From contig CP070758.1 in NCBI GenBank assembly GCA_020348925.1, positions 4,450,648-4,514,647 on the forward strand: DNA of 64,000 bases, written 5' to 3'. Both the position numbers and the translations under genes were made by a program. How positions within the stretch are numbered: position 1 is the first letter of the stretch; each line of letters starts with the position of its first letter. This stretch comes from Gemmatimonadota bacterium (lineage in GTDB: Bacteria > JBHIER01 > G020348925). The notes below the pieces were generated by a model. It ran no database searches. It was given only the letters and a program-made list of their open reading frames with translations, and was not told the origin of the DNA. Shown here piece by piece: positions 1-64,000 of the stretch.

Positions 1-158
1 ATCCGGGTGCCGATGCACGCTACAGCTATTCCGTAACAGTGCTGGGTGCTACGTTCACGGCCACGGCCACAGAGCTTGCTGATGCTGACGGGGATGGGGT
101 TGCGAACGAGGCGCTGACCATGGATCAGGACGGCGTCGAGGGTGGCGATTGGTACTAA
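1..158 (+). CDS. type IV pilin, C-terminal end (partial)
   Basis: An open frame enters from the left edge (first full codon at 3) and stops at TAA 156-158. The 51 visible residues contain TYTVT-like strand text (RYSYSVTVLGATFTATATE), then an acidic stretch with DADGDG and a closing WY. This matches the C-terminal beta-sheet region of short type IV pilins of the PilA/PilE class seen in Deltaproteobacteria and candidate phyla. The N-terminal cleavage motif lies outside the window. A strong terminator follows directly, so this gene ends its transcript. pilD comes next, which supports a pilus locus. Whether it is the major or a minor pilin cannot be decided from the tail alone. Confidence 0.7.
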   Translation, partial: PGADARYSYSVTVLGATFTATATELADADGDGVANEALTMDQDGVEGGDWY

Positions 159-185
159 TCGAAAATTCCTCACAGGCTTGATGGA

Positions 186-219
186 ATGGGCAGAGGTTTT
201 CTCCTCTGCCCATTTTTTT
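186..219 (+). terminator. rho-independent terminator after the pilin gene
   Basis: There is a perfect 11-bp stem (186-196 with 203-213) around a 6-nt loop, running into seven T residues at 213-219. It lies 28 nt past the pilin stop codon. Confidence 0.9.
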
Positions 220-247
220 AGATAAAATCCTTGTTTTTCCCCGGTTC

Positions 248-275
248 TTGAGTTAAACTAAGTAGATTTTACAAT
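248..275 (+). promoter_or_regulatory. candidate sigma-70 promoter for pilD
   Basis: TTGAGT at 248-253 and TACAAT at 270-275 are separated by 16 nt. They lie between the pilin terminator and pilD, leaving a leader of about 130 nt. This is recognised by eye only. Confidence 0.45.
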
Positions 276-416
276 ACCTGTGAAGACTACTCTTACGGTG
301 AGACCCTTCAGGTGCCGTGGGCTCGGCAGGATGGTTCTTGTTGAAAAGACTGTATCCGATGAAGAGTGCTGGTAGCTGAATGAACCTCAGTTTCACAGGG
401 TCTTTTTCGAAAACGG

Positions 417-1220
417 ATGGGGTGGATTATGGATGCGTTCATGTATTTCTTGATCTTTTGTCTCGGTCTGGCGATTGGCAGTTTTCTCAACGTATGTATC
501 TATCGGATTCCAGCACAAAAGTCCCTCATTCGGCCGGGATCGCACTGCTGTCACTGTGAGGCACCGATTCGACCATACGACAATATTCCTCTTGTGAGCT
601 TTCTTATACTTGGCGGGAGGTGCCGCCGGTGTCGGGCGAAAATCTCCATCCGATATCCGGCGGTTGAACTGATGACGGCGCTCCTGTTTGTGGCTCTTTT
701 CCGCGCATACGGCCCCTCGCTTCAATTCCTGATCTATGGTCCGCTCATGGCTGCGCTTCTCGTCATAACGCTCATCGATTTGAATCAATACATTATTCCC
801 GATAGGATCACCATACCTGGTGCTCTCGTCGGTCTTCTCTGTTCCCCCCTCAACGCTCAGCTGGGTTCTGGGGTGAAGGGCGTTTTCGCGTCGCTCATCG
901 GATTTTTCATCGGCGGGATTCTTTTTTTCCTGATAGCCCTTTTGGGAAGTGCCGTCTTCAAGAAGGAGAGCATGGGGGGTGGTGATATTAAATTAGCCGC
1001 CATGCTTGGGACTTTTCTCGGATGGAAGGGAGCCCTATTTTCTTTTTTTCTCGCATTTTTTTCAGGGGCGCTTATTGGGGCGATCGTTTTACTGGTGTCG
1101 TCGCACAGGAGCAATACGCGGGTCCCCTTCGGACCATTTTTAGCCCTCGGCGCTGCATGCTATGTATTCTTCGGGGAACTGATACTCGAAACCTATTGGG
1201 GGTATGTTTCCGGCCCGTAG
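417..1220 (+). CDS. pilD: prepilin peptidase / N-methyltransferase (type IV leader peptidase)
   Basis: This is an integral inner-membrane aspartyl protease that cleaves the leader from prepilins and methylates the new N-terminal residue. At 267 residues it has the family's usual length. The N-terminal part has the GSFLNVCIYR motif and two Cys pairs (HCCHCEAP and CRRCRA, the C-x2-C zinc site of full-length PilD). The C-terminal peptidase part has an Asp in the TLIDLNQYIIPD segment and a second in GGGDIKL, the two expected catalytic aspartates. About eight hydrophobic segments are visible. An alternative ATG at 429 follows a GGGTGG stretch and may be the true start. Its substrates would include the pilin just upstream and the seven prepilin-like proteins downstream. 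Confidence 0.93.
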   Translation: MGWIMDAFMYFLIFCLGLAIGSFLNVCIYRIPAQKSLIRPGSHCCHCEAPIRPYDNIPLVSFLILGGRCRRCRAKISIRYPAVELMTALLFVALFRAYGPSLQFLIYGPLMAALLVITLIDLNQYIIPDRITIPGALVGLLCSPLNAQLGSGVKGVFASLIGFFIGGILFFLIALLGSAVFKKESMGGGDIKLAAMLGTFLGWKGALFSFFLAFFSGALIGAIVLLVSSHRSNTRVPFGPFLALGAACYVFFGELILETYWGYVSGP

Positions 1221-1320
1221 TCTCACAGGAAGGGATGCGGTATTCTCGGAGCGACGAGCCGATGTGAGTTTCGCTTCATTTTCTTTTTAATGTTTTGATC
1301 AAGGAACGGCATTCATTCTC

Positions 1321-2991
1321 GTGAAACAGTGGGAAAGAAAAGTGGGCACAGGTGCAAGCTTGAAGATACTCCTTGCCGGATTGCTCTTGATTCTGATGGT
1401 ATCAGTGATCCTTCTTTCGTGCGTTCCCCCCATCAGCAAAGATGCCCTCGTTCATCATCTTGCTGTCCCCAAATTGTATCTGGAACATGGGGGTATGTAC
1501 GAGATTCCACATTGTATACACTCCTATTTTCCAATGAATGTTGATCTCATGTATATCATTCCTCTGTACTTTGGAAATGACGTCATCCCCAAGTTTGTCC
1601 ATTTTTTCTTCGGCTTGCTTACGGCTTGGCTTCTGTTCGATTACGTGCGACGTCGGATGAATACGATATATGGACTTCTTGGGGCTCTTTTCTTTCTTTC
1701 GATTCCCATTATTGTCAAGCTCTCAATAACGGTCTACGTTGATCTTGGTCTGACGTTCTTTTCCACGGCGTCCCTTCTCTTTCTCCTGAAATGGTTGGAA
1801 AACCAGTCTTCTCAGAAGTACCTCATTCTTTCTGCCGTTTTTTGCGGTTTAGCGATGGGGACGAAGTACAATGGCTTGATCATATGTTTGCTTCTCACAT
1901 TTTTTGTACCGCTCTTCTCCTTGCGATATACCCAGGAGAGAAAAGCTGTGCTTGCGAAGAGCATCAGTAATGGTTTTCTTTTTATGATGGTCGCGTTCAT
2001 CGTTTTTTCGCCCTGGATGCTGAGGAACTTTCTCTGGACGCACAACCCGGTCTTTCCAATGTATGATCGAATCTTCAATCCCGAAAGCACGCTTATTCAG
2101 AAATCTCAGTATCTCTTTGAATTTCGGCGCTACATGTATCACGAGACGTGGTGGCACATTGCTCTCATTCCACTGCGAATTTTCTTCCAGGGCCAGGATG
2201 GCAATCCCCAGTTTTTTGATGGAGTATTGAATCCGTTTCTGTTGCTCTTACCGCTGTGTGCCTTTTTCCGGCGGAGAACGGATTCACCGGTCATAAGGAG
2301 AGAGAAGAATATTCTGTTCGCTTTCTCGCTTTTATTTTTCGCCTTTGCCTTTTTTGGGAGAGATCTCAGAATCCGATACCTCTCAGTTATCATTCCTCCG
2401 TTGGTTATTTTATCCATGTACGGTATTGAAAAACTCTTAAACCTCAGTGCATCGATCCCTTGTTTGATACTCCGCCGAGTGGGATTGATCGGAGTGACCA
2501 TTCTACTGAGTATCGCCCTGGGGTTGAACGCGCGTTATGTGGCGAGCCAATATGCGTATGTGGCTCCTTTCGAATATCTCCAGGGATCTATCGGGCGGGA
2601 TGAGTATATTGCAAGGTATCGATCGGAATACCCGGCCCTCATGTACGTGAACACTCATCTCCCGCAAGACTCCCGTATACTCTTTCTCTTTGTAGGAAAA
2701 AGAGGCTATTATTGCGACAGGAACTACGTTTTTGACATGGATTTGTATAGGGAGAGTCTATTGGGCGATATAGTGAGGGGTTCGAAGAGTCCTGAAACCG
2801 TGCAACAGGGCTTGAAGCGCCTCGGCATCACGCATCTGCTCTTCAATTATGACATCTTCAAAGATTGGGCCCAGACCGTCTTTTCCGACAATGAACAACA
2901 ATTACTGCGTGATTTTTTCAACACATACGGAGAAGTGCTCTTTGATGAACGAGGATATGGTCTTGTTCGTGTGACGGACCCCTTCCACTAA
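1321..2991 (+). CDS. GT39/ArnT-like membrane glycosyltransferase
   Basis: A 556-residue polytopic membrane protein with a GTG start. After the first membrane segment it has the SKDALVHHLAVPKLYLEHG loop, the position where GT-C glycosyltransferases using lipid-phosphate sugars carry their acidic catalytic loop. Roughly ten to twelve hydrophobic segments follow, with a soluble C-terminal region of about 150 residues. The family transfers sugars from polyprenyl phosphate donors to lipids or proteins on the periplasmic side. Its place beside pilin genes makes a pilin or surface-polymer glycosylation role possible, but nothing in the sequence fixes the acceptor. The start codon is chosen because the reading frame has no ATG before the first membrane segment. 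A weak AAGGAACGG lies 12-20 nt upstream. Confidence 0.7.
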   Translation: MKQWERKVGTGASLKILLAGLLLILMVSVILLSCVPPISKDALVHHLAVPKLYLEHGGMYEIPHCIHSYFPMNVDLMYIIPLYFGNDVIPKFVHFFFGLLTAWLLFDYVRRRMNTIYGLLGALFFLSIPIIVKLSITVYVDLGLTFFSTASLLFLLKWLENQSSQKYLILSAVFCGLAMGTKYNGLIICLLLTFFVPLFSLRYTQERKAVLAKSISNGFLFMMVAFIVFSPWMLRNFLWTHNPVFPMYDRIFNPESTLIQKSQYLFEFRRYMYHETWWHIALIPLRIFFQGQDGNPQFFDGVLNPFLLLLPLCAFFRRRTDSPVIRREKNILFAFSLLFFAFAFFGRDLRIRYLSVIIPPLVILSMYGIEKLLNLSASIPCLILRRVGLIGVTILLSIALGLNARYVASQYAYVAPFEYLQGSIGRDEYIARYRSEYPALMYVNTHLPQDSRILFLFVGKRGYYCDRNYVFDMDLYRESLLGDIVRGSKSPETVQQGLKRLGITHLLFNYDIFKDWAQTVFSDNEQQLLRDFFNTYGEVLFDERGYGLVRVTDPFH

Positions 2992-3119
2992 ACTCTCCCT
3001 CCGCTCCCACAATCGTTTCAAAACTCCGCGTGCCTCTTTCTTCCCTCCAGCCTGATATCCCACTCGTAGGAATCGTTAAAAATTGGTTGGAAGATTTCAC
3101 CCATCCGCGGGGAATAATT

Positions 3120-3138
3120 GGGGAAATACCCCTTTTTT
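3120..3138 (+). terminator. weak candidate terminator
   Basis: A short GGGG/CCCC hairpin (3120-3123 with 3129-3132) runs into six T residues. It lies about 130 nt past the glycosyltransferase gene. The stem is only 4 bp, so this is a weak call. Confidence 0.3.
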
Positions 3139-3287
3139 ACATTTTCGGTTGCGGCGTTTTGGGAAAACGAGCCCTGGTGTCGTAAGTCAAATCCTGTTGA
3201 ATTTTTAGAACATAGTATGTTTTAATAACTTATCTAAACATTGAACATCAATGTTTGAGGTCCAAGGAAATGTCATTTTTTTTATTT

Positions 3288-3305
3288 TTTGGCATGGTAT
3301 TCGCG
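3288..3305 (+). promoter_or_regulatory. sigma-54 (-24/-12) promoter 1
   Basis: TTGGCATGGTATTCGC has GG at 3291-3292 and GC at 3303-3304 with exactly 10 nt between, the invariant spacing of RpoN promoters. It follows an AT-rich tract and precedes a GEMM-I aptamer by about 60 nt. The same arrangement recurs at 5786, 10914 and 12666. Confidence 0.75.
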
Positions 3306-3361
3306 TTCTCTTGGAACAATGAAGATCAAGTAAGCTCTTTATGGGAATGAACTGCGAAGAT

Positions 3362-3512
3362 GCCGATAAGGGTAAATCCCGGGAAACCGGGGGGGGGGCA
3401 CAAAGCTGCGGATCAAAAGACAGTGGTGTTGGTCATATGCAGACCGAGTGTGCGATCATTGATCTGTTCCGAACAGACAGACACTGACTGGTCACGATAG
3501 CCGGACTGCCAA
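3362..3512 (+). ncRNA. GEMM-I (c-di-GMP) riboswitch, copy 1
   Basis: The core reads AAGGGTAAATCCC, then a GAAA-capped P2 (closed by ten G at 3389-3398), then GGCACAAAGCTGCGG at about 3395-3410, and ends in GATAGCCGGACTGCC near 3496-3510. These blocks match GEMM-I in order. The position aligned with G20 of the Vibrio Vc2 aptamer is G, which favours c-di-GMP over cGAMP. The P3 arm is much longer than in the other copies. I do not see a clear terminator, so the mode of control is open. It precedes a membrane-protein gene and an HD-GYP-type gene. Confidence 0.75.
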
Positions 3513-3643
3513 TGCTACCTGCAATTCTCGGTGGGTCTATCTTTTTGTACGAAGGGTCATGGGGGAGGTAGAGGACTCTCGCTGCATTCGACTCCGAGTC
3601 TGAAAGAGTCGTGTTGTGAGGGTGCGAGCAAGGAGGTACCGAA

Positions 3644-4186
3644 ATGATCCGGATTGTTATTGAGGACAAAAGGGAATCCATATTTTATGCTGTTGCTTTG
3701 GGATGTGTGCTCCTCTTAGCCGTAGGAGTGACTCTGATGTACTGGACCGAACACGATCTTCGGGATATCAGCGAAGCAGGGGATGGGGAACCGGTCACGG
3801 TATTTGGGGCAGCGGAGGAGATGCAGCCAATGCGTTCTCGAGGTGCTGGTCGTGACACACCGGGGAAAGCGATTTCTTTAACCGATTCCTTTTCTGAAAA
3901 AGAGACTGATACTCGATCGTTATGGTTTTTCGGTACCATCGTTTGTACCCTGATCGTTCTTTTTATCTTGACGTTTCGCTACTACTCTCATCGTGAGGTG
4001 AAAGAGGCGGAAGATAGGTGGCGGAGAGCCATGAGAAATTTTATGGCCCGAATGGAAGAGGAACGCGTGCATTCTGAGGATGAGAAACTTCTCCCGGATA
4101 CAATTTGGTCGCGAATTCTGAAGGGTGAAGAGATTGAGACTTCAGGGATGGAAAGAATTGCCATCAACAATCGGAGGAATACGTAA
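3644..4186 (+). CDS. two-pass membrane protein of unknown function
   Basis: I do not recognise this 180-residue protein. It has one membrane segment at about residues 12-33 and another at about 95-118. Between them lies a polar loop of some 60 residues, and a charged, probably helical C-terminal tail of about 60 residues follows. A textbook ribosome site (AGGAGG at 3631-3636) precedes the ATG. It sits between a c-di-GMP riboswitch and an HD-GYP-type gene that starts 36 nt after its stop, so the two are almost certainly co-transcribed. A signalling partner role is possible but is inference. Confidence 0.65.
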   Translation: MIRIVIEDKRESIFYAVALGCVLLLAVGVTLMYWTEHDLRDISEAGDGEPVTVFGAAEEMQPMRSRGAGRDTPGKAISLTDSFSEKETDTRSLWFFGTIVCTLIVLFILTFRYYSHREVKEAEDRWRRAMRNFMARMEEERVHSEDEKLLPDTIWSRILKGEEIETSGMERIAINNRRNT

Positions 4187-4221
4187 CAGTGGTATGCTTG
4201 TGTAAAAGGAGGTGATTTGAT

Positions 4222-5304
4222 ATGGAGAGACTGAAAATTTTTGTCCTCCGTAATTTTGAAAAAATTCTCGTTACCTGTTTGCTTCTCATTGTGGTTGCGA
4301 CCCATCTGTTTGTCGTGCACAAGATGGTTTTTCTGAACATCTTCTTCCTGCCAGTCCTTGTTTCCGGTTTTGTACTCGGACGGAAAGGGGCAATCCTGAC
4401 CAGTTTGCTCTCAATTGCACTTGTCGTATATGTCTCGGTTATTTATCCCCAAACGTTTCAAGCGAGGGGTCTGGCCACATCGAGTGGAAATATCGATGTC
4501 GTTATGGGATTGATACTGTGGGGAGGTTTTCTTACGCTGGCCGGATATGTGGTGGGGACATTATACGAGCAGAAGGAGAAAAAGGTCCATGAGCTCCGCA
4601 GGGCGTACACAGGCATTTTGGAGATATTGACCAAATATCTGGAGTCGGCCGATCGCTACACAAAGGGTCATTCCTTGAGAGTGGCGGATACCTCCACGGA
4701 TATCGCTGCTGCCATGAATCTCCCTGAGCATGAAATCGAGAACGTTCGCGTTGCGGCGCTTCTGCACGACGTCGGAAAGATCGAAATCAGTACGGATATT
4801 ATTCACAAAGCCGCCAGTTTGACCGAAAGGGAGCGGAAAATCATCGAAAGCCATTCGGAGGGTGGAGCCAGAATTCTGGATTCAATGGGAGTCGTGTTGA
4901 AGGAGTCCATTCCCATTGTTTTAGCCCATCACCACTACTACCGGGACGTCGATTCGACGACAGGCAGCGGTCGAGATCAAATTCCATTGGGGGCGAGAAT
5001 CATCGCCGTGGCCGATGCTTTCGATGCCATGGTGACGGATCGACCGTATCGCCGGGGTAAGCCCGGATGGTTGGCCCTGGAGGAGATCGAACGCTGTGCC
5101 GGCGATCAATTTGATCCGGATGTGGTGAGGGCCTTCAAGTCGGTCTTTCCGGAGATCATGGAAGTAGAAACAGGTGGTACGGAAGCAGTGTGTCCCATGA
5201 TGGGGGATGTGGAGAGGGAAAAACGCGGCAAGAGACCTCTCAGGAAAACCACGGAATTACAGCATGTGATTGAAGAACGTGCCAAAATCTCACGTCCGGC
5301 TTGA
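4222..5304 (+). CDS. membrane protein with degenerate HD-GYP domain
   Basis: This 360-residue protein has about four hydrophobic segments in residues 10-120 and an HD domain at about 140-310. The HDVGK dyad lies near residue 182. Further histidines follow: one in IIESHSEGG and three in a row near 234. HD-GYP proteins hydrolyse c-di-GMP to pGpG or GMP. Here the block that should read HHERxDGxGYP reads HHHYYRDVDSTTGSGRDQ, so the GYP loop is missing although several metal-ligand histidines remain. Activity is therefore uncertain. The ribosome site AAGGAGGTGATTTGATATG is near perfect. It is the second gene behind riboswitch copy 1, an arrangement that would let c-di-GMP control a protein related to its own breakdown. 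Confidence 0.8.
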   Translation: MERLKIFVLRNFEKILVTCLLLIVVATHLFVVHKMVFLNIFFLPVLVSGFVLGRKGAILTSLLSIALVVYVSVIYPQTFQARGLATSSGNIDVVMGLILWGGFLTLAGYVVGTLYEQKEKKVHELRRAYTGILEILTKYLESADRYTKGHSLRVADTSTDIAAAMNLPEHEIENVRVAALLHDVGKIEISTDIIHKAASLTERERKIIESHSEGGARILDSMGVVLKESIPIVLAHHHYYRDVDSTTGSGRDQIPLGARIIAVADAFDAMVTDRPYRRGKPGWLALEEIERCAGDQFDPDVVRAFKSVFPEIMEVETGGTEAVCPMMGDVEREKRGKRPLRKTTELQHVIEERAKISRPA

Positions 5305-5780
5305 AATGAGGCGAGGTCGCTGTCTCACGGTCGAGATGATCGCCTTCGGCTCAGGCCTCAGAGTATCCGCTTGCACGCCTCGCCACGGAAAAGGGCCTCA
5401 TCCTGACAGAAACGACGAAACGGTCCCGAACCGATGCCGGTCCGGGATCCCGGTCCGTGGGGAAGTTGATGTTCCGAAACAAACAGAGGCTGGGGCCACG
5501 TTTGGTATTGTCCCTGAAGATCAGCGAGCCGTACATTTTTGAAGTGCGTGACCGGTCGAATATTCTGATGATATGGACCGGGCCTGAGGCAGAACTCCCA
5601 AACAAGGACCAAAATGGGGCAAATACCTTACTTTCGATCCCTTCCTTGATCCAGACCTTTCTCCAGACCTTTCCAAAAAAAGGAGTTTCAGATTAATATT
5701 TTATTTCAATAATATATTAAATATTAAATACTTAAATTAATTCATCGAGGTTTCTAAGCGGACTATTCGAGTTATCGTAA
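5305..5780 (+). other. gene-free stretch before the first minor-pilin operon
   Basis: I find no coding region with family resemblance or a convincing ribosome site. The last 80 nt become very AT-rich (5690-5780), as is common upstream of sigma-54 promoters, and could hold activator or IHF sites that I cannot define. Confidence 0.4.
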
Positions 5781-5785
5781 GCAAT

Positions 5786-5803
5786 TTTGGTACGGTTTTC
5801 GCA
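5786..5803 (+). promoter_or_regulatory. sigma-54 (-24/-12) promoter 2
   Basis: TTGGTACGGTTTTCGC has GG at 5789-5790 and GC at 5801-5802 with 10 nt between. It lies about 60 nt upstream of riboswitch copy 2. Confidence 0.75.
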
Positions 5804-5865
5804 CTATGATTTAAGTAAAATATGTCGTCTCCCTGCGAAGAGAAATTCAGTCTGCAGGAGAGAAT

Positions 5866-5968
5866 TGCTCGAAAAGGTAAACCTCGGGAAACCGAGGGGC
5901 ACAAAGCTGCGGGTCTAAAAACGGTGTGATGGTTTACTCCCGTTCATGATAGCCGGGCTACCGAAGCA
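5866..5968 (+). ncRNA. GEMM-I (c-di-GMP) riboswitch, copy 2
   Basis: All GEMM-I blocks are present: P1 strands TGCTCG and CGAAGCA, AAAAGGTAAACC, a 6-bp P2 with a GAAA tetraloop, GGGCACAAAGCTGCGGGTCTAA, a P3 arm, and GATAGCCGGGCTACCGAAG. The position matching Vc2 G20 is G. The 3' strand of P1 is also the left arm of the following terminator. Ligand-stabilised P1 would therefore block termination, which makes this a predicted ON switch for the 6.0-8.6 kb minor-pilin operon. Confidence 0.88.
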
Positions 5969-6000
5969 CACAAGGTGATCTTGGGTAGTCCGGTTTTTTT
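5953..6000 (+). terminator. riboswitch-controlled terminator of copy 2
   Basis: 5953-5966 pairs with 5980-5993 over 14 positions with one G-U wobble and one mismatch, followed by seven T (5994-6000). Its left arm is shared with the 3' strand of the aptamer P1 helix. Confidence 0.85.
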
Positions 6001-6023
6001 ATGGTTACCAGAGGATAGAATGG

Positions 6024-6443
6024 ATGATGCAGAGACCCGAAAAAAACAGAAGAAGGAATAAAGGAATGAGGGCGCGCCACCTTTTTGGTCAAAAAGGCTT
6101 TACCTTGGTGGAAGTGATGGTAGCCATGTTCATTTTCGGGATTTTGGCTACTGGAATAACAACATTAATGGCGGTGCTCATTCAAAACAACGATTTCAGC
6201 CGATGCATGACTGAGGCAACCACTCTGGCTGAAAGTAAACTGGAAGTCCTTCGAAACGTGGGTTACATGAACATTCCCGCAGGGTGGGGATCGGATGAGC
6301 CATCTCCTGACTATTTCAGGTCGTGGATCGTTGAAGAGAATGTTCCACAATCCGGGATGAAGCAGATAACGGTAGCGGTGAGTTGGTACAACTCAAAAGG
6401 ACAGACACATAGTGTGAAAATCTACACAATTTTACACCGGTAA
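6024..6443 (+). CDS. PilV-like minor pilin / pseudopilin (operon A)
   Basis: A 139-residue prepilin with the class III signal QKG^FTLVEVMVAMFIFG. PilD would cut after the Gly and the Glu sits at +5, as required. A 20-residue hydrophobic spine is followed by a small soluble domain. Length and motif fit PilV/PilI-type minor pilins, which prime pilus assembly at the tip. The start could be 6024 (AGAGG 9 nt upstream) or 6066 (leader MRARHLFGQKG). A 13-codon frame at 6020-6061 overlaps this region and could be a leader peptide. It is the first gene of a three-gene set with a PilW-like and a PilX-like protein, and its paralog lies at 12954. Confidence 0.85.
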   Translation: MMQRPEKNRRRNKGMRARHLFGQKGFTLVEVMVAMFIFGILATGITTLMAVLIQNNDFSRCMTEATTLAESKLEVLRNVGYMNIPAGWGSDEPSPDYFRSWIVEENVPQSGMKQITVAVSWYNSKGQTHSVKIYTILHR

Positions 6444-6461
6444 TTCTTGCGGAGCACGAAA

Positions 6462-7298
6462 ATGTTTTCGACCATTCGTTTCCATGAAAAGGGTGCATCG
6501 ATCATAGAATTATTGATTTGTCTTGTCATTGCAAGCGTTCTGGTGACGTTCATGACTCGATTCTTTGTAGCCCAGAACCGGATATCCCATATCGAGGAAC
6601 AAGTGAGTTTCATGCAGGAGAATGTACGATTGGCTATGGAGATCATTACGCGTGATGTGATGAATGCAGGGACCGGTATCCCATCTGGTGAAGGAGTCTT
6701 TCCCTTGATCCCGGGTGATGGGGCGTCCGGCAGTTCTGATTCACTCGTCATCATGGCCAATTTTGATTATCAGTATACAGAGTTGTTTGAGGACGAGCAA
6801 GTGGATCAAACGATACATGTGATGAATGCGACCGGATTTTACGTGGGTGGGTTACTGTACATTGAAGATTTTGATGGTGGAGCGTTTCATACGATAACAA
6901 GTATTACGTTGGACACACCAAAGGAGGATCAAATTACCGTTTCTCAACCATTGAATCGGCCCTTTCAAAAGGATGATACAGTAGTCTCGCCGATTGCGAG
7001 AGTGAGTTATGGGCTCACTTGGACTGAACAGGGTCGTCCGAGTTTGGTACGTACGGTCAAAGGCTCAGGGGCGAAGGTGTTAGCTGAGAACATTGAAGAT
7101 CTTCAGTTTTCATTCATCATGTCTGATGGGTCGGAGACTTCTCAACCTGCGGATATGACGGAAGTGCGGCTGGTAAAAATCCAGATGACGGCCCGTACGG
7201 AAAAAGCGGATTGTGAATTTGTTGATGACGGGTATCGTCGTCGGACGTTGGAATCTATAGTCCAACCGAGGAACTTGGATCTGCAATGTCATAAGTGA
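6462..7298 (+). CDS. PilW-like minor pilin (operon A)
   Basis: The prepilin signal EKG^ASIIELLICLVIASVL lies close to the N-terminus, with Glu at +5. A soluble region of about 250 residues follows, containing the strongly conserved blocks MANFDYQYT and GFYVGGLLYIEDF. These resemble PilW-type minor pilins. The ATG at 6462 is preferred because GGAG stands 7 nt before it; a TTG at 6447 would add five residues. The gene starts 18 nt after its PilV-like neighbour. By eye it is roughly 70 percent identical to the protein at 13370, so the whole operon was duplicated. Confidence 0.85.
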   Translation: MFSTIRFHEKGASIIELLICLVIASVLVTFMTRFFVAQNRISHIEEQVSFMQENVRLAMEIITRDVMNAGTGIPSGEGVFPLIPGDGASGSSDSLVIMANFDYQYTELFEDEQVDQTIHVMNATGFYVGGLLYIEDFDGGAFHTITSITLDTPKEDQITVSQPLNRPFQKDDTVVSPIARVSYGLTWTEQGRPSLVRTVKGSGAKVLAENIEDLQFSFIMSDGSETSQPADMTEVRLVKIQMTARTEKADCEFVDDGYRRRTLESIVQPRNLDLQCHK

Positions 7299-7324
7299 AG
7301 TTTAAACATCAAGGGGGTGTGTTG

Positions 7325-8611
7325 ATGTTAAAAAACAGAGTCGGAAACGAGCAAGGTGGAGTGCTGTTCATAGCAGCTTTTGCCACACTGATCATTCTCG
7401 TGTGCGGTCTGACGACGTATTACATGGCTACGACCGAATTGACCGCTTCCAGTGCAAGGTACGAAAAAGCGAAGGCTCACTATCTGGCCGAAGCCGGTGT
7501 TCAACGGGCCATTTCTGAGTTGACTTCAGGGATGAACGACGGCTGGGATGATGAGTTGATCGGTGCTGATGGCGAACTGGGCACGTGTGACGATGGTATT
7601 TTAAGTTTCGGGGCACAGGTTGACTGTTATGTGGATGATACCGATTCCCAGATACTGAACGATACCTATTCTCAGACACAAGAGGTGCCAATGAATCAGA
7701 CACCATGTGATTATTTGGTGGGTCACTACAGTGTACGATTAAGTGATGGCCGACCTGAGGATGAACGGAACGAGCCGTGCAACAGGGTGATTGTCAGATC
7801 GGTCGGGACTTCTGGGAATAATGTTAAAAAAGTGATCGAATCAGAATTTGAGACATTTAGCCTCATACGATCACCCTCCACGGCGTTCATTATTCCGGGA
7901 GCAGATACGACCGCATACCCCGATGCGGATTACAGCGGTCAATCCTGGGTCATTGATGGAAGCGATACGAACCCAGGGCTTGATCCCAATGATCCGAGTG
8001 ATGATGTCCCCGTTTACAATTCCGCTGTTTTCGGGATAGGTGTGAATGCAAATCCACAATCATTTATTGATAACTTGAGGGACAATCAAAGGGATCAGAT
8101 ACGAGGGGCTGGATTCGATAGCTCATCAGTCCCGCCAACACCCAGTATTGGCCAGCTGGACGTGAAGCTTAATTTGGATGAGACCGCCAGTAACATGATG
8201 AAGATAGCGGACCAGACTGTAGCCCCGGGAACATATTCTACTTTTACAGGATTTGGAAGCCCCAGTGACTACCAGGTCACCGTCTGTGACGGGGATCTGC
8301 ATCTCAGCGGACAGATACAGGGGTATGGTGTCCTGGTGGTTACAGGAGACTTTAAAATGTCCGGTTCAGGAACCTGGAACGGTTACATTATTGTCCAGGG
8401 TGATGTAGAATTTGCCGGAGGAGGAGATCAGTTTCTCCTCTATGGTTCGGTCATGTGTGGAACATCCTCAGGCTTGGGATGTTCCACCAAGTTTTCGATC
8501 AAAGGGAACGCCGATCTGTATTACTCCTCCTCGGAGATTGAGAAAGCGCGAGAAGGTGCAAAAGGCGTGGTGCAGAAATCCTGGCGGTCGAAACCAGCAA
8601 AGGAGTTATGA
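7325..8611 (+). CDS. PilX-like pilus protein (operon A)
   Basis: A protein of about 428 residues with an N-terminal hydrophobic segment (VLFIAAFATLIILVCGLTTY) and then KAHYLAEAGVQRAI, the PilX N-terminal signature. An acidic loop with GADGELGTCDDGILSFG and a long C-terminal domain ending in repeated strand-rich text (GYGVLVVTGDFKMSGSG) follow. PilX-type proteins sit in the minor-pilin tip complex. The ATG at 7325 is chosen because AGGGGG precedes it by 8 nt; an upstream GTG frame (7295) would overlap the PilW-like stop. It has two paralogs in the window (9314 and 14231). Confidence 0.83.
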   Translation: MLKNRVGNEQGGVLFIAAFATLIILVCGLTTYYMATTELTASSARYEKAKAHYLAEAGVQRAISELTSGMNDGWDDELIGADGELGTCDDGILSFGAQVDCYVDDTDSQILNDTYSQTQEVPMNQTPCDYLVGHYSVRLSDGRPEDERNEPCNRVIVRSVGTSGNNVKKVIESEFETFSLIRSPSTAFIIPGADTTAYPDADYSGQSWVIDGSDTNPGLDPNDPSDDVPVYNSAVFGIGVNANPQSFIDNLRDNQRDQIRGAGFDSSSVPPTPSIGQLDVKLNLDETASNMMKIADQTVAPGTYSTFTGFGSPSDYQVTVCDGDLHLSGQIQGYGVLVVTGDFKMSGSGTWNGYIIVQGDVEFAGGGDQFLLYGSVMCGTSSGLGCSTKFSIKGNADLYYSSSEIEKAREGAKGVVQKSWRSKPAKEL

Positions 8612-8703
8612 TCATGTTTGGTGGAATTCATTTTTAAGAGAGTTACTGTATTCTCTGCGCTCCGTCCGTTCGGAGTTGCGGATGAGAAGGGTGGAGAAAT
8701 AGA

Positions 8704-8783
8704 TACATCGAGAAACCGTGGGACAGAACGCTGCGGAATTCAAAACGGTTGCGTGTGTGAGGTTCAGACAGCCGAACCGCCGA
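8704..8783 (+). ncRNA. decayed GEMM-I aptamer (copy 5)
   Basis: The order of blocks resembles GEMM-I: CGAGAAACC, GTGGGACAGAACGCTGCGG, a variable arm, then CAGACAGCCGAACCGCCGAAG. The P2 hairpin is missing and the ligand-binding AAAG block reads GAAC. I infer an aptamer that no longer binds. The terminator that follows is intact, so transcription through it should stop. Confidence 0.5.
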
Positions 8784-8819
8784 AGTGTTTCGAGGACACT
8801 TCGGTCGTTCGGCTTTTTT
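8770..8819 (+). terminator. strong terminator after decayed riboswitch
   Basis: 8770-8788 pairs with 8796-8814 over 19 positions with one mismatch and one wobble, followed by six T. The left arm has the form of a GEMM-I P1 3' strand. Confidence 0.88.
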
Positions 8820-9198
8820 CTTGTCAGAGCCGTAGGCTTTGGTGCGATCACTGGAATATGCTTTCAATTTTTATCCAGGATTGTGGATGCCGCACTCCCT
8901 GCTGGTGCTCATCACATGCATCCTCTCTTGTGACCGTTGGGCGGAATCCGGTTGTGTATACACTGTCTCTTCAGGTCCCTGGCGAAGGAGCGCTGCACTT
9001 TGGGATACAGGGAGGCTGATGCGTCCGGTGTGGCGCGAGTCGGGGGGTGGAATCGTGCGGTTTCTGTCTGCAAAATGCGAGAATATATCGTCTGTTTGGT
9101 TCGGAAAGTTCCTCTTCCTCAAGTCTATGAACTTGATTATGCTCTTGAAATATAAGCGGATAGGCTGTTTCGTTTTCCAAAGCATTCGAACCGCTTTT
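8820..9198 (+). other. gene-free stretch
   Basis: There are short open frames but none with a plausible ribosome site, signal or family resemblance. I see no repeat or aptamer. It separates the decayed riboswitch from the sigma-54 promoter of the next gene. Confidence 0.4.
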
Positions 9199-9217
9199 TT
9201 TGGGCATGCACTTTGCG
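9199..9217 (+). promoter_or_regulatory. sigma-54 (-24/-12) promoter 3
   Basis: TTGGGCATGCACTTTGCG has GG at 9203-9204 and GC at 9215-9216 with 10 nt between, very close to the consensus TGGCACG-N4-TTGC. It lies about 95 nt upstream of the solitary PilX-like gene with no riboswitch in between. Confidence 0.72.
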
Positions 9218-9313
9218 TTATGACACAGGAGAGAACGTAACATCTGAGGCATGGGGAAACATCGAAGTTGTTACGGGTAGAGACAGACATTTTTACACGA
9301 GAGGGGGACAAAA

Positions 9314-10579
9314 ATGCCTTGGACTTTATATCGAAGGGAGTTGCAAAAACTCCGGCGGAGTGAAAAGGGTAGCGTTCTCTTGTTGGTGCTCTTCTGGGGC
9401 CTCATGATTTCGGTTCTCGGTGTCACGGCGTACTATGTGGCCAACACCGAGATTACGCAGTCCAGTAAGAAATACGAGATGGCCAAGGCCCTCTATTTGG
9501 CCGAAGGCGGTCTGGAGAGAGCGATTGTTGAGCTGAAGCTTGGGATCCGCAACGGATGGGACGATGAGATTGCGGGAGCGGACGGCGATTTGGGAACGGA
9601 GGATGACGGCATTCTGAGCTTTGGTGATCAAGTCAATTGTTACTCGCACGGCTATGGTGATGACTACGATCAGGGAGGGGTCGATTACTGGAATCGGTTC
9701 CTGGGGCATTACGATGTGAGGATCGTCGACGGCAGGAGGCCGGGCGAATCGCCGGAAAAGTGTAATCGGGTCATTGTGGGTTCCGATGGGGTCTCGACGA
9801 AAAACTTTGAACGGCGCGTGGAGGCGGAAGTGGAACTGTGGGAGCTCAAGCTTCCCGAAGCCCTCGTTTACATTGACGGGGGGACGGTCGATGCCAAATT
9901 CGATGGGAACGCCTTCCTTTTGGACGGCAAGGATACGAGTCCGGACGGTTCTCCGGGAGCCGGACCGAATGTCCCCGCGATTCTCGTCTCCAGTTGGCAG
10001 GATGCGAACACGATTAAGGAAGGAGTCTTTGATTATCAATGTGATAAGATATTGGGCGTGGGCAATCTGTACGGACACGATCCGTGCGATCCCAGTGTCG
10101 CCGATCTGGGTGGGTGGAATCCGAATGATTTCAACCCGAACAGGTTCAGGACCAAGGATCTTCCCAAGCTGGAAGAGATGGTGAATCACAGGATTCCTGG
10201 TGGAACCTACGCCGGGCAGTACACCATCGGTGCCCCTGACGAGTATTTGATTACGAAAGCGACAGGAAGCCTCCATATTACCGGCCCCCTGACCGGCTAT
10301 GGTGTGTTGATCGTTGATGGAGATTTTATCGTGACGGGTATGGCGCGATGGGACGGTCTCATCATCGTGAAGAACGAGGCGCGGATGTCCGGAGGCGGCT
10401 GCCAATTTCATCTCTACGGGACGCTCATCATACTGAATGAATCGGGTTTGGACAATGCCCAGGAGTTTCAGTTTTCCGGCCAGTCCGACGGCTTCTTCTG
10501 TAGAGAAAACATTGTCAGGATCCAAGATAGTGTCCAGACGCTGGTGGTCAACACCTGGCGACAGTCATCAGGGCTGTAG
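9314..10579 (+). CDS. solitary PilX-like pilus protein
   Basis: A 421-residue paralog of the PilX-like proteins at 7325 and 14231. It has the hydrophobic N-terminus, the motif KALYLAEGGLERAIVEL, the acidic loop GADGDLGTEDDGILSFG and a C-terminal domain with GYGVLIVDGDFIVTGMARWDG. A good ribosome site (GAGGGGGA) lies 7 nt before the ATG. PilV- and PilW-like partners are absent here. Together with the decayed riboswitch upstream this suggests the leftover of a third operon copy. It may still work with the other sets. Confidence 0.8.
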   Translation: MPWTLYRRELQKLRRSEKGSVLLLVLFWGLMISVLGVTAYYVANTEITQSSKKYEMAKALYLAEGGLERAIVELKLGIRNGWDDEIAGADGDLGTEDDGILSFGDQVNCYSHGYGDDYDQGGVDYWNRFLGHYDVRIVDGRRPGESPEKCNRVIVGSDGVSTKNFERRVEAEVELWELKLPEALVYIDGGTVDAKFDGNAFLLDGKDTSPDGSPGAGPNVPAILVSSWQDANTIKEGVFDYQCDKILGVGNLYGHDPCDPSVADLGGWNPNDFNPNRFRTKDLPKLEEMVNHRIPGGTYAGQYTIGAPDEYLITKATGSLHITGPLTGYGVLIVDGDFIVTGMARWDGLIIVKNEARMSGGGCQFHLYGTLIILNESGLDNAQEFQFSGQSDGFFCRENIVRIQDSVQTLVVNTWRQSSGL

Positions 10580-10912
10580 ACAATTTCTTTTCAGGCGTGT
10601 GCGCATGAAGTTTTGAATAACAGAGTGCATGCGTTCCGCGCCCCCTGCTGGTGAACTCATAAACATGGGAAGCCGTTTCCTTCTACGGGCGGCAGAGCTA
10701 TGATGCTGTCTGCCGAATAACCCAGAACGGGCAAAAAACCATTTTCAAGGCATCCGTCACTCTCTTCCCAGTAAAATTCTTGGGAACATGGCAATCACTT
10801 TTTTTTCAATCCAGGGAAGTACTACAACTCCACAAAACAATTGAAGATTATGAAAAGTGGGACGGTACACTTTGACTGTGGTCCCAGGAAATTTCCACCG
10901 GTACGGTCCTTT
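10580..10912 (+). other. gene-free stretch
   Basis: No coding region, hairpin terminator or repeat is convincing. It leads into the next sigma-54 promoter. Confidence 0.35.
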
Positions 10913-10930
10913 TTTGGTATGATATTAGCG
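10913..10930 (+). promoter_or_regulatory. sigma-54 (-24/-12) promoter 4
   Basis: TTGGTATGATATTAGCG has GG at 10916-10917 and GC at 10928-10929 with 10 nt between. It lies about 40 nt before a decayed GEMM-I leader. Confidence 0.7.
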
Positions 10931-10966
10931 TGACGGTATGCCTGCCTAAACGTGTCTTCGTCGATC

Positions 10967-11034
10967 GACAAAGGGAAACCTCGGGAGACCGGGCTGTTGA
11001 GGGAAATCCCTCGGTGGTTCGGCTTTCGTGTCGA
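10967..11034 (+). ncRNA. deleted GEMM-I leader with retained hairpin (copy 3)
   Basis: The 5' half of an aptamer is present (ACAAAGGGAAACCTCGGGAG) but runs straight into ACCGGGCTG, the P1 3' strand. About 60 nt of the core, including the AAAGC block and all of P3, are missing compared with copy 2. 10990-11004 can pair with 11009-11023 over 15 positions with about six G-U wobbles, the terminator-like hairpin of the family, but only three T follow. I infer that ligand binding is lost. Confidence 0.5.
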
Positions 11035-11135
11035 TGCCGTGAACGGTTTCGCCGAGTGCACTCTACAAGAGAAAGAAGGATAATGCATTCCAAAGCCCAG
11101 GAGTGTTTTCATTCCAAAAAAAGTGAGGTGGGATT

Positions 11136-12457
11136 ATGAAACCATCGACAGTCGTCCGGCTTTTGACTCTTTTCTTTTTCACCTTTCTGATCACAGGTTG
11201 TGAGAGGACTCCTGCCCCTTTTGCCCCGAGTTTTGAAGGATTGTCTCAGCTTGAAAAATCGCCGGAATCATACGCCTACCCCTTCGAATGGGGAACGTAT
11301 GGATCGGATGACGGGCAGTTCAGGAATCCGAACGGTATCGCACTGTGCTCGGATGGGTACATCTATGTGGCCGACCATTACAATCACCGCATTCAAAAGT
11401 TCACAAGCACGGGCGAATTTCTCATCAATTGGGGGGCTACGGACGAGGAGAAGGTCAGTTCAGAATGCCTTATGGTGTCGCCGTCGATGCGGCTGGGAAT
11501 GTATACGTTTCCGACTATTACAATCATCGTATTCAGAAGTATACTGGGTCCGGTTCTTACGTCACCAGCTGGGGAGGATACGGAACTGGGGATGGTCAGT
11601 TTCGGTATCCCACAGGGATCGCAGTGGGCGGAGAGGGACAGGTGTATGTGGCCGACTATTCCAATCATCGCATTCAGCAGTTCACCGGCTCGGGAGCATT
11701 CGTGCGGAAGTGGGGACGCTCCGGAACCGGGAACGGTCAATTTCGATTTCCACGTGGTATTGCGGTGGATGGGTATGGGGAGGTGTGCGTTGTCGAGACG
11801 GGAAATCATCGCGTCCAGAAGTTTACCGGTTCGGGGAGCTTTGTGACCGTGTGGGGTCGTTCCGGATCCGGAGAGGGCTGCTTTCACAATCCTGCGGATG
11901 TTTCGATAGATGATGGTGGCTGGGTGTATGTTGCGGATTCCGGGAATCATCGGATTCAAATATTTTCCACCTCAGGCGACTATGTGAACGGTTGTGGCGT
12001 GAGTGGATCAGGTGCGGGGCAGCTTCAGAATCCCAGCGGTCTTTTGGTGGACGGCACCGGAAACATCTTTGTCGCCGATTACAGCAATAACAGAATCCAG
12101 GTGTTCGGATCCCAGGTGGAACGTATTGAGGCCACCGTCGATTTCGATCCCAACACGCTCAACCTCAAGTCAAACGGCGCATGGGTCACGGTCTCCATAG
12201 AACTTCCTGAGGGCTATGATGTTGGAGACATCGAGAGATCGACCATCAGGCTTCATGACACGGTCCGGGCCGATGAAAAAGCGAAAGAGATCGGAGACGA
12301 TGACGGTGACGGTATTGCTGACCTAAACGTCAAGTTCAGCAGAGCTGCCGTCCAGAGCATTTTGGAGCCGGCGGAGGAAGTGGAAATCGTCGTCAGCGGC
12401 GGGCTTTCGGATGGCACTGCTTTTGTGGGTCAGGACATCATCAGGGTCAAAGGCTGA
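11136..12457 (+). pseudogene. NHL-repeat lipoprotein, frameshifted in a G run
   Basis: The protein starts with a lipoprotein signal (LFFFTFLITGC). About six NHL repeats follow, each with text such as GQFRYPTGIAV...VYVADYSNHRIQ, a six-bladed beta-propeller. A C-terminal domain has DFDPNTLNLKSNG, a form seen in exported proteins of candidate phyla. The frame breaks at six G residues (11431-11436). One extra G would restore WGGYGRGEGQF and give a continuous product of about 440 residues. Without it, translation runs out of frame to a stop at 11846. It sits between minor-pilin operons behind a sigma-54 promoter, so a pilus-linked adhesin role is possible. The lesion may be real, phase-variable or a homopolymer error. 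Confidence 0.8.
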
Positions 12458-12664
12458 CAGAAAGGACCTGAACCCCCGTCTCACGCGTTTTGCCCCAGGA
12501 TTGGGCAAATGCCACACGGACTGAATGTGTTGTTTGGAGAAGAAGACACGAATGTTGAGAGAGAGGCGAATAAACGGTTTTGGTCGATTACGGAAATTAG
12601 ATGTGCCGGAATGCGTTCGAGGAGGCAAAAATTATTTTGTGCGGATTCTGACAAAAAATTGTCT

Positions 12665-12682
12665 TTTGGCATAGTTTTCGCG
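12665..12682 (+). promoter_or_regulatory. sigma-54 (-24/-12) promoter 5
   Basis: TTGGCATAGTTTTCGCG has GG at 12668-12669 and GC at 12680-12681 with 10 nt between. It is almost the same as promoters 1 and 2. The aptamer starts about 50 nt downstream. Confidence 0.77.
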
Positions 12683-12733
12683 GTACTTGAATGAGCAAAT
12701 GAAGAGGAACCCTCTCATGAGAATGAGAGGAGG

Positions 12734-12827
12734 CGCACGATAAAGGTAAACTCCGGGAAACCGGGGGGCACAAAGCTGCGGGTCTAAGGACAGAGGTCAT
12801 GTCTATGACAGCCGGGCTGCCGAAGCG
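12734..12827 (+). ncRNA. GEMM-I (c-di-GMP) riboswitch, copy 4
   Basis: A complete and compact GEMM-I aptamer: P1 strands CGCACG and CGAAGCG, AAAGGTAAAC, P2 with a GAAA loop, GGCACAAAGCTGCGGGTCTAAG, a P3 arm whose CTAAG and CTATGA sides look like a tetraloop receptor, and GACAGCCGGGCTGCCGAAG. The base matching Vc2 G20 is G. Unlike copy 2, a further hairpin stands between aptamer and terminator, so the predicted response is reversed (OFF with ligand). Confidence 0.9.
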
Positions 12828-12872
12828 TTCGAGCCATGCGTTAAGCGGAATCCACTGCTTACGGTAGCCGGC
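12811..12872 (+). promoter_or_regulatory. candidate antiterminator hairpin of copy 4
   Basis: 12811-12819 (P1 3' strand) can pair with 12863-12872 using one bulge. A nested stem inside it is formed by 12839-12846 and 12857-12863. The right arm overlaps the left arm of the terminator at 12866. When ligand holds P1 closed this hairpin cannot form and the terminator is free; without ligand it should protect the transcript. Derived by hand pairing only. Confidence 0.5.
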
Positions 12873-12913
12873 TGTCGAGGCGTCCCAAAGGCCCTCGGGA
12901 ATCCGGCTTTTTT
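12866..12913 (+). terminator. riboswitch-controlled terminator of copy 4
   Basis: 12866-12871 pairs with 12903-12908 and 12876-12880 pairs with 12893-12897 across an internal loop, followed by six T (12908-12913). Confidence 0.75.
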
Positions 12914-12953
12914 ATTGGATGTGACGAATGGCCATGGATAGGGACAAAACAAA

Positions 12954-13352
12954 ATGAGATTTCAAAGAAAAGTGAGAAGCATACATATCCTGTTTAAGGA
13001 GAGAGGGTTCACACTGGTGGAGATGATTGTGGCCATGTTTATTTTTGGTGTTCTGGCCACCGGGATGACGACGCTCATGGGGGTCCTCATCCAGAACAAT
13101 GAGTTTGCCCAGGATATCACCGTGGCCACGACGTGGGCCGAAAACAAGATGGAGGAGTTTGAAAACATCCCGTTCGAGAGCATTACGTCCGGTTGGAACT
13201 GGGACCTGCCGATAGCCGGATTCTGGAGGGTGTGGGAGGTGAGAGACAACATTCCTCAAGCGGGATTGAAGCAAATTACCGTCATGGTCATCTGGTTCGA
13301 CAGTAAATATCAATTTCACACCGTGAGTCTGTTAACGCTGAAGAGTACATAG
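12954..13352 (+). CDS. PilV-like minor pilin (operon B)
   Basis: A 132-residue prepilin with the signal KERG^FTLVEMIVAMFIFGVL, cleavage after Gly and Glu at +5. It is a close paralog of the protein at 6024, sharing for example TTLMGVLIQNNEF. It starts the second minor-pilin operon, about 40 nt after the riboswitch terminator. The ribosome site (AGGGA, about 9 nt away) is modest. Codon use in this operon looks richer in G and C than in operon A, so the two copies have drifted or arrived at different times. Confidence 0.85.
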   Translation: MRFQRKVRSIHILFKERGFTLVEMIVAMFIFGVLATGMTTLMGVLIQNNEFAQDITVATTWAENKMEEFENIPFESITSGWNWDLPIAGFWRVWEVRDNIPQAGLKQITVMVIWFDSKYQFHTVSLLTLKST

Positions 13353-13369
13353 GATCGCCGGGAGGGAGC

Positions 13370-14197
13370 ATGAGTATGTCTTCAATATGGAGAAGTGACA
13401 GGGGCACAACGATGGCGGAGATCCTCATCGTCTTGTTGGTCATGGGGATATTGACGACGGCCATGGCCAAGTTTTTTGTGGCCCAAAATCGGCTATCCCA
13501 TGTCGAAGAGCAGGTGGGGTTCATGCAGAAAAACGTCCGTTCGGCCATGGAGGTGATTGTTCGCGATGTCATGAACTGCGGCAGCGGCGTTCCCCTGAAT
13601 ATGGGCATCGATCCGTTGATTCCGGGCAATGGGGCGAGTGGAAGTCCGGATTCGATCGTTATCATGGCCAATTTCGATTATCAGTACACGACCTTGTTCC
13701 ACGATGAAGGACCAGATAACAACCAGCATGTGATGGATGCGACCGGATTTTATGTGGGGGGATTATTGTACATCGAGGATTTCAACGGCGGAGAATTCCA
13801 CACGATCACCAGCATTACGCTGGGCACAGCGAAGGGGGATCAGATCACAATCTCCAATCCCTTGAGCCGCACGTTTTATCAGATCGACACCATAGTATCA
13901 CCCATTGCACGGGTCAGTTACGGGCTCAGCTGGACCGATCCGGATCATCCCAGTCTGGTCCGTGGGGTGAAGGGAAGGGGGGCGAAGGTGCTGGCCAACA
14001 ACATCGAGGATCTGCAGTTCGCCTACATTTTAAAGGACGGGACGGAATCGGCCCAGCCGGCGGACATAGCCCAGGTACGCATGGTGAAGATCATGATGAC
14101 GGCCCGGTCGGACAAGCAGGATTGTGAGTTCGGCGGTGACGGCTATCGCCGACGGGCCTTGGAGTCCTTGGTTAAACCGAGGAATCTGGACTTATAA
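13370..14197 (+). CDS. PilW-like minor pilin (operon B)
   Basis: A 275-residue protein with a prepilin-like N-terminus (RG^TTMAEILIVLLVMGIL, Glu at +5). Its soluble domain shares the blocks MANFDYQYT, GFYVGGLLYIEDF and SPIARVSYGL with the operon A paralog. GGGAGG precedes the ATG by 5 nt. It should join its PilV- and PilX-like neighbours in a pilus-tip complex in the inner membrane before export through the secretin. Confidence 0.85.
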   Translation: MSMSSIWRSDRGTTMAEILIVLLVMGILTTAMAKFFVAQNRLSHVEEQVGFMQKNVRSAMEVIVRDVMNCGSGVPLNMGIDPLIPGNGASGSPDSIVIMANFDYQYTTLFHDEGPDNNQHVMDATGFYVGGLLYIEDFNGGEFHTITSITLGTAKGDQITISNPLSRTFYQIDTIVSPIARVSYGLSWTDPDHPSLVRGVKGRGAKVLANNIEDLQFAYILKDGTESAQPADIAQVRMVKIMMTARSDKQDCEFGGDGYRRRALESLVKPRNLDL

Positions 14198-14230
14198 CGA
14201 AACTTCACTCACAGAGGAGGTGATGCGATT

Positions 14231-15466
14231 ATGTTTAAGGGTATGATCTTCAACGAGCGCGGAGGCGTGCTCTTCGCCGTTGCCCTGTCGACCGTGGCCA
14301 TGGTTATGATGGGGGTAACGGCCTTTTATCTGGCCAATACGGAGGTGACGGCCTCCGGGGCGAAGTTTGAAAAGGCGAAGGCGCTCTACTTGGCCCAAGC
14401 AGGGCTACACCGGGCGATTGTCGAGATGACGAACGGTATGGATGACGGCTGGCAAGACGAGATCGCCGGAGCCGACGGTACGACGGGGACGAGCGATGAC
14501 GGGATCTTGGCTTTCGGCCCGAGTGTCGATTGTACGCCGTTTCAAAGCGGGTATTCCACGGGCGAGTCAGACGAGGTCTCAAGCAGCTATTGGAATCGTT
14601 ATCTGGGGCACTATGATGTGCGGATTGAGGACGGGCGCCGGCCGGGCGAGCAGAGCGGTGACTGCAATAAGGCCATTCTGGGTTCGGTAGGGGTCTCCTC
14701 GAAGGATTTCAGTACCAGGGTTGAGGCCGAGATCGAAGTGTTTGAGCTGCCCCCACCCCCCTCGCTGGTCTTCATGATCGGTCGGTACAACGAAACGGTC
14801 TTTCCCGATCCGTTTTTCGCCGGTCAGTCGTGGTGGATCGGAGGGGAGGATAGGAATCTCGATGATACAGGTGGACCGACCGTCGGGAAACCCGGCATCG
14901 GAACCAACGGCGTCGCTCAAGGTATTGTCGATGCACTGAATGATAATCAAAAGGACCAGGTCTCAGGAATCGGCTACGATCCGGCAGCGTCCCCACCCAT
15001 ACCGAGCGTTCAGCACGTGGACACTCAGGTGAATCTTCGGGAAATTGCTTACAAGCTCAAGAGCATGGCCGATAATATTGTTCCTCCGGGAACGTACGCC
15101 ACGTTCACAGGCTACGGGAGCCCCACCGATTACCAGATTACGGTGTGTGACGGAGACCTGCACCTGAGCGGCGACATTGAAGGATACGGGACACTGGTGA
15201 TAACCGGTGATTTCAAAATGAGTGGACAGGGCAAGTGGGTGGGCTACATCATATGTCTCAATCACGCCAGGTTCACCGGAGGAGGCACGCAGTTCCATCT
15301 GTATGGGACGTTGATGATCGGAAATTCGTCGGGTCTTGATTTACTGGCTGAGTTTGAGATCACGGGCAATGCTGATTTGTTATACAGTTCGGAGGCGATA
15401 GAGAAGACGAGGCTGGCTGTGAAAACCGTCGCGATAAAGAGCTGGCGGAGAATGGCCGCGAACTAA
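14231..15466 (+). CDS. PilX-like pilus protein (operon B)
   Basis: A 411-residue protein with an N-terminal hydrophobic spine, the signature KALYLAQAGLHRAIVEM and the acidic loop GADGTTGTSDDGILAFG shared by all three PilX-like proteins here. The C-terminal half (GYGTLVITGDFKMSGQG) is close to the 7325 paralog. AGGAGG precedes the ATG by about 9 nt. The operon ends with a clear terminator at 15486. Confidence 0.83.
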   Translation: MFKGMIFNERGGVLFAVALSTVAMVMMGVTAFYLANTEVTASGAKFEKAKALYLAQAGLHRAIVEMTNGMDDGWQDEIAGADGTTGTSDDGILAFGPSVDCTPFQSGYSTGESDEVSSSYWNRYLGHYDVRIEDGRRPGEQSGDCNKAILGSVGVSSKDFSTRVEAEIEVFELPPPPSLVFMIGRYNETVFPDPFFAGQSWWIGGEDRNLDDTGGPTVGKPGIGTNGVAQGIVDALNDNQKDQVSGIGYDPAASPPIPSVQHVDTQVNLREIAYKLKSMADNIVPPGTYATFTGYGSPTDYQITVCDGDLHLSGDIEGYGTLVITGDFKMSGQGKWVGYIICLNHARFTGGGTQFHLYGTLMIGNSSGLDLLAEFEITGNADLLYSSEAIEKTRLAVKTVAIKSWRRMAAN

Positions 15467-15485
15467 GAAACGGCTGTGGAGCACT

Positions 15486-15522
15486 GTGGAGATTTGAACG
15501 AATTTTTCAAATCTCCACTTTT
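15486..15522 (+). terminator. terminator of minor-pilin operon B
   Basis: There is a perfect 13-bp stem (15486-15498 with 15506-15518) with a 7-nt loop, followed by four T. Confidence 0.8.
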
Positions 15523-15617
15523 CGAGGCGCATGTCGACATTGATGTAGAATGTATTCGTTCTGGGGTAATGCGGTTGAAGATCAAAAAGTTAATTCGAAC
15601 GGAATTGAAAATTTAAC

Positions 15618-15646
15618 TTGACATTATGGTAAAAAAAGTGTACCTT
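15618..15646 (+). promoter_or_regulatory. sigma-70 promoter for pilMNOPQ
   Basis: TTGACA at 15618-15623, a 17-nt spacer, then TACCTT at 15641-15646. It lies about 65 nt before pilM, so the core pilus operon is not under the sigma-54/riboswitch control of the minor pilins. Confidence 0.6.
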
Positions 15647-15712
15647 TGGGGCAAATGACTAAGTATTGTGGTTTCTTATTCGGTGAACTACTAAATGTGG
15701 TAGGGTTTGATA

Positions 15713-16777
15713 ATGAAAATTGGATTGAAAAAAAAGGAAAAAGTTGCGGCAGGCCTTGTTATTGGCACGCGGTGCGTAAAATTGGTCTGTCTGGAGCACG
15801 GGATCGATGCGTACAGACTGCGATTCTTTGGGATAGAGGAATTGCATGCCGATGCCATTCTGGCCGGCGAAGTGAGAGATCGGGATGGGGTCATCCGGGC
15901 CGTTCGGAGTCTCATCGATCGCAGTGGGCTGCCGATCAAAGAAGTGATCGTGTCCCTTTCCGGAAATGAGGTTTTGAGTGAGATTGTCAACATTGAAAGC
16001 GTGTTCGAGGGGAAAGAGGATGAGATTGTGCGAACCGAGGCCGAGCGCGTCAATCCCTTCGATTTCGACATCGGATCGGTTACGTTGGATTACAAAACAC
16101 TGGAGGCGGATCCTGAATCGGATCAGTTGCGGGTCCTGCGTATTGCAGCAAGGAACGAAGTCATTTATAATAAATACATGGATATACTATCAGGAGCCCA
16201 ATTGCGGCCAGCCATTTTGGACGTTGATTTTTGCGCCCTGATGAATGTCTTCTCCCTCAACTATGACGCCCAATCGTTCCAGACAACGGCCCTCTTAAAC
16301 ATCGGCGTGGAGAGTACGAGTATTATCTTTCTGGGCAACGGTGCATTTCATCTGACTCGGGAGCTGCCCCTCGGTGTGGAGGCCTTTGTGAAGGAAATCC
16401 AGCGGGAACAAAAAGTGAAAGTTGAAGAGGCCGAGCGTGTTCTGAGAGAGGCCATCGATACGGATTTGGAGCAGGAGGCGCTCGCGGGTCCCATCGAACG
16501 CGTTGGAGAGGATTTGGCCAAGGAGATTGAGATCGCACGATCCTTTTTCCTGTCAGCGACTTCCTACGAATCAATGGACACGATGTTTCTCAGTGGCGGG
16601 GGAGCACTCATTCCCGGCATGACGGATCTCTTGGGAAAATTGGCCGGAACGAGTGTAAAGATTTTGAACCCCTTGATCGCGATAAAATACGATTACGGCC
16701 TTTTCGGTGACCAACCTCCGGAGAAGATCTCACCGTTGCTGACGTTGGCCATTGGATTGGCTCTCAGGAGAATGTGA
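15713..16777 (+). CDS. pilM: type IV pilus assembly protein PilM
   Basis: A cytoplasmic actin-like ATPase that binds the N-terminus of PilN and forms the inner ring of the alignment complex. The 354-residue protein matches the family's usual length. It has an N-terminal GLVIGTRCVKLV phosphate-binding strand and LLNIGVESTSIIFL and LSGGGALIPGM blocks, as expected for the actin/FtsA fold. ATG 15713 is preferred over a TTG 6 nt upstream because AGGG precedes it by 7 nt. The stop TGA overlaps the pilN start. Confidence 0.93.
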   Translation: MKIGLKKKEKVAAGLVIGTRCVKLVCLEHGIDAYRLRFFGIEELHADAILAGEVRDRDGVIRAVRSLIDRSGLPIKEVIVSLSGNEVLSEIVNIESVFEGKEDEIVRTEAERVNPFDFDIGSVTLDYKTLEADPESDQLRVLRIAARNEVIYNKYMDILSGAQLRPAILDVDFCALMNVFSLNYDAQSFQTTALLNIGVESTSIIFLGNGAFHLTRELPLGVEAFVKEIQREQKVKVEEAERVLREAIDTDLEQEALAGPIERVGEDLAKEIEIARSFFLSATSYESMDTMFLSGGGALIPGMTDLLGKLAGTSVKILNPLIAIKYDYGLFGDQPPEKISPLLTLAIGLALRRM

Positions 16778-17355
16778 TGAAGTTACTGGAATTCAATTTA
16801 TTACCGGAAGAGTTTCGTCGCCCAGAGAAGGTCGTTCGATTCAGAATATGGGGGGTCGTCATCGTTGTGGCGACAGCCGTTTTGGTGGGGTTCCTTATTC
16901 TGATCTATACCGGGCAAAGGAGAACTTTGGATAATCTCAATGCAAGAATCGGCTCGGCTCAGAGCGACATCGCCAAGCTGCAGGAGAGTGTTCGTCTGAC
17001 ACGAGAGGTCGATGAGCTGAAGACAGGGATCAGCCAAAATATCCGGGCCATCAATGCCGTGGCCAACCAGAACGCGGAGCGTGTCGCCGTGCTCCAACAG
17101 ATAAATGCTTGCGTTTCTCATGAGTTGGCTCTCATATCATTGGAGGAGCAAGCTTTGGGAACTGGCTATGGGTATCTTATTACCGGCCATGCCACATCAA
17201 ACTTGGCCGTGGTTCGATTCATCGATAGTCTCAAAGATTCGGAAAAATTTCAACGCGTGACGTTGACGTACATTCGCCCGACACAGGTGGACGGTGAATA
17301 TGTTCTGAGCTTTGAGATCAACGCCGTCGTCACTTTATCAGCAAGTGGTACGTAA
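16777..17355 (+). CDS. pilN: type IV pilus assembly protein PilN
   Basis: A 192-residue bitopic inner-membrane protein. It opens with LLEFNLLPEEFR, the conserved PilN motif that binds PilM. A membrane segment at about 25-45, a coiled coil and a ferredoxin-like periplasmic domain follow. The ATG is inside the pilM stop (TGATG), so translation is coupled. GGAG stands 6-7 nt before it. Confidence 0.92.
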   Translation: MKLLEFNLLPEEFRRPEKVVRFRIWGVVIVVATAVLVGFLILIYTGQRRTLDNLNARIGSAQSDIAKLQESVRLTREVDELKTGISQNIRAINAVANQNAERVAVLQQINACVSHELALISLEEQALGTGYGYLITGHATSNLAVVRFIDSLKDSEKFQRVTLTYIRPTQVDGEYVLSFEINAVVTLSASGT

Positions 17356-17386
17356 TTTTCAGAGCGGGAGACAGCAGAGGTAAAAA

Positions 17387-17947
17387 ATGAATTTGAATGC
17401 ATCGCCAGTGTTAAAAGGTTTGATCGTCGTACTCCTCGCCGTAGTCATATTTTATGGTTTCAACCGGTACATCTATGCGCCCAACAAAGAGACCATTCGT
17501 GAGCGGCAGGTGGAATTGGGCAGATTGTCGACAACGCTTCTTCACGTCAGGGAGACCGTCGAAAATCTGCCGAAGGTGAAAGCGGAATACGAAGCGCTGC
17601 AGGAGGAGTGGCAACGCTTGGAGATACTGGTACCACAGCGCGAGGAGGTGACCGATCTCATTCAGGAGATATCTCAGGCGGAGAAAAAAGCGGGACTCTA
17701 TATTATTTCCATTGAGCCTCAAGCCTCCGTGCCGAAAGAATTGTTTACCGAGAATCCCTATCGGCTGGAGATTGAAGGAAGCTATCACAGTTTCGCCCGT
17801 TTTGTGAGTGCGCTGTCAAAACTGGAGAGAATCATCAATGTGTCCCAGGTTCAACTCTATGCCAATCCGACTGCGTTGGATGAACACGATGCCGTTGTTG
17901 TGCGATGTATGCTGACATCGTACACCTCGTTAAGGAGAAGCGGTTAG
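17387..17947 (+). CDS. pilO: type IV pilus assembly protein PilO
   Basis: A 186-residue protein with a membrane segment at about residues 8-28, a coiled coil (about 45-95) and a compact periplasmic domain. Dimerises with PilN in the family. AGAGG precedes the ATG by 7 nt and the gene follows pilN by 31 nt. Confidence 0.9.
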   Translation: MNLNASPVLKGLIVVLLAVVIFYGFNRYIYAPNKETIRERQVELGRLSTTLLHVRETVENLPKVKAEYEALQEEWQRLEILVPQREEVTDLIQEISQAEKKAGLYIISIEPQASVPKELFTENPYRLEIEGSYHSFARFVSALSKLERIINVSQVQLYANPTALDEHDAVVVRCMLTSYTSLRRSG

Positions 17948-17974
17948 ACATTTGAGAAAAGGGAGCAGTGCGTC

Positions 17975-18841
17975 ATGTATGGTCGATGTGTATCTACTTT
18001 CGTCATGAGTCTACTTTTACTCTGTGCTGGCCTGGTGTGCGTGGAATCGACGCCATGCCAGACTCAGCCTGAGGGAAGTTCAGCTCAGGATACTGTTTCC
18101 CGAGAGCAAGATATCGAGACACCGCCGACAGTGACACGGGAAAAGATCGAATATCGCAGCCAAGGTCGGAAAGATCCGTTTAAGCCTCTTGTCGAAACGG
18201 AAGAAGAGGAGGAGCTCCCCCCACTGCAAGTCGATGGGGCGACGGTGTCAGGTATCATGCTGGGATCTGAGGGGCGTTTGGCCCTCATTCGAGATGGTGA
18301 TGGGCGAACATACGTCCTGGGGGAGGGTGCCAAGGTGAAGAACGGGTACCTCCGGAGGATTACGACAGACACGGTTATCTTTAATGTTGTGAAATACGGG
18401 CGGTATCGAAGAGTTGAATTGGAGCTGAAAAGCGCCAAGAAGGCCCAGGAGTTCGAGCAGAGTGTGGCCAGAACGGCGCGTCAAACGAAGCCCGCTCAAC
18501 CGAAACCTGCTCAACCGAAGCCCGCTCAACCGAAGCCCGAGGTGACGCAAGCCCAAGTGAAGCCACCCAAGGTTGACGTTCCACCCGAGCAGATGAAGGG
18601 CTCGACATTCACCCTGCAGGTAGCTGCGTACCGCTTGGAGAGCGACGCGAAACGTCTGCAGCAGTGGCTTCGAGAGCGGGGATACGAGACGCGAATTGAA
18701 TCGATTACCATACCGGAGTCCGGTCTCTGGTACCGTGTCCGGTTTGGAGTGTACGATACCTATGAGGCAGTCAAAGAGATGGCGAAGACATTTCGAGAGC
18801 GCTTTGATTTCTATTGCTGGGTTGTTCCCATTGATTCTTAA
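17975..18841 (+). CDS. pilP: PilP fused to a C-terminal SPOR domain
   Basis: The N-terminal half is PilP: a signal with possible lipobox (AGLVC), then RSQGRKDPFKPL and a small beta domain (VSGIMLGSEGRLALI), which links PilNO to the secretin. A low-complexity linker of QPKPA repeats follows (residues about 170-190). The last 80 residues are a SPOR domain (TFTLQVAAYRLESDAKRLQ through WYRVRFGVY). SPOR domains bind denuded peptidoglycan. PilP is normally about 170 residues; this one has 288. The fusion may anchor the alignment complex to the wall, a task often left to other proteins such as TsaP or FimV. Confidence 0.88.
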   Translation: MYGRCVSTFVMSLLLLCAGLVCVESTPCQTQPEGSSAQDTVSREQDIETPPTVTREKIEYRSQGRKDPFKPLVETEEEEELPPLQVDGATVSGIMLGSEGRLALIRDGDGRTYVLGEGAKVKNGYLRRITTDTVIFNVVKYGRYRRVELELKSAKKAQEFEQSVARTARQTKPAQPKPAQPKPAQPKPEVTQAQVKPPKVDVPPEQMKGSTFTLQVAAYRLESDAKRLQQWLRERGYETRIESITIPESGLWYRVRFGVYDTYEAVKEMAKTFRERFDFYCWVVPIDS

Positions 18842-18865
18842 CTCTTTTTACGAAGTGAGGATAGC

Positions 18866-20116
18866 ATGAAGACGAAGCGAAAGATCATACTGTACAGTGT
18901 GCGCACGATATGCCTGATGGGGGTTCTCTGGCTATGTATGCAACCCCTGTCGAGGGCATGAGAGGATACAATTTCGTACCTCAATCTGGATAATGCGGAA
19001 ATTCACTCGGTCTTTCGGTACTTATCGGAGGTGAGTGGTGTGAACATCATCGCCGATCATGATGTGCAAGGGGAAGTTTCCCTCCACCTTGAGGAAGTGA
19101 CCTGGCGTCAGGCGTTGGATGCAATCACTACCTCTCAGGGACTCTATTCGAAAGAGACCGATGAGTTCATACGAGTGATGACGCAGGAGTCGTATTACGA
19201 TGAACAACTCAAAGTGCACTCGGAAAGAATGGAACAGGAAAAAGTGATCGGTCTGGAACAGATCGTGGTGAAAGTTGAGAATGCCAAAGCCGATGACATC
19301 GAAGGTTCTGTTAAAAATTTATTATCGGATAGGGGCAGAATAGGGATTGACCAGAGGACGAATTCATTGGTGATCTCTGACGTACCGACGCGGCTTCCTT
19401 TAATCGAAGAGACAATTCAAAGCCTGGACACCAAGACTCCCCAAATTACGATTGAGACGAAACTGGTCGAGTTGAATAATCGTGCGCTCAGTGAGATTGG
19501 CATCGATTGGACGGCGATGACGTCGACCGGGGATATTATCCAATTCCTCGGGGCCAAAGCGATTATGGAGACCACTGCTGTTGGGCAGGTTTTGTACAGC
19601 ACCTTGGGTCACGACGTGAGTCTGGACGGCGTTCTCAAAGCCGTGGAAACCGGCAATCTGGGTGAAATTGTCGGATTGCCGAAGATTACGGTTGTGGATC
19701 ACAAGGAAGGGCTCATTTTCATGGGGGAGAGAGTTCCGCTGACCACAGTCGACTTCTCAGGAAATGTTGTTGTCAGAATGGAGGAGGTCGGAACGGAGCT
19801 GGCGGTTACCCCGCATATTACAGAAGGAAATAAGATTTTGTTGGAATTGAAACCTGAGCGGAGTGCCGTGACGGAGGTGATTCCGGGGGTGGGATATCGC
19901 ATGAGCACCCAGCGAGCATCGACGGAAGTGGTTGTTGACGATGGAGATACGGTCGTCATCGGTGGATTGCGGACCACAGAGGAGACCAACCTCCAAAAGG
20001 GTGTTCCCATTCTGAAGGAGATTCCCCTTGTGGGAAGCCTGTTTCGATACACGCGCAGCGAAGTTCTTGAAAAGGATCTCATCATCTTTGTCACGCCGAC
20101 GATAGTAAATCATTAG
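18866..20116 (+). pseudogene. pilQ: PilQ-type secretin with in-frame TGA after the signal peptide
   Basis: From ATG 18866 the frame gives a signal peptide ending LSRA, then TGA at 18959-18961. It then continues in the same frame to 20116 with YLNLDNAEIHSVFRYL (secretin STN), an N1 domain (VVKVENAKADDIEGSVKNLL) and the secretin core (TRLPLIEETIQSLD, then VPILKEIPLVGSLFRY). The mature part is short, about 385 residues, and lacks AMIN domains. One base change (for example CGA to TGA) explains the break. A GTG at 19031 could start a product without export signal. TGA is a normal stop in neighbouring genes, so recoding is unlikely. It is either a true lesion or a consensus error. Confidence 0.85.
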
Positions 20117-20179
20117 AGATGAAACATAGCGTTTCGGGGCGAGGCGAGTTCGTCTCGGCTTTTAGGGAGGCACAGAACA

Positions 20180-23100
20180 ATGAAAACAATACGATCCGGT
20201 GTATTGATAGTGTTGGGAGCAATCGTCGCGTCCGGTCTCTTGCTGGGAGTATGGATCGGATGTGAGAAAAAAGGAGGCTTGGGCCCTCCGGTTGGGGAAT
20301 CCCATCTGACGATCGCATCGTTGACGACCAGTCTGTCATCGATTCAGACGGGTGGCCAGACCGCAATTATTACGGCCGTCGTCACAGATTCCATAGGTGA
20401 CCCTCGACAGGACGTGGTTGTTCTCTTTTCTACGACCGTAGGGAGCATCACATCACCGGCGACGACGGATAGTCTCGGTATGGCGCGGGCGACCTTAACG
20501 AGCGGATCCGCCTCTGGGCGGGCGAAAATTACGGCCAGTATCGAATCTGAGGATGTTTCCAAGGTCGTTTACGTTCAGATCGGTGCCGTGACCTCGAGAA
20601 TTACGGTGACGGCCTCCGAATTGGTGATCTATGCGAACGGAGCATCAACATCATTGATTACGGCGACGGTGTTCGATTCCGCCGGGCTGCCACATCCGGG
20701 TGTGGCTGTCACCTTCACCACGACAGCCGGCCAAGTCCTGCAGCCCACCGGCTGGACAGGACCCGAAGGAACGGTCACGACCCTACTGGTGAGTGCGGCC
20801 AGAGTGACTGATATTACGGCGACGGTGACGGCGGCGATCTCCGCGGGTTCCACGGCGAAGGGCTCCGATCCGTCGGATGCGGTTGCACTTCCGTCTCGGA
20901 AATCAGGGGGTAAAAAAGGAGTACAAGCGCGGAAGTCGCAAGCCGGCTCCGAGCTCGGGGTCGGTGCCAGGGGGAAAATTCTCAGCTCGGCTTTCGTCAA
21001 CGTCGCGTTCATTGGCGTGACATTGACGACGACGGTCGATCCCCCGCAGATTGCGGCCGATGAAGCAGAAGTATCCACCGTCACCGTCAACCTCAGGGAG
21101 ACCACAACAACGATCCCCATCCCGAACGCTCAGATTTTCTTCGGGACGAATCTGGGCACGATTGAGGGTGGCGCTGTGACCGATCTCAGTGGTGTGGCGA
21201 CAGTGGCCCTGACGAGCGGCTCTGATGCCGGAGAAGCTCACGTGAAAGTGTATTACGGAGCTCTCGTTGATACAGTATTCGTTACCATTACTGCGACGAG
21301 TGATTTGACGATGATTTTTCAGCTCAATGCGAATCCGACCACCCTTGATGCAAACGGTTCGAGCCAGACCGTCGTGACGGCAACGCTGAGCGATGCGCAG
21401 AACAATAATCCCGTCGTCGGAGTGAAGATCAATTTTAAGACGACCCTGGGAACAATCACATCATATGATACGACCGATGCCTTCGGTCTGGCCAGGGCGA
21501 CGCTGACCAGTGCCAGACGGAACGGGACAGCAGTTGTCACAGCGTCCTACGCATCGTTGTCGAAGGTGATCCAGATCCAGTTCAAGGGGGTGTCGCTCCA
21601 CGTTGCGGCCAATCCCACCAACCTGAGCGCCGATGGCACGACGGCATCCACAGTTGTTTTTACGCTGAAAGATGCGGCGAACATCCCCATCTTTGGAGAG
21701 CCGTGTTCCTGCTCATCTGAAATTGGGGTACTGTCTTCTGATCCGGTGTCACAGGGGTCGAGCGTTTTCGTCGATACGACCGATGTCAATGGCGAAGTGG
21801 TTGCGTATCTCAAGAGCGAGCAGCCGGGAATTGACATTGTCAAGGGTGAAGCGGCCGGGTCTCGCGACTCGACGGAGGTCCATTTTACCGGGTACGAATT
21901 CACCGTTCGCCCGAACAGATCTGAGATTAAGGCGAACGGGGATACGGTGACGGTCGTCGCCGAACTGAAAAACAGCTTCGGAGTTCCTGAGCAAGATGCG
22001 CATGTGCGGTTTGCTACGACCCTGGGAAGGATCACTTTCTCTGACATGACCGATTCCGAGGGCAAGGCGAGGGCTCTTTTGACCAGTGAATACACCTCGG
22101 GTACGGCCACAATTTCGGCGCACGCGACAACCGCCGAGGGACCTGTCACGGCTGAGACGACAGTGCTGATTCGTTCGGCCGCCTCAGACACGATTCTCCT
22201 GAGTGTTGATCCGAAAGTGGTCGCTGTGGGTGGTGGGAAAAGCGGCACGGCAACGCTCACTGCTCTCGTGTTGGATGGCTGGAATCCGGGCAACCCGGTT
22301 TCAAATGTCCTTGTATCTTTTACGTTTGTCGAAAATCCTGGGAACGGAGAGTACATCAATCCGGGGACGGCGACAACGGATATGAGTGGGAAAGCTGTGA
22401 CGAGCTTCGTGAGTGGTGCCATTGCCAGTGAATTTGAGGGAATCAAGATCATCGCGTCGGCGGATGGCATCGTTTTTTCGGATACGGTCAAGCTCACCGT
22501 CGCAGGAGCCCCTGCCTCCGTTGCCGTCGGCTACGACACCGATTCCTTTACCGACAATGAGAACGGAACGTATACCCTGTCGGTGGCAGCGATCGTCGCC
22601 GACGCCAACGGCAATCCGGTTGTGGACGGTACCTGGGTCTATTTCAGCTCATTCCCGAATATAGGGGTTGTCGAAAGCCCGGTTCAGACGGAAGATGGTA
22701 TCGCCTCGTCCCAATTGAGCTACCCGGCGAGTTCGGTCGGTGAGGATATCACATTATACGCCGAGAGCGGCGGTGTCGAGGGGAATAAATCGTTCGGTTT
22801 GCCCGGACCAGCCGGCAATGCCAACAAAGTGGAATTGAATATCCTCGCGTCGAATATCCTCGCCAACGGCTTGTCGACAACTCTGGTCGATGCTCTTGTG
22901 ACCGATGTTTTCAACCGTCCGGTCGGCGGGGCCATGGTTTATTTCGAAGTGCTTGATGGTCTGGGCGCTGTGACGAATGTGGCTTTTACGGTGACCGACC
23001 CCACGCGTGACGATTTCGGAGTCGCGCATGCAACCTACACGAGCTATGCGAGTCCTGTTGACATCATCGTGTCCATACGCGCCTATGTTCTCGGTGCCGC

Positions 23101-24436
23101 GGAGGATGACATCATCGAAATTTTTCTGAGGGGCATCACCCTTGAGACAACCGCCTATCCCGACTCGCTTCCGGCTGACGGAACGAGCCAAGCGACCATT
23201 ACCACAATGGTCAAGGAGACTGTCAGAGAGATTCCTATAGCTTTTGGGACGGTCAGTTTTGGAACTGAAATGGGGACGATTGTCGGTTCGGCTGTAACTG
23301 ACGCGAGCGGTGAGGCCACTACGATTCTCACCAGCGATACAAGGATTGGGATGACCAGAGTGCTTGTGAGCTACGGTGAGACGCTCCTTGATTCCACTTT
23401 TGTGAAATTTACAGGACACGGTCCGTCGCAGATCGTAATTGTCTCCGCTGAACCGGATTCAATTGGCGTCATGGGAGGCGGTTACAACGAGTCTGCGGTT
23501 TTCGTGTTCGAGGTGAGAGATGACAGGGGGCGGCCGATCAGCTCCGATAATCCGCAGCAGGTCTCCTTTACAATGAACGGAGTCCCGCTGGTCAACCCCC
23601 CAGGAGGGCATGTGCCGTTTCTCGTACCTGAGAGTGCCACAACTGACCAATTGGCTCGTGTCTCAACGGTCTTGAACAGTGGTTCGAAAGCGGGAGCCGT
23701 TGAAGTTGTCGCTTCCCTTGGTGCAATCCGGTCGACCCCGGTTCGAGTTGCGATTCACGGCGGTTCACCGGATGGTGACCATTTCAGTATTGCGGCCGGT
23801 CACGTCAATATTGCTGGCCTCATCTACTCGGGAATCATTGATACCATCACAGCCTTTGTCGGCGATCGCTACGCCAACCCAGTGCCTGAGAATACGGCCG
23901 TCTATTTTACGACGTCCGGAGGGATCATCGAGGGTTCGGCGGTCACAGATCGGCTGGGAACGGCGAGCGTGGTTCTGATATCCGCGGATCCAAGACCGGT
24001 GGATGGTTGGGTCACCGTGACGGCCCAGACCGTCGACGGTGAGGGCCAGACGATTGAGGATACTATGCCTATTCTCTTTTCCGGGTCGACCGTCATTTCG
24101 AATGTGACACCGGGCACTTTTAATATCCCACAGGGCGGATCTCAATCTTTCCAGTACACTGTCTCGGATAGGAATGGGAATCCTTTGACCGCAGGTACTC
24201 GAATCAGAGTTACGGCCACAAAGGGATTGTTGGGGGGAGCGGTTGATTTCAGATTGGCCGATACTCAGTCTCCGTTGGCAACACAGTTTTCCTTCGTGCT
24301 CTCTGATCCGGACGCCACCGACGAAGCACCGACGGAGGGTTCGACAATTACCATAGAAGTTCTCACGAGTGATGTGGATTGTCCGCCGTGTCCCAGCGGG
24401 GACGCAACGATTTCTATTTCGGGAAGTATCGACTAA
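20180..24436 (+). CDS. large Big_1 (Ig-like) repeat surface protein
   Basis: A 1418-residue exported protein with an N-terminal signal ending WIGC, possibly lipidated. About twelve Ig-like Big_1/invasin-type repeats of roughly 100 residues follow. Each repeat carries a recurring TDSxGxAxATLTSG motif (for example TTDSLGMARATLTSG and MTDSEGKARALLTS). Such repeats form rigid rods on the cell surface in intimin/invasin adhesins. It starts 64 nt after pilQ with AGGGAGG upstream and so likely belongs to the pilus operon. No catalytic domain is visible. A role as pilus-linked stalk or adhesin is inference. Confidence 0.85.
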   Translation: MKTIRSGVLIVLGAIVASGLLLGVWIGCEKKGGLGPPVGESHLTIASLTTSLSSIQTGGQTAIITAVVTDSIGDPRQDVVVLFSTTVGSITSPATTDSLGMARATLTSGSASGRAKITASIESEDVSKVVYVQIGAVTSRITVTASELVIYANGASTSLITATVFDSAGLPHPGVAVTFTTTAGQVLQPTGWTGPEGTVTTLLVSAARVTDITATVTAAISAGSTAKGSDPSDAVALPSRKSGGKKGVQARKSQAGSELGVGARGKILSSAFVNVAFIGVTLTTTVDPPQIAADEAEVSTVTVNLRETTTTIPIPNAQIFFGTNLGTIEGGAVTDLSGVATVALTSGSDAGEAHVKVYYGALVDTVFVTITATSDLTMIFQLNANPTTLDANGSSQTVVTATLSDAQNNNPVVGVKINFKTTLGTITSYDTTDAFGLARATLTSARRNGTAVVTASYASLSKVIQIQFKGVSLHVAANPTNLSADGTTASTVVFTLKDAANIPIFGEPCSCSSEIGVLSSDPVSQGSSVFVDTTDVNGEVVAYLKSEQPGIDIVKGEAAGSRDSTEVHFTGYEFTVRPNRSEIKANGDTVTVVAELKNSFGVPEQDAHVRFATTLGRITFSDMTDSEGKARALLTSEYTSGTATISAHATTAEGPVTAETTVLIRSAASDTILLSVDPKVVAVGGGKSGTATLTALVLDGWNPGNPVSNVLVSFTFVENPGNGEYINPGTATTDMSGKAVTSFVSGAIASEFEGIKIIASADGIVFSDTVKLTVAGAPASVAVGYDTDSFTDNENGTYTLSVAAIVADANGNPVVDGTWVYFSSFPNIGVVESPVQTEDGIASSQLSYPASSVGEDITLYAESGGVEGNKSFGLPGPAGNANKVELNILASNILANGLSTTLVDALVTDVFNRPVGGAMVYFEVLDGLGAVTNVAFTVTDPTRDDFGVAHATYTSYASPVDIIVSIRAYVLGAAEDDIIEIFLRGITLETTAYPDSLPADGTSQATITTMVKETVREIPIAFGTVSFGTEMGTIVGSAVTDASGEATTILTSDTRIGMTRVLVSYGETLLDSTFVKFTGHGPSQIVIVSAEPDSIGVMGGGYNESAVFVFEVRDDRGRPISSDNPQQVSFTMNGVPLVNPPGGHVPFLVPESATTDQLARVSTVLNSGSKAGAVEVVASLGAIRSTPVRVAIHGGSPDGDHFSIAAGHVNIAGLIYSGIIDTITAFVGDRYANPVPENTAVYFTTSGGIIEGSAVTDRLGTASVVLISADPRPVDGWVTVTAQTVDGEGQTIEDTMPILFSGSTVISNVTPGTFNIPQGGSQSFQYTVSDRNGNPLTAGTRIRVTATKGLLGGAVDFRLADTQSPLATQFSFVLSDPDATDEAPTEGSTITIEVLTSDVDCPPCPSGDATISISGSID

Positions 24437-24448
24437 GGAGAACATGTC

Positions 24449-25165
24449 ATGAAACGATCTGTTGTATTTCTCATGTGCTGTGCATTGGGTGGGAGCGGAC
24501 CATCTCTCATATTCGCCTCGTCCCCGGGAAATCCGCTTCTGAATGTTGGAAAAGGACGCTTGACCGTGAGCGCCGAGTGGGAACATACAAATCGCACCTT
24601 GGATTTGGATGACGAGTCCGATGTGATGTCGAATCGGTATTGGCTCAAAGGAACCTACGGCTTCTCCGAGTGGTTCGATATCACAGGAGCGGTCGGTGGT
24701 GTCGATTTTGACGTATCGACCGCACAGGATGCAGGATTCCGATCCTTTGAGAGCCATCATCTAACCTTCGGTTTTTCTGGTGGTTTGAAATTTCGAGTTG
24801 CGCACAACGAGAAGCGAAACATGACGATTTTGGCGACCGTGAACGGTTCTCACATGGAATCCGAGAACTTTGTCGGATCATCGCCACCTTCCGATCTTGT
24901 CTGGAATGAGGTTCAGTCAACGGTTGCGGTCATGAAGGGTTATGGATTTGCTTATCCCTATGTCGGCGCTTCGTACTCACTTGTTGATGGTGAATTGAAC
25001 TATGGAAGCTCTGAGGACTTTCGCGATCCAGGTGGGCTTCTCCTGGCAGGCGTTGACTTCTCGCTTCCAAGCCGCTACATGCTCAGTATCGAAGTGAACA
25101 GTCGCATCGGCGGCACGTGGGATGAGATCTCCTTTTGTGTCGGATTGAGCCAGGGGACAAAATAG
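24449..25165 (+). CDS. small outer-membrane beta-barrel protein
   Basis: A 238-residue protein with a signal peptide (cleavage near IFASS). Alternating strands contain GEWEH-like and YLKGTYGFSEWFDITG motifs, matching small barrels of the OmpA/OmpW type. The C-terminus lacks the classic final Phe (it ends GLSQGTK). It follows the Big_1 protein by 12 nt, so both are probably co-expressed. AGGAG lies 8 nt before the ATG. Its substrate is unknown. Confidence 0.7.
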   Translation: MKRSVVFLMCCALGGSGPSLIFASSPGNPLLNVGKGRLTVSAEWEHTNRTLDLDDESDVMSNRYWLKGTYGFSEWFDITGAVGGVDFDVSTAQDAGFRSFESHHLTFGFSGGLKFRVAHNEKRNMTILATVNGSHMESENFVGSSPPSDLVWNEVQSTVAVMKGYGFAYPYVGASYSLVDGELNYGSSEDFRDPGGLLLAGVDFSLPSRYMLSIEVNSRIGGTWDEISFCVGLSQGTK

Positions 25166-25214
25166 CCCTGCACGAGGGAAAAGGTCTCCATCTTCAATAC
25201 GAAGCAATTCCGTT

Positions 25215-26909
25215 ATGAAATTAGTCGAGTGTGTCCCTAATTTCAGCGAAGGACGTGATAGCGCTGTTCTTGACGCCATTGCTGCTGCCATAGCGAGTGT
25301 CCAGAGTGTGAAACTCCTGGATGTTGATCCGGGGGAGGACACCAATCGGACGGTCGTCACCTTCATTGGATCTCCTGAGGGAGTGGTGGAAGCGGCGTTC
25401 CAGGCTATCCGTACCGCTGCCGAACTCATTGACATGAGAACCCACACAGGAGCTCACGCCCGCATGGGTGCCACAGATGTGTGTCCCTTTGTGCCTGTGT
25501 CAGGGGTGACGATGGAAGATTGTGTCGCCCTGGCCAACGCGTTGGGCCAGCGGGTCGGCGAGGAACTGAACATACCGGTCTACCTCTATGAGGAAGCGGC
25601 CAGGAAACCGGAGCGTCGAAATTTAGCCGTGGTTCGTCGGGGTGAGTATGAGGGCTTGCCAGAGAAGCTGGCCGATCCCAACTGGCAGCCCGATTTCGGA
25701 CCGGCTCTTTTTAATCCGAGATCAGGAGCGACCGTAGTCGGCGCACGAGAGTTTCTCATAGCCTACAATGTGAACCTGAACACGAAGGACCGGAAGCTGG
25801 CTCACGATATCGCCTTGACCATTCGGGAGGGGGGGCGGGCCAAGAAAGATATTCATAAGAGAATCATCAGGGACGAAAACGGAAAAGCCATAAAGATACC
25901 CGGAAAACTCAGAGCCTGTAAGGCAGTGGGGTGGTATATTGATGAATATCGCATGGCTCAGATATCGATCAATCTTGTCAATTATAACGTCACGCCGCCA
26001 CACATGGCTTTCGAGACGATACGAGAGGAGGCCAGCGTTCGGGGATTGCGGGTTACTGGAAGTGAGTTGGTGGGACTCATTCCGAAAGAAGCGATGCTCA
26101 TGGCCGGCCGTTACTATTTACGGAGACAGGGGAAATCTGCGGGGGTTCCGGAGGAGGAGCTCATTCGGGTTGCCGTCCATTCTCTGGGGCTCAATGAGAT
26201 CGCTCCCTTTGATCCCCGGCAGAAGATAATTGAATACCAATTCGGTTCCGGACCACAGTCCCTGACAGGCAAATCATTGAGAGAATTTTCGGATGAGGTT
26301 TCGACGGATTCACCAGCACCGGGCGGCGGGAGTGTGGCAGCGCTCTCCGGAGCGCTGTCCGCGTCTCTCAGCGCCATGGTAGCGAACCTAACTCACGGGA
26401 AGGGTGAATATGAGAGTGCCTGGAGCCTCATGGAGGAGATCGCCTGCGAGGCTCAACGGCTCAAGGATTTTTTTCTCGATGCCGTTGAGGAGGATACGGC
26501 CGCTTTCAATCGTGTGATGGATGCCCACAGGTTGCCGAAAAAGACTGAGGAGGAGAAGAAACACCGTGTCGCAGCAATTGACGAGGCGACCAAAGAGGCG
26601 GCCCGAGTACCGTTACGTGTCATGGAGAAAGCTCTTGAAACATTGGAGCTTGCCAAGACCGTGGCCGAGAAAGGCAATGTGAATTCAGTCAGCGATGCCG
26701 GTGTGTCCGCCATCGCAGCCAAGGCCGCAGTGGATGGTGCTGCCCTCAATGTGCTCATTAATCTCGGATCCATTGAGGATCAGAAATTTGTGAAGTCCTG
26801 TCGCAAAGATGTTGCGGCGATTCAAAAGACCGTAGCCCCGCTGGTCGAAGAGATATTGGCCTGTGTTTCAACGAAGATGAACGCAGATGCGTCACATGGA
26901 AATCTCTGA
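25215..26909 (+). CDS. ftcD: glutamate formimidoyltransferase / formimidoyl-THF cyclodeaminase
   Basis: A bifunctional enzyme of histidine catabolism. It moves the formimino group from N-formimino-glutamate to tetrahydrofolate, then deaminates it to 5,10-methenyl-THF. The 564 residues fit the full two-enzyme form. The transferase half (1-330) has VECVPNFSEGRD and the His-rich THTGAHARMGATD active-site block. The cyclodeaminase half (about 345-560) has SPAPGGGSVAALSGAL. No hut genes are nearby, so the folate C1 role may be its main use here. The ATG follows only a weak ribosome site. Confidence 0.95.
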   Translation: MKLVECVPNFSEGRDSAVLDAIAAAIASVQSVKLLDVDPGEDTNRTVVTFIGSPEGVVEAAFQAIRTAAELIDMRTHTGAHARMGATDVCPFVPVSGVTMEDCVALANALGQRVGEELNIPVYLYEEAARKPERRNLAVVRRGEYEGLPEKLADPNWQPDFGPALFNPRSGATVVGAREFLIAYNVNLNTKDRKLAHDIALTIREGGRAKKDIHKRIIRDENGKAIKIPGKLRACKAVGWYIDEYRMAQISINLVNYNVTPPHMAFETIREEASVRGLRVTGSELVGLIPKEAMLMAGRYYLRRQGKSAGVPEEELIRVAVHSLGLNEIAPFDPRQKIIEYQFGSGPQSLTGKSLREFSDEVSTDSPAPGGGSVAALSGALSASLSAMVANLTHGKGEYESAWSLMEEIACEAQRLKDFFLDAVEEDTAAFNRVMDAHRLPKKTEEEKKHRVAAIDEATKEAARVPLRVMEKALETLELAKTVAEKGNVNSVSDAGVSAIAAKAAVDGAALNVLINLGSIEDQKFVKSCRKDVAAIQKTVAPLVEEILACVSTKMNADASHGNL

Positions 26910-26976
26910 GGTGACAGCGTGATGGAACAAGAGATGATTGACTGAAAAGAAATCTGATGGGATAAGAGATGATATT

Positions 26977-28008
26977 ATGAAACGAAAAGCGATAGCAGAG
27001 GATGTAGGACTCGGACGGGTAAAAATTGTGTGTCGGCATGACGCTATGCGCGAGTTGATCGAGAAGTCCGAACGGATCGCACAGAATCCTCATATTACGG
27101 TGCTGATCCGTGGCGCAAGCGGTACGGGAAAAGAGCTCATAGCCCGACTCATACACTCGAGGGGACCATCAAATGCGGGCCCGTTTGTCGAAATTAATTG
27201 CTCGGCCATTCCTGATACCTTATTGGAGGCCGAACTGTTCGGGCACGAAAAAGGCGCTTTCACAGACGCGAAAATCAAGAAAAAGGGTCTTTTTGAATTG
27301 GCCGACGGTGGAACGGTTTTCTTAGATGAGATTGGGACGATGAGTATGAAATTGCAGTCCAAACTGCTTCGCGTCATCGAGGAAAAGCGGTTCATGCGTC
27401 TGGGCGGCACCGAGGAGATCGAGGTCAGCGTCAGAATTATTGCCGCGACAAATATCGACTTGGAGAAAGCGCTCGAAGACGGGACCTTTCGAGAGGATCT
27501 CTACTATCGCTTAAATGTTATCTACTTGGAATTGCCTCTGCTGCGGGATCGGGGCGACGACGTTATTCTCCTGGCGGAGCATTTTCTTAACCGTTTTTCA
27601 TCCGAATACAACCGGGATATCCGGGGACTCTCACCGGAGGCGAAACAGGTTCTCAGCGAGTACGCGTGGCCGGGAAACGTCCGGGAATTGAAAAATACGA
27701 TTGAGCGGGCTGTCTTTATGGGCAGCGGAGATGTGATTGAACCGGAGCATCTGGAGATTACGCGACGGGTCAGAGAACCTCTCTCGAAGGCCAGTATGTC
27801 CCCAGTGACGGTGACGTCGACAGGTAAAATCGAAATTAATTTTCCTTCAAGCGGCATATCCTTGGAAGCAGTTGAGCAGAGATTGATTCAGAGTGCTCTT
27901 GAAGCGTGCCGCTGGAACGTGAGCCAAGCTGCAAAACTTCTTTCACTCTCCCGGGACACTCTGCGCTATCGTATTAAAAAATTCGACCTCGATTCCCAGG
28001 AAACCTGA
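26977..28008 (+). CDS. receiver-less sigma-54 activator (NtrC family)
   Basis: An AAA+ enhancer-binding protein that opens sigma-54 promoters by ATP hydrolysis. It has Walker A GASGTGKE (46-53), Walker B TVFLDEIG (113-120), the arginine-finger region REDLYYRLNV, and a Fis-type helix-turn-helix at the end (WNVSQAAKLLSLSRDTLRYRI). The N-terminal receiver usual in PilR/NtrC is absent. The sigma-54-contact loop reads GAFTDA (93-98) instead of GAFTGA. In NorR a GAFTDA change gives signal-independent activity, so this protein may act without phosphorylation. ATG 26977 is preferred over TTG 26938. It is the obvious candidate to drive the five -24/-12 promoters in this window. Confidence 0.9.
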   Translation: MKRKAIAEDVGLGRVKIVCRHDAMRELIEKSERIAQNPHITVLIRGASGTGKELIARLIHSRGPSNAGPFVEINCSAIPDTLLEAELFGHEKGAFTDAKIKKKGLFELADGGTVFLDEIGTMSMKLQSKLLRVIEEKRFMRLGGTEEIEVSVRIIAATNIDLEKALEDGTFREDLYYRLNVIYLELPLLRDRGDDVILLAEHFLNRFSSEYNRDIRGLSPEAKQVLSEYAWPGNVRELKNTIERAVFMGSGDVIEPEHLEITRRVREPLSKASMSPVTVTSTGKIEINFPSSGISLEAVEQRLIQSALEACRWNVSQAAKLLSLSRDTLRYRIKKFDLDSQET

Positions 28009-28430
28009 GCGCACCGTTTCCTTCCCCTCGCATTTCTATTTCATCGCAAATATTTTAAAAGTTCTCATTTCTTCCAACCGACGTACTCCTGTCTCGATGT
28101 ACAATAAGAACGTATATGGGGCAAATTTCCCACGGCATTGCTCTTTTCATATATTTGGGTTATATCTCCCTGAACGGCAGCCTCGCAGCTTTGACATCCT
28201 GCCAGATCGTCCGCTCGCTGAGAGGTTCAGTGCTGTCGAATAATATATTATAAGATATTGTATTTTAAGTGAATACGTTATTTTCTCTGGGAGACTGTTG
28301 CCGGTTCATTCCCTTTTTTTGAAATACTGTGAGCAGTCGGGTGGAGCGGGTACATTTTTTGCAGAATTTATGCCTGAACGTTTGAAGTTGATAAATACGG
28401 TCTGTGGGACATAACAGGAATAGAGAGAGG
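28009..28430 (+). other. gene-free leader before the TPR gene
   Basis: This stretch is AT-rich, especially 28240-28290. I see no convincing promoter pair, terminator or small gene. Confidence 0.35.
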
Positions 28431-28438
28431 TGACCGAA

Positions 28439-29281
28439 GTGGGAATATATCGAAGCAGCCCCAGAATTTATGAAAATGGAAAGGATCCGAGAAATGTCGC
28501 TGAAGGGTTGACAGATTTGGGGGTGGTGTACTTTGAATTGGGGAATTGCGATTTTGCCCTGGGGCATTTTGAGAGAGCGTTTCGTCTTGCCGAGAAGATC
28601 GGCTATGAAGCCGTTATGGCCAATGTTTTGAATAATCTGAGTGTGATCTCTGCCGTTCAGGGATATCTCGATAGGGCTGTCCTTCACGGGCAAGACTGTC
28701 TTGCCCGCTACGGAAAATTGCAGGATCGCTTTGGATTGGCTCAAGCGTACAACAATTTGGGCATGGTGTATTTGGAGAAACGAGCCAGCCAAAATGCTCT
28801 TGATTGTTTTGAAAAGGGTTTGCATGTTTCACACAGGTTGGAGAGCTGCGCTCTGGTCGCTACCATATATGTGAATAAGGCCGATTATAACCTGAGGAGG
28901 TCGGACTTTCGGGCGGCGTCTCATTTTTGTGAGTTGGCCTCCGGACTCTACCGGCAACTTGGAGATTACCGGGGGATAGCGGAAACGGAGAAAATTTTCG
29001 GACTTATTGCTTTTTCCAGCGGCGATCCTCAGAGGGCTCGGGCACTTTTGGAGCATGCTCTGGAACTGACGAAACGGCACGGAACCTATTATGCCCTTGC
29101 CGAGGTGTATCGAGAATTGGGTTCCTTCTATCGAAAGAAAGGCTATCGTCGCAAAGCGTACGCAGCTTTATCAACAGCGTTCAGCAGCTTTGAGCAGTTG
29201 GGCTCGAAAAAGAAGGCCGGTCAGATAAAAAGTGAGCTCTATCAGTTGCACAAATCGCGACGATTCAAAAAAGATGCTTGA
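28439..29281 (+). CDS. TPR-repeat protein
   Basis: A 280-residue, all-helical protein with about six tetratricopeptide repeats. Typical lines are LGVVYFELGNCDFALGHFER, AYNNLGMVYLEKRASQNALD and LGSFYRKKGYRRKAY. No signal peptide or catalytic domain is seen. GTG 28439 is preferred because AGGTGA stands 5 nt before it. The gene runs 20 nt ahead of the GGDEF protein gene, so it likely acts in the same pathway as a scaffold. Resemblance to TPR modules of signal-transduction proteins does not give a specific function. Confidence 0.75.
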   Translation: MGIYRSSPRIYENGKDPRNVAEGLTDLGVVYFELGNCDFALGHFERAFRLAEKIGYEAVMANVLNNLSVISAVQGYLDRAVLHGQDCLARYGKLQDRFGLAQAYNNLGMVYLEKRASQNALDCFEKGLHVSHRLESCALVATIYVNKADYNLRRSDFRAASHFCELASGLYRQLGDYRGIAETEKIFGLIAFSSGDPQRARALLEHALELTKRHGTYYALAEVYRELGSFYRKKGYRRKAYAALSTAFSSFEQLGSKKKAGQIKSELYQLHKSRRFKKDA

Positions 29282-29301
29282 ACTTGTGGTGGAATCGTGT
29301 C

Positions 29302-32300
29302 ATGGATGAGACCTATCGCATTTTAGTTGTGGATGACGAAGAGATCATCGCTACAGCACTGGGAGATATCCTGACAGAGGAGGGATACTGGGTCGCACGT
29401 GTGGGGAGTGGAAGAGAAGCAATACAACTGTTACAGAAAGAAAGTTTCGATGTTGTCGTTACAGATCTGATCATGGAGGAAGGAGACGGTCTTTTTGTTA
29501 TCCGTACATTGAGTCATCTCTATCCAGAAACTATTGTCATCATTTTAACCGGCCATAGTTCTATTGATACGGCCGTTGAGGCAATACGAGCAGGTGCCTA
29601 TGACTACTTGGTGAAGCCGTGTAACAATGATTACCTGAAAGCGACCATCAGGAGAGGACTGGAGAAAAAAAGACTGAGTCAGCAGTTGCATACACGGACG
29701 CTCCAGTTGGAACAGTCGAGTACAGAACTGGCACAGAAAACCGAACAGCTTTCAACACTTCATGAAATCTCCACCAATCTCCAAGGCGTTCACGATGTGA
29801 ATGAGTTGCTGAATCACATCGCCGATGGTATACACGCACGTTTGGGTTTTCGAAAGATGCGGATCGGTTTACTCTCTGAGAACAATCGTTATCTCCGATG
29901 GCGAAAGGAGGTAGACACATCCGGCTCGGGTGGGGTGTCGCCGGACACGAAGGAGACTCCCGTTGAAGCCATCTGTGAAGTCATGTCCCGGTCGCAAAAG
30001 TTCGAACAATCGTATTATGTTCAAGCATCGGATATTTCAAAATACGATTTTTCTCAGGGAACGTTATCGGCGGAAACGGATGCGGAAGTGATTTGTGATG
30101 GCTGGTGTTTTGATGGGGCTTTGCTCATCCCTTTGTCCGCTGAGAGTGAGCATGAGATTCGTATGGGAATTCTGGTCATCGATGCTTCTCAAAACGGACA
30201 TCCACCATCACCGGGAACCGTGAAGATATTGGAAACATTTGCTCATACGGCAAGTGCTGCTCTTGAGAGGGTGCAGCTCGAAAAAAGATTGAGACGAATA
30301 TACGATTTAAGCAAGGAGATGACTCATACGGCCAGCGTGAATGAGATCATTTCAATTGTTGTTCAGGCTATGGCAAATATTCTCAGATTCGACCATTGTT
30401 CTGTAAGCCTACTCGATAAGAAACGGAGAGTATTGAAAACTGTGGCATGCCTCGGATTCCCGGAGAAGGAGCTTGGCCGAGAGTTTCCGATTGATGGGGA
30501 CATCGGCATCTGTGCCTGGGTAGCTCGGACTGGGAGAACGGCCAATGTTTCTGATGTAAGAGAAGACCCGAGGTACGTGGTAGGAGCCCCTGCTTCAAAA
30601 TCGGAATTGGCAGTCCCCGTCATCATGAAAAATAGGGTGTACGGGGTCTTGAATGTGGAAAGCGATCGAGTTGCAGCCTTTAGTGACACAGATGTAAGGC
30701 CTCTGGTCGCATTGGCATCTCAAACTGCTGTGGCAATGGAGCATACCCGTCTGGAGGAGAAACTTTCGGCTCTGTATGGGTTGAACCAGGAGATGTCTTT
30801 AGCCATGAGCTTGGACGATGTGTTGGAGATGGTTCTCGATGGGGCTCAAGAAATTTTGGAATTTGATCACTATGCCCTCATGTTTATCGACGATGAAAAA
30901 AATGAATTGTACGTAAAGAAATTTCGTGGTTTTCAGAAAAATATTGAATGCTTGCGGCTCCGTCTCAATGAAGGAAGGGGCATCACGACCATAGTAGCGA
31001 ACACAGGTGAACCAATTTACGTTCCTGATGTCACGCAGGACAGGCGGTATGTTCCGGGTTGGAGGGGAACACGGTCCGAATTGGCTGTTCCTCTTAAGAT
31101 TCGAGAAAAAGTGATCGGTGTATTTAATGTTGAAAGTTGCGAGAAAGCCGCTTTCGATGATAACGATTACAAATTATTTGTAACATTGTCCGCTCAAACC
31201 GCGGCGGCAATTGAAGACATAAAACTTCTCGAGGAAATACAACAGACGAAGAATTTCCTAAAAAATCTCGTGGACAGCTCGGTCGATGCCATCATCACTA
31301 CGGATGTTCGAGGGAAGATCACTTTTTTTAGTAAGGGGGCCGAAAGCATTTTTGGTTATTCATCTCAGGAAGCTATTCAACAACCTGTCTCCAAATACTT
31401 TGTCCATGGAAAAAGCGAAGCCAAAAATATTATGGCGATGCTCTATGATAACGGAAAAATTCAAAATTTAGAAACTGAATTTTATACAAAGGATGGTCGT
31501 ATTCTATCTGTTAGCTTGTCGGCGGCTCTTTTAAAAAATGAACAGGGAGAGATGGTCGGAACTGTGGGGATCAGCAAAGACATCACGGAAGTAAAGAAAT
31601 TAGAGAAAAACATGAAAGAGACGAAAAATTATTTGGAAAACCTGATCGAACACTCTCAAGATGCCCTCTATGCCATTGATTTGGACGGCAATATTACAAT
31701 GTGGAATAGTGGAGCCGAGTATCTGTACGGATATACAAAGGAGGAGGTTCTGGGTACGTGTGGTGACGATCTCCTCGATCCGAAAGATCATAAGCGAAAG
31801 ACGAATGATATCATTGAGAAAGTGAGGGCTTTCGGTCGGTTGGTTGATGAGGAGGTTTTTCGAGTTCGTAAAGATGGAAAAGCGATCCCAGTGACCGCAA
31901 CATTTTCACCGATCCTTGACGCCGAAGGAGCCATCACAGGCATTTCGGTCATCGATAAAGATCTCTCTCTGCGGAAACGTTTGGAAACGGCTCTCCGTAA
32001 GAGCAATGCGAGATTGAAGGATTTATCCCTGACCGATGATCTCACGCTCCTGTACAACCGTCGCTACCTCAATCAGAAACTGGAAGAAGAAATAAAACGA
32101 TCGAAGAGATTTGACCGCCCGTTGGCCTTCGTAATGATCGATATCGATCATTTTAAAAATTACAATGATTCATACGGGCATCCGAAGGGGGATGAGATCC
32201 TAAAGGAATTGGCGAGAATCATTGTCGACAATTGTCGCGACGTCGATTTGGTCGCCCGATACGGTGGTGAAGAATTTAGTATTCTCCTTCCCGAAACGAC

Positions 32301-32586
32301 ACCTCTCGAGGCGTTTCAACAAGCAGAAAGGATTCGCACCTTAATTGAAGATCACAATTTTGAGGGGGAGGAGTTGCAACCGGATGGTCGACTCACGGTC
32401 AGTCTTGGTATCGCCATATATCCGAATGATGCAAAGACGAAACATGAGATTGTTGAATTTGCTGATCGCGCTCTTTACTGGGCCAAGGAGTCAGGACGAA
32501 ACCGAGTCAAACACTTTTCGCACTTAGAGTGTGCGACTGCACAATTTCACTCAATCGGCCAATCAGCGTGCGGGAATGAATCCTGA
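29302..32586 (+). CDS. REC-GAF-GAF-GAF-PAS-PAS-GGDEF diguanylate cyclase
   Basis: A cytoplasmic multi-sensor cyclase of 1094 residues making c-di-GMP from two GTP. Its domains are a receiver (1-120; Asp55, VVDDEE acid pocket), a coiled coil, three GAF domains (about 165-330, 335-490 and 495-645), two PAS domains (about 650-775 and 775-900) and GGDEF (about 905-1075). The active-site motif reads GGEEF, which is functional. RDVD five residues upstream is an I-site (RxxD) for product inhibition. No membrane segment is present. ATG 29302 is preferred over an upstream TTG. It is the likely local source of the ligand sensed by the GEMM-I leaders. Confidence 0.93.
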   Translation: MDETYRILVVDDEEIIATALGDILTEEGYWVARVGSGREAIQLLQKESFDVVVTDLIMEEGDGLFVIRTLSHLYPETIVIILTGHSSIDTAVEAIRAGAYDYLVKPCNNDYLKATIRRGLEKKRLSQQLHTRTLQLEQSSTELAQKTEQLSTLHEISTNLQGVHDVNELLNHIADGIHARLGFRKMRIGLLSENNRYLRWRKEVDTSGSGGVSPDTKETPVEAICEVMSRSQKFEQSYYVQASDISKYDFSQGTLSAETDAEVICDGWCFDGALLIPLSAESEHEIRMGILVIDASQNGHPPSPGTVKILETFAHTASAALERVQLEKRLRRIYDLSKEMTHTASVNEIISIVVQAMANILRFDHCSVSLLDKKRRVLKTVACLGFPEKELGREFPIDGDIGICAWVARTGRTANVSDVREDPRYVVGAPASKSELAVPVIMKNRVYGVLNVESDRVAAFSDTDVRPLVALASQTAVAMEHTRLEEKLSALYGLNQEMSLAMSLDDVLEMVLDGAQEILEFDHYALMFIDDEKNELYVKKFRGFQKNIECLRLRLNEGRGITTIVANTGEPIYVPDVTQDRRYVPGWRGTRSELAVPLKIREKVIGVFNVESCEKAAFDDNDYKLFVTLSAQTAAAIEDIKLLEEIQQTKNFLKNLVDSSVDAIITTDVRGKITFFSKGAESIFGYSSQEAIQQPVSKYFVHGKSEAKNIMAMLYDNGKIQNLETEFYTKDGRILSVSLSAALLKNEQGEMVGTVGISKDITEVKKLEKNMKETKNYLENLIEHSQDALYAIDLDGNITMWNSGAEYLYGYTKEEVLGTCGDDLLDPKDHKRKTNDIIEKVRAFGRLVDEEVFRVRKDGKAIPVTATFSPILDAEGAITGISVIDKDLSLRKRLETALRKSNARLKDLSLTDDLTLLYNRRYLNQKLEEEIKRSKRFDRPLAFVMIDIDHFKNYNDSYGHPKGDEILKELARIIVDNCRDVDLVARYGGEEFSILLPETTPLEAFQQAERIRTLIEDHNFEGEELQPDGRLTVSLGIAIYPNDAKTKHEIVEFADRALYWAKESGRNRVKHFSHLECATAQFHSIGQSACGNES

Positions 32587-32683
32587 GAACTTTTAACCGA
32601 CACTGCTGATTGTTGTTGAAATATTTGAAATCTCAGTTTTCAGCAAATCGTTGAAAAACGGAGACCGGGAAAGGAAGAAGAGA

Positions 32684-33706
32684 ATGATAGCACATCAAGC
32701 GAGAATACTTATTGTCGACGATGATGAAGTCATTCGAGATCTCCTCTCGCAGCGATTGCAGGAAGAAGGATATATGTGTGAAGTGGCCGATAATGGCTCA
32801 ACTGCACTGGCGCATATTGAACTCGATTCATTTCATGTTATGTTGGCTGATATTCGAATGCCTCAAATGGATGGTTACGAGCTCTTAACAGCTGCAAGGG
32901 ACATCGATCCAGACATGCAGGTCATCATGGTGACTGGTATCCGTGAAACGACCGAAGCTGTTAAGGCTATGAAATTAGGAGCATATGATTACGTCATGAA
33001 ACCATTCGACCTGGAAGATGTGGTTCATGGGGTAAGAAGAGCTCTGGAAAAACAGGAATTGAAATTTCAGAATAGACTGTATCACAAGAATTTGGAAAAC
33101 AGAGTGCGTGAAGCCACGAAAGAGCTTATTGAAAAAAACAGACAGATTCAAATTCTTCTCTTCAATACGATTACGTCTTTTGTGAATGTTTTGGAAGCGA
33201 AAGACAAATATACTGAGGGTCATTCAAAGCGTGTTGCGGAAAGTGCTGTTAAGGTCGCTCGAACCTGTACCCTTACTCGTTCTGAAATTGAAAACATGAG
33301 ATTGGCCGGACTGTTGCATGATATTGGTAAAGTGGGCATACGGGAAAAAACCCTTCAGAAGCCAGGCGCATTAACCGCTGAGGAATATGATGAAGTGAAG
33401 CAACATCCACTCATTGCAGAGCGAATCCTCGAACCAATCGAAGAACTCCACATGGTCTTGCGGGATATTAAGCATCATCATGAAAGATATGATGGCATGG
33501 GATACCCGGCAGGCTTGCGGGGCGAAGAAATCCCTTTTGGGGCAAGAATTTTGGCTTTGTCTGACACCTATGATGCAATGACTTCAGAGAGACCCTACCG
33601 ATCGGCGTTCAGTCATGAGCAGGCATTGAAGGAGATTGAGATGAACGCAGGGAAGCAGTTCGATCCTGAATTGGTTGCTCAATTTCTCATGCTTTACTCT
33701 TACTGA
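32684..33706 (+). CDS. REC-HD-GYP response regulator (RpfG-like)
   Basis: A 340-residue protein with a receiver (1-120; phospho-acceptor Asp56 in VMLADIRMP), a helical linker and a full HD-GYP domain. Both signature motifs are intact: HDIGK near residue 211 and HHERYDGMGYP near 265. This class hydrolyses c-di-GMP. AAGGAAG stands 6 nt before ATG 32684. It follows the cyclase gene by about 100 nt, giving a maker and a breaker of c-di-GMP in one unit. Confidence 0.92.
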   Translation: MIAHQARILIVDDDEVIRDLLSQRLQEEGYMCEVADNGSTALAHIELDSFHVMLADIRMPQMDGYELLTAARDIDPDMQVIMVTGIRETTEAVKAMKLGAYDYVMKPFDLEDVVHGVRRALEKQELKFQNRLYHKNLENRVREATKELIEKNRQIQILLFNTITSFVNVLEAKDKYTEGHSKRVAESAVKVARTCTLTRSEIENMRLAGLLHDIGKVGIREKTLQKPGALTAEEYDEVKQHPLIAERILEPIEELHMVLRDIKHHHERYDGMGYPAGLRGEEIPFGARILALSDTYDAMTSERPYRSAFSHEQALKEIEMNAGKQFDPELVAQFLMLYSY

Positions 33707-33849
33707 AGAATACGTCTCTATACGATCAGCGTTGCGCGGAACGCTGCAGCCACCATATTCCTTTCTCAAAGCAAGATGTGACGAATGAGGGAGATGCCTC
33801 ACTTCGCTCGGAACAATTTCATTGTGGGCATGAGAATACCTCGCAAGAG

Positions 33850-33927
33850 CTCTCATTGACAGGCAAGTAGAATGATGTTTCGTCATTCAACCTGTCTCGG
33901 GCTCGCCTCCGGGCTTTGCAATGAGAG
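33850..33927. other. structured stretch between converging genes
   Basis: An outer 9-bp pairing (33850-33858 with 33919-33927) encloses an inner hairpin with GACAGG/CCTGTC arms (33858-33895) capped by GAATGATG/CGTCATTC. There is no T run, so it is not a standard terminator on either strand. The rest of 33707-34018 shows no gene. Confidence 0.4.
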
Positions 33928-34018
33928 ACAAGAGGATCAGAGTGCTTCCCAAACTTTATCCCGTATGTGTTGCGGGACTGGCACTGACGGTCAATGAAGA
34001 GAACGGAGAGATGGCGGT

Positions 34019-36985
34019 TTAATATTCTTGATGTGGGTTGTCGAGACTTTTTTGAATGGTTCGTTTCAATGTATCAATATCGAAAGGTTTTTCAATGTGG
34101 GGAATTCCCGTCTTGTCGAAAAAATCTCGCAGATCAGGACTGATGGCATATCCAGTGATGAAGAGTATTCGCTTGGCCTGTTCGGGATATGATGCCACAA
34201 TTCTATTATACAGTTGCCGCCCATCAATACCTGGCATCTTTACGTCGGTGAGAATGAGATCGTAATCGGTTTTATTCATAAGTTTGAGCGCAATATGTCC
34301 ACTCACTGCTGTATCAACACGATATCCCAGGCCGGTTAAAATATCAAACATCAAATCGAGGACGACCTGCTCGTCATCGACAACTAAAATATTTGCTCCA
34401 AAGGAGGATGGGACCTCTTGTATATCGGCGACCCTGGATTCGGTTACAGACTCTTCCACAACAGGAAACTCGATAACGAAGGTTGCTCCCTCGCCATACT
34501 TGCTGGTTGCGTATATGCTTCCTTCGTGTTCCTTTACAAATCCGTAGGAAAGGCTGAGTCCCAATCCGGTTCCCTGACCTACACCTTTTGTGGTGAAAAA
34601 TGGGTCAAAGATACGTTTCAGATTTTCCGGGGGAATACCAGGACCTGTGTCGCTGAACTTTATACGAATGGTCTCTTTGGAGCTTTCAGTTTGTATGATT
34701 AATTGCCGATGTTCTTTCACCTTTAACAGCGCCTGATGGGCATTCGTGATAATATTCAGGAAAACTTGCTCCAACTGGTGAGGATCAGCCATTGTTTTCG
34801 GCAAGTGTTCATCGAGTTTCGTAATAACTTCCACTGCATCAACATGCAACTGATATGCTCTCAGATTCAAGGCGCTTTCAATGACCACATTGACATTCAG
34901 ATAGGTCCTCTGAGGTTTCTGGCGTCGGGCAAAACTGAGCAAATTGTTGACTATCTTCTGACACCGCGTGGCTTCCTTGTGTATTTTTTCGACATCGCGT
35001 TTCACTTGAGGAGCGCAATCGGAGACCAAAAGTAACTGGGAAAAACCGAGAACTCCGGTCAACGGATTGTTCAATTCATGGGCTATGCCGGAGATGAATT
35101 CCCCCAGAGCTGAGAGTTTCTCAGCTTGAGCAAGTTGTTCCCGAAGTTTTTTTTCTTCTTTTTCAAATATTCTTCTTTCGGAGATATTCTTCCCGATACC
35201 CAGTGTCCCTATGACGTTTCCATTTTCATCGCAGACTGATGAAATTGATAAGGAAATTGGAATGGGAGAATTATCCTTTGCAAGAACATCAGTTTCATAA
35301 TTTTGAATGTGGTTTCTTTCTCTCAACTGGAAACCGATTTTTTCAGCCTCTTCTTTCCCTCCGACCAGGTAATCAAAAATGTTTCGTCCTGTAATTTCAT
35401 CTGCAGAGTAGCCGAGAATCCGTTCAGCACCTTTACTGAAAAAGGTGATTACACCTCTCCTGTCGGTACTCACAATGGCGTCGGGAGTACTATCCACAAG
35501 GTTTTCAAGATATCGTTTGGTTCGATCGATTTCTCCCATAAGATTCGTGATTTCAATGGACGATGCTGCCTGAGAGGCCAAAGCTTCAAGCAGAGCAACA
35601 TCTTTATTGTCGAATGCATTGAGCATACTGCTCTCAACGTTCAGAACTCCGATAACTTTGTCCTTTATTTTCATAGGTACGGCCAGTTCCGATAATGTGC
35701 CGGGTCGCCCTTCGAGGTAATGGGGATTTTTCCGAACGTCAGGAACTAAAATGGGTTTTCCGGTTCGTATTGCTTGAACAGTGATGCCGATATCTCCATG
35801 AACTTGTAATCGGCGTGATTCCACCTCTTGTGGGTACCCGATGTGGGATACAATACTCGTCATCTTCGTCTTTTCATCGATCAGAATAATGGCAATATTG
35901 TCAAAATGGAGTACTTTTGTTGCCGTTTCAAGAACAGCTGAATAAATTTGATTGTGATCCAGGGCTAAGGTTGCATCCCGGCTGACGTTATAAATGGCAG
36001 CCAATTTTTCCTCAAGCCTTGCTCGATCAATGGCTGCGCTCGCAGTATTCGCAAATGTCTCGAAGGTTTGAATTGTTGCCGAAGAAGGAATTCTCCCGTC
36101 AGTTGGATTCCCGACGGATATGATGCCTATGAGTTCCTTTCTCTCCGACATCAAGGGAGTGTAAAGTGCATCGCCGAAATACCACTCTGTACCCTCATCC
36201 CCAGCAGTGAGATCATTTGAGGGGCGTCCATAGTGTGCCGTAGTTTCGTCGTGTTCAGAATAGCGAATGTAATATGAGCGGCTTATCCTGTATTTTTCTT
36301 TAAAAAGATTTCCGATTTCATTGAGTGGAACTTTTTGGGATTTGAGTTTTTCAAGTTCATCCTCGGGGACACCCACCGCGGATTTTACTTCCAGTATTCT
36401 TTCATTTTTATTGACGAACCTGATGAGGACTCTCTCGAAACCTAAACTGTCCTTGATGCCGTGTAAGATTTGAAACAGCAAATCGTCCAATTTCGTAAAT
36501 TTTTGAAAGTTATCAAAAATATCATAAATGACAGAAAGCTGCTCCATTCGCTCGGCAAGTTGTGTGTTGGCTCTTTCGAGTTCAAAAGTCTTTCTTTTGA
36601 GTTCGGTCTCGAGCAGCTTCTTGTCCAGTCCTCGCCGGACGGCCATTTTCAGCTGATGGGGAGGGTATGGTTTGACAAGATAATCGTATGCCCCTTTCCG
36701 CATGGCTTCGAGGGCTGAGTCAAGAGAGGCGTAACCGGTAACAATCACGGCGATGAATTCAGTAAGAGTCTCTCTAATTTTTTCGATCACATCGAGGTCA
36801 TGTATGCTCTCCGGCAACACATTCATGAGGACGAGATCGAAGGATTCTTTCTCGAAACACTGTAATGCAGAGCGACCATTGGAAACAGCGGTCACATCGT
36901 ATCCCTCACCATCCAATATGTCTTTTATTGTTGTGGCCTCAGTCCGCTCATTGTCAATGATTAAAATTCTTTCTGGATGTCCCAT
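34019..36985 (-). CDS. hybrid sensor kinase: pseudo-REC, GAF, GAF, PAS, HisKA, HATPase, REC
   Basis: A 988-residue soluble kinase. The N-terminal receiver is degenerate: the phospho-acceptor position is Asn55 (LVLMN) and the acid pocket reads IDNE, so it cannot be phosphorylated normally. GAF domains span about 165-325 and 335-490, with PAS at about 505-620. HisKA carries the His in GIAHELNNPL near 635. HATPase has NIITNAHQAL, DTGPGIPPE and GTGLGLS. The C-terminal receiver is intact (VVDDE, LTDVKMPG). The first 170 residues closely resemble the GGDEF protein encoded head-on at 29302. It is the last gene of a four-gene minus-strand operon. Confidence 0.9.
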   Translation of the reverse strand: MGHPERILIIDNERTEATTIKDILDGEGYDVTAVSNGRSALQCFEKESFDLVLMNVLPESIHDLDVIEKIRETLTEFIAVIVTGYASLDSALEAMRKGAYDYLVKPYPPHQLKMAVRRGLDKKLLETELKRKTFELERANTQLAERMEQLSVIYDIFDNFQKFTKLDDLLFQILHGIKDSLGFERVLIRFVNKNERILEVKSAVGVPEDELEKLKSQKVPLNEIGNLFKEKYRISRSYYIRYSEHDETTAHYGRPSNDLTAGDEGTEWYFGDALYTPLMSERKELIGIISVGNPTDGRIPSSATIQTFETFANTASAAIDRARLEEKLAAIYNVSRDATLALDHNQIYSAVLETATKVLHFDNIAIILIDEKTKMTSIVSHIGYPQEVESRRLQVHGDIGITVQAIRTGKPILVPDVRKNPHYLEGRPGTLSELAVPMKIKDKVIGVLNVESSMLNAFDNKDVALLEALASQAASSIEITNLMGEIDRTKRYLENLVDSTPDAIVSTDRRGVITFFSKGAERILGYSADEITGRNIFDYLVGGKEEAEKIGFQLRERNHIQNYETDVLAKDNSPIPISLSISSVCDENGNVIGTLGIGKNISERRIFEKEEKKLREQLAQAEKLSALGEFISGIAHELNNPLTGVLGFSQLLLVSDCAPQVKRDVEKIHKEATRCQKIVNNLLSFARRQKPQRTYLNVNVVIESALNLRAYQLHVDAVEVITKLDEHLPKTMADPHQLEQVFLNIITNAHQALLKVKEHRQLIIQTESSKETIRIKFSDTGPGIPPENLKRIFDPFFTTKGVGQGTGLGLSLSYGFVKEHEGSIYATSKYGEGATFVIEFPVVEESVTESRVADIQEVPSSFGANILVVDDEQVVLDLMFDILTGLGYRVDTAVSGHIALKLMNKTDYDLILTDVKMPGIDGRQLYNRIVASYPEQAKRILFITGYAISPDLRDFFDKTGIPHIEKPFDIDTLKRTIQKSLDNPHQEY

Positions 36986-37029
36986 GGAAGCACCTAAGTC
37001 CTGCGCTTTTTTACAGTATTGTAGCGTTC

Positions 37030-38526
37030 CTATCCCTTTGTGTTGTGTTCACCCTCCACACCAATAGGCAACAGAATCGAAAAGGTCGTCCCGGTACCCA
37101 ATTCGCTCTGGACGTCTATTGTTCCCCCATGTTTTTGAACAATACCGTAACTGATAGAAAGACCTAACCCGACACCTTTCACTTCATGCTTCGTTGTAAA
37201 GAAAGGTTCAAAAATGTGTTCAAGAACGCTCGGCTCAATACCTGTTCCGTCGTCAGCGATGTCGATTCGAACCTGTTTGTCTTCCTGGCTCGTAGAAGTT
37301 CGCAAATTCCCACCCTGGGGCATCGCTTCTCTCGCATTTATGATGATATTGTAAAACACCTGCTTCAACTGATTCTCAGCATATTGAACCTTGGGGAGAC
37401 AGGGATCGAGATCTTGTGAAATACGAACGTGAGACTTCAGTAATCTTTTTTCTTCAAGTATGAGTATTTCGGAAAGGAGCTTATTGATATCGATAGAACG
37501 AAACGGTTCATCAATCGGACGATAGAAATCAATCATTTGTCGAACGAGCGTTGCGACTCGTGCAATCTCTCTGCGGGCCAGTTCCAGATACTGGTGTTTG
37601 GGATTCTTCTCAGGAAATTCTTCAGAGAGGAGATCAATACAACTATGAATGCCGTATATGGGATTGCTGACCTCGTGAGCAATGCTCGCAGCCAATTTTG
37701 CCGTTGCTGCTAATTTTTCAGACTGGAAGAGTCTCTGTTGTAACTGTCTCATCTCCCTCAAATCCCTGCTGATTCCTACTGAACCGATGGGTTGATCATT
37801 TTCTCCCTTCAACAAAGACAGGGATAGGCTGATGGGAATTGATTCACCCTTCTTGTTGAGAATGTTCGTTTCATAGTGACTGAGCCTTCCCCTGTCCTCA
37901 AGAATTCTCAGAATGTGTTCCACATCCTGTGTATTGGCATAAAAAGACATTATCGGTTTTCCCAGAGCTTCTTTCGATTCATACCCGGTGAGCTTTTCAG
38001 CTGCTTCATTGAAAGTGACCACATTTCCGTTTGTATCGCTGACCGTGATCGCATCGGGGGAGCTTTCGATGACTCGATCGAGAAAAACTGGGACCGTTAC
38101 GTCCATCACGTTCAGCATCTCTCCCGCAGTGTTTTCCAGATGGACCATCTGTATGAATGGCGTGTGTGACTCAATTGACCTTTGATTCGCTGGGTCGTTA
38201 AGAGTTTTCCCCTGACGGCCGGGATGTTCACTATAAGCAGCAACTCTGTGCTCTTTATCCAGAATGATGACATACTCGATATCATCTTCCTCAATGGCCC
38301 TGCCGACGATTTGATGTAAGGCTATATAATTATAAGATAATAAGAAACTTGTACTGGCAGTGGCAATACTCTTGGCGATGGCAATCCCTCTTTTTTGCGT
38401 TTGCCCTGAGAGGGTGCTCGTCTGTCTTTGTTCGATGGCCAAAACTACGAGTCCCATGAGAATGACTATTCCTAAGGTCGAACCAATATGAAATTTTGAA
38501 CGAAGTGAAGAGTATTGAAGATTCAT
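37030..38526 (-). CDS. sensor histidine kinase with Cache-like sensor, PAS, HisKA, HATPase
   Basis: A 498-residue protein. One membrane segment at about 10-30 is followed by a Cache-type sensor region (YVIILDKEHRVAAYSEHPGR...GKTLNDP), then a PAS domain beginning LDRVIESSPDAITVSD. HisKA has its His in SIAHEVSNPI near 282, and HATPase has NIIINAREAM, DDGTGIEP and GVGLGLS. Cache kinases normally have a second membrane segment and HAMP before the PAS. Here the Cache text VTVPVF meets LDRVIES directly, so that part seems deleted. ATG 38526 is chosen because AGGGA precedes it by 8 nt. Confidence 0.88.
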   Translation of the reverse strand: MNLQYSSLRSKFHIGSTLGIVILMGLVVLAIEQRQTSTLSGQTQKRGIAIAKSIATASTSFLLSYNYIALHQIVGRAIEEDDIEYVIILDKEHRVAAYSEHPGRQGKTLNDPANQRSIESHTPFIQMVHLENTAGEMLNVMDVTVPVFLDRVIESSPDAITVSDTNGNVVTFNEAAEKLTGYESKEALGKPIMSFYANTQDVEHILRILEDRGRLSHYETNILNKKGESIPISLSLSLLKGENDQPIGSVGISRDLREMRQLQQRLFQSEKLAATAKLAASIAHEVSNPIYGIHSCIDLLSEEFPEKNPKHQYLELARREIARVATLVRQMIDFYRPIDEPFRSIDINKLLSEILILEEKRLLKSHVRISQDLDPCLPKVQYAENQLKQVFYNIIINAREAMPQGGNLRTSTSQEDKQVRIDIADDGTGIEPSVLEHIFEPFFTTKHEVKGVGLGLSISYGIVQKHGGTIDVQSELGTGTTFSILLPIGVEGEHNTKG

Positions 38527-38559
38527 CGTATCGATCCCTGCACACATGAATGGAGCGAT

Positions 38560-40368
38560 TTAAAATTTCAGTGTTGAGATATCACGCTGTTTTGTGCTGT
38601 CCTCCGTTGAGATCCAGATTTCTTCCATAGATATGTCGGCCAGACCATAAGGACTCAATACCATTGCCTTAACACTAGGTTGAAGAGCAAAGATGGTAAT
38701 GACATGATCAAGAGGGATAACAGGGGCGTCCTTCAAGATGATATCCTCGGCCTCCTGGGACATGTGTATTCTCTGAAAGGGATTGAGTTCTTCCTTGGCT
38801 TTTTCTAAAATACTATCAACTTTCGTGTTCTGGTAGTTATAAAGGTTTGTCTTGGATTTGGAATGGAAACTGCTGTAGAGAAAGGTGACAGGATCCGGGA
38901 TATCAGCCATAAGGGACATACTGAAGAGTTGCGCTCTGCCTTCAGTGATTCGCCGATCGAAATCCAGCCAATCCTCGTACCGGACTTCCAAATCGATACC
39001 GATGAGTGCCAGATCCTTTTTGATCATTCGATCGGTTTCATAGACGTTCTGACCCTTTGTTCCCACTCCCCAGTATTCCAATTTTAATGGTTCGTTCCCT
39101 TGTGTGAGTCCGGTGTCGTTGAAAAGTCGTCCCGCCAGTTCGGGATCATAAGGAAAAACTTTGTGAGCAGGTGAATATCCAAGCATTCCGGGAGGAAGAA
39201 TTCCCGAGGGTGATAGAAAACTTTCGGAATCCAGCGCGATCATTTTTTCCCTGTTGAGAGCATGGGCGATTGCCTGTCGTACCATTCGTTTGTGCACAGG
39301 AGAAAGCTGAACGTTGAAGCCAATGAATTCGAAGCTCAATTCAAGCCTCTTGATGAGAGTGTACCCCTGTTCCTCCGTGAACTGATCTGTTTTGCCAACA
39401 GGGACAGCAATAGTTTCCAGGGCACCATTGAAAAATTTCTCGATGGATTCGTTTTCGTCATAGGTGAAAGGGACTTCAAATATCAAACGATCCAGGTATG
39501 GTCTTCCACCAAAATATTGAAGATTCGCTTCAAGAACGATCCGATGATTTTTCGTCCATGAAATAAATTTGAACGGACCGGTTCCAATAGGATGTTCACC
39601 GAACCACGAAGCGCCTCTTTTTGATATTTCCTCTTTCGGGACAATTTTTGTGTTGTCCGTGGCCAAAGCAGTCAGAAACGTTGGGGAGGGTTCGCTCAGG
39701 ACAATTTCCAGGGTAGAGGTATCCAATGCCTTCAACCCTCTGATCTCCTTTGATTGTTTCAAAGAGTATTCTTCCGCTCCGTCGATCTCATTTAAATAAT
39801 CCCGAGCGATGCTCACAGCAGGCAGAGACGGATCAAAAATTCGGGTGAACGAGTAAACGCAATCGTCAGCACTGAGCTCCTGACCGTTCTGGAAAGTAAC
39901 CCCTTTTCTCAATATGAACGTATACGTCTTTCTGTCCGGAGATACGATCCATTCTTTGGCAATGGCAGGGACCGGCCGGAGGTTTCCGTCGAATGTGAGC
40001 AATCCGTCGAAGTTCTGATTTGTTATGGAGCTCTCGTATATATCATCGATGAAAATGGGATCGAGAATTTGAGGACTGTACAGAGCCATGCGAAAGATGC
40101 CTTCGTATGTTGGATGTTCCTCAAGAGCTCTTCTCTGCTCCGAACGATTTTTCCCACAAGCAAAAGAGCCACCGAGACAAAAGATGGTGAGTAGGATGAG
40201 TGTGTATGTTCGCTCCTTCCGAGGTAATATCGTAACTTTCAGGCTCCATTCTTTTCGAACAGGTTGGAAGAGGGAGCAGATTGTTATTCCTCTGGACTTA
40301 CGAATCTGACATCGTAGCTTCATGGCCATTGTTTTCAGGGAACACAGTTCATCATCAAGAAGGGACAT
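38560..40368 (-). CDS. solute-binding protein (peptide/nickel ABC family 5)
   Basis: A protein of about 602 residues matching SBP_bac_5. It has LDPIFIDDIYESSITNQNFDGLLTFDGN near the mature start, then AKEWIVSPDRKTYTFILRKGV, IGTGPFKFISW and VRQAIAHALNREKM. The export signal (LILLTIFCLGGSFAC, likely lipobox) starts only about 50 residues after the chosen ATG, so the true start may be lower, although GGAGG 7 nt before 40368 supports it. No ABC permease or ATPase gene is next to it. It lies between a response regulator and a sensor kinase, so it may serve as a periplasmic ligand sensor rather than for uptake. Confidence 0.85.
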   Translation of the reverse strand: MSLLDDELCSLKTMAMKLRCQIRKSRGITICSLFQPVRKEWSLKVTILPRKERTYTLILLTIFCLGGSFACGKNRSEQRRALEEHPTYEGIFRMALYSPQILDPIFIDDIYESSITNQNFDGLLTFDGNLRPVPAIAKEWIVSPDRKTYTFILRKGVTFQNGQELSADDCVYSFTRIFDPSLPAVSIARDYLNEIDGAEEYSLKQSKEIRGLKALDTSTLEIVLSEPSPTFLTALATDNTKIVPKEEISKRGASWFGEHPIGTGPFKFISWTKNHRIVLEANLQYFGGRPYLDRLIFEVPFTYDENESIEKFFNGALETIAVPVGKTDQFTEEQGYTLIKRLELSFEFIGFNVQLSPVHKRMVRQAIAHALNREKMIALDSESFLSPSGILPPGMLGYSPAHKVFPYDPELAGRLFNDTGLTQGNEPLKLEYWGVGTKGQNVYETDRMIKKDLALIGIDLEVRYEDWLDFDRRITEGRAQLFSMSLMADIPDPVTFLYSSFHSKSKTNLYNYQNTKVDSILEKAKEELNPFQRIHMSQEAEDIILKDAPVIPLDHVITIFALQPSVKAMVLSPYGLADISMEEIWISTEDSTKQRDISTLKF

Positions 40369-40957
40369 CTTCCTTCCTCCTGGTGAGCCCAAGTAACTTC
40401 TTTACCTGAAACTTGAGCTCCTCTAACCGTATTGGTTTCGAGAGACATTGGTCCGCCCCAGAATCCAACATCTTTTTCATATATCCCTTCTCGATAAAGC
40501 CGGTGACTCCAAGAATTTTAATAGTCGCTGTGTCGGGATTTGATTTAATCTGACGACACACCTCAAATCCATTCATCTTTGGCATTTTGATATCTAAGAT
40601 GATGAGGTCCGGTTTAAACATCGCAACCTGCCGTCCGGCTTCATATCCGTCGCCGGCGGAAGCAAAATCGTAATTCTTATTGTCCTCTTTCAGAGTTTTC
40701 GTTATGATGTCCACGATTTCCGGTTCATCATCGACGACCAGTATTTTTTTTTGGGGATCCGAAAAAAAGAGCTCATCGATGGGCATGTTATAGCGCCGAA
40801 GAAAATTTTTAAACTCCTTCTGAGGAATGCGATTGTGGCCACCAGGAGTTGCATAGGCATTCAACTTGCCATCTTTTATCCATTTGATAACTCCCGCGTG
40901 CGTCACGTGGCAGTATCGAGCGATTTCGCCGGTCGTGAGTGGTTTTTTGTCTGCCAT
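40355..40957 (-). CDS. response regulator with N-terminal excisionase/MerR-type HTH
   Basis: About 201 residues. The N-terminal 60 form an HTH_17-type winged helix (LTTGEIARYCHVTHAGVIKWIKDGKL then TPGGHNRI), as in excisionases and MerR heads. The C-terminal 120 are a receiver with VVDDEPE and phospho-acceptor Asp in LIILDIKMPKMNG near residue 120, plus LSKP. DNA-binding domain before receiver is the reverse of the common order. It is the first gene of the minus-strand operon and overlaps the solute-binding gene by 14 nt. ATG 40957 is preferred among several starts. Confidence 0.88.
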   Translation of the reverse strand: MADKKPLTTGEIARYCHVTHAGVIKWIKDGKLNAYATPGGHNRIPQKEFKNFLRRYNMPIDELFFSDPQKKILVVDDEPEIVDIITKTLKEDNKNYDFASAGDGYEAGRQVAMFKPDLIILDIKMPKMNGFEVCRQIKSNPDTATIKILGVTGFIEKGYMKKMLDSGADQCLSKPIRLEELKFQVKKLLGLTRRKEDVPS

Positions 40958-41038
40958 GTTCACTGCGACTCCATTTTTCCTCTGATGAAAAGTCATTGTT
41001 GAAAAAATTAAAAAAGTTAATAATATTTACAATGTTTA

Positions 41039-41067
41039 AATTTAATATGCTTGAATGCCTTTGTCAA
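41039..41067 (-). promoter_or_regulatory. sigma-70 promoter of the regulator/SBP/kinase operon
   Basis: Read on the minus strand: TTGACA (41067-41062), a 17-nt spacer, then TAAATT (41044-41039). It lies about 80 nt before the HTH-receiver gene. Confidence 0.6.
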
Positions 41068-41547
41068 GTGAAATATTCTCGTTTTTCTCATAATGATAAT
41101 CATTTCCATCGATCCGTGCGGTTGTGAGATTGACCCAATCGTGATGTTTTCGGATGCTGCCAGCTCCCTTTGATGCCTCTGATCCATTTTCGAGTTGTTG
41201 AATTTCCTTAGATTTAACTTTATAATAATGCTTTAACTGCTTTTAGTATAATTTTTTATTAAATTTTAGTTTTTTCGAATATGCGGTTTTTCTCACCTGG
41301 TTAAAAATATCCTTTGCGAAACAGTAGTCCCCTCACTGTATGCGGGGAGTGGTTCAGTGGGTGGTCAATGGTGCCGAGATATTGGATGTGACGAAAGTGT
41401 TGGGACCAACCGGTTTTAAGTTCCCGGAAAGGGGGATCTGTCTCGGAAAAGACGTGAACGAATTTTTCTTGATTCTTCATGATGTTTCTTTTAGTTTTGC
41501 ATGAAGTTCTAACTTGTTTTTTCTATCGCTCTTAGGAGCAAGATGCT
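41068..41547. other. gene-free divergent intergenic region
   Basis: An AT-rich spacer between the minus-strand signalling operon and the tamB-like gene. A TATAAT lies at 41247-41252 without a good -35 partner. No small gene or repeat is convincing. Confidence 0.35.
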
Positions 41548-44500
41548 ATGAGAAAGAAGGTTCGCAAAGTTTTTTGGATAGGATTTTCAGGAGGGCTCAT
41601 TCTCCTGATTCTCATATATGTCATGATGAGTCACACGAATCTCCCAGCGAAGGGATTCACTCAGCTCATGAATCGCACCATCGCTCAGAAACTGCGATTC
41701 GAAGTCTCGGTCGGTGAGGTGAAAGGGGATTTATTCAATGGACTTAACCTATCCGATATCGCTTTATACTCTCTTGAGAATCAGAGAAAAAAGAGAGTTG
41801 TGCATATAGCTGAGATGAGGTTGCGGTATCATTTAAAGGACATTTTAGGCAGGAGGCCTCTCTTCAGCGAGATACAGCTTATCGAGCCAAATTTCAATAT
41901 TGATGCTTCGATTCAACAACATTTTTCCAGTGGCTCGCAAAGAGAAACGGGCCAAAATGACAGTGCGGGGTCCGATCCCCTGTTCAAGGTAGAACATCTT
42001 GAGATGCACGAAGGGATATTTTCATACAGTGCGACAACCGGGGGCAGTATTACTTTGTACAATATGTATCTCAAAGGGGGAGTACAATACCAAGGGAAAA
42101 CTGTTTCAGCACGTTTGGAATCCGGTCGTTTCTATTGGATTGAAAAGGATGTACACGTGGACGAAATGGAGTTGGATGCCGCCTTGGTAGGCGATACGCT
42201 CACAGCGGATCGGTTTCTCATTGCGACAACACAGTCGTTTGTGCAGGGGGGGGGAAGGATAGATGGTTTTCACCCTCCGAAGCTCAACGTGCAGCTTCGT
42301 CAGAGTAACGTATCCCTTGACGAGGTGAGTCGAATTTTGGGACTTCAACAAGGTGATCTTACGGGTAGTGTCGTTATAGATGCGACGTTTTCAGGGGAGC
42401 CCAGCACCCTTCGCATTCAGACCGAAGGTCAGGGCACACTTCAAAACTATTCCTTCGATCGCTTTGGAGTGGACGTGATATTCGCCGGAAAAGAGCTCGA
42501 TTTCTCCCACTTTGAGCTGCACTCTGGCGGGACATGTGTCTCCGGTTCCGCCTCTGTTTCCCTTGGTGTATTGAAGAAATACAGGGGTGACGTAGCCTTT
42601 GAGCACCTCAATGTATCTGCCATAGAACATTTGGATGTGGACTCAGATCTCAATGGTTCCATTTTCGTCACAGGTCAGGGATTCTCGCAGGAGACATTTG
42701 GGCTCTCTGCAGATCTTCACTTGCTGGAAAGTACTCTCGACGGTTTCCATTTCGATCGGTGTGTCGGCAGGTGTTCTGTTTCAATTGAAATGGTATCTAC
42801 CGAGGGACCGTTAACCCTTCACCTCGGAGAGACGTCAGTGGCAATTGCAGGAGGGGTGACCTTTGACGGTATGATAGAAGCTCAGGGTGAAATTTCCGTC
42901 GTGAACCTCGAGGAGCTCACGAGAATGTTTCAGCTCCCTGTCCATAAAGGGCAAGCCAAAGCGACGGTTCAACTCTCGGGGATCCTCTCCGATCCGGACG
43001 TCCGAGGCGAACTGTCGATAGATAGCTTAACCAACGCAGCTTATTCAGCTGAGCGTTGTTTTGGTCGGATTCATTTAAGGAATGTCATTAAGGGGTTCCA
43101 TGGTTCCGCCGATCTTCGAGGAAGAAACGGCCACGTTGGAAGGATACCTGTTTCAACCTTCGAGACCTTGCTCTCCTTTTCTGGTTCGACAGTTCACATC
43201 GACTCATTAACTGCAGCAAACAATGAGACCGATATAACGGCGAAAGGGACGTTTCAGACTGCTGATGGGATTCAAAGATTGAATATGACTCAAACGGTGG
43301 TGCGATTTCGGAATTACACAATAACCAATGCGGATACCGCTCGTCTCTCTCTTGGACATGACGGGAGTATTTTGGGCCGCGGTCGTTATACCGTAGGGGA
43401 GGGAGATTTCGACATTTCCTTGTCTGTGGATTCCGAGGGGAGCATCGAAGGGGAGCTCGCCTTGCGTTCGGTGGACCTTTTTCCCATCGTTGAGACATTT
43501 CGAATCGCCAAGGATATTCATGGAATTGCAGATGGACGGTTGACAATGCGGGGGAACCTCAAGGATCCTCAAAGCGACGTTGCGCTCACGGTACGAAGAG
43601 GCCTTTTTGCTTCGATACCTTTTGATTCATTGATGTGTGATGTTCACTACGATGAAGAAAAGCTGGAAATTGAAGCGTTGAATCTCTTCGATCGGGACAG
43701 AAATGTTTTACGATGTCACGGTTTCTTATCACTTCGACTGTCGTTTTCCGGTGAACAGTTCTTTTCTGTGCTGCCTGATGAAGAGGTTTCCGTTTCTCTC
43801 CATTTTGAAGATTTTGATCTGCAACCGTTCTCGTCGCTTACCCTTTTACCGAAACCGTTGAGCGGATTGTGCAGTGGTGCAATGGATCTTGGGAGATGCT
43901 TGAGGGAGCCGACGATGGGTCTCGATGTGCTCATCCGCGATGCCCGATACGACATCCTTCAATTTGGTGATGTGCGAGCGAAGTTTCAGTACGATGCGGG
44001 ATTGCTGAAAGTTCTCTTTCTCGAAGCATCTCATGAGGGGACAGAATACGCCTCTACAGGAGTCATTCCTCTGAACCTGTCGTGGCCTTTCAATGAAACC
44101 CTCTTTCCTCGCGAAGATATGGATTTCAATTTTGGCATGGCTGGGAAAATACCTTTCAGCCTTATCCCTTTGCTGACACGCAGAGTTGAAAATCTCTCGG
44201 GAGACATTGATCTCCGGTTCTCTGTGCATGGACATTTCAGAAAACCAGTCTTAAACGGTCATCTCTCCTTGGAGAAGGGCAGGCTTCAACTTTCCTATCT
44301 TGAAAATCCGATAACGGACCTCGAGGTGGCGCTCACGGTGGCCGATACCCTTCTTTCTCTTCACCGTTGTGTGGGAAGAATGGGCGAGGGGGACATTGAA
44401 AAAAGGGGGGTTTTCGATTCGCTTCTTCGGCTGTTCACATTTCGAAAACGTGGTGACGGGGGACAGGTCTCACTCCGGGGAACACTTAATTTTGCGAACC

Positions 44501-45471
44501 TGGATCAGATACGGTACGATCTCATCTGTGAGGGAAATGCCATCTTTCTGCGACCACTGAGAAAGGGTATCGATGTGCTTGTTGACGCCGATGTTCGGTT
44601 GGCTGGAGTGAAATATCCCCACCTTTCGGGAGATATAGTTGTTACTCAGGGTCTGGTTCGAGAGGCCTTTAAATCCAGAGATCAAGTCGAACCCGAACCT
44701 CAGACTTCAGAGGCCCAGAAAATGGGTCCGAGCCTGGATCTTAATATCCGCATCCCTGGCAATTTTCAAATTGAAGGGAGTGATTATATTCAGGAGTTGA
44801 CCTTGGAACTCAAAGGCGACCTCCAGATTGTCAAAGCACGGACCGGCCCGGAATTTCAATTCTTCGGAAACGCTGAGACCATCCGCGGAAAATATCGCAT
44901 CTATGGGAACCTGTTTCGAATTACCCAAGGAACCGTGAGTTTCAGCGGAATCTCGGAAATCAACCCACTGCTCAATATCGAGGCCGAAACGAGAGTGGGA
45001 AGAGAACCTATCTATTTGAATCTGACCGGAACGTTATTACAGCCTGAGGTGAAACTGTGGTCTCAGTCCGGGTATTCGGAAAAGGACATTATTACGTTGC
45101 TGACACTGGGAGCGACCACTGCTGCGGTCGATACGGTGGGGGTTTCCGATGCCTTCGAGTCGAAAGCGACCAACGTCCTGGGAAGTCTTATCGAGGGCGA
45201 ACTGGCCCGCCGGGCACGGCGGGGACTTGGAGTGGACACATTTGAAATAACGAGCGGCTCAACTTCTCAACTCACTCCGGACGAAACCGAAGTCACAGTC
45301 GGTAAATACCTTTCGGACAGGGTGTACCTTGAATACTCGCGCCGCTTGGCGGCGGAGAGTGAGCAGGAGGTTGAATTGGAGTATCGTTTGAATCGACACC
45401 TTTCTTTTCTCGGAACGCGCGATCGACGAGGACTCTATCACCTCCAGCTGCAATTGAAAGTCGACTATTAA
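41548..45471 (+). CDS. TamB/DUF490-type inner-membrane anchored protein
   Basis: A 1307-residue AsmA/TamB-family protein. One N-terminal membrane anchor (residues about 8-28) is followed by a long beta-rich periplasmic body. The C-terminal DUF490 domain has IRGKYRIYGNLFRITQGTVSF, then PEVKLWSQSGYSEKDIITLLTLG and a closing DRRGLYHLQLQLKVDY. The family bridges the periplasm and, with an Omp85 partner, serves outer-membrane assembly or lipid transport. AGGAG stands 10 nt upstream. The next gene, 3 nt downstream, is an Omp85 protein, which confirms the pairing. Confidence 0.9.
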   Translation: MRKKVRKVFWIGFSGGLILLILIYVMMSHTNLPAKGFTQLMNRTIAQKLRFEVSVGEVKGDLFNGLNLSDIALYSLENQRKKRVVHIAEMRLRYHLKDILGRRPLFSEIQLIEPNFNIDASIQQHFSSGSQRETGQNDSAGSDPLFKVEHLEMHEGIFSYSATTGGSITLYNMYLKGGVQYQGKTVSARLESGRFYWIEKDVHVDEMELDAALVGDTLTADRFLIATTQSFVQGGGRIDGFHPPKLNVQLRQSNVSLDEVSRILGLQQGDLTGSVVIDATFSGEPSTLRIQTEGQGTLQNYSFDRFGVDVIFAGKELDFSHFELHSGGTCVSGSASVSLGVLKKYRGDVAFEHLNVSAIEHLDVDSDLNGSIFVTGQGFSQETFGLSADLHLLESTLDGFHFDRCVGRCSVSIEMVSTEGPLTLHLGETSVAIAGGVTFDGMIEAQGEISVVNLEELTRMFQLPVHKGQAKATVQLSGILSDPDVRGELSIDSLTNAAYSAERCFGRIHLRNVIKGFHGSADLRGRNGHVGRIPVSTFETLLSFSGSTVHIDSLTAANNETDITAKGTFQTADGIQRLNMTQTVVRFRNYTITNADTARLSLGHDGSILGRGRYTVGEGDFDISLSVDSEGSIEGELALRSVDLFPIVETFRIAKDIHGIADGRLTMRGNLKDPQSDVALTVRRGLFASIPFDSLMCDVHYDEEKLEIEALNLFDRDRNVLRCHGFLSLRLSFSGEQFFSVLPDEEVSVSLHFEDFDLQPFSSLTLLPKPLSGLCSGAMDLGRCLREPTMGLDVLIRDARYDILQFGDVRAKFQYDAGLLKVLFLEASHEGTEYASTGVIPLNLSWPFNETLFPREDMDFNFGMAGKIPFSLIPLLTRRVENLSGDIDLRFSVHGHFRKPVLNGHLSLEKGRLQLSYLENPITDLEVALTVADTLLSLHRCVGRMGEGDIEKRGVFDSLLRLFTFRKRGDGGQVSLRGTLNFANLDQIRYDLICEGNAIFLRPLRKGIDVLVDADVRLAGVKYPHLSGDIVVTQGLVREAFKSRDQVEPEPQTSEAQKMGPSLDLNIRIPGNFQIEGSDYIQELTLELKGDLQIVKARTGPEFQFFGNAETIRGKYRIYGNLFRITQGTVSFSGISEINPLLNIEAETRVGREPIYLNLTGTLLQPEVKLWSQSGYSEKDIITLLTLGATTAAVDTVGVSDAFESKATNVLGSLIEGELARRARRGLGVDTFEITSGSTSQLTPDETEVTVGKYLSDRVYLEYSRRLAAESEQEVELEYRLNRHLSFLGTRDRRGLYHLQLQLKVDY

Positions 45472-45474
45472 CAC

Positions 45475-47373
45475 ATGTCTCTTCAAAACAACAACGTGCG
45501 AACCGTCATCTTTCGTTATATCCGCTCGAAGGTGCGGACCGTTATTGGACCATGTTTTCTGTTTGTTCTTCTGAATTCCGCCATACTGTGGGGTTGGCAG
45601 GATGAACCGATGCAACCCTCCCAGTTGAAAATTGGAGCGATTCAATTTCAAGGGAATTCCCATTTTTCTTCGAGGGTACTGAAGGGCAAGATGCGCACGA
45701 AAGAATCGAGCGTTCTCCGCCTTCGGGCTTCATCCCGGTTCGACGAGTCGATACTCCAGCAGGACATCGGTTTCTTAGAGGCATTCTACCACAAGCACGG
45801 ATTTCTCGAATGTACCATCTCAAAAGAGGTGAACAGCATCCATCAGGGGAAAGCATTCATTACAATTATCGTTCAGGAAGCAACTCAGACGATGGTCTCG
45901 AAGGTTGCGATCTCCGGACTCCAGTCTTTGTCACCTCTTTCCGTCATACAACGTTTGGCAAACGATATCGGTCTGACCGAAGACACCCCGTTGGATATAT
46001 CAAAGCTGACAGGAGCCGAAACGATCATCAGAAATGAGCTGGCGAACAATGGCTATCCTTTTGCTACGGTGACGAGTCGGTTCACAAGGGAGGGGGACCA
46101 GGCCGAAGTCCATTTTCATGTGACCCAAGGACCACTCGTTCACATAGGCACCATCTCTTACCGAGGATATCGTCAGTCTCAGATTTTCATCATCCGCAGG
46201 GAACTGTTGTTTCACCGTGGGGATCGTTTTGACCGGGACAAACTCATTGAAAGCCAACTGCGAATCTACAGCACAGGCTTGTATACGTACGTCAATATTG
46301 AACCGATAATCACTGTCGATTCTTCGGTTGTCGATATACTCGTGACTGTGGCGGAGAAAGAAAAACGATGGTTCGGCATACGCACCGGTGTCGGACAACA
46401 GGAAGAATTGGACTTAACTTTGGACGGTTACGGTGTCTGGGGTCACAGGAACATGTTCGGCACAGGACGAAGGGTCAGTCTGAGCGCCGGAGGGTCAGCC
46501 AATGTGCGCACAAAAAGTCTTCTCAGCAATGAGTACAAGATGAGTTATACCGAACCATGGGTGTTGAACACCCGCACTCCGCTGACCGTTGATATATACT
46601 TTCGAAGATTCACTTGGGAATTGTATACACTTGAAGAGTTCGGCGGGGACGTCTCCGTGAGTCACGAGTTTCCCCAGAAGCTCAAGACCCGGGTGGCTTT
46701 TGTGTACAAGCGGGCGGATGTCTTCGACGTTCCCAAAGAATTGGAACCGGATATTCTCGGTCAGGCCGGAGTGGACATCGTTCGAAAGATCTCGTTTATG
46801 GCAGAACGGGATACGCGCGACCATCCGCTCTATCCGTCCCGGGGAATCCATTCGCAAGTGGTCTCGGAGTTCACCGGTGGTTTTTTGGGGGGAAACAAGG
46901 ATTTCTACAAAATGGTCGCCGCATGGAGCGGTTTTCAAAAGTGGCTGCCGAAAACGGTTATCGCCGGACGGATGAAATGGGGTATGGTGAAGGAATTCGG
47001 GAAGAGCACGTACGTCCCCATCTACGATCGCTTTTTTGCCGGTGGGGCGAACACCTTGCGCGGCTACGTGGAACGACAGTTGGGCCCTCTTGAAGATGGA
47101 AAACCCATAGGAGGAAGCCTGCTCTTTCTGACCAATATTGAGTTGCGACGACAATTGTTCTGGCGATTCGGCATGACCGCTTTTTTCGACAGCGGTTACC
47201 TGTGGCGAAGCCTCGTCGATTTTCAGTGGCGCGATGTGAGAGCTTCCCTTGGTGCAGGGCTCCAGTTTTTTACCCCAGTCGGACCACTGCGTCTCGAATA
47301 CGGGTATAAACTGAGAAAGGAAGAGGAGTTGAAACGGGGTGTTTTCCATCTCAGTCTCCTCTACGCGTTTTAA
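45475..47373 (+). CDS. Omp85-family outer-membrane protein (TamA/BamA-like)
   Basis: A 632-residue protein with an N-terminal membrane/signal segment (VIGPCFLFVLLNSAILWGW), about three POTRA domains (for example KIGAIQFQGNSHFSS and HIGTISYRGYRQSQ) and a C-terminal Omp85 barrel. The barrel has the DTRDHPLYPSRG and FFAGGANTLRGY motifs and ends in a Phe (SLLYAF) typical of barrels. POTRA number and the tamB partner favour TamA-like over BamA. The ATG comes 3 nt after the tamB stop with no strong ribosome site, suggesting coupled translation. Confidence 0.9.
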   Translation: MSLQNNNVRTVIFRYIRSKVRTVIGPCFLFVLLNSAILWGWQDEPMQPSQLKIGAIQFQGNSHFSSRVLKGKMRTKESSVLRLRASSRFDESILQQDIGFLEAFYHKHGFLECTISKEVNSIHQGKAFITIIVQEATQTMVSKVAISGLQSLSPLSVIQRLANDIGLTEDTPLDISKLTGAETIIRNELANNGYPFATVTSRFTREGDQAEVHFHVTQGPLVHIGTISYRGYRQSQIFIIRRELLFHRGDRFDRDKLIESQLRIYSTGLYTYVNIEPIITVDSSVVDILVTVAEKEKRWFGIRTGVGQQEELDLTLDGYGVWGHRNMFGTGRRVSLSAGGSANVRTKSLLSNEYKMSYTEPWVLNTRTPLTVDIYFRRFTWELYTLEEFGGDVSVSHEFPQKLKTRVAFVYKRADVFDVPKELEPDILGQAGVDIVRKISFMAERDTRDHPLYPSRGIHSQVVSEFTGGFLGGNKDFYKMVAAWSGFQKWLPKTVIAGRMKWGMVKEFGKSTYVPIYDRFFAGGANTLRGYVERQLGPLEDGKPIGGSLLFLTNIELRRQLFWRFGMTAFFDSGYLWRSLVDFQWRDVRASLGAGLQFFTPVGPLRLEYGYKLRKEEELKRGVFHLSLLYAF

Positions 47374-47406
47374 ATGCATCGTGTTTTCTCAATGAAGGAG
47401 GTTCAA

Positions 47407-48099
47407 TTGTCGGTGTGGGGCAAAGAACAGAACGTGTTGCTATTGATTATAGCCCTCCTCTCCTTCTCCCTTCATTGTGGCAGCGATCCGTCTTACACAA
47501 TGGATATCGGACGCTCGTTTTATCCCCTCGATCAACTTTCCTATGAACGGTTTTTCGGTCAAGATCTGCTCCGGAATAAGGCTGGCGAAACCATTCGCCT
47601 CCGAGGTATTTATACCATAGCCGATTCGGTTTTCATAGATTTTCCCATGCTGCGGTTGTACACGGCAGGTTCAGGACTCCATTATGCACTTATCGATACG
47701 GGGCTGAATGCGCAAGACGGAGACCTGGTTGAGGTCGAGGGTACGGTTGTTCGTAAGACGATTCGATTGAAAGGGACCAAGGTGACGTACAAGGAGGAGT
47801 TGCTGAGTTCTGATGCATTCAGGATCCTCCATCCGTCGCATAAAATAAAAAGCAGAGTGCAAAGGGAATATTCCAAAATAAGAGATGAGCTCCAGGAAAG
47901 AATCACCCCGGAGGGGTCCAATTTAATTCTCTCGGAAAACCCGCGGTGGTTCGTCGTCTGGTCGGAGACGGATGACATGTATATCGTGAGTGGCAGATTC
48001 ATCGATCTCATGTATCAAGCGGAAGTCGATTTTGTCTTTTGTGGATCAAAACAGACCTTGACGGACGTCTATGCCGTTGAATGGTTCAAAGGTGAATGA
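47407..48099 (+). CDS. exported protein with possible OB-like fold, unknown function
   Basis: I do not recognise the family. The product of about 230 residues has an N-terminal hydrophobic signal ending SLHC, which may be a lipobox although His at -1 is unusual. The body has RLRGIYTIADSVFIDFP and GDLVEVEGTVVRKT, typical of OB-like beta barrels. TTG 47407 is preferred because AAGGAGG stands 5-6 nt before it; an ATG at 47374 gives an awkward 11-residue extension. It follows the Omp85 gene closely and overlaps nothing, so it may be part of the same transcript. Confidence 0.6.
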   Translation: MSVWGKEQNVLLLIIALLSFSLHCGSDPSYTMDIGRSFYPLDQLSYERFFGQDLLRNKAGETIRLRGIYTIADSVFIDFPMLRLYTAGSGLHYALIDTGLNAQDGDLVEVEGTVVRKTIRLKGTKVTYKEELLSSDAFRILHPSHKIKSRVQREYSKIRDELQERITPEGSNLILSENPRWFVVWSETDDMYIVSGRFIDLMYQAEVDFVFCGSKQTLTDVYAVEWFKGE

Positions 48100-48122
48100 T
48101 ATGTTTCGAAAGGGGAGAAGAC

Positions 48123-51041
48123 ATGAAACGGTTCCTCGTTGTGGCAGCCGTGAGTGCTTTGTGTTGTGTTGTCGGTGGAGTAAAATCTGAAGATACCCAG
48201 AGGAAATTGGTCAGGATCGATCTCACGGGCCAGAAGAGAGAAACCGTCCAACAGTTTTTAAACTCTCAACCGGATATCACCTCCTTCGACCCTGAAGGAA
48301 ATACGGTGGACGTCATTTTGGAATTGGAACATCTTCAAAATGTGGAAGCGCTCCGTCTGCCTGTCTCTGTCCTCATCGATGATCTCCATGCCTACGAAAG
48401 GGATTTGCGGTTGAAGGGATACTTGGATCGATTCCATACGTATGCACAGATGCTTGGGGAGTTGGAGCGGATTGCCGCCGAACATCCCGATATCGCCAAG
48501 CTCTTCGACATCGGCGATTCTTGGGAAAAAACCCAGGGGATTGCGGACAGGGATATATGGGCCATGAAGATATCCGACAACGTCGAACGTCAAGAAGTTC
48601 AGGAGGCGGAGGTGCTTTACATGGGTTGCCATCACGCCCGAGAAATCATAACTCCGGAAATCCTTCTCGCTTTGATGGACTATCTTGTGGAACATTACGG
48701 ATCGGATTCCTCGGTAACGGACCTCGTTGATAACCGGCAGTTGTGGTTTGTGCCCATGGTCAATCCTGACGGTCACAGCTACGTCTGGACAACCAATATA
48801 TGGTGGCGGAAGAACCGCAAGGATAACGGTGACGGTACCTTTGGTGTCGATTTGAACAGAAATTACGGGTACATGTGGGGCTATAACAACGTTGGCTCCA
48901 GTTCGAGATCATCGAGTGAGACGTACCGCGGTCCCGCTCCCTTTTCCGAGCCCGAAACCCAGGCCGTTCGTGATTTTGTCGAGGAGCACACCTTTATCGC
49001 TTCCCTGTCCTACCACAGCTACGGAAATCTTTTCCTTTTTCCCTGGGGCTATATCCCGGAGAATACTCCTGATCATGATGCTTTTCTGGCCATCGGTGAC
49101 AGCGCCACCGTCTTCAACGGGTATTTTGCTGGAAATTTGGCTATGGGTGCATTATACGAGACCAACGGTGATTCGGACGATTGGCTCTACGGTGAGCAGA
49201 CGACAAAATATAAGATCTTGGCTTTCACCCCGGAAGTCGGAAGCCGTGACGACGGATTTCACCCGGATACGAGCCGAATCCTCCCTCTCATCGCGGAGAA
49301 TCTTTGGCCGAACATCTTTGTTGCACGTATCGCCAAAAACCATATGCCACGGCCTCTAATTCTCCACACACCGCTTGATGATACGGAAGATGCGGGTGGT
49401 CCGTACACTGTGATCGCCCGGATTACGTCCCCTGTGTATCCTCTCGATACAAGCAGTCCGAGGATATACTATAACACGACAGGAGTGCCGCCCTTCGAAT
49501 CTGTGGCCATGTACCCCACGGATTCAACCGATGTTTTTGAGGGGCATATCCCTGGTTTCGGAGAGGAGGTGCACTTATACTACTATATGGCTGCATCGGA
49601 TACCGTTCCTCTGACCGGGTATGCGCCCCCGCATGCGCCGGACAGTCTCTATACCTTCTATGTCGGGGCCGATATCGTCGCTCCGGTGATCACGCATCAA
49701 CCGAGAGTTCATCGGTCGGCCTCTCATGCCTCGCTGTGCATCGATGCGAATGTCACTGATAATCTCGGCGTGAGAGAGGTGCAACTCCACTATCGAATCA
49801 ATGATGGTGTCGGCAGTTCGACCGTCATGGATCACCACCATTCATATTTCTACCGCGGCTGCATCGATATCGAATTCCCTAGCGTAGGTGATTACGTTGA
49901 ATATTCCATTGTCGCAACGGATAGTGCGACACATGCCAACACAGTTCGAGCTCCTGAGTCAGGGTTTTATTACGTACTTCTTATCGAGAGCATTGAATTC
50001 GATTTCGAGGAAGATGACGGCGGTTTTGTGACTGAGGGTGAGGGCGATTGGGAGTGGGGGAGGCCGATCACCGGTCCTCAATCTGCCCATTCCGGTGCGA
50101 AGGTTTGGGCCACGAACCTCAGTGGACCCTATCGCGATCTGTCCGATTCCAGGTTGGTCATACCGAACATTGATCTGAGCGATTATGTCGGAGCAACCCT
50201 CACCTTCTATCATTGGTATCAAAGCGAAAGTGTTTCCGGTGTTCTTTTGGACGGCGGTAATGTGAAGATTGCCCCCGATGGAGAGCCGTACCACGTTCTC
50301 ACGCCTGTCCAGGGTTACGACAGCAGCCTCGTCCCTATTGGAAATCCCCTGGGTGGGGAGCGCGCCTACGGCGGGACGATCGGTGCGGGTAATTTCTGGC
50401 ATCAGGAGGTGTTCGAACTATCGCCCTATGCACACCGCGTTGTCTTTCTTCGTTTTCATTTCGGGAGTAACGAAACCGTCACAGGCCCAGGGTGGTATAT
50501 TGACGACGTTGAGATCAAACTCGCATCATCAAAAATACCCGCCTTCCGCAATACAACGGCCATGGACAGCACGGACAATACCCGGGGTCCTTATGAAATT
50601 TTCTCTTCGATTATGGACGATGGAGACATCACGGAGGCGTCTCTTCTCTTCAGAACCCAAGGGGCACCTTCTTTCGAGAGCCTGCCTATGACCGAGGTCG
50701 TACCGTACCTTCTTCGGGGCGAGCTCCCCGGTCAACCTCTGGGGACAGACGTGTCTTACTATATTCGGGCCGAAGACGATGCTCACAATGTCGTCGTTGA
50801 TCCACCCGATGCTCCGGATGCTCTCTATCATTTCGTGGTGGCACATCAATGCGGTACGAAGGGGGATGTCAATGGCGACGAATCACATGATGTGCGCGAT
50901 GTTATTCTGACCGTCGCCATCTCTCTCGATGCCAGTGATCATGATCCTTGTGATCTGTGGAGGGCTGATTTCAATGGGGATGGCACGGTCGATGTTTTGG
51001 ATGTGCTCAGTATTGTCTCGGTGATCATAGAGGGTAGATAG
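48123..51041 (+). CDS. secreted M14 zinc carboxypeptidase with dockerin-like tail
   Basis: An exported protein of 972 residues. The signal peptide has a cleavage near VGGVKS. The M14 catalytic domain (about 90-400) has the zinc site HHARE near 170, NRNY near 244 (substrate Arg), YHSYGN for the second zinc His and TPEVGS with the catalytic Glu near 368. Beta-sandwich domains follow. The last 65 residues have two Ca-binding-like loops (GDVNGDESHDVRD and ADFNGDGTVDVLD), as in type I dockerins. The ATG follows AGGGGAG. No cohesin partner is in view. Confidence 0.9.
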   Translation: MKRFLVVAAVSALCCVVGGVKSEDTQRKLVRIDLTGQKRETVQQFLNSQPDITSFDPEGNTVDVILELEHLQNVEALRLPVSVLIDDLHAYERDLRLKGYLDRFHTYAQMLGELERIAAEHPDIAKLFDIGDSWEKTQGIADRDIWAMKISDNVERQEVQEAEVLYMGCHHAREIITPEILLALMDYLVEHYGSDSSVTDLVDNRQLWFVPMVNPDGHSYVWTTNIWWRKNRKDNGDGTFGVDLNRNYGYMWGYNNVGSSSRSSSETYRGPAPFSEPETQAVRDFVEEHTFIASLSYHSYGNLFLFPWGYIPENTPDHDAFLAIGDSATVFNGYFAGNLAMGALYETNGDSDDWLYGEQTTKYKILAFTPEVGSRDDGFHPDTSRILPLIAENLWPNIFVARIAKNHMPRPLILHTPLDDTEDAGGPYTVIARITSPVYPLDTSSPRIYYNTTGVPPFESVAMYPTDSTDVFEGHIPGFGEEVHLYYYMAASDTVPLTGYAPPHAPDSLYTFYVGADIVAPVITHQPRVHRSASHASLCIDANVTDNLGVREVQLHYRINDGVGSSTVMDHHHSYFYRGCIDIEFPSVGDYVEYSIVATDSATHANTVRAPESGFYYVLLIESIEFDFEEDDGGFVTEGEGDWEWGRPITGPQSAHSGAKVWATNLSGPYRDLSDSRLVIPNIDLSDYVGATLTFYHWYQSESVSGVLLDGGNVKIAPDGEPYHVLTPVQGYDSSLVPIGNPLGGERAYGGTIGAGNFWHQEVFELSPYAHRVVFLRFHFGSNETVTGPGWYIDDVEIKLASSKIPAFRNTTAMDSTDNTRGPYEIFSSIMDDGDITEASLLFRTQGAPSFESLPMTEVVPYLLRGELPGQPLGTDVSYYIRAEDDAHNVVVDPPDAPDALYHFVVAHQCGTKGDVNGDESHDVRDVILTVAISLDASDHDPCDLWRADFNGDGTVDVLDVLSIVSVIIEGR

Positions 51042-51180
51042 CGTCGATGGAACACCGGTATGTGATGGCATCGAATGGAGCGGGTTCATACGGCCCGGTG
51101 AACCATCCTGTTCCTATCCGGAAGTTGATCGCCTCAGGTATCTTACCCGAGACACTTTTCCCGTGGGCTTCACAGGCCAG

Positions 51181-51447
51181 GTAAACTGTGAAGCTAACTG
51201 AGAGCGGGTCCTTGAGGAGCTGCTCCTTGATGTCCGCCGGTGTTTTGGGTTCTTTATTCCCATTGATAAAGTCCCAGCAGGTGATGGAAATTGCCTGTTC
51301 CCGCCAGTCCGGCAGCCGTCCTCGAAGGGTTGATCGATACTTTCTTCACCGGTCATATAGGGAAAACAGGAATCGCTGGGGACACCGTGTTCGAACAGAT
51401 ATTCGGCTCCGTATTGGATCTGCCAATAATTCCAAAAGAGTTCTAAC
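51181..51447 (-). pseudogene. relic of a C1A (papain-type) cysteine peptidase gene
   Basis: On the minus strand the first frame reads YGAEYLFEHGVPSDSCFPY up to FEDGC. After a one-base shift at about 51311-51313 it continues DWREQAISI and ADIKEQLLKDPLSVSFTVY. This is the central stretch of C1A peptidases, between the catalytic Cys and His regions. Restoring one C gives GCPDWREQ, as expected in the family. Neither catalytic block is present and the piece is cut at both ends, so it is a fragment. The second frame stays open to about 51021 without family resemblance. Confidence 0.5.
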
Positions 51448-51448
51448 T

Positions 51449-52408
51449 ATGAGATATTGGTTGAAAGTACTCGTAATGGCCCTTTTGATATGCCTTTCCA
51501 TCAATCTTTTGGCCCAACCGTATGAAGGTGAAAAGGGTGATGTAAATAATGACGGGAACCTCAATGTTTTAGATATAATATTCACCTCTCGTCATATAGT
51601 AGGAATTGATACCTTGAATGAACAAGAGTTATGGAGGGCAGACTGTAATTCCCACAAAGGAAGCTGTCGCGGTGATGGCAGCGTTGACATACGTGACGCA
51701 AAAAAAATTGTAGATATAATCATGAGGCTTGATGAGTGCCTTGAACTACCGAAAGATATAGATGGAAATATATACGACATCGTGAAAATCGGTCATCAAG
51801 TGTGGATGGCCGAGAACCTGAAAGTTACTCGCTACCGCAATGGCGATCCCATACCCAATATCACCAGCAATTCGGAGTGGACTCATATGAGTACCGGGGC
51901 CTACTGTAATTATGCCAATGATGCCCATAATGTCCCTGTTTATGGGCGGTTGTACAATTGGTATGCCGTGAACGACAGTCGCGGCCTCGCCCCTGAGGGC
52001 TGGCATGTGCCCACTGATGGAGAGTGGAAACAACTGGAAATGGATCTGGGCATGAGCCAGTCGGAAGCTGATGACAAATATTTGCGCGGGAGGGACGAAG
52101 GCGGCAAATTGAAGGCAACCGGGACCATTGAAGGGGGAGATGGGTTGTGGTTTTCCCCTAACACAGGCGCCACCAACGAGAGCGGATTCTCCGCGTTGCC
52201 TGGCGGGGACCGCTACGGCGACTATGGACCTTTCTACAGCATGGGGTACCTCGCCCGCTTTTGGTCTTCTACGGAGCTCGACGGTTCCTACGCCTGGTAC
52301 CGGCGTCTGTCTCATTCCAATTCACAGGTCTACCGCGGCAACTACTTAAAGCAGGACGGATTTTCGGTTCGATGTGTCAGGGATTGGGTGTGCCCGGCGA
52401 ATCCATGA
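51449..52408 (+). CDS. exported FISUMP-domain protein with dockerin-like repeat
   Basis: A 319-residue protein. The signal peptide ends near INLLAQ. A dockerin-like pair follows (GDVNNDGNLNVLD and GDGSVDIRD; residues about 28-95). Then comes a FISUMP domain (Fibrobacter succinogenes major paralogous domain), recognised from QVWMAENLKVTRYRNGD, YGRLYNWYAV, APEGWHVPTDGEWKQLE, GFSALPGGDR and YLKQDGFSVRCVRD. The function of FISUMP is unknown; it is found in surface and adhesion-type proteins. ATG 51449 is chosen because it directly begins the signal peptide. Confidence 0.82.
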   Translation: MRYWLKVLVMALLICLSINLLAQPYEGEKGDVNNDGNLNVLDIIFTSRHIVGIDTLNEQELWRADCNSHKGSCRGDGSVDIRDAKKIVDIIMRLDECLELPKDIDGNIYDIVKIGHQVWMAENLKVTRYRNGDPIPNITSNSEWTHMSTGAYCNYANDAHNVPVYGRLYNWYAVNDSRGLAPEGWHVPTDGEWKQLEMDLGMSQSEADDKYLRGRDEGGKLKATGTIEGGDGLWFSPNTGATNESGFSALPGGDRYGDYGPFYSMGYLARFWSSTELDGSYAWYRRLSHSNSQVYRGNYLKQDGFSVRCVRDWVCPANP

Positions 52409-52670
52409 GTGAGCAGAGGCGCACTGTTCACTCACGGAGGAACTCGAATGAAGATGGTGGAGGGTAAACAGTACCACCTCAGAGATGGTTGTGTGCAGGC
52501 TTGATCCACCGATAGGGGCTGTCAGACGTATCGATCAAACCGCCCTGCGGTGCTTTTATCCAGTGATAGAGGTGCTGAAGATTTCCGTGAATTTTGGAGA
52601 AAACGGATTGAATTGCTCAAAATCCACCACTCATGTTTCTCTTTGAAAGGCATCATTTGTAAGGAAAAGA
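52409..52670 (+). other. gene-free stretch
   Basis: No coding frame with support, no terminator hairpin with a T run. It leads to the promoter at 52672. Confidence 0.3.
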
Positions 52671-52671
52671 G

Positions 52672-52700
52672 TTGACAAAAAAGTCTGAAAATGCTATGCT
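52672..52700 (+). promoter_or_regulatory. sigma-70 promoter before the sorting-tail gene
   Basis: TTGACA at 52672-52677, a 17-nt spacer, and TATGCT at 52695-52700. The next start codon is at 52821. Confidence 0.55.
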
Positions 52701-52820
52701 TGTGCTATGTTTGTGTGTGCAAATGTATGTTTCCTGGTAAGAACAGCAGGCCTTTATAGGGAAAACATCTTGAAGGTTCACAGATGGGGTCGGTATCTTC
52801 CTTCACAGGAGGGTAGCGTG

Positions 52821-53912
52821 ATGAAAAAGGTTTACTCGGTAGCGTTTGTACTTCTTTTTGTGTTTATTCTTGTTGTGGCCGCAAACGCGATAGAGAAGAA
52901 AGAGGTGACTCCCATTTCGGGGGCGCAGCCCGGTGAAAGGTCAGCCCCGAAGAGCGTCAAGGTGGAGGGCACCGCAAATGGGCGCGGAATTACAAAAACC
53001 GATGGTTTCGGGAGGTCGGTGTTATCGGGTTTTTTTGACCCAGGGGGTACTAATTGACATATTATGACCCGGGTGTGTGCGGATATCCCTATAGTGGGTG
53101 GTCAGAGCCTGGGTTCGCTGGAGGACATCTTTGAACCAGCGAGGTTGATCTGGGCGGCCGATACCAATGGCGATCAGTTGGTCAATGTGATCGATTTGAT
53201 GAAGTGCATCAACGGGGCGGTGGGCGTGTGCGATCCGAAGGTGGCCGTGGCCGATGTTGAGGTGGGCGATGTGGTGGGTGTGTCGGGTCGGACGGTGGCG
53301 GTGCCTGTAAGTGTCTTCTCGGAGGCGGATGTGGTCGGTGTGGTGCTGCGGTTGCGTTACGATGAGAGCGTTGTGCGGGCCGGGGAGCCGGAGTTGACGG
53401 TTCGGTCGGAGGGGATGGATGTGCATGCCAGGGTGATCGACGATGAGCTGGTGGTCTTCCTGTCAAGCCAGGGGGGAGCGGTCATTGAGGCCGGAGCCGG
53501 GACGGTGGTGAAGGTGCCCTTGACGCTGACTGGTGATGTGTCGGAGGTGGGCATCGAGGTGGTGGAGCCGATCGTCTTCACAGTGGATGAGGCCATCGCC
53601 TTCGGGCACGGCTCGATCTTCGTGGTCAAGTCGGAGGATCTGGTGCCGGCCGAGTACAGTCTGGCTCAGAACTACCCGAACCCCTTCAACCCGGTGACGT
53701 CGATCGCCTACAGTCTGCCAGAGGCGGCCAAGGTCAAGGTGTTTGTCTATAACACCCTGGGCCAGGTTGTGGCCGAGTTGGTGGACGGCGATCGGGAGGC
53801 CGGTCGTCATGTGGTCACGTGGGATGCCGCTGAGTTGGCCAGTGGGATCTACTTTTACCGGATGGAGGCTAATGAATTCACATCAACGAGGCGCATGATT
53901 CTCATGAAATAA
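52821..53912 (+). pseudogene. exported dockerin/sorting-tail protein broken by in-frame TGA
   Basis: ATG 52821, after AGGAGGG, begins a signal peptide (MKKVYSVAFVLLFVFILVV). The frame meets TGA at 53055-53057 and goes on in the same frame (open from 53064). The downstream part has a dockerin-like loop (AADTNGDQLVNVIDLMK), a cohesin-like beta domain (VAVPVSVFSEADVVGVVLRLRYD) and a C-terminal sorting/FlgD-like tail (YSLAQNYPNPFNPVTSIAYSL to GIYFYRMEA). Such tails target proteins to the surface in FCB-group bacteria. The 53064-53912 part is visibly richer in G and C than its neighbours. The break may be a mutation or a consensus error. Alternatively the two parts are separate genes. Confidence 0.7.
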
Positions 53913-54481
53913 GATAAAGTTCCTGTTGAGCAAAGTTTGCTGACCTTGGGTTTAATCCCCTGGTGCCCTTTTTCTCACTTTGTCACAGGAAAACAGGGGT
54001 GACTTCTGTAAATCTTGATGAAACCAGTGAATATGTAACCAAATACAAAATTGTACAATATCTTTGATACACCACCTTGGAGGAGGAAGAAGAAAAAAAA
54101 TAAAATATAACCATGTCGACTGATTACATCTCACAGTTCCAATTGAGTTGTGAGACTTTAAAAAAGAAGTACTCTGCTTATTTTAAAAAAGTGGCTCAAC
54201 TCCTTTGTTGAAATCTTTATTCACCGCATAATGTCATAATGGTTCTCTTTTCCCTCACGTGTATCCTCCTGAGACAATACTGCAAAATACACATGCACGA
54301 AGTTGAAAAATTTCCTCATATTGGGTGATATGATCCATGCAGTGTGCGCACAATATTTTTTTGGGAACATAAAACTCATTCAACTGTAAGAAGTTACATG
54401 TGATACGCTCAATTCACATGGCGGAGGCACATCTTTTGCTCTTTTACAGGAACAGCCTGTGGGATGGGAAGAGATGTGACT
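53913..54481 (+). other. gene-free, AT-rich stretch
   Basis: A 7-bp inverted repeat TCTCACA/TGTGAGA lies at about 54130-54156 around an AATTGA loop, without a T run. I see no gene. A promoter for the next gene may lie here but I could not place it. Confidence 0.35.
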
Positions 54482-54955
54482 GTGAAGACGAAACACATTG
54501 TACTGGTTCTTGTTACCCTCATGATCATCGGTTGTTCGACAACGCAGCCGATACGGTGGGTTTCAACGCCTGAGTATGAGGTCGAGTACGATCTGGCCTG
54601 GGATTTGACGATCGGGCTTATCAGTGAGCATTTCGATATCGAAGCCGCCGAGAAGAGAGGGGGATATCTTCAAACGGAGTGGAGAATTATCGATCTTTCA
54701 GAAAATGATGCCGAGGCGCTTGAGGAGGTTGATAAGGTCGGGGTTCGACTCACGTGCCGTGTTGAGGGGCGCTTTCCCTTTCAACTGAAGATGAAAGTGG
54801 AACGAGGTCTCTACAGGGACGGGATGTGGGTTCCCGTCTGGGTGGATTATTCGCGGGAATCGATCTGTCAGACGTGCACCGGTTCCCAAGAGTGGATTGA
54901 TGAAGAGCTGGAGAAGGAAATTCTTCAAAAACTGAGTGTGAGACTTACCAATTAA
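54482..54955 (+). CDS. small lipoprotein of unknown function
   Basis: About 157 residues. The signal peptide VLVTLMIIGCSTTQP has a clear lipobox (MIIGC), so it is a predicted lipoprotein. The mature domain of about 135 residues has alternating beta text (GGYLQTEWRII, VGVRLTCRVEG and FQLKMKVERGL), like small outer-membrane lipoproteins of the LptE/DUF4136 kind. I cannot name the family. GTG 54482 is preferred because GGAAGAG stands about 8 nt upstream; an ATG at 54464 is also open. Confidence 0.65.
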   Translation: MKTKHIVLVLVTLMIIGCSTTQPIRWVSTPEYEVEYDLAWDLTIGLISEHFDIEAAEKRGGYLQTEWRIIDLSENDAEALEEVDKVGVRLTCRVEGRFPFQLKMKVERGLYRDGMWVPVWVDYSRESICQTCTGSQEWIDEELEKEILQKLSVRLTN

Positions 54956-55011
54956 CCACATTTCGTGATTCCCCGCAGACACTTGTATCTTTCATTTTCC
55001 GTACTTTTCGT

Positions 55012-56769
55012 TCAGCCCTGGGGTAATTTGGGTTCGACCATAAGGGTTTTTTCCCGTTCTATGATGACGGTTCCGGGAGCAGCGCCTTTCGGCTTGCGCA
55101 CGTACCGCCTCTCCGTATAGCTGACAGGAACAAATGCCGCCGTGCGCGATTTGCTGAAATAGGCTGCCACGCTTGCGGCTTCGTGTATGGTGGCTTTATC
55201 CGGTTCTTCTCTGCCTTGGCGTCGCCGCAATACGACGTGGGAACCGGCCGTTCCGCGAGCGTGAAACCACAGGTCGTTGGGCGCAGCAAGGTGAAAGGTG
55301 ACGATGTCGTTTTCCTTATTGTTTCTTCCGACCAAGACGTCCCAACCGGACGAGGTGCAGAATGTGCGAAAGTGCCGTTTCTGAGAAGCGGTTCTCCTCC
55401 CTTTCGGTTTCTTTTCAGACAGGATACCGGCATCTACCATTTTCCTCTGGAATGCGAGGAGCGTTTTCTGATCTTTGGCCCTCTCGAATTCGAGTGAATA
55501 CGTCTGGAGACGCTCAAGGTTTTGATCGATAAGAAGGAGTCGTTTTTCGAGAATACCTTTGGCGGTTTTCGCTTTTTTGGCCTTGCGGAAATACGCCTTG
55601 GCGTTCTCCTGTGGTGACAGTTTCGGATCAAGCTCTATGGTAATGTGAGGCCTGTCCGAGTGATAGTAGTCGATGACGTCAGCGTGATGTAAGCCCCTTT
55701 TGAGAAGGCCCATATTGGCCACCAGGAGCTCCCCTTTTCGTTGATATTCCTTTCCCTGTCGCGCGTTTTCAAGTTCCCTCTTGATGAGGTCCGCCGTGCG
55801 TTCCCAGTAGACTTTTTTTCGATGGAGTGCGGTTTGAATCTGCCCTCGCGCGTCATCCCGTTCGTGTTTCGACATAATCGAGGCGTAGTAGTATTCGAGA
55901 GCACGACTGATGCTTTTGAATTGTTTTTTCGGAGCAAGACCATAGTGCTGGAGCTCTATGGGGAAGCAGACAAGAGGATGGTTCTCTCGATTCATGTAGA
56001 CGGTTGGTGATTCCTGACCGGATTGCACAGTGTCAAAAAGAGCGCGTATCCTTTCCCACAACCTTTCCAGCTCTCCGTCGGTCAGCGACGAGATCAGTCT
56101 CTCGGAATGAATGTCCGCAAGATACAAAACCTCGACCGCGACCAATGTGCTCAGGGCCTGAACCGTTTTGACGAGACCATGGAGGACGGTTTCCTGCTCA
56201 AACGATCGGAGGGAGGACTCAAATTGTCCAAAATCCGCTTGACGGACTGCGATGCCGGATGGGATGGGGGGGGGAATATATTTGAGACCGGGGAGAATAT
56301 GCCTGTAGCGACACATTGTCTCGTCTATCTGTTTCCAGCACCACAGGATGATATCGTCCTCCGAGCGCGTCACGATCATGTTGCTCAGCCGTCCTGTGAG
56401 CTCCACAATAAGCTTCACATTGGAGTGAAGGAGCGATGCCTTTTTTTGAAGATGCATGATGAGAACTCTGTCCCATTGAAGCTGCTGAATCGATGTGATC
56501 GTCGTGTTGCGGAGGGCTTCTTGCATGTGACCGAGAAAAGAGGGAGCTTTGTTCGCAGAAAGAACGGGTTGCACCGTGAGATGCGCTCGATAAAACTGGG
56601 GGTGTAAGGATATGAGGAGGGCGAAGGGTTTCGAGCGATGTGATATGGCGAGAACAAAGGTGAAGGGATCATGCTGAAGAATGTGCCGGAGGGTACCAAA
56701 TGCAATGGTACGCTTCAGTTCCGCAACAAGTGTTCTCAGCGTTATGGTATCGTAACTCGTTTTTCCCAA
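55012..56769 (-). CDS. rqcH: NFACT/RqcH-like ribosome quality-control protein
   Basis: RqcH binds obstructed large ribosomal subunits and adds Ala tails to stalled chains. The 585 residues show the NFACT-N part (YDTITLRTLVAEL then LSNMIVT), a coiled-coil middle and a C-terminal NFACT-R (DUF814) domain with WDVLVGRNNKENDIVTF, DLWFHARGTAGSHVV and HEAASVAAYFS. TTG 56769 is preferred: AGAGG precedes it by 7 nt and the protein then starts just before the conserved ITLR block. A TTG at 56823 would add 18 residues. It is the only minus-strand gene in this housekeeping segment. Confidence 0.85.
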   Translation of the reverse strand: MGKTSYDTITLRTLVAELKRTIAFGTLRHILQHDPFTFVLAISHRSKPFALLISLHPQFYRAHLTVQPVLSANKAPSFLGHMQEALRNTTITSIQQLQWDRVLIMHLQKKASLLHSNVKLIVELTGRLSNMIVTRSEDDIILWCWKQIDETMCRYRHILPGLKYIPPPIPSGIAVRQADFGQFESSLRSFEQETVLHGLVKTVQALSTLVAVEVLYLADIHSERLISSLTDGELERLWERIRALFDTVQSGQESPTVYMNRENHPLVCFPIELQHYGLAPKKQFKSISRALEYYYASIMSKHERDDARGQIQTALHRKKVYWERTADLIKRELENARQGKEYQRKGELLVANMGLLKRGLHHADVIDYYHSDRPHITIELDPKLSPQENAKAYFRKAKKAKTAKGILEKRLLLIDQNLERLQTYSLEFERAKDQKTLLAFQRKMVDAGILSEKKPKGRRTASQKRHFRTFCTSSGWDVLVGRNNKENDIVTFHLAAPNDLWFHARGTAGSHVVLRRRQGREEPDKATIHEAASVAAYFSKSRTAAFVPVSYTERRYVRKPKGAAPGTVIIEREKTLMVEPKLPQG

Positions 56770-56864
56770 AATAGAACCTCTTGAAGTTTCAACAATGATA
56801 CGGTCAGGAAGGTCTCTTGTCAAGTTTTTTCGAGTTTTTGTTGGACAACAGTCGAAATTAAATA

Positions 56865-56893
56865 TTGACTTTCTTACTTATTTATAATAAATT
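56865..56893 (+). promoter_or_regulatory. sigma-70 promoter for the yicC-radA transcript
   Basis: TTGACT at 56865-56870, a 17-nt spacer and TAAATT at 56888-56893, in very AT-rich DNA. No other promoter is evident before the tightly packed genes that follow. Confidence 0.45.
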
Positions 56894-56920
56894 ATAAGGT
56901 TTTAAAAGGAGTTTATTGGG

Positions 56921-57799
56921 GTGATATCGAGTATGACCGGTTATGGGCGCGGCGAGTCCTGTACGAATGGCCGCCGGTATATCGTTGAATTGCGTTCGGA
57001 GAACAATAGATTCCTCGATATCTCCTTGCGGCTGCCCAAAACACTGGCTCCTTTGGAGCCAAGGGTGAAGCGTCTTGTTCAAGATTCAGTGACTCGCGGT
57101 CGGATCTCTGTGTCCTTGAGTGTCGACGGTACCGAGGAGAGTGATCAGAGAATTTCCCTCGATGAAACATCAGTTCGATCCTACTACGATGCTCTTTCTG
57201 AGATGAAAAAAATTTTTAATTTACCAGGAGAGATCAGCCTCGATATTTTGACTCGCCTCCCGAATATATTGAAGTTTGAACCGAAGCAGGAAGATATCGA
57301 GGAGGAATGGAATCTCTTAGAGCCGGCGCTGCGGACGGCACTCGCGAATTTATCAGAGATGCGTAAGATGGAGGGGGCGCAATTGCAGACTGACATGGAG
57401 GCGCGTATCAACGTTCTCGAGGGTCTTGTCGAGGACGTGGAAGAGGAAAGTCCGAAGGGAGTTGTCGAGGCCAAAAAGAAACTTGAGGAGAGGTTAAAAT
57501 CTCTCCTCGATACCGATCACATCGATCCGCTTCGATTGACCCTTGAAGTTGGATTCATTGCCGAACGGTCTGATGTGACGGAAGAATGCGTTCGGTTTCA
57601 CAGCCACAATCAACTTTTCCGCAGCACGTTGCAGGAAGGCGGTCCTATTGGGAAGCGACTCAATTTCTTATTGCAGGAGATGAACAGAGAGGCCAATACG
57701 ATGGGATCGAAAGGCTTCAATGCAACCATTTCACATATTGTTGTTCAGATCAAAGAGGAAATTGAAAAACTTCGAGAACAGGTTCAGAATATAGAGTGA
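56921..57799 (+). CDS. yicC: YicC-family endoribonuclease
   Basis: A 292-residue protein of the YicC/YloC family, shown to be an RNase in E. coli. It opens with SSMTGYGRGE and EVRSENNRFLDISLRLP-type text and ends with MNREANTMGSKGFNATISHIVVQIKEEIEKLREQ(V), the DUF1732 signature. The GTG at 56921 has GGAG about 9 nt upstream; an ATG at 56933 is the alternative. Its place before gmk and rpoZ is the usual order. Confidence 0.93.
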   Translation: MISSMTGYGRGESCTNGRRYIVELRSENNRFLDISLRLPKTLAPLEPRVKRLVQDSVTRGRISVSLSVDGTEESDQRISLDETSVRSYYDALSEMKKIFNLPGEISLDILTRLPNILKFEPKQEDIEEEWNLLEPALRTALANLSEMRKMEGAQLQTDMEARINVLEGLVEDVEEESPKGVVEAKKKLEERLKSLLDTDHIDPLRLTLEVGFIAERSDVTEECVRFHSHNQLFRSTLQEGGPIGKRLNFLLQEMNREANTMGSKGFNATISHIVVQIKEEIEKLREQVQNIE

Positions 57800-57918
57800 C
57801 GTCATGTGCGCTGTCACGCGGATATCTTGAGCTCAAACGAAAGAGTAGAAACTCGTTACCTATTCAATGTCCGTACCAGAGAGTTGTTCCCTTTTCTGAA
57901 AAGTGAGCGCATTCAGAG

Positions 57919-58548
57919 ATGACAGATTTTTTGAAGAACTCAGCATTTCCGGTGGTCGTATCCGCACCTTCCGGTGCGGGAAAGACATCAATTTGTCGAG
58001 AGGTCGCTCGGGCACATCCTGATTGTGTTTATTCGATTTCTGTGACGTCTCGCCCTCGTTCGGCCACTGAACAAGACGGTGAAGATTATGTTTTTATTTC
58101 AAAAAAGGAGTTTGAAGAAGATATTCAAAAGGGTCAATTTCTTGAATGGACACAGATCCGAGGCCGTTATTACGGGACCAGGAAACAATCTGTCGAGGAT
58201 GCGTTGAAGAAAAGAAAAACAGTCCTGCTGGATCTTGATGTTCATGGGGCTCGGACGATACAGGATGTATATTCAAATACGGTAAGTGTTTATATACTAA
58301 GTCCTTCATTGAAGGATCTTGAAAAGAGGTTGAAGGACAGAGGAAGAGATTCGGAGGAGGAGATTGCCTTTCGATTACGGACGGCCACCGAGGAGATGAA
58401 GCATATTGAGGAGTATGATTATGTCATTGTGAATACAATCTTTCGTGAATCGGTTGAACGATTGCGCTGTATCATCGAGGCCGAGAAATGTAAGATCGAG
58501 AGGAAATCGGATGAGTGGATGGCTCTGTTGCAAGTCGAGAGAGCGTGA
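57919..58548 (+). CDS. gmk: guanylate kinase
   Basis: Converts GMP (or dGMP) plus ATP to GDP, feeding GTP and so c-di-GMP. The 209 residues show the P-loop SAPSGAGKTS, the GMP-binding SVTSRPRSATEQDGEDYVFIS block and YYGT. Confidence 0.95.
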   Translation: MTDFLKNSAFPVVVSAPSGAGKTSICREVARAHPDCVYSISVTSRPRSATEQDGEDYVFISKKEFEEDIQKGQFLEWTQIRGRYYGTRKQSVEDALKKRKTVLLDLDVHGARTIQDVYSNTVSVYILSPSLKDLEKRLKDRGRDSEEEIAFRLRTATEEMKHIEEYDYVIVNTIFRESVERLRCIIEAEKCKIERKSDEWMALLQVERA

Positions 58549-58595
58549 GGAGAACATCTCAGGGATCAACTCAATTGAACGGAGGAAAGAGATAG

Positions 58596-58871
58596 ATGAC
58601 TCTTGTATCCTTGGAAGAGATTAAGAAAAGTGTCCCGAATGTATACGAAGCCGTTATGATAGCTGCGAGAGAAGCTCGCAGGATCAATGCGGAGCGACTG
58701 GCTGAAAAAGCTCAGTTCATAGAAGAAGAGGAACCGGTTCAAGAGCAGAATCTCCTGGGGGAGCACGAACAGACCGAAGTGAAGGAGGTGGAAGAGAAGG
58801 TGACGGTGGCAGCATTAAAAAGGCTTGCAGAGGGCAAGGTCGGTTTCTCATTTACGTCTGATGAGGATTGA
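58596..58871 (+). CDS. rpoZ: RNA polymerase omega subunit
   Basis: A 91-residue protein with VYEAVMIAAREARRIN and ALKRLAEGKV, the two conserved omega helices, joined by an acidic linker. The family stabilises beta-prime in the polymerase core. GGAGG stands about 10 nt before the ATG. Its place between gmk and coaBC is typical. Confidence 0.85.
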   Translation: MTLVSLEEIKKSVPNVYEAVMIAAREARRINAERLAEKAQFIEEEEPVQEQNLLGEHEQTEVKEVEEKVTVAALKRLAEGKVGFSFTSDED

Positions 58872-58892
58872 ACCGGGAGGTTGAAAACGAAC

Positions 58893-60086
58893 ATGTGCAC
58901 CGGGAAAAATATCCTTTTGGGAGTCACAGGAAGTATCGCTGCCTATAAAAGTGCGGAGTTGGTTCGTGGACTTAAGGTGCGAGGAGCCGATGTTCATGTT
59001 ATTATGACACGCTCTGCCCAGAAGTTCATATCGGCTTTGACATTTCAGACACTCTCGGGTCATAGGGTGGTTACGGAAATGTTTCCACAGGAAGAGATAT
59101 CCGTTCCTCATATTAAACTGGCGGAGTGGGCGGATGTGATCCTTGTTGCGCCAGCTACGGCAAACATTCTCGGCAAGGTCGCGTCGGGTCTCGCGGATGA
59201 CATGTTATCCACGGTCGTTCTTGCCTCAAAGGCCCCCCTCTGTTTTGCTCCTGCCATGAATGCCCGGATGCTGAGCCATCCGGTCGTCGTTGATAATATC
59301 CGCAAATTGAAGGACCGCGGATGCACCTTTATTGAACCGGAAAGAGGGGAACTTGCCTGCGGAACTATCGGAGAAGGACGTTTGGCCGATCTCGAAGCGA
59401 TCATTGACGGCGTGATGACTCTGTGTGATCGTTCCGGACAACTCTCAGGCAAACATGTGCTGGTCACTGCCGGACGAACCGAGGAGCCTCTTGATCCGGT
59501 GCGGTTCTTGACAAACCCGGCGACGGGGAAAATGGGCTATGCCCTGGCGGAAGCAGCCCACCTCCGGGGTGCAAGGGTGTCGTTGATCAGCGGTCCAACG
59601 CATATCTCGCCACCGCCGGGAATTGACCTTTTCAACGTGAGAACGGCCGAGGAGATGGCCCGGAAGGCCTTTGAACTGTACGAAGAGTGCGATATCGTTC
59701 TTATGGCTGCAGCTGTCGCCGATTTTCGGCCAAAAAACTTCTCGACTGAAAAAATAAAGAAGAACGGGGCCGGATTGACGGTGGCGTTGGAAAGAACAGA
59801 GGATATCTTGGCCGATTTCGGTCGACGAAAGAGCGGAAAAATATTGATCGGTTTCGCTCTGGAGACGGATGACGGGGTCGAGAACGCGACGGAGAAATTG
59901 AACTCGAAGAATCTGGATCTTATTGTGCTGAATTGCCTCGGGGAAGAAGGAGCGGGTTTTGGGGGCGATACAAATATTGTGACCCTCATCGATCGTTTTC
60001 GGAGGATAGAAAAACTGCCGAAACTGACAAAGCGCGATCTCGCGAATAGAATTCTGGATCGGGTCGTGGACCTCGTAAACGAATAA
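58893..60086 (+). CDS. coaBC: phosphopantothenoylcysteine decarboxylase / synthase
   Basis: A bifunctional CoA-pathway enzyme of about 397 residues. The CoaC half (1-185) has the flavin-binding GVTGSIAAYKSAEL, the active-site His in VPHIKLAEWAD, the PAMNARM motif and the substrate clamp ACGTIGEGRLA. The CoaB half has VTAGRTEEPLDPVRFLTNPATGKMG and IKKNGAGLTV. ATG 58893 is chosen; a TTG at 58881 lies right at the GGGAGG and is less likely. Confidence 0.95.
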   Translation: MCTGKNILLGVTGSIAAYKSAELVRGLKVRGADVHVIMTRSAQKFISALTFQTLSGHRVVTEMFPQEEISVPHIKLAEWADVILVAPATANILGKVASGLADDMLSTVVLASKAPLCFAPAMNARMLSHPVVVDNIRKLKDRGCTFIEPERGELACGTIGEGRLADLEAIIDGVMTLCDRSGQLSGKHVLVTAGRTEEPLDPVRFLTNPATGKMGYALAEAAHLRGARVSLISGPTHISPPPGIDLFNVRTAEEMARKAFELYEECDIVLMAAAVADFRPKNFSTEKIKKNGAGLTVALERTEDILADFGRRKSGKILIGFALETDDGVENATEKLNSKNLDLIVLNCLGEEGAGFGGDTNIVTLIDRFRRIEKLPKLTKRDLANRILDRVVDLVNE

Positions 60087-60122
60087 GAGCCTTTTCTGCA
60101 AGTTCTCTAGTATACAAAAGAA

Positions 60123-60797
60123 ATGTCATCGCAAAACATGTGGGAAGTCGTATCGTTGGTAAAAACATATGTTCAGCAGCAAACCGAGCTCGGCACAGAC
60201 GAGTGGTATATCGCCAGGCGAATTATGGAAAAACCTGGTCCGACGCGGACACTCTCTCAGTTGTGCCGTGAGGTCAAGGATTGTCGTAACTGTCATCTGT
60301 GGAGGACGAGAACCAATTTCGTCTTCGGGACAGGCCCTGATAACGCCGGTGTCGCCTTCATCGGTGAAGCACCCGGGAAAGATGAAGATCTGCAAGGGGA
60401 ACCCTTTGTTGGAAGGGCGGGACAGTTGCTGACACGCATCCTGGAGGCGATCCAATTTCGCCGTGAGGACGTTTTCATTGGGAATATTCTGAAATGTCGC
60501 CCTCCGGAAAATAGAGATCCGGCACCTGAGGAGATCGAGCAGTGTCTGTCTCTCTTGGAGAAACAGTTACAAATCATAAGACCGAAAATCATCTGTGCCT
60601 TGGGTCGCATTGCTGCCCAGACGCTTCTCCGAACCAGCGCACCCTTGAGTCGACTTCGCGGTAAGGTGCACGACCTATACGGCATGCGGCTTGTTGTCAC
60701 GTACCATCCGGCCGCACTTCTTCGAAACCCACATCTGAAGCGGCCCACGTGGGAGGATATGCAACTTCTCAGAAGGGAGTATGATCGCTTGAAATGA
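60123..60797 (+). CDS. family 4 uracil-DNA glycosylase (Fe-S type)
   Basis: Removes uracil from DNA. The 224 residues show the family 4 motifs: CRNC with KCRPPENR and EQC for the 4Fe-4S cluster, active-site GEAPGKDEDLQGEPFVGRAG, and HPAALLRNP near the C-terminus. The first 55 residues are an extra helical part. The stop overlaps the dnaB start. Confidence 0.93.
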   Translation: MSSQNMWEVVSLVKTYVQQQTELGTDEWYIARRIMEKPGPTRTLSQLCREVKDCRNCHLWRTRTNFVFGTGPDNAGVAFIGEAPGKDEDLQGEPFVGRAGQLLTRILEAIQFRREDVFIGNILKCRPPENRDPAPEEIEQCLSLLEKQLQIIRPKIICALGRIAAQTLLRTSAPLSRLRGKVHDLYGMRLVVTYHPAALLRNPHLKRPTWEDMQLLRREYDRLK

Positions 60798-62200
60798 GAC
60801 GGGGGATTCTAAAATCTTCGAATTCTTTGAAAGATGTGGTTGAGCGCGTTCCCCCACAGGCCCTGGAGGTGGAAGGGGCTGTTCTGGGAGCGATGATGTT
60901 GGAAAAGGAGGCGGTGGCCAAAACGATTGAACTCCTCGACAAATCATGCTTTTATTCGGAGAAGCATGGTAAAATTTTCGAAGTCATCGTCTCTCTGTAT
61001 GACCGAAACGAACCTGCCGATCTCGTCACTGTCTCTGAAGAATTGAAGAGACGAAAGGAGTTGGATGAAATAGGCGGGCCTCTCTATTTGACGTCCCTTG
61101 TTGAAAGTACGCCCACCGCGGCAAATGTGGTCTATCATGCCAAAATTATTTTGGAAAAATCGTTACTCAGGAAACTGATTGCGGCCGCCACGCAGATCGC
61201 CTCGGAAGGTTTTGAAGGAACGGAGGACCCTCAGGATCTCTTGGATAGGGCCGAACAGATGATCTTCAACTTGGCTGAAAAGCGACTCCGCAAGGGGTTC
61301 GATCCCCTCCGTGACATCCTCCATGATACGTTTGAGTCCATTGAGAAGTTCCATGAACGGAAGGGACATGTGATCGGTGTGCCGACCGGTTTTTTCTCTC
61401 TGGATGAGCTGACAGCCGGATTCCAACCTTCCGATCTCATCGTCATCGCCGGCAGGCCTTCCATGGGGAAAACCGCCTTCGCGCTGTGCATCGCCCGACA
61501 TGCCGCGGTCGAAGCGAAAATTCCTGTGGCCATTTTCAGTTTGGAAATGGCTTCGTACCAGCTTGCACAGCGCATGCTCTGTGCTGAGGCCCGAGTCGAC
61601 GCCCATCGAGTTCGAACAGGACGGCTCCCTGACGAGGATTGGTCGCGACTCAGCATCAGTGTGGGGGCTTTGGCCGAAGCTCCCATCTTTATCGATGATA
61701 CCCCTTCTGCGAGCGTCCTTGAAATTCGATCAAAGGCCCGAAGGCTCATGACCGAACATGACATCGGGCTCATCATTATTGACTATCTTCAGCTTATGAA
61801 GGGGCCACAGGCGGCCGAAAGCCGCCAACAGGAAATTTCGGAAATCTCCCGTTCCCTGAAGGCCATGGCCAAAGAATTGAACGTCCCCGTTGTCGCGCTT
61901 TCCCAATTATCGAGAGCTGTGGAAGTGCGGGGAGGAAAGAGGCGACCCATCCTGTCAGATTTGAGGGAATCCGGTGCCATCGAACAAGATGCCGATATGG
62001 TCCTTTTTCTCTACAGACCGGAATTGTATGATCTGAAGGATGAGAAGACCGGCGAAGCTCTCGAGGGACGCGCCGAGGTCATTATAGGAAAACAGCGAAA
62101 CGGTCCTGTGGGCACAGTACGATTATCATTTGTCAAAGAGTATGCGAGGTTCGAGAATCCCGCCTTTGAGGAAGGTCCCCCTCCTTTCGAGGAATTCTAA
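60794..62200 (+). CDS. dnaB: replicative DNA helicase DnaB
   Basis: A 468-residue hexameric helicase. The N-terminal collar (PPQALEVEGAVLGAMML) is followed by the RecA-like domain with Walker A GRPSMGKTAF, the Walker B region LIIIDYLQLM, and LSQLSRAVEVRGGKRRPILSD with an arginine-finger-type stretch. No intein interrupts it. The ATG overlaps the UDG stop (ATGA), so translation is coupled. Confidence 0.97.
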   Translation: MRRGILKSSNSLKDVVERVPPQALEVEGAVLGAMMLEKEAVAKTIELLDKSCFYSEKHGKIFEVIVSLYDRNEPADLVTVSEELKRRKELDEIGGPLYLTSLVESTPTAANVVYHAKIILEKSLLRKLIAAATQIASEGFEGTEDPQDLLDRAEQMIFNLAEKRLRKGFDPLRDILHDTFESIEKFHERKGHVIGVPTGFFSLDELTAGFQPSDLIVIAGRPSMGKTAFALCIARHAAVEAKIPVAIFSLEMASYQLAQRMLCAEARVDAHRVRTGRLPDEDWSRLSISVGALAEAPIFIDDTPSASVLEIRSKARRLMTEHDIGLIIIDYLQLMKGPQAAESRQQEISEISRSLKAMAKELNVPVVALSQLSRAVEVRGGKRRPILSDLRESGAIEQDADMVLFLYRPELYDLKDEKTGEALEGRAEVIIGKQRNGPVGTVRLSFVKEYARFENPAFEEGPPPFEEF

Positions 62201-62976
62201 TGGCAGACGATGTATTCATTTTGGGCAGGCGTTGTTTAAACGCCCTTGAACATTTTGGCGAAGCGATGATGTTGCTGGCTCGTATTTTCCGGGCCTTTCC
62301 CATGATCGTCAGAAGCTTTCGCCTGATCTTCAATCAGATGATGGAGATCGGTATTCGCTCGCTCCCCCTGGTCTTCATCACGTCCGTCTTCACCGGAGCG
62401 GTCACTGCCTGGCAGGCAGAATATCAGATGAAAGAATATGTGCCCATGATATTTTTAGGGACCGGAGTGAGTAAGGCGGTTTTCATCGAATTGGGACCGG
62501 CCTTGACCGCTCTGGTTGTTGCCGGTCGCGTCGGATCCTCGATCGCCGCAGAACTGGGAACCATGCAGGTTACGGAACAGATCGATGCCCTGGAAACCCT
62601 GGCCATCGATCCGGTCCGGTTTCTGGCCTTACCCCGTTTCGTGGCAGGTCTCATTATGTTGCCTATCCTCGTCATTTTCGCAGATTTTTTTGCCATGGCG
62701 GGTGCCGTTGTCGTGGCGACACAGTTGCTCAGTATTACGACTGCGACGTTCTGGGAGGGCGTAAAAATATTTTTTCACGTCCTTGATGTTATGGCTGGCC
62801 TTGTCAAAGCCGTGGCTTTTGGTGGAATCATCGCTTTTATGGGCTGCTATTTCGGGTTCACCACCCGCGGTGGAGCGGAAGGAGTGGGCAAATCTACTAT
62901 CAAGGCCGTGGTCTTTTCATCCGTGCTCATTCTTATCACCGATTACCTTATTGCCACGCTTCTGTTTCGAGTATGA
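62200..62976 (+). CDS. mlaE: MlaE-family lipid transport permease
   Basis: A 258-residue permease of the Mla phospholipid transporter. About five membrane segments surround the signature ELGPALTALVVAGRVGSSIAAELGTMQVTEQ(IDALE). The ATG lies in the dnaB stop (TAATG). The ATPase follows with a 4-nt overlap; the MlaD-type gene is not in view. Confidence 0.94.
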   Translation: MADDVFILGRRCLNALEHFGEAMMLLARIFRAFPMIVRSFRLIFNQMMEIGIRSLPLVFITSVFTGAVTAWQAEYQMKEYVPMIFLGTGVSKAVFIELGPALTALVVAGRVGSSIAAELGTMQVTEQIDALETLAIDPVRFLALPRFVAGLIMLPILVIFADFFAMAGAVVVATQLLSITTATFWEGVKIFFHVLDVMAGLVKAVAFGGIIAFMGCYFGFTTRGGAEGVGKSTIKAVVFSSVLILITDYLIATLLFRV

Positions 62977-63719
62977 TCGACATCGTTCATGTAAAGAAGT
63001 CGTTTCATGGAGTCCAAGTCCTGGGGGATGTGAACCTCCGGATCAAAAGGGGTCAGGCGACCGTTATTATTGGCCGAAGCGGCTGTGGAAAATCCGTGTT
63101 GTTGAAACATATCATCGGATTACTGCGACCCGACTCTGGAGAGATTAATATTGACGGTCACGATATTACAAGTTTTTCGAAACGCGAGCTCTTTGAGCTA
63201 CGCAAACGGTTTGGGATGCTTTTTCAAGGTGCAGCCCTCTTCGATTCGATGTCGGTGGGTGAGAATGTTGGACTGGGATTGCGTGAGCACACGGATCTGA
63301 CCGACGTGGAGATTGCGGCGAAAGTTCGTCAGCGGTTGAAGGAGGTTGGTCTGCCAGGCATTGAGGAGAAAAGGGTGGCCGAGCTTTCAGGCGGCATGAA
63401 AAAGAGGGTTGGCCTTGCCCGGGCTTTGGCCATGGATCCGGATTTTGTCCTGTTCGACGAACCGACCACAGGCCTGGATCCCATTATGGCCGATACGATT
63501 AATGAGCTCATTTGTGCTCTGAACAGAAAAACGTCGGAGACCATTATTGTGGTCACCCATGATATCGTGAGTGCGTACAAGATTGGGGATCACATTGCCA
63601 TGCTCTATGAGGGGCAAATCATTTTTAACGGGACACCCGAAGAGACGAAGCATACCGAGAATCCCATTGTTCGACAATTCATCACCGGAAGCTCGGAGGG
63701 CCCTATCCAGGCATTGTAA
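62973..63719 (+). CDS. mlaF: MlaF-family ABC ATPase
   Basis: A 248-residue ATPase. Walker A GRSGCGKSVLLKHI, Q-loop MLFQGAALFDSM, signature LSGGMKKRVGLARAL and Walker B FVLFDEPTTGLDP are all present. It powers MlaE. Confidence 0.95.
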   Translation: MIDIVHVKKSFHGVQVLGDVNLRIKRGQATVIIGRSGCGKSVLLKHIIGLLRPDSGEINIDGHDITSFSKRELFELRKRFGMLFQGAALFDSMSVGENVGLGLREHTDLTDVEIAAKVRQRLKEVGLPGIEEKRVAELSGGMKKRVGLARALAMDPDFVLFDEPTTGLDPIMADTINELICALNRKTSETIIVVTHDIVSAYKIGDHIAMLYEGQIIFNGTPEETKHTENPIVRQFITGSSEGPIQAL

Positions 63720-64000
63720 TGGCGAACGTGAAGCAAAAATCGATATTTGTGTGTCAGACCTGCGCTTTTACATCCCCCAAGTGGATGGGGAAGTGTCCGG
63801 AGTGCCAAGCGTGGAACACGTTTTCTGAAGAGCCGGCCGAACGTCTCTCGAGACACATCCACACGAAACGGCTGTCACGAGAGACGCTCCCTGAACCGGT
63901 CACGAGCGTCCTGAGCACTGAGGAAAGAAGGCTGAAGACCGACATCGGCGAGTTCGATCGAATACTTGGGGGAGGCATTGTCCCTGGATCCTTCGTTCTC
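63719..64000 (+). CDS. radA: DNA repair protein RadA, N-terminal part (partial)
   Basis: 94 codons run to the window edge. A C4 zinc finger (VCQTC and CPECQAW) is followed by a linker and TDIGEFDRILGGGIVPGSFVL, just before the Walker A of RadA/Sms. The family works in recombinational repair. The ATG overlaps the mlaF stop (TAATG). Confidence 0.93.
   Translation, partial: MANVKQKSIFVCQTCAFTSPKWMGKCPECQAWNTFSEEPAERLSRHIHTKRLSRETLPEPVTSVLSTEERRLKTDIGEFDRILGGGIVPGSFVL

Follow-up and report, generated by a model that had tools for sequence, protein, structure and literature searches.

Two c-di-GMP-I aptamers and the genes behind them

The window analyzed here, a 64,000-nucleotide stretch of contig CP070758.1 from a Gemmatimonadota bacterium, contains two sets of minor-pilin genes, each preceded by a leader with an aptamer of the c-di-GMP-I family (RF01051), referred to as copy 2 and copy 4. 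The aptamers and the operons downstream are as follows:

5866-5965, + strand: c-di-GMP-I aptamer, copy 2 (RF01051, 73.6 bits, E 1.5e-12)
6024-6443, + strand: PilV-like prepilin, set 1, with an N-terminal methylation motif; 52% identical to 12954-13352
6447-7298, + strand: PilW-like protein, set 1; 67% identical to 13370-14197
7295-8611, + strand: PilX-like protein, set 1; 49% identical to 14231-15466
12735-12824, + strand: c-di-GMP-I aptamer, copy 4 (RF01051, 80.8 bits, E 2.6e-14)
12954-13352, + strand: PilV-like prepilin, set 2; paralogue of 6024-6443
13370-14197, + strand: PilW-like protein, set 2; paralogue of 6447-7298
14231-15466, + strand: PilX-like protein, set 2; paralogue of 7295-8611
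15486-15518, + strand: terminator-like hairpin ending the copy 4 operon, before pilMNOPQ; 13 bp stem followed by CTTTT

Both aptamers are full length (model positions 1-87) and exceed the RF01051 gathering score of 35 bits, in agreement with an earlier note on this DNA that had described two intact riboswitch copies. The Rfam search of the window also returned a weak third RF01051 match at 3362-3514. Across the genome, a single contig of 5.04 Mb, the family has 10 matches, nine of them above the gathering score, with copy 4 as the top-scoring aptamer. According to the Rfam alignment, a GAAA tetraloop is present on P2 in both copies, and the tetraloop receptor in P3 (CUAAG/CUAUG) is intact in copy 4 and carries one change (CAUG) in copy 2. 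To compare ligand contacts, residues were taken from the same alignment, with the Vc2 residues known from the literature as the reference; the equivalents of G20, A47, and C92 are kept in both copies, which also share GG(U)AAA, CACAAAGC, and CCGAA. Judged by sequence, copies 2 and 4 are genuine class-I c-di-GMP aptamers, and we infer from these features that they bind the ligand.

The leaders could instead sense cyclic AMP-GMP (c-GAMP), in which case the switching logic would be the same. Geobacter GEMM-I relatives controlling pili bind c-GAMP (PMC9262584), and both leaders match RF03167 as well. The canonical model, however, fits both copies better than the GGC variant (80.8 vs 67.9 bits for copy 4 and 73.6 vs 60.8 bits for copy 2 with RF01051 and RF03167, respectively), and the G20/A47/C92 equivalents are retained. 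Moreover, the genome contains 10 GGDEF matches, and c-di-GMP is therefore likely made. A response to c-GAMP is thus improbable.

The PilV-like proteins match N_methyl/TIGR02532 and are prepilins by family model. The PilW-like and PilX-like proteins matched no specific family model above the cut-off, and their names are suggested by gene order, size, and an N-terminal hydrophobic segment. The identities listed above bear out the paralogous PilV/PilW/PilX sets described previously, and the two minor-pilin operons are, on sequence comparison, paralogous. PilV-like genes of this kind are confined to sets 1 and 2 in the genome; a third, partial set, with pilW at genome position 5036690, lies at the contig end and has an ON-type leader. 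The search for relatives gave a sole named database match, a Desulfobacterales protein with 23% identity. A single secretin was found in the genome, encoded within pilMNOPQ. Copy 4 was also considered as a regulator of pilMNOPQ; this was ruled out because the hairpin with its T run and a 240-nt gap lie between them.

The copy 2 leader

Upstream of and overlapping the copy 2 aptamer, two further elements were identified in the leader region:

5788-5803, + strand: sigma-54-type promoter element TGGTACGGTTTTCGCA, upstream of copy 2, its GG and GC spaced as in -24/-12 promoters; pattern match only
5951-5995, + strand: copy 2 terminator hairpin, arms 5951-5962 and 5984-5995, with T7 at 5994-6000

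The putative promoter element agrees with 10 of the 12 consensus positions, and about 0.006 matches with such a score are expected per 260 nt. Within the leader (5866-6000), the left arm of the terminator (AGCCGGGCUACC, 5951-5962) is composed of the 3' strand of aptamer helix P3 and C92/C93 (5961-5962), and it forms 12 unbroken base pairs with 5984-5995, followed by T7. The earlier note had correctly recognized the 3' strand of the aptamer as the left arm of the terminator, but had assigned it to P1; in the Rfam pairing, 5953-5959 form the 3' strand of P3, so that the arm corresponds to this strand plus CC. Owing to the shared strand, which includes C92, the aptamer fold and the terminator fold are mutually exclusive.

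In full-length ensembles, the terminator fold reaches -53.7 kcal/mol vs -39.0 kcal/mol with the aptamer enforced, and the apo aptamer faces a refolding barrier of 4.1 kcal/mol. Cotranscriptional folding was modeled at the level of single base pairs with a Gillespie algorithm, implemented in C and using simplified Turner-type energies; 'locked' runs, with the aptamer held fixed once formed, served as a stand-in for ligand. The copy 2 transcript terminated in 23 of 24 runs without ligand and in 1 of 24 with the aptamer locked. A coarser model based on macrostates had the sign right for copy 2 when the upstream leader was omitted, behaved poorly for other leaders and at high rate constants, and does not underlie our conclusions. 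The same layout is common to six further leaders of the genome, which makes ON the prevailing design in this organism; one leader, g526, has a terminator without aptamer overlap and without an evident antiterminator. The ON response proposed earlier for copy 2 is upheld by this shared layout, the energies, the low barrier, and the simulated termination, and the assignment of copy 2 as a pilM-type ON switch, with the sign in the cell predicted from these models, is strongly supported.

Architecture, energies, and simulated folding of the copy 4 leader

The copy 4 leader (12735-12913) and its upstream region contain the following elements, in which A, B, and C denote the strands competing for pairing:

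12667-12682, + strand: sigma-54-type promoter element TGGCATAGTTTTCGCG, upstream of copy 4; pattern match only, agreeing at 8 of 12 positions
12806-12827, + strand: strand A, consisting of the P3 3' strand, C92/C93 (12820-12821), and the following bases
12842-12861, + strand: spacer hairpin TAAGCGG..CTGCTTA, a competitor of the A:B toehold
12856-12877, + strand: strand B, the antiterminator partner of A, containing the palindrome AGCCGGCT at 12866-12873
12866-12913, + strand: terminator B:C, 12866-12871 paired with 12903-12908 and T6 at 12908-12913; compatible with the aptamer

The palindrome in B does double duty, since it takes part in A:B pairing and also provides the left arm of terminator B:C, where the AGCCGG within it pairs with CCGGCT of strand C (12903-12908), immediately before T6. 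The 3' strand of the copy 4 aptamer thus pairs with an arm overlapping the left arm of the terminator, as had been claimed, although this strand is again the P3 3' strand plus CC and not P1. Similarly, the antiterminator pairing previously placed at 12863-12872 is present but longer, spanning approximately 12806-12827/12856-12877.

Alone, the A:B hairpin has a free energy of -37.5 kcal/mol vs -22.7 kcal/mol for the copy 4 terminator, and the hairpin 12811-12872 named in the earlier note is not unstable by comparison. For the transcript to 12912, the ensembles amount to -77.9 kcal/mol for A:B, -65.1 kcal/mol for the aptamer, -64.9 kcal/mol for the aptamer with B:C, and -64.1 kcal/mol for A:C. 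As A:B lies approximately 13 kcal/mol below the folded aptamer, the antiterminator is predicted to win without ligand at equilibrium, and the close energies of the two aptamer-containing ensembles imply that the terminator accounts for about 70% of the aptamer-bound ensemble. Pairing of A with C (7 bp, 12810-12816/12902-12908) would make both leaders ON switches, with ligand preventing that terminator in copy 4. Such complementarity exists, and arm C and its U tract look like the arm used for the ON terminator in copy 2; however, the A:C fold, with 85 nt enclosed, is 14 kcal/mol less favorable than A:B and gains nothing over the aptamer with B:C. By these energies A:C is not competitive, and a common ON response is very improbable.

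Between A and the sequence downstream, complementarity amounts to -34.7 kcal/mol vs -20.3 +/- 2.9 kcal/mol in shuffles, a value reached by 0 of 500 dinucleotide shuffles. The aptamer-destabilizing effect was matched by 4 of 300 shuffles, and a terminator stem of this kind against the U tract was reached in 9 of 1000. No other leader of the genome carries such an added module, with two hairpins of this kind behind the aptamer.

In the energy model, the apo aptamer of copy 4 has to cross a barrier of 10.6-14.3 kcal/mol to reach A:B; another set of barrier graphs gave 10.6-11.5 kcal/mol. The first-passage rate to A:B was 7e-8 per time unit, compared with 1.4e-6 for copy 2, corresponding to approximately 0.07 and 1.4 per second, respectively, on the assumption that the unit equals one microsecond. 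With slower elongation, 8 of 44 apo runs and none of the 28 locked runs yielded A:B, and termination was seen in 12 of the apo and 11 of the locked runs. With faster elongation, A:B was found in 10/40 apo and 5/40 locked runs, and the terminator in 19/40 and 25/40. Locked copy 4 terminated in just 40-60% of runs. The slow escape of the apo aptamer in the model renders simulated termination nearly independent of ligand. Cotranscriptional folding, suggested in the earlier note as a check, therefore gives a clear ON response for copy 2 and little difference between apo and locked runs for copy 4; the two leaders did not respond with the same sign, but the kinetics of copy 4 are also compatible with no response.

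These simulations raise the alternative that copy 4 is a leaky or near-constitutive attenuator, in which the aptamer would stay folded, B:C would form at a fixed rate, and c-di-GMP would have little effect, leaving copy 2 as the only working switch. In addition to the slow escape and the similar termination of apo and locked runs, this alternative is favored by the helix 12767-12770/12819-12822, which covers both the toehold and the ligand-contacting CC. On the other hand, copy 4 has the highest-scoring aptamer of the genome, and an A:B complementarity so far above chance is hard to explain if never used. Furthermore, the same barrier estimate yields 12.2 kcal/mol for g1972, a leader of plain ON architecture, so that the high values may partly be an artefact of a model that lacks pausing, Mg2+, and RNA polymerase. 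We consider the attenuator rather unlikely.

An OFF response of copy 4 is supported by the architecture, the equilibrium energies, and the match to the published Cd1 layout discussed below. The kinetic modeling points weakly in the OFF direction, with a small predicted effect. The OFF response claimed earlier stands as regards architecture and equilibrium energies, and is weakly reflected in cotranscriptional folding, where termination barely differs. Based on the modeling, OFF is the likely sign of copy 4, with a switching amplitude that may be small; a flat response is possible, and ON is very unlikely.

Proposed mechanism, origin, and relation to known riboswitches

Copies 2 and 4 are probably both transcriptional c-di-GMP-I riboswitches placed before paralogous minor-pilin operons, with copy 2 acting as an ON switch and copy 4 most likely as an OFF switch. 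In copy 2 without ligand, the aptamer 3' strand would be captured by the terminator arm; when c-di-GMP is bound, this strand would be held in the aptamer, the terminator would be blocked, and pilVWX set 1 would be transcribed. In copy 4 without ligand, A would be drawn into the long A:B antiterminator, allowing transcription of set 2, whereas with ligand A would be kept in the aptamer, and the free B would pair with C and terminate the transcript. An exchange of pilus-tip sets by c-di-GMP, as the earlier note envisaged, would require both that copy 4 does switch and that the V/W/X proteins assemble into tip complexes. If both switches work, one pilus machine, only one secretin having been found in the genome, would preferentially receive set 1 at high c-di-GMP and set 2 at low c-di-GMP, and a single signal would reciprocally choose its minor pilins.

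The copy 4 platform may have arisen from an ON leader. Strand B with its surroundings resembles A (AGCCGGGCUGCCGAAGCGU vs AGCC-GGCUGUCGAGGCGU), a similarity equaled in 9 of 2000 shuffles, and, with a weight matrix derived from strand A of eight other leaders, B was the best downstream match in copy 4 (2 of 2000 shuffles). The terminator arms of those other leaders, which are complementary to A, gave no score with this matrix. The resemblance of B to a decayed second copy of A suggests that the OFF leader was probably derived from an ON leader by partial tandem duplication. In the simplest reading of this one sequence, the duplicated unit comprised the aptamer 3' strand and the terminator; B would descend from this unit, and the first (ON) terminator, having lost its U tract, would have been turned into the antiterminator of the second terminator. 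The complete scenario, in which partial tandem duplication reversed the sign, AGCCGGCT serves in both hairpins, and two paralogous minor-pilin sets replace each other on one machine in response to c-di-GMP, is put forward tentatively, as a possibility that we judge somewhat short of probable. If true, a simple way for a riboswitch to reverse its sign would be visible in sister leaders of a single genome.

Among known systems, copy 2 most resembles the pilM GEMM-I riboswitch of Geobacter metallireducens, a transcriptional ON switch before pilus genes that senses c-GAMP (PMC9262584). In both leaders, the terminator takes up the 3' strand of the aptamer along with the C that pairs with the ligand, and a comparable window of ~20-25 nt separates aptamer completion from the terminator arm (PMC9262584). 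They differ in the ligand pocket, which in copy 2 is of the G20 type of c-di-GMP aptamers, and in the target genes, which are minor pilins for copy 2 and pilM for the pilM riboswitch. The counterpart of copy 4 is Cd1, the c-di-GMP-I riboswitch of the Clostridioides difficile flagellar operon, a transcriptional OFF switch with strands P, A, T, and H, in which terminator T:H coexists with the aptamer and antiterminator A:T sequesters the ligand-contacting C (PMC9262584, PMC6200980). The strand order A, B, C of copy 4 equals the order A, T, H of Cd1. In contrast to Cd1, copy 4 precedes minor pilins and not a flagellar operon, its T strand (B) resembles a duplicated A strand, and it refolds slowly in the model.

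A related arrangement occurs in a distant genome (G042, L048), in which a c-di-GMP-I riboswitch lies directly before the PilV-like gene of a minor-pilin operon whose PilW relative is 33% identical. Its leader has the P-A-T-H OFF layout of copy 4, with 13 bp of A:T complementarity and a separate terminator, but its antiterminator involves only the P1 3' strand, unlike that of copy 4.

ON and OFF GEMM-I switches with similar aptamers are already known (PMC9262584). In C. difficile, class I riboswitches are mostly OFF, with Cdi-1-1 positive, and class II riboswitches are ON (PMC6200980); both response signs to one ligand, pilus genes included, are shared by that organism and, as predicted, by the genome analyzed here. 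In the open-access literature, we found no case of opposite c-di-GMP responses on paralogous operons. Unlike in C. difficile, both signs are predicted here within one aptamer class, before paralogous operons 4 kb apart, and two features would be new if confirmed: the reciprocal pair controlling neighboring operons that are paralogous, and the duplication that apparently reversed the sign of a switch.

Sigma-54-type promoter elements ahead of the aptamers

Half of the ten c-di-GMP-I aptamers of the genome are preceded, 57-78 nt upstream, by a sigma-54-type promoter element identified by pattern match (TGGCAT..GTTTTCGCA), and the density of such matches ahead of aptamers far exceeds the background. 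Positions marked "genome" refer to the whole single contig, all others to the window, which also carries a sigma-54 activator gene.

3290-3305: sigma-54-type element (pattern match), upstream of a c-di-GMP-I aptamer
5788-5803, + strand: sigma-54-type element (pattern match), upstream of the copy 2 aptamer
12667-12682, + strand: sigma-54-type element (pattern match), upstream of the copy 4 aptamer
Genome 344728 and 2273272: aptamers with sigma-54-type elements (pattern match) 57-77 nt upstream
26938-28008: sigma-54 activator gene

Decayed and degenerate riboswitch copies

Two decayed riboswitch remnants were found, at 8690-8819 and 10968-11024. The former retains a strong terminator (8770-8819), which now closes operon 1 (the first pilVWX set), and lies upstream of an orphan PilX-like gene (9314-10579), a gene that looks like the leftover of a third, decayed V/W/X set. 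The degenerate copy 1 aptamer, a weak RF01051 match, contains within P2 a run of ten G residues (3389-3398), at which slippage may occur. The gene that follows this copy (4222-5304) codes for an HD-domain protein; it gives an HD_5/HD-GYP-like match, and its GYP motif appears lost.

Repeat proteins and other leaders of the genome

Directly after the pilMNOPQ cluster, a gene at 20180-24436 encodes a 1418 aa protein that carries nine Big_1/invasin-type repeats. Several of the ON-type leaders stand ahead of genes for secreted, repeat-rich proteins. Among the genomes available for comparison none comes from the same genus or order, and those listed as relatives all share only the domain, which indicates that the host organism's lineage is poorly sampled. 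The leader at genome 526582 has a terminator that does not overlap the aptamer, and no antiterminator is visible in it. In its aptamer and in those at genome 504621, 1065017, and 1972330, P3 is short and lacks the usual tetraloop receptor.
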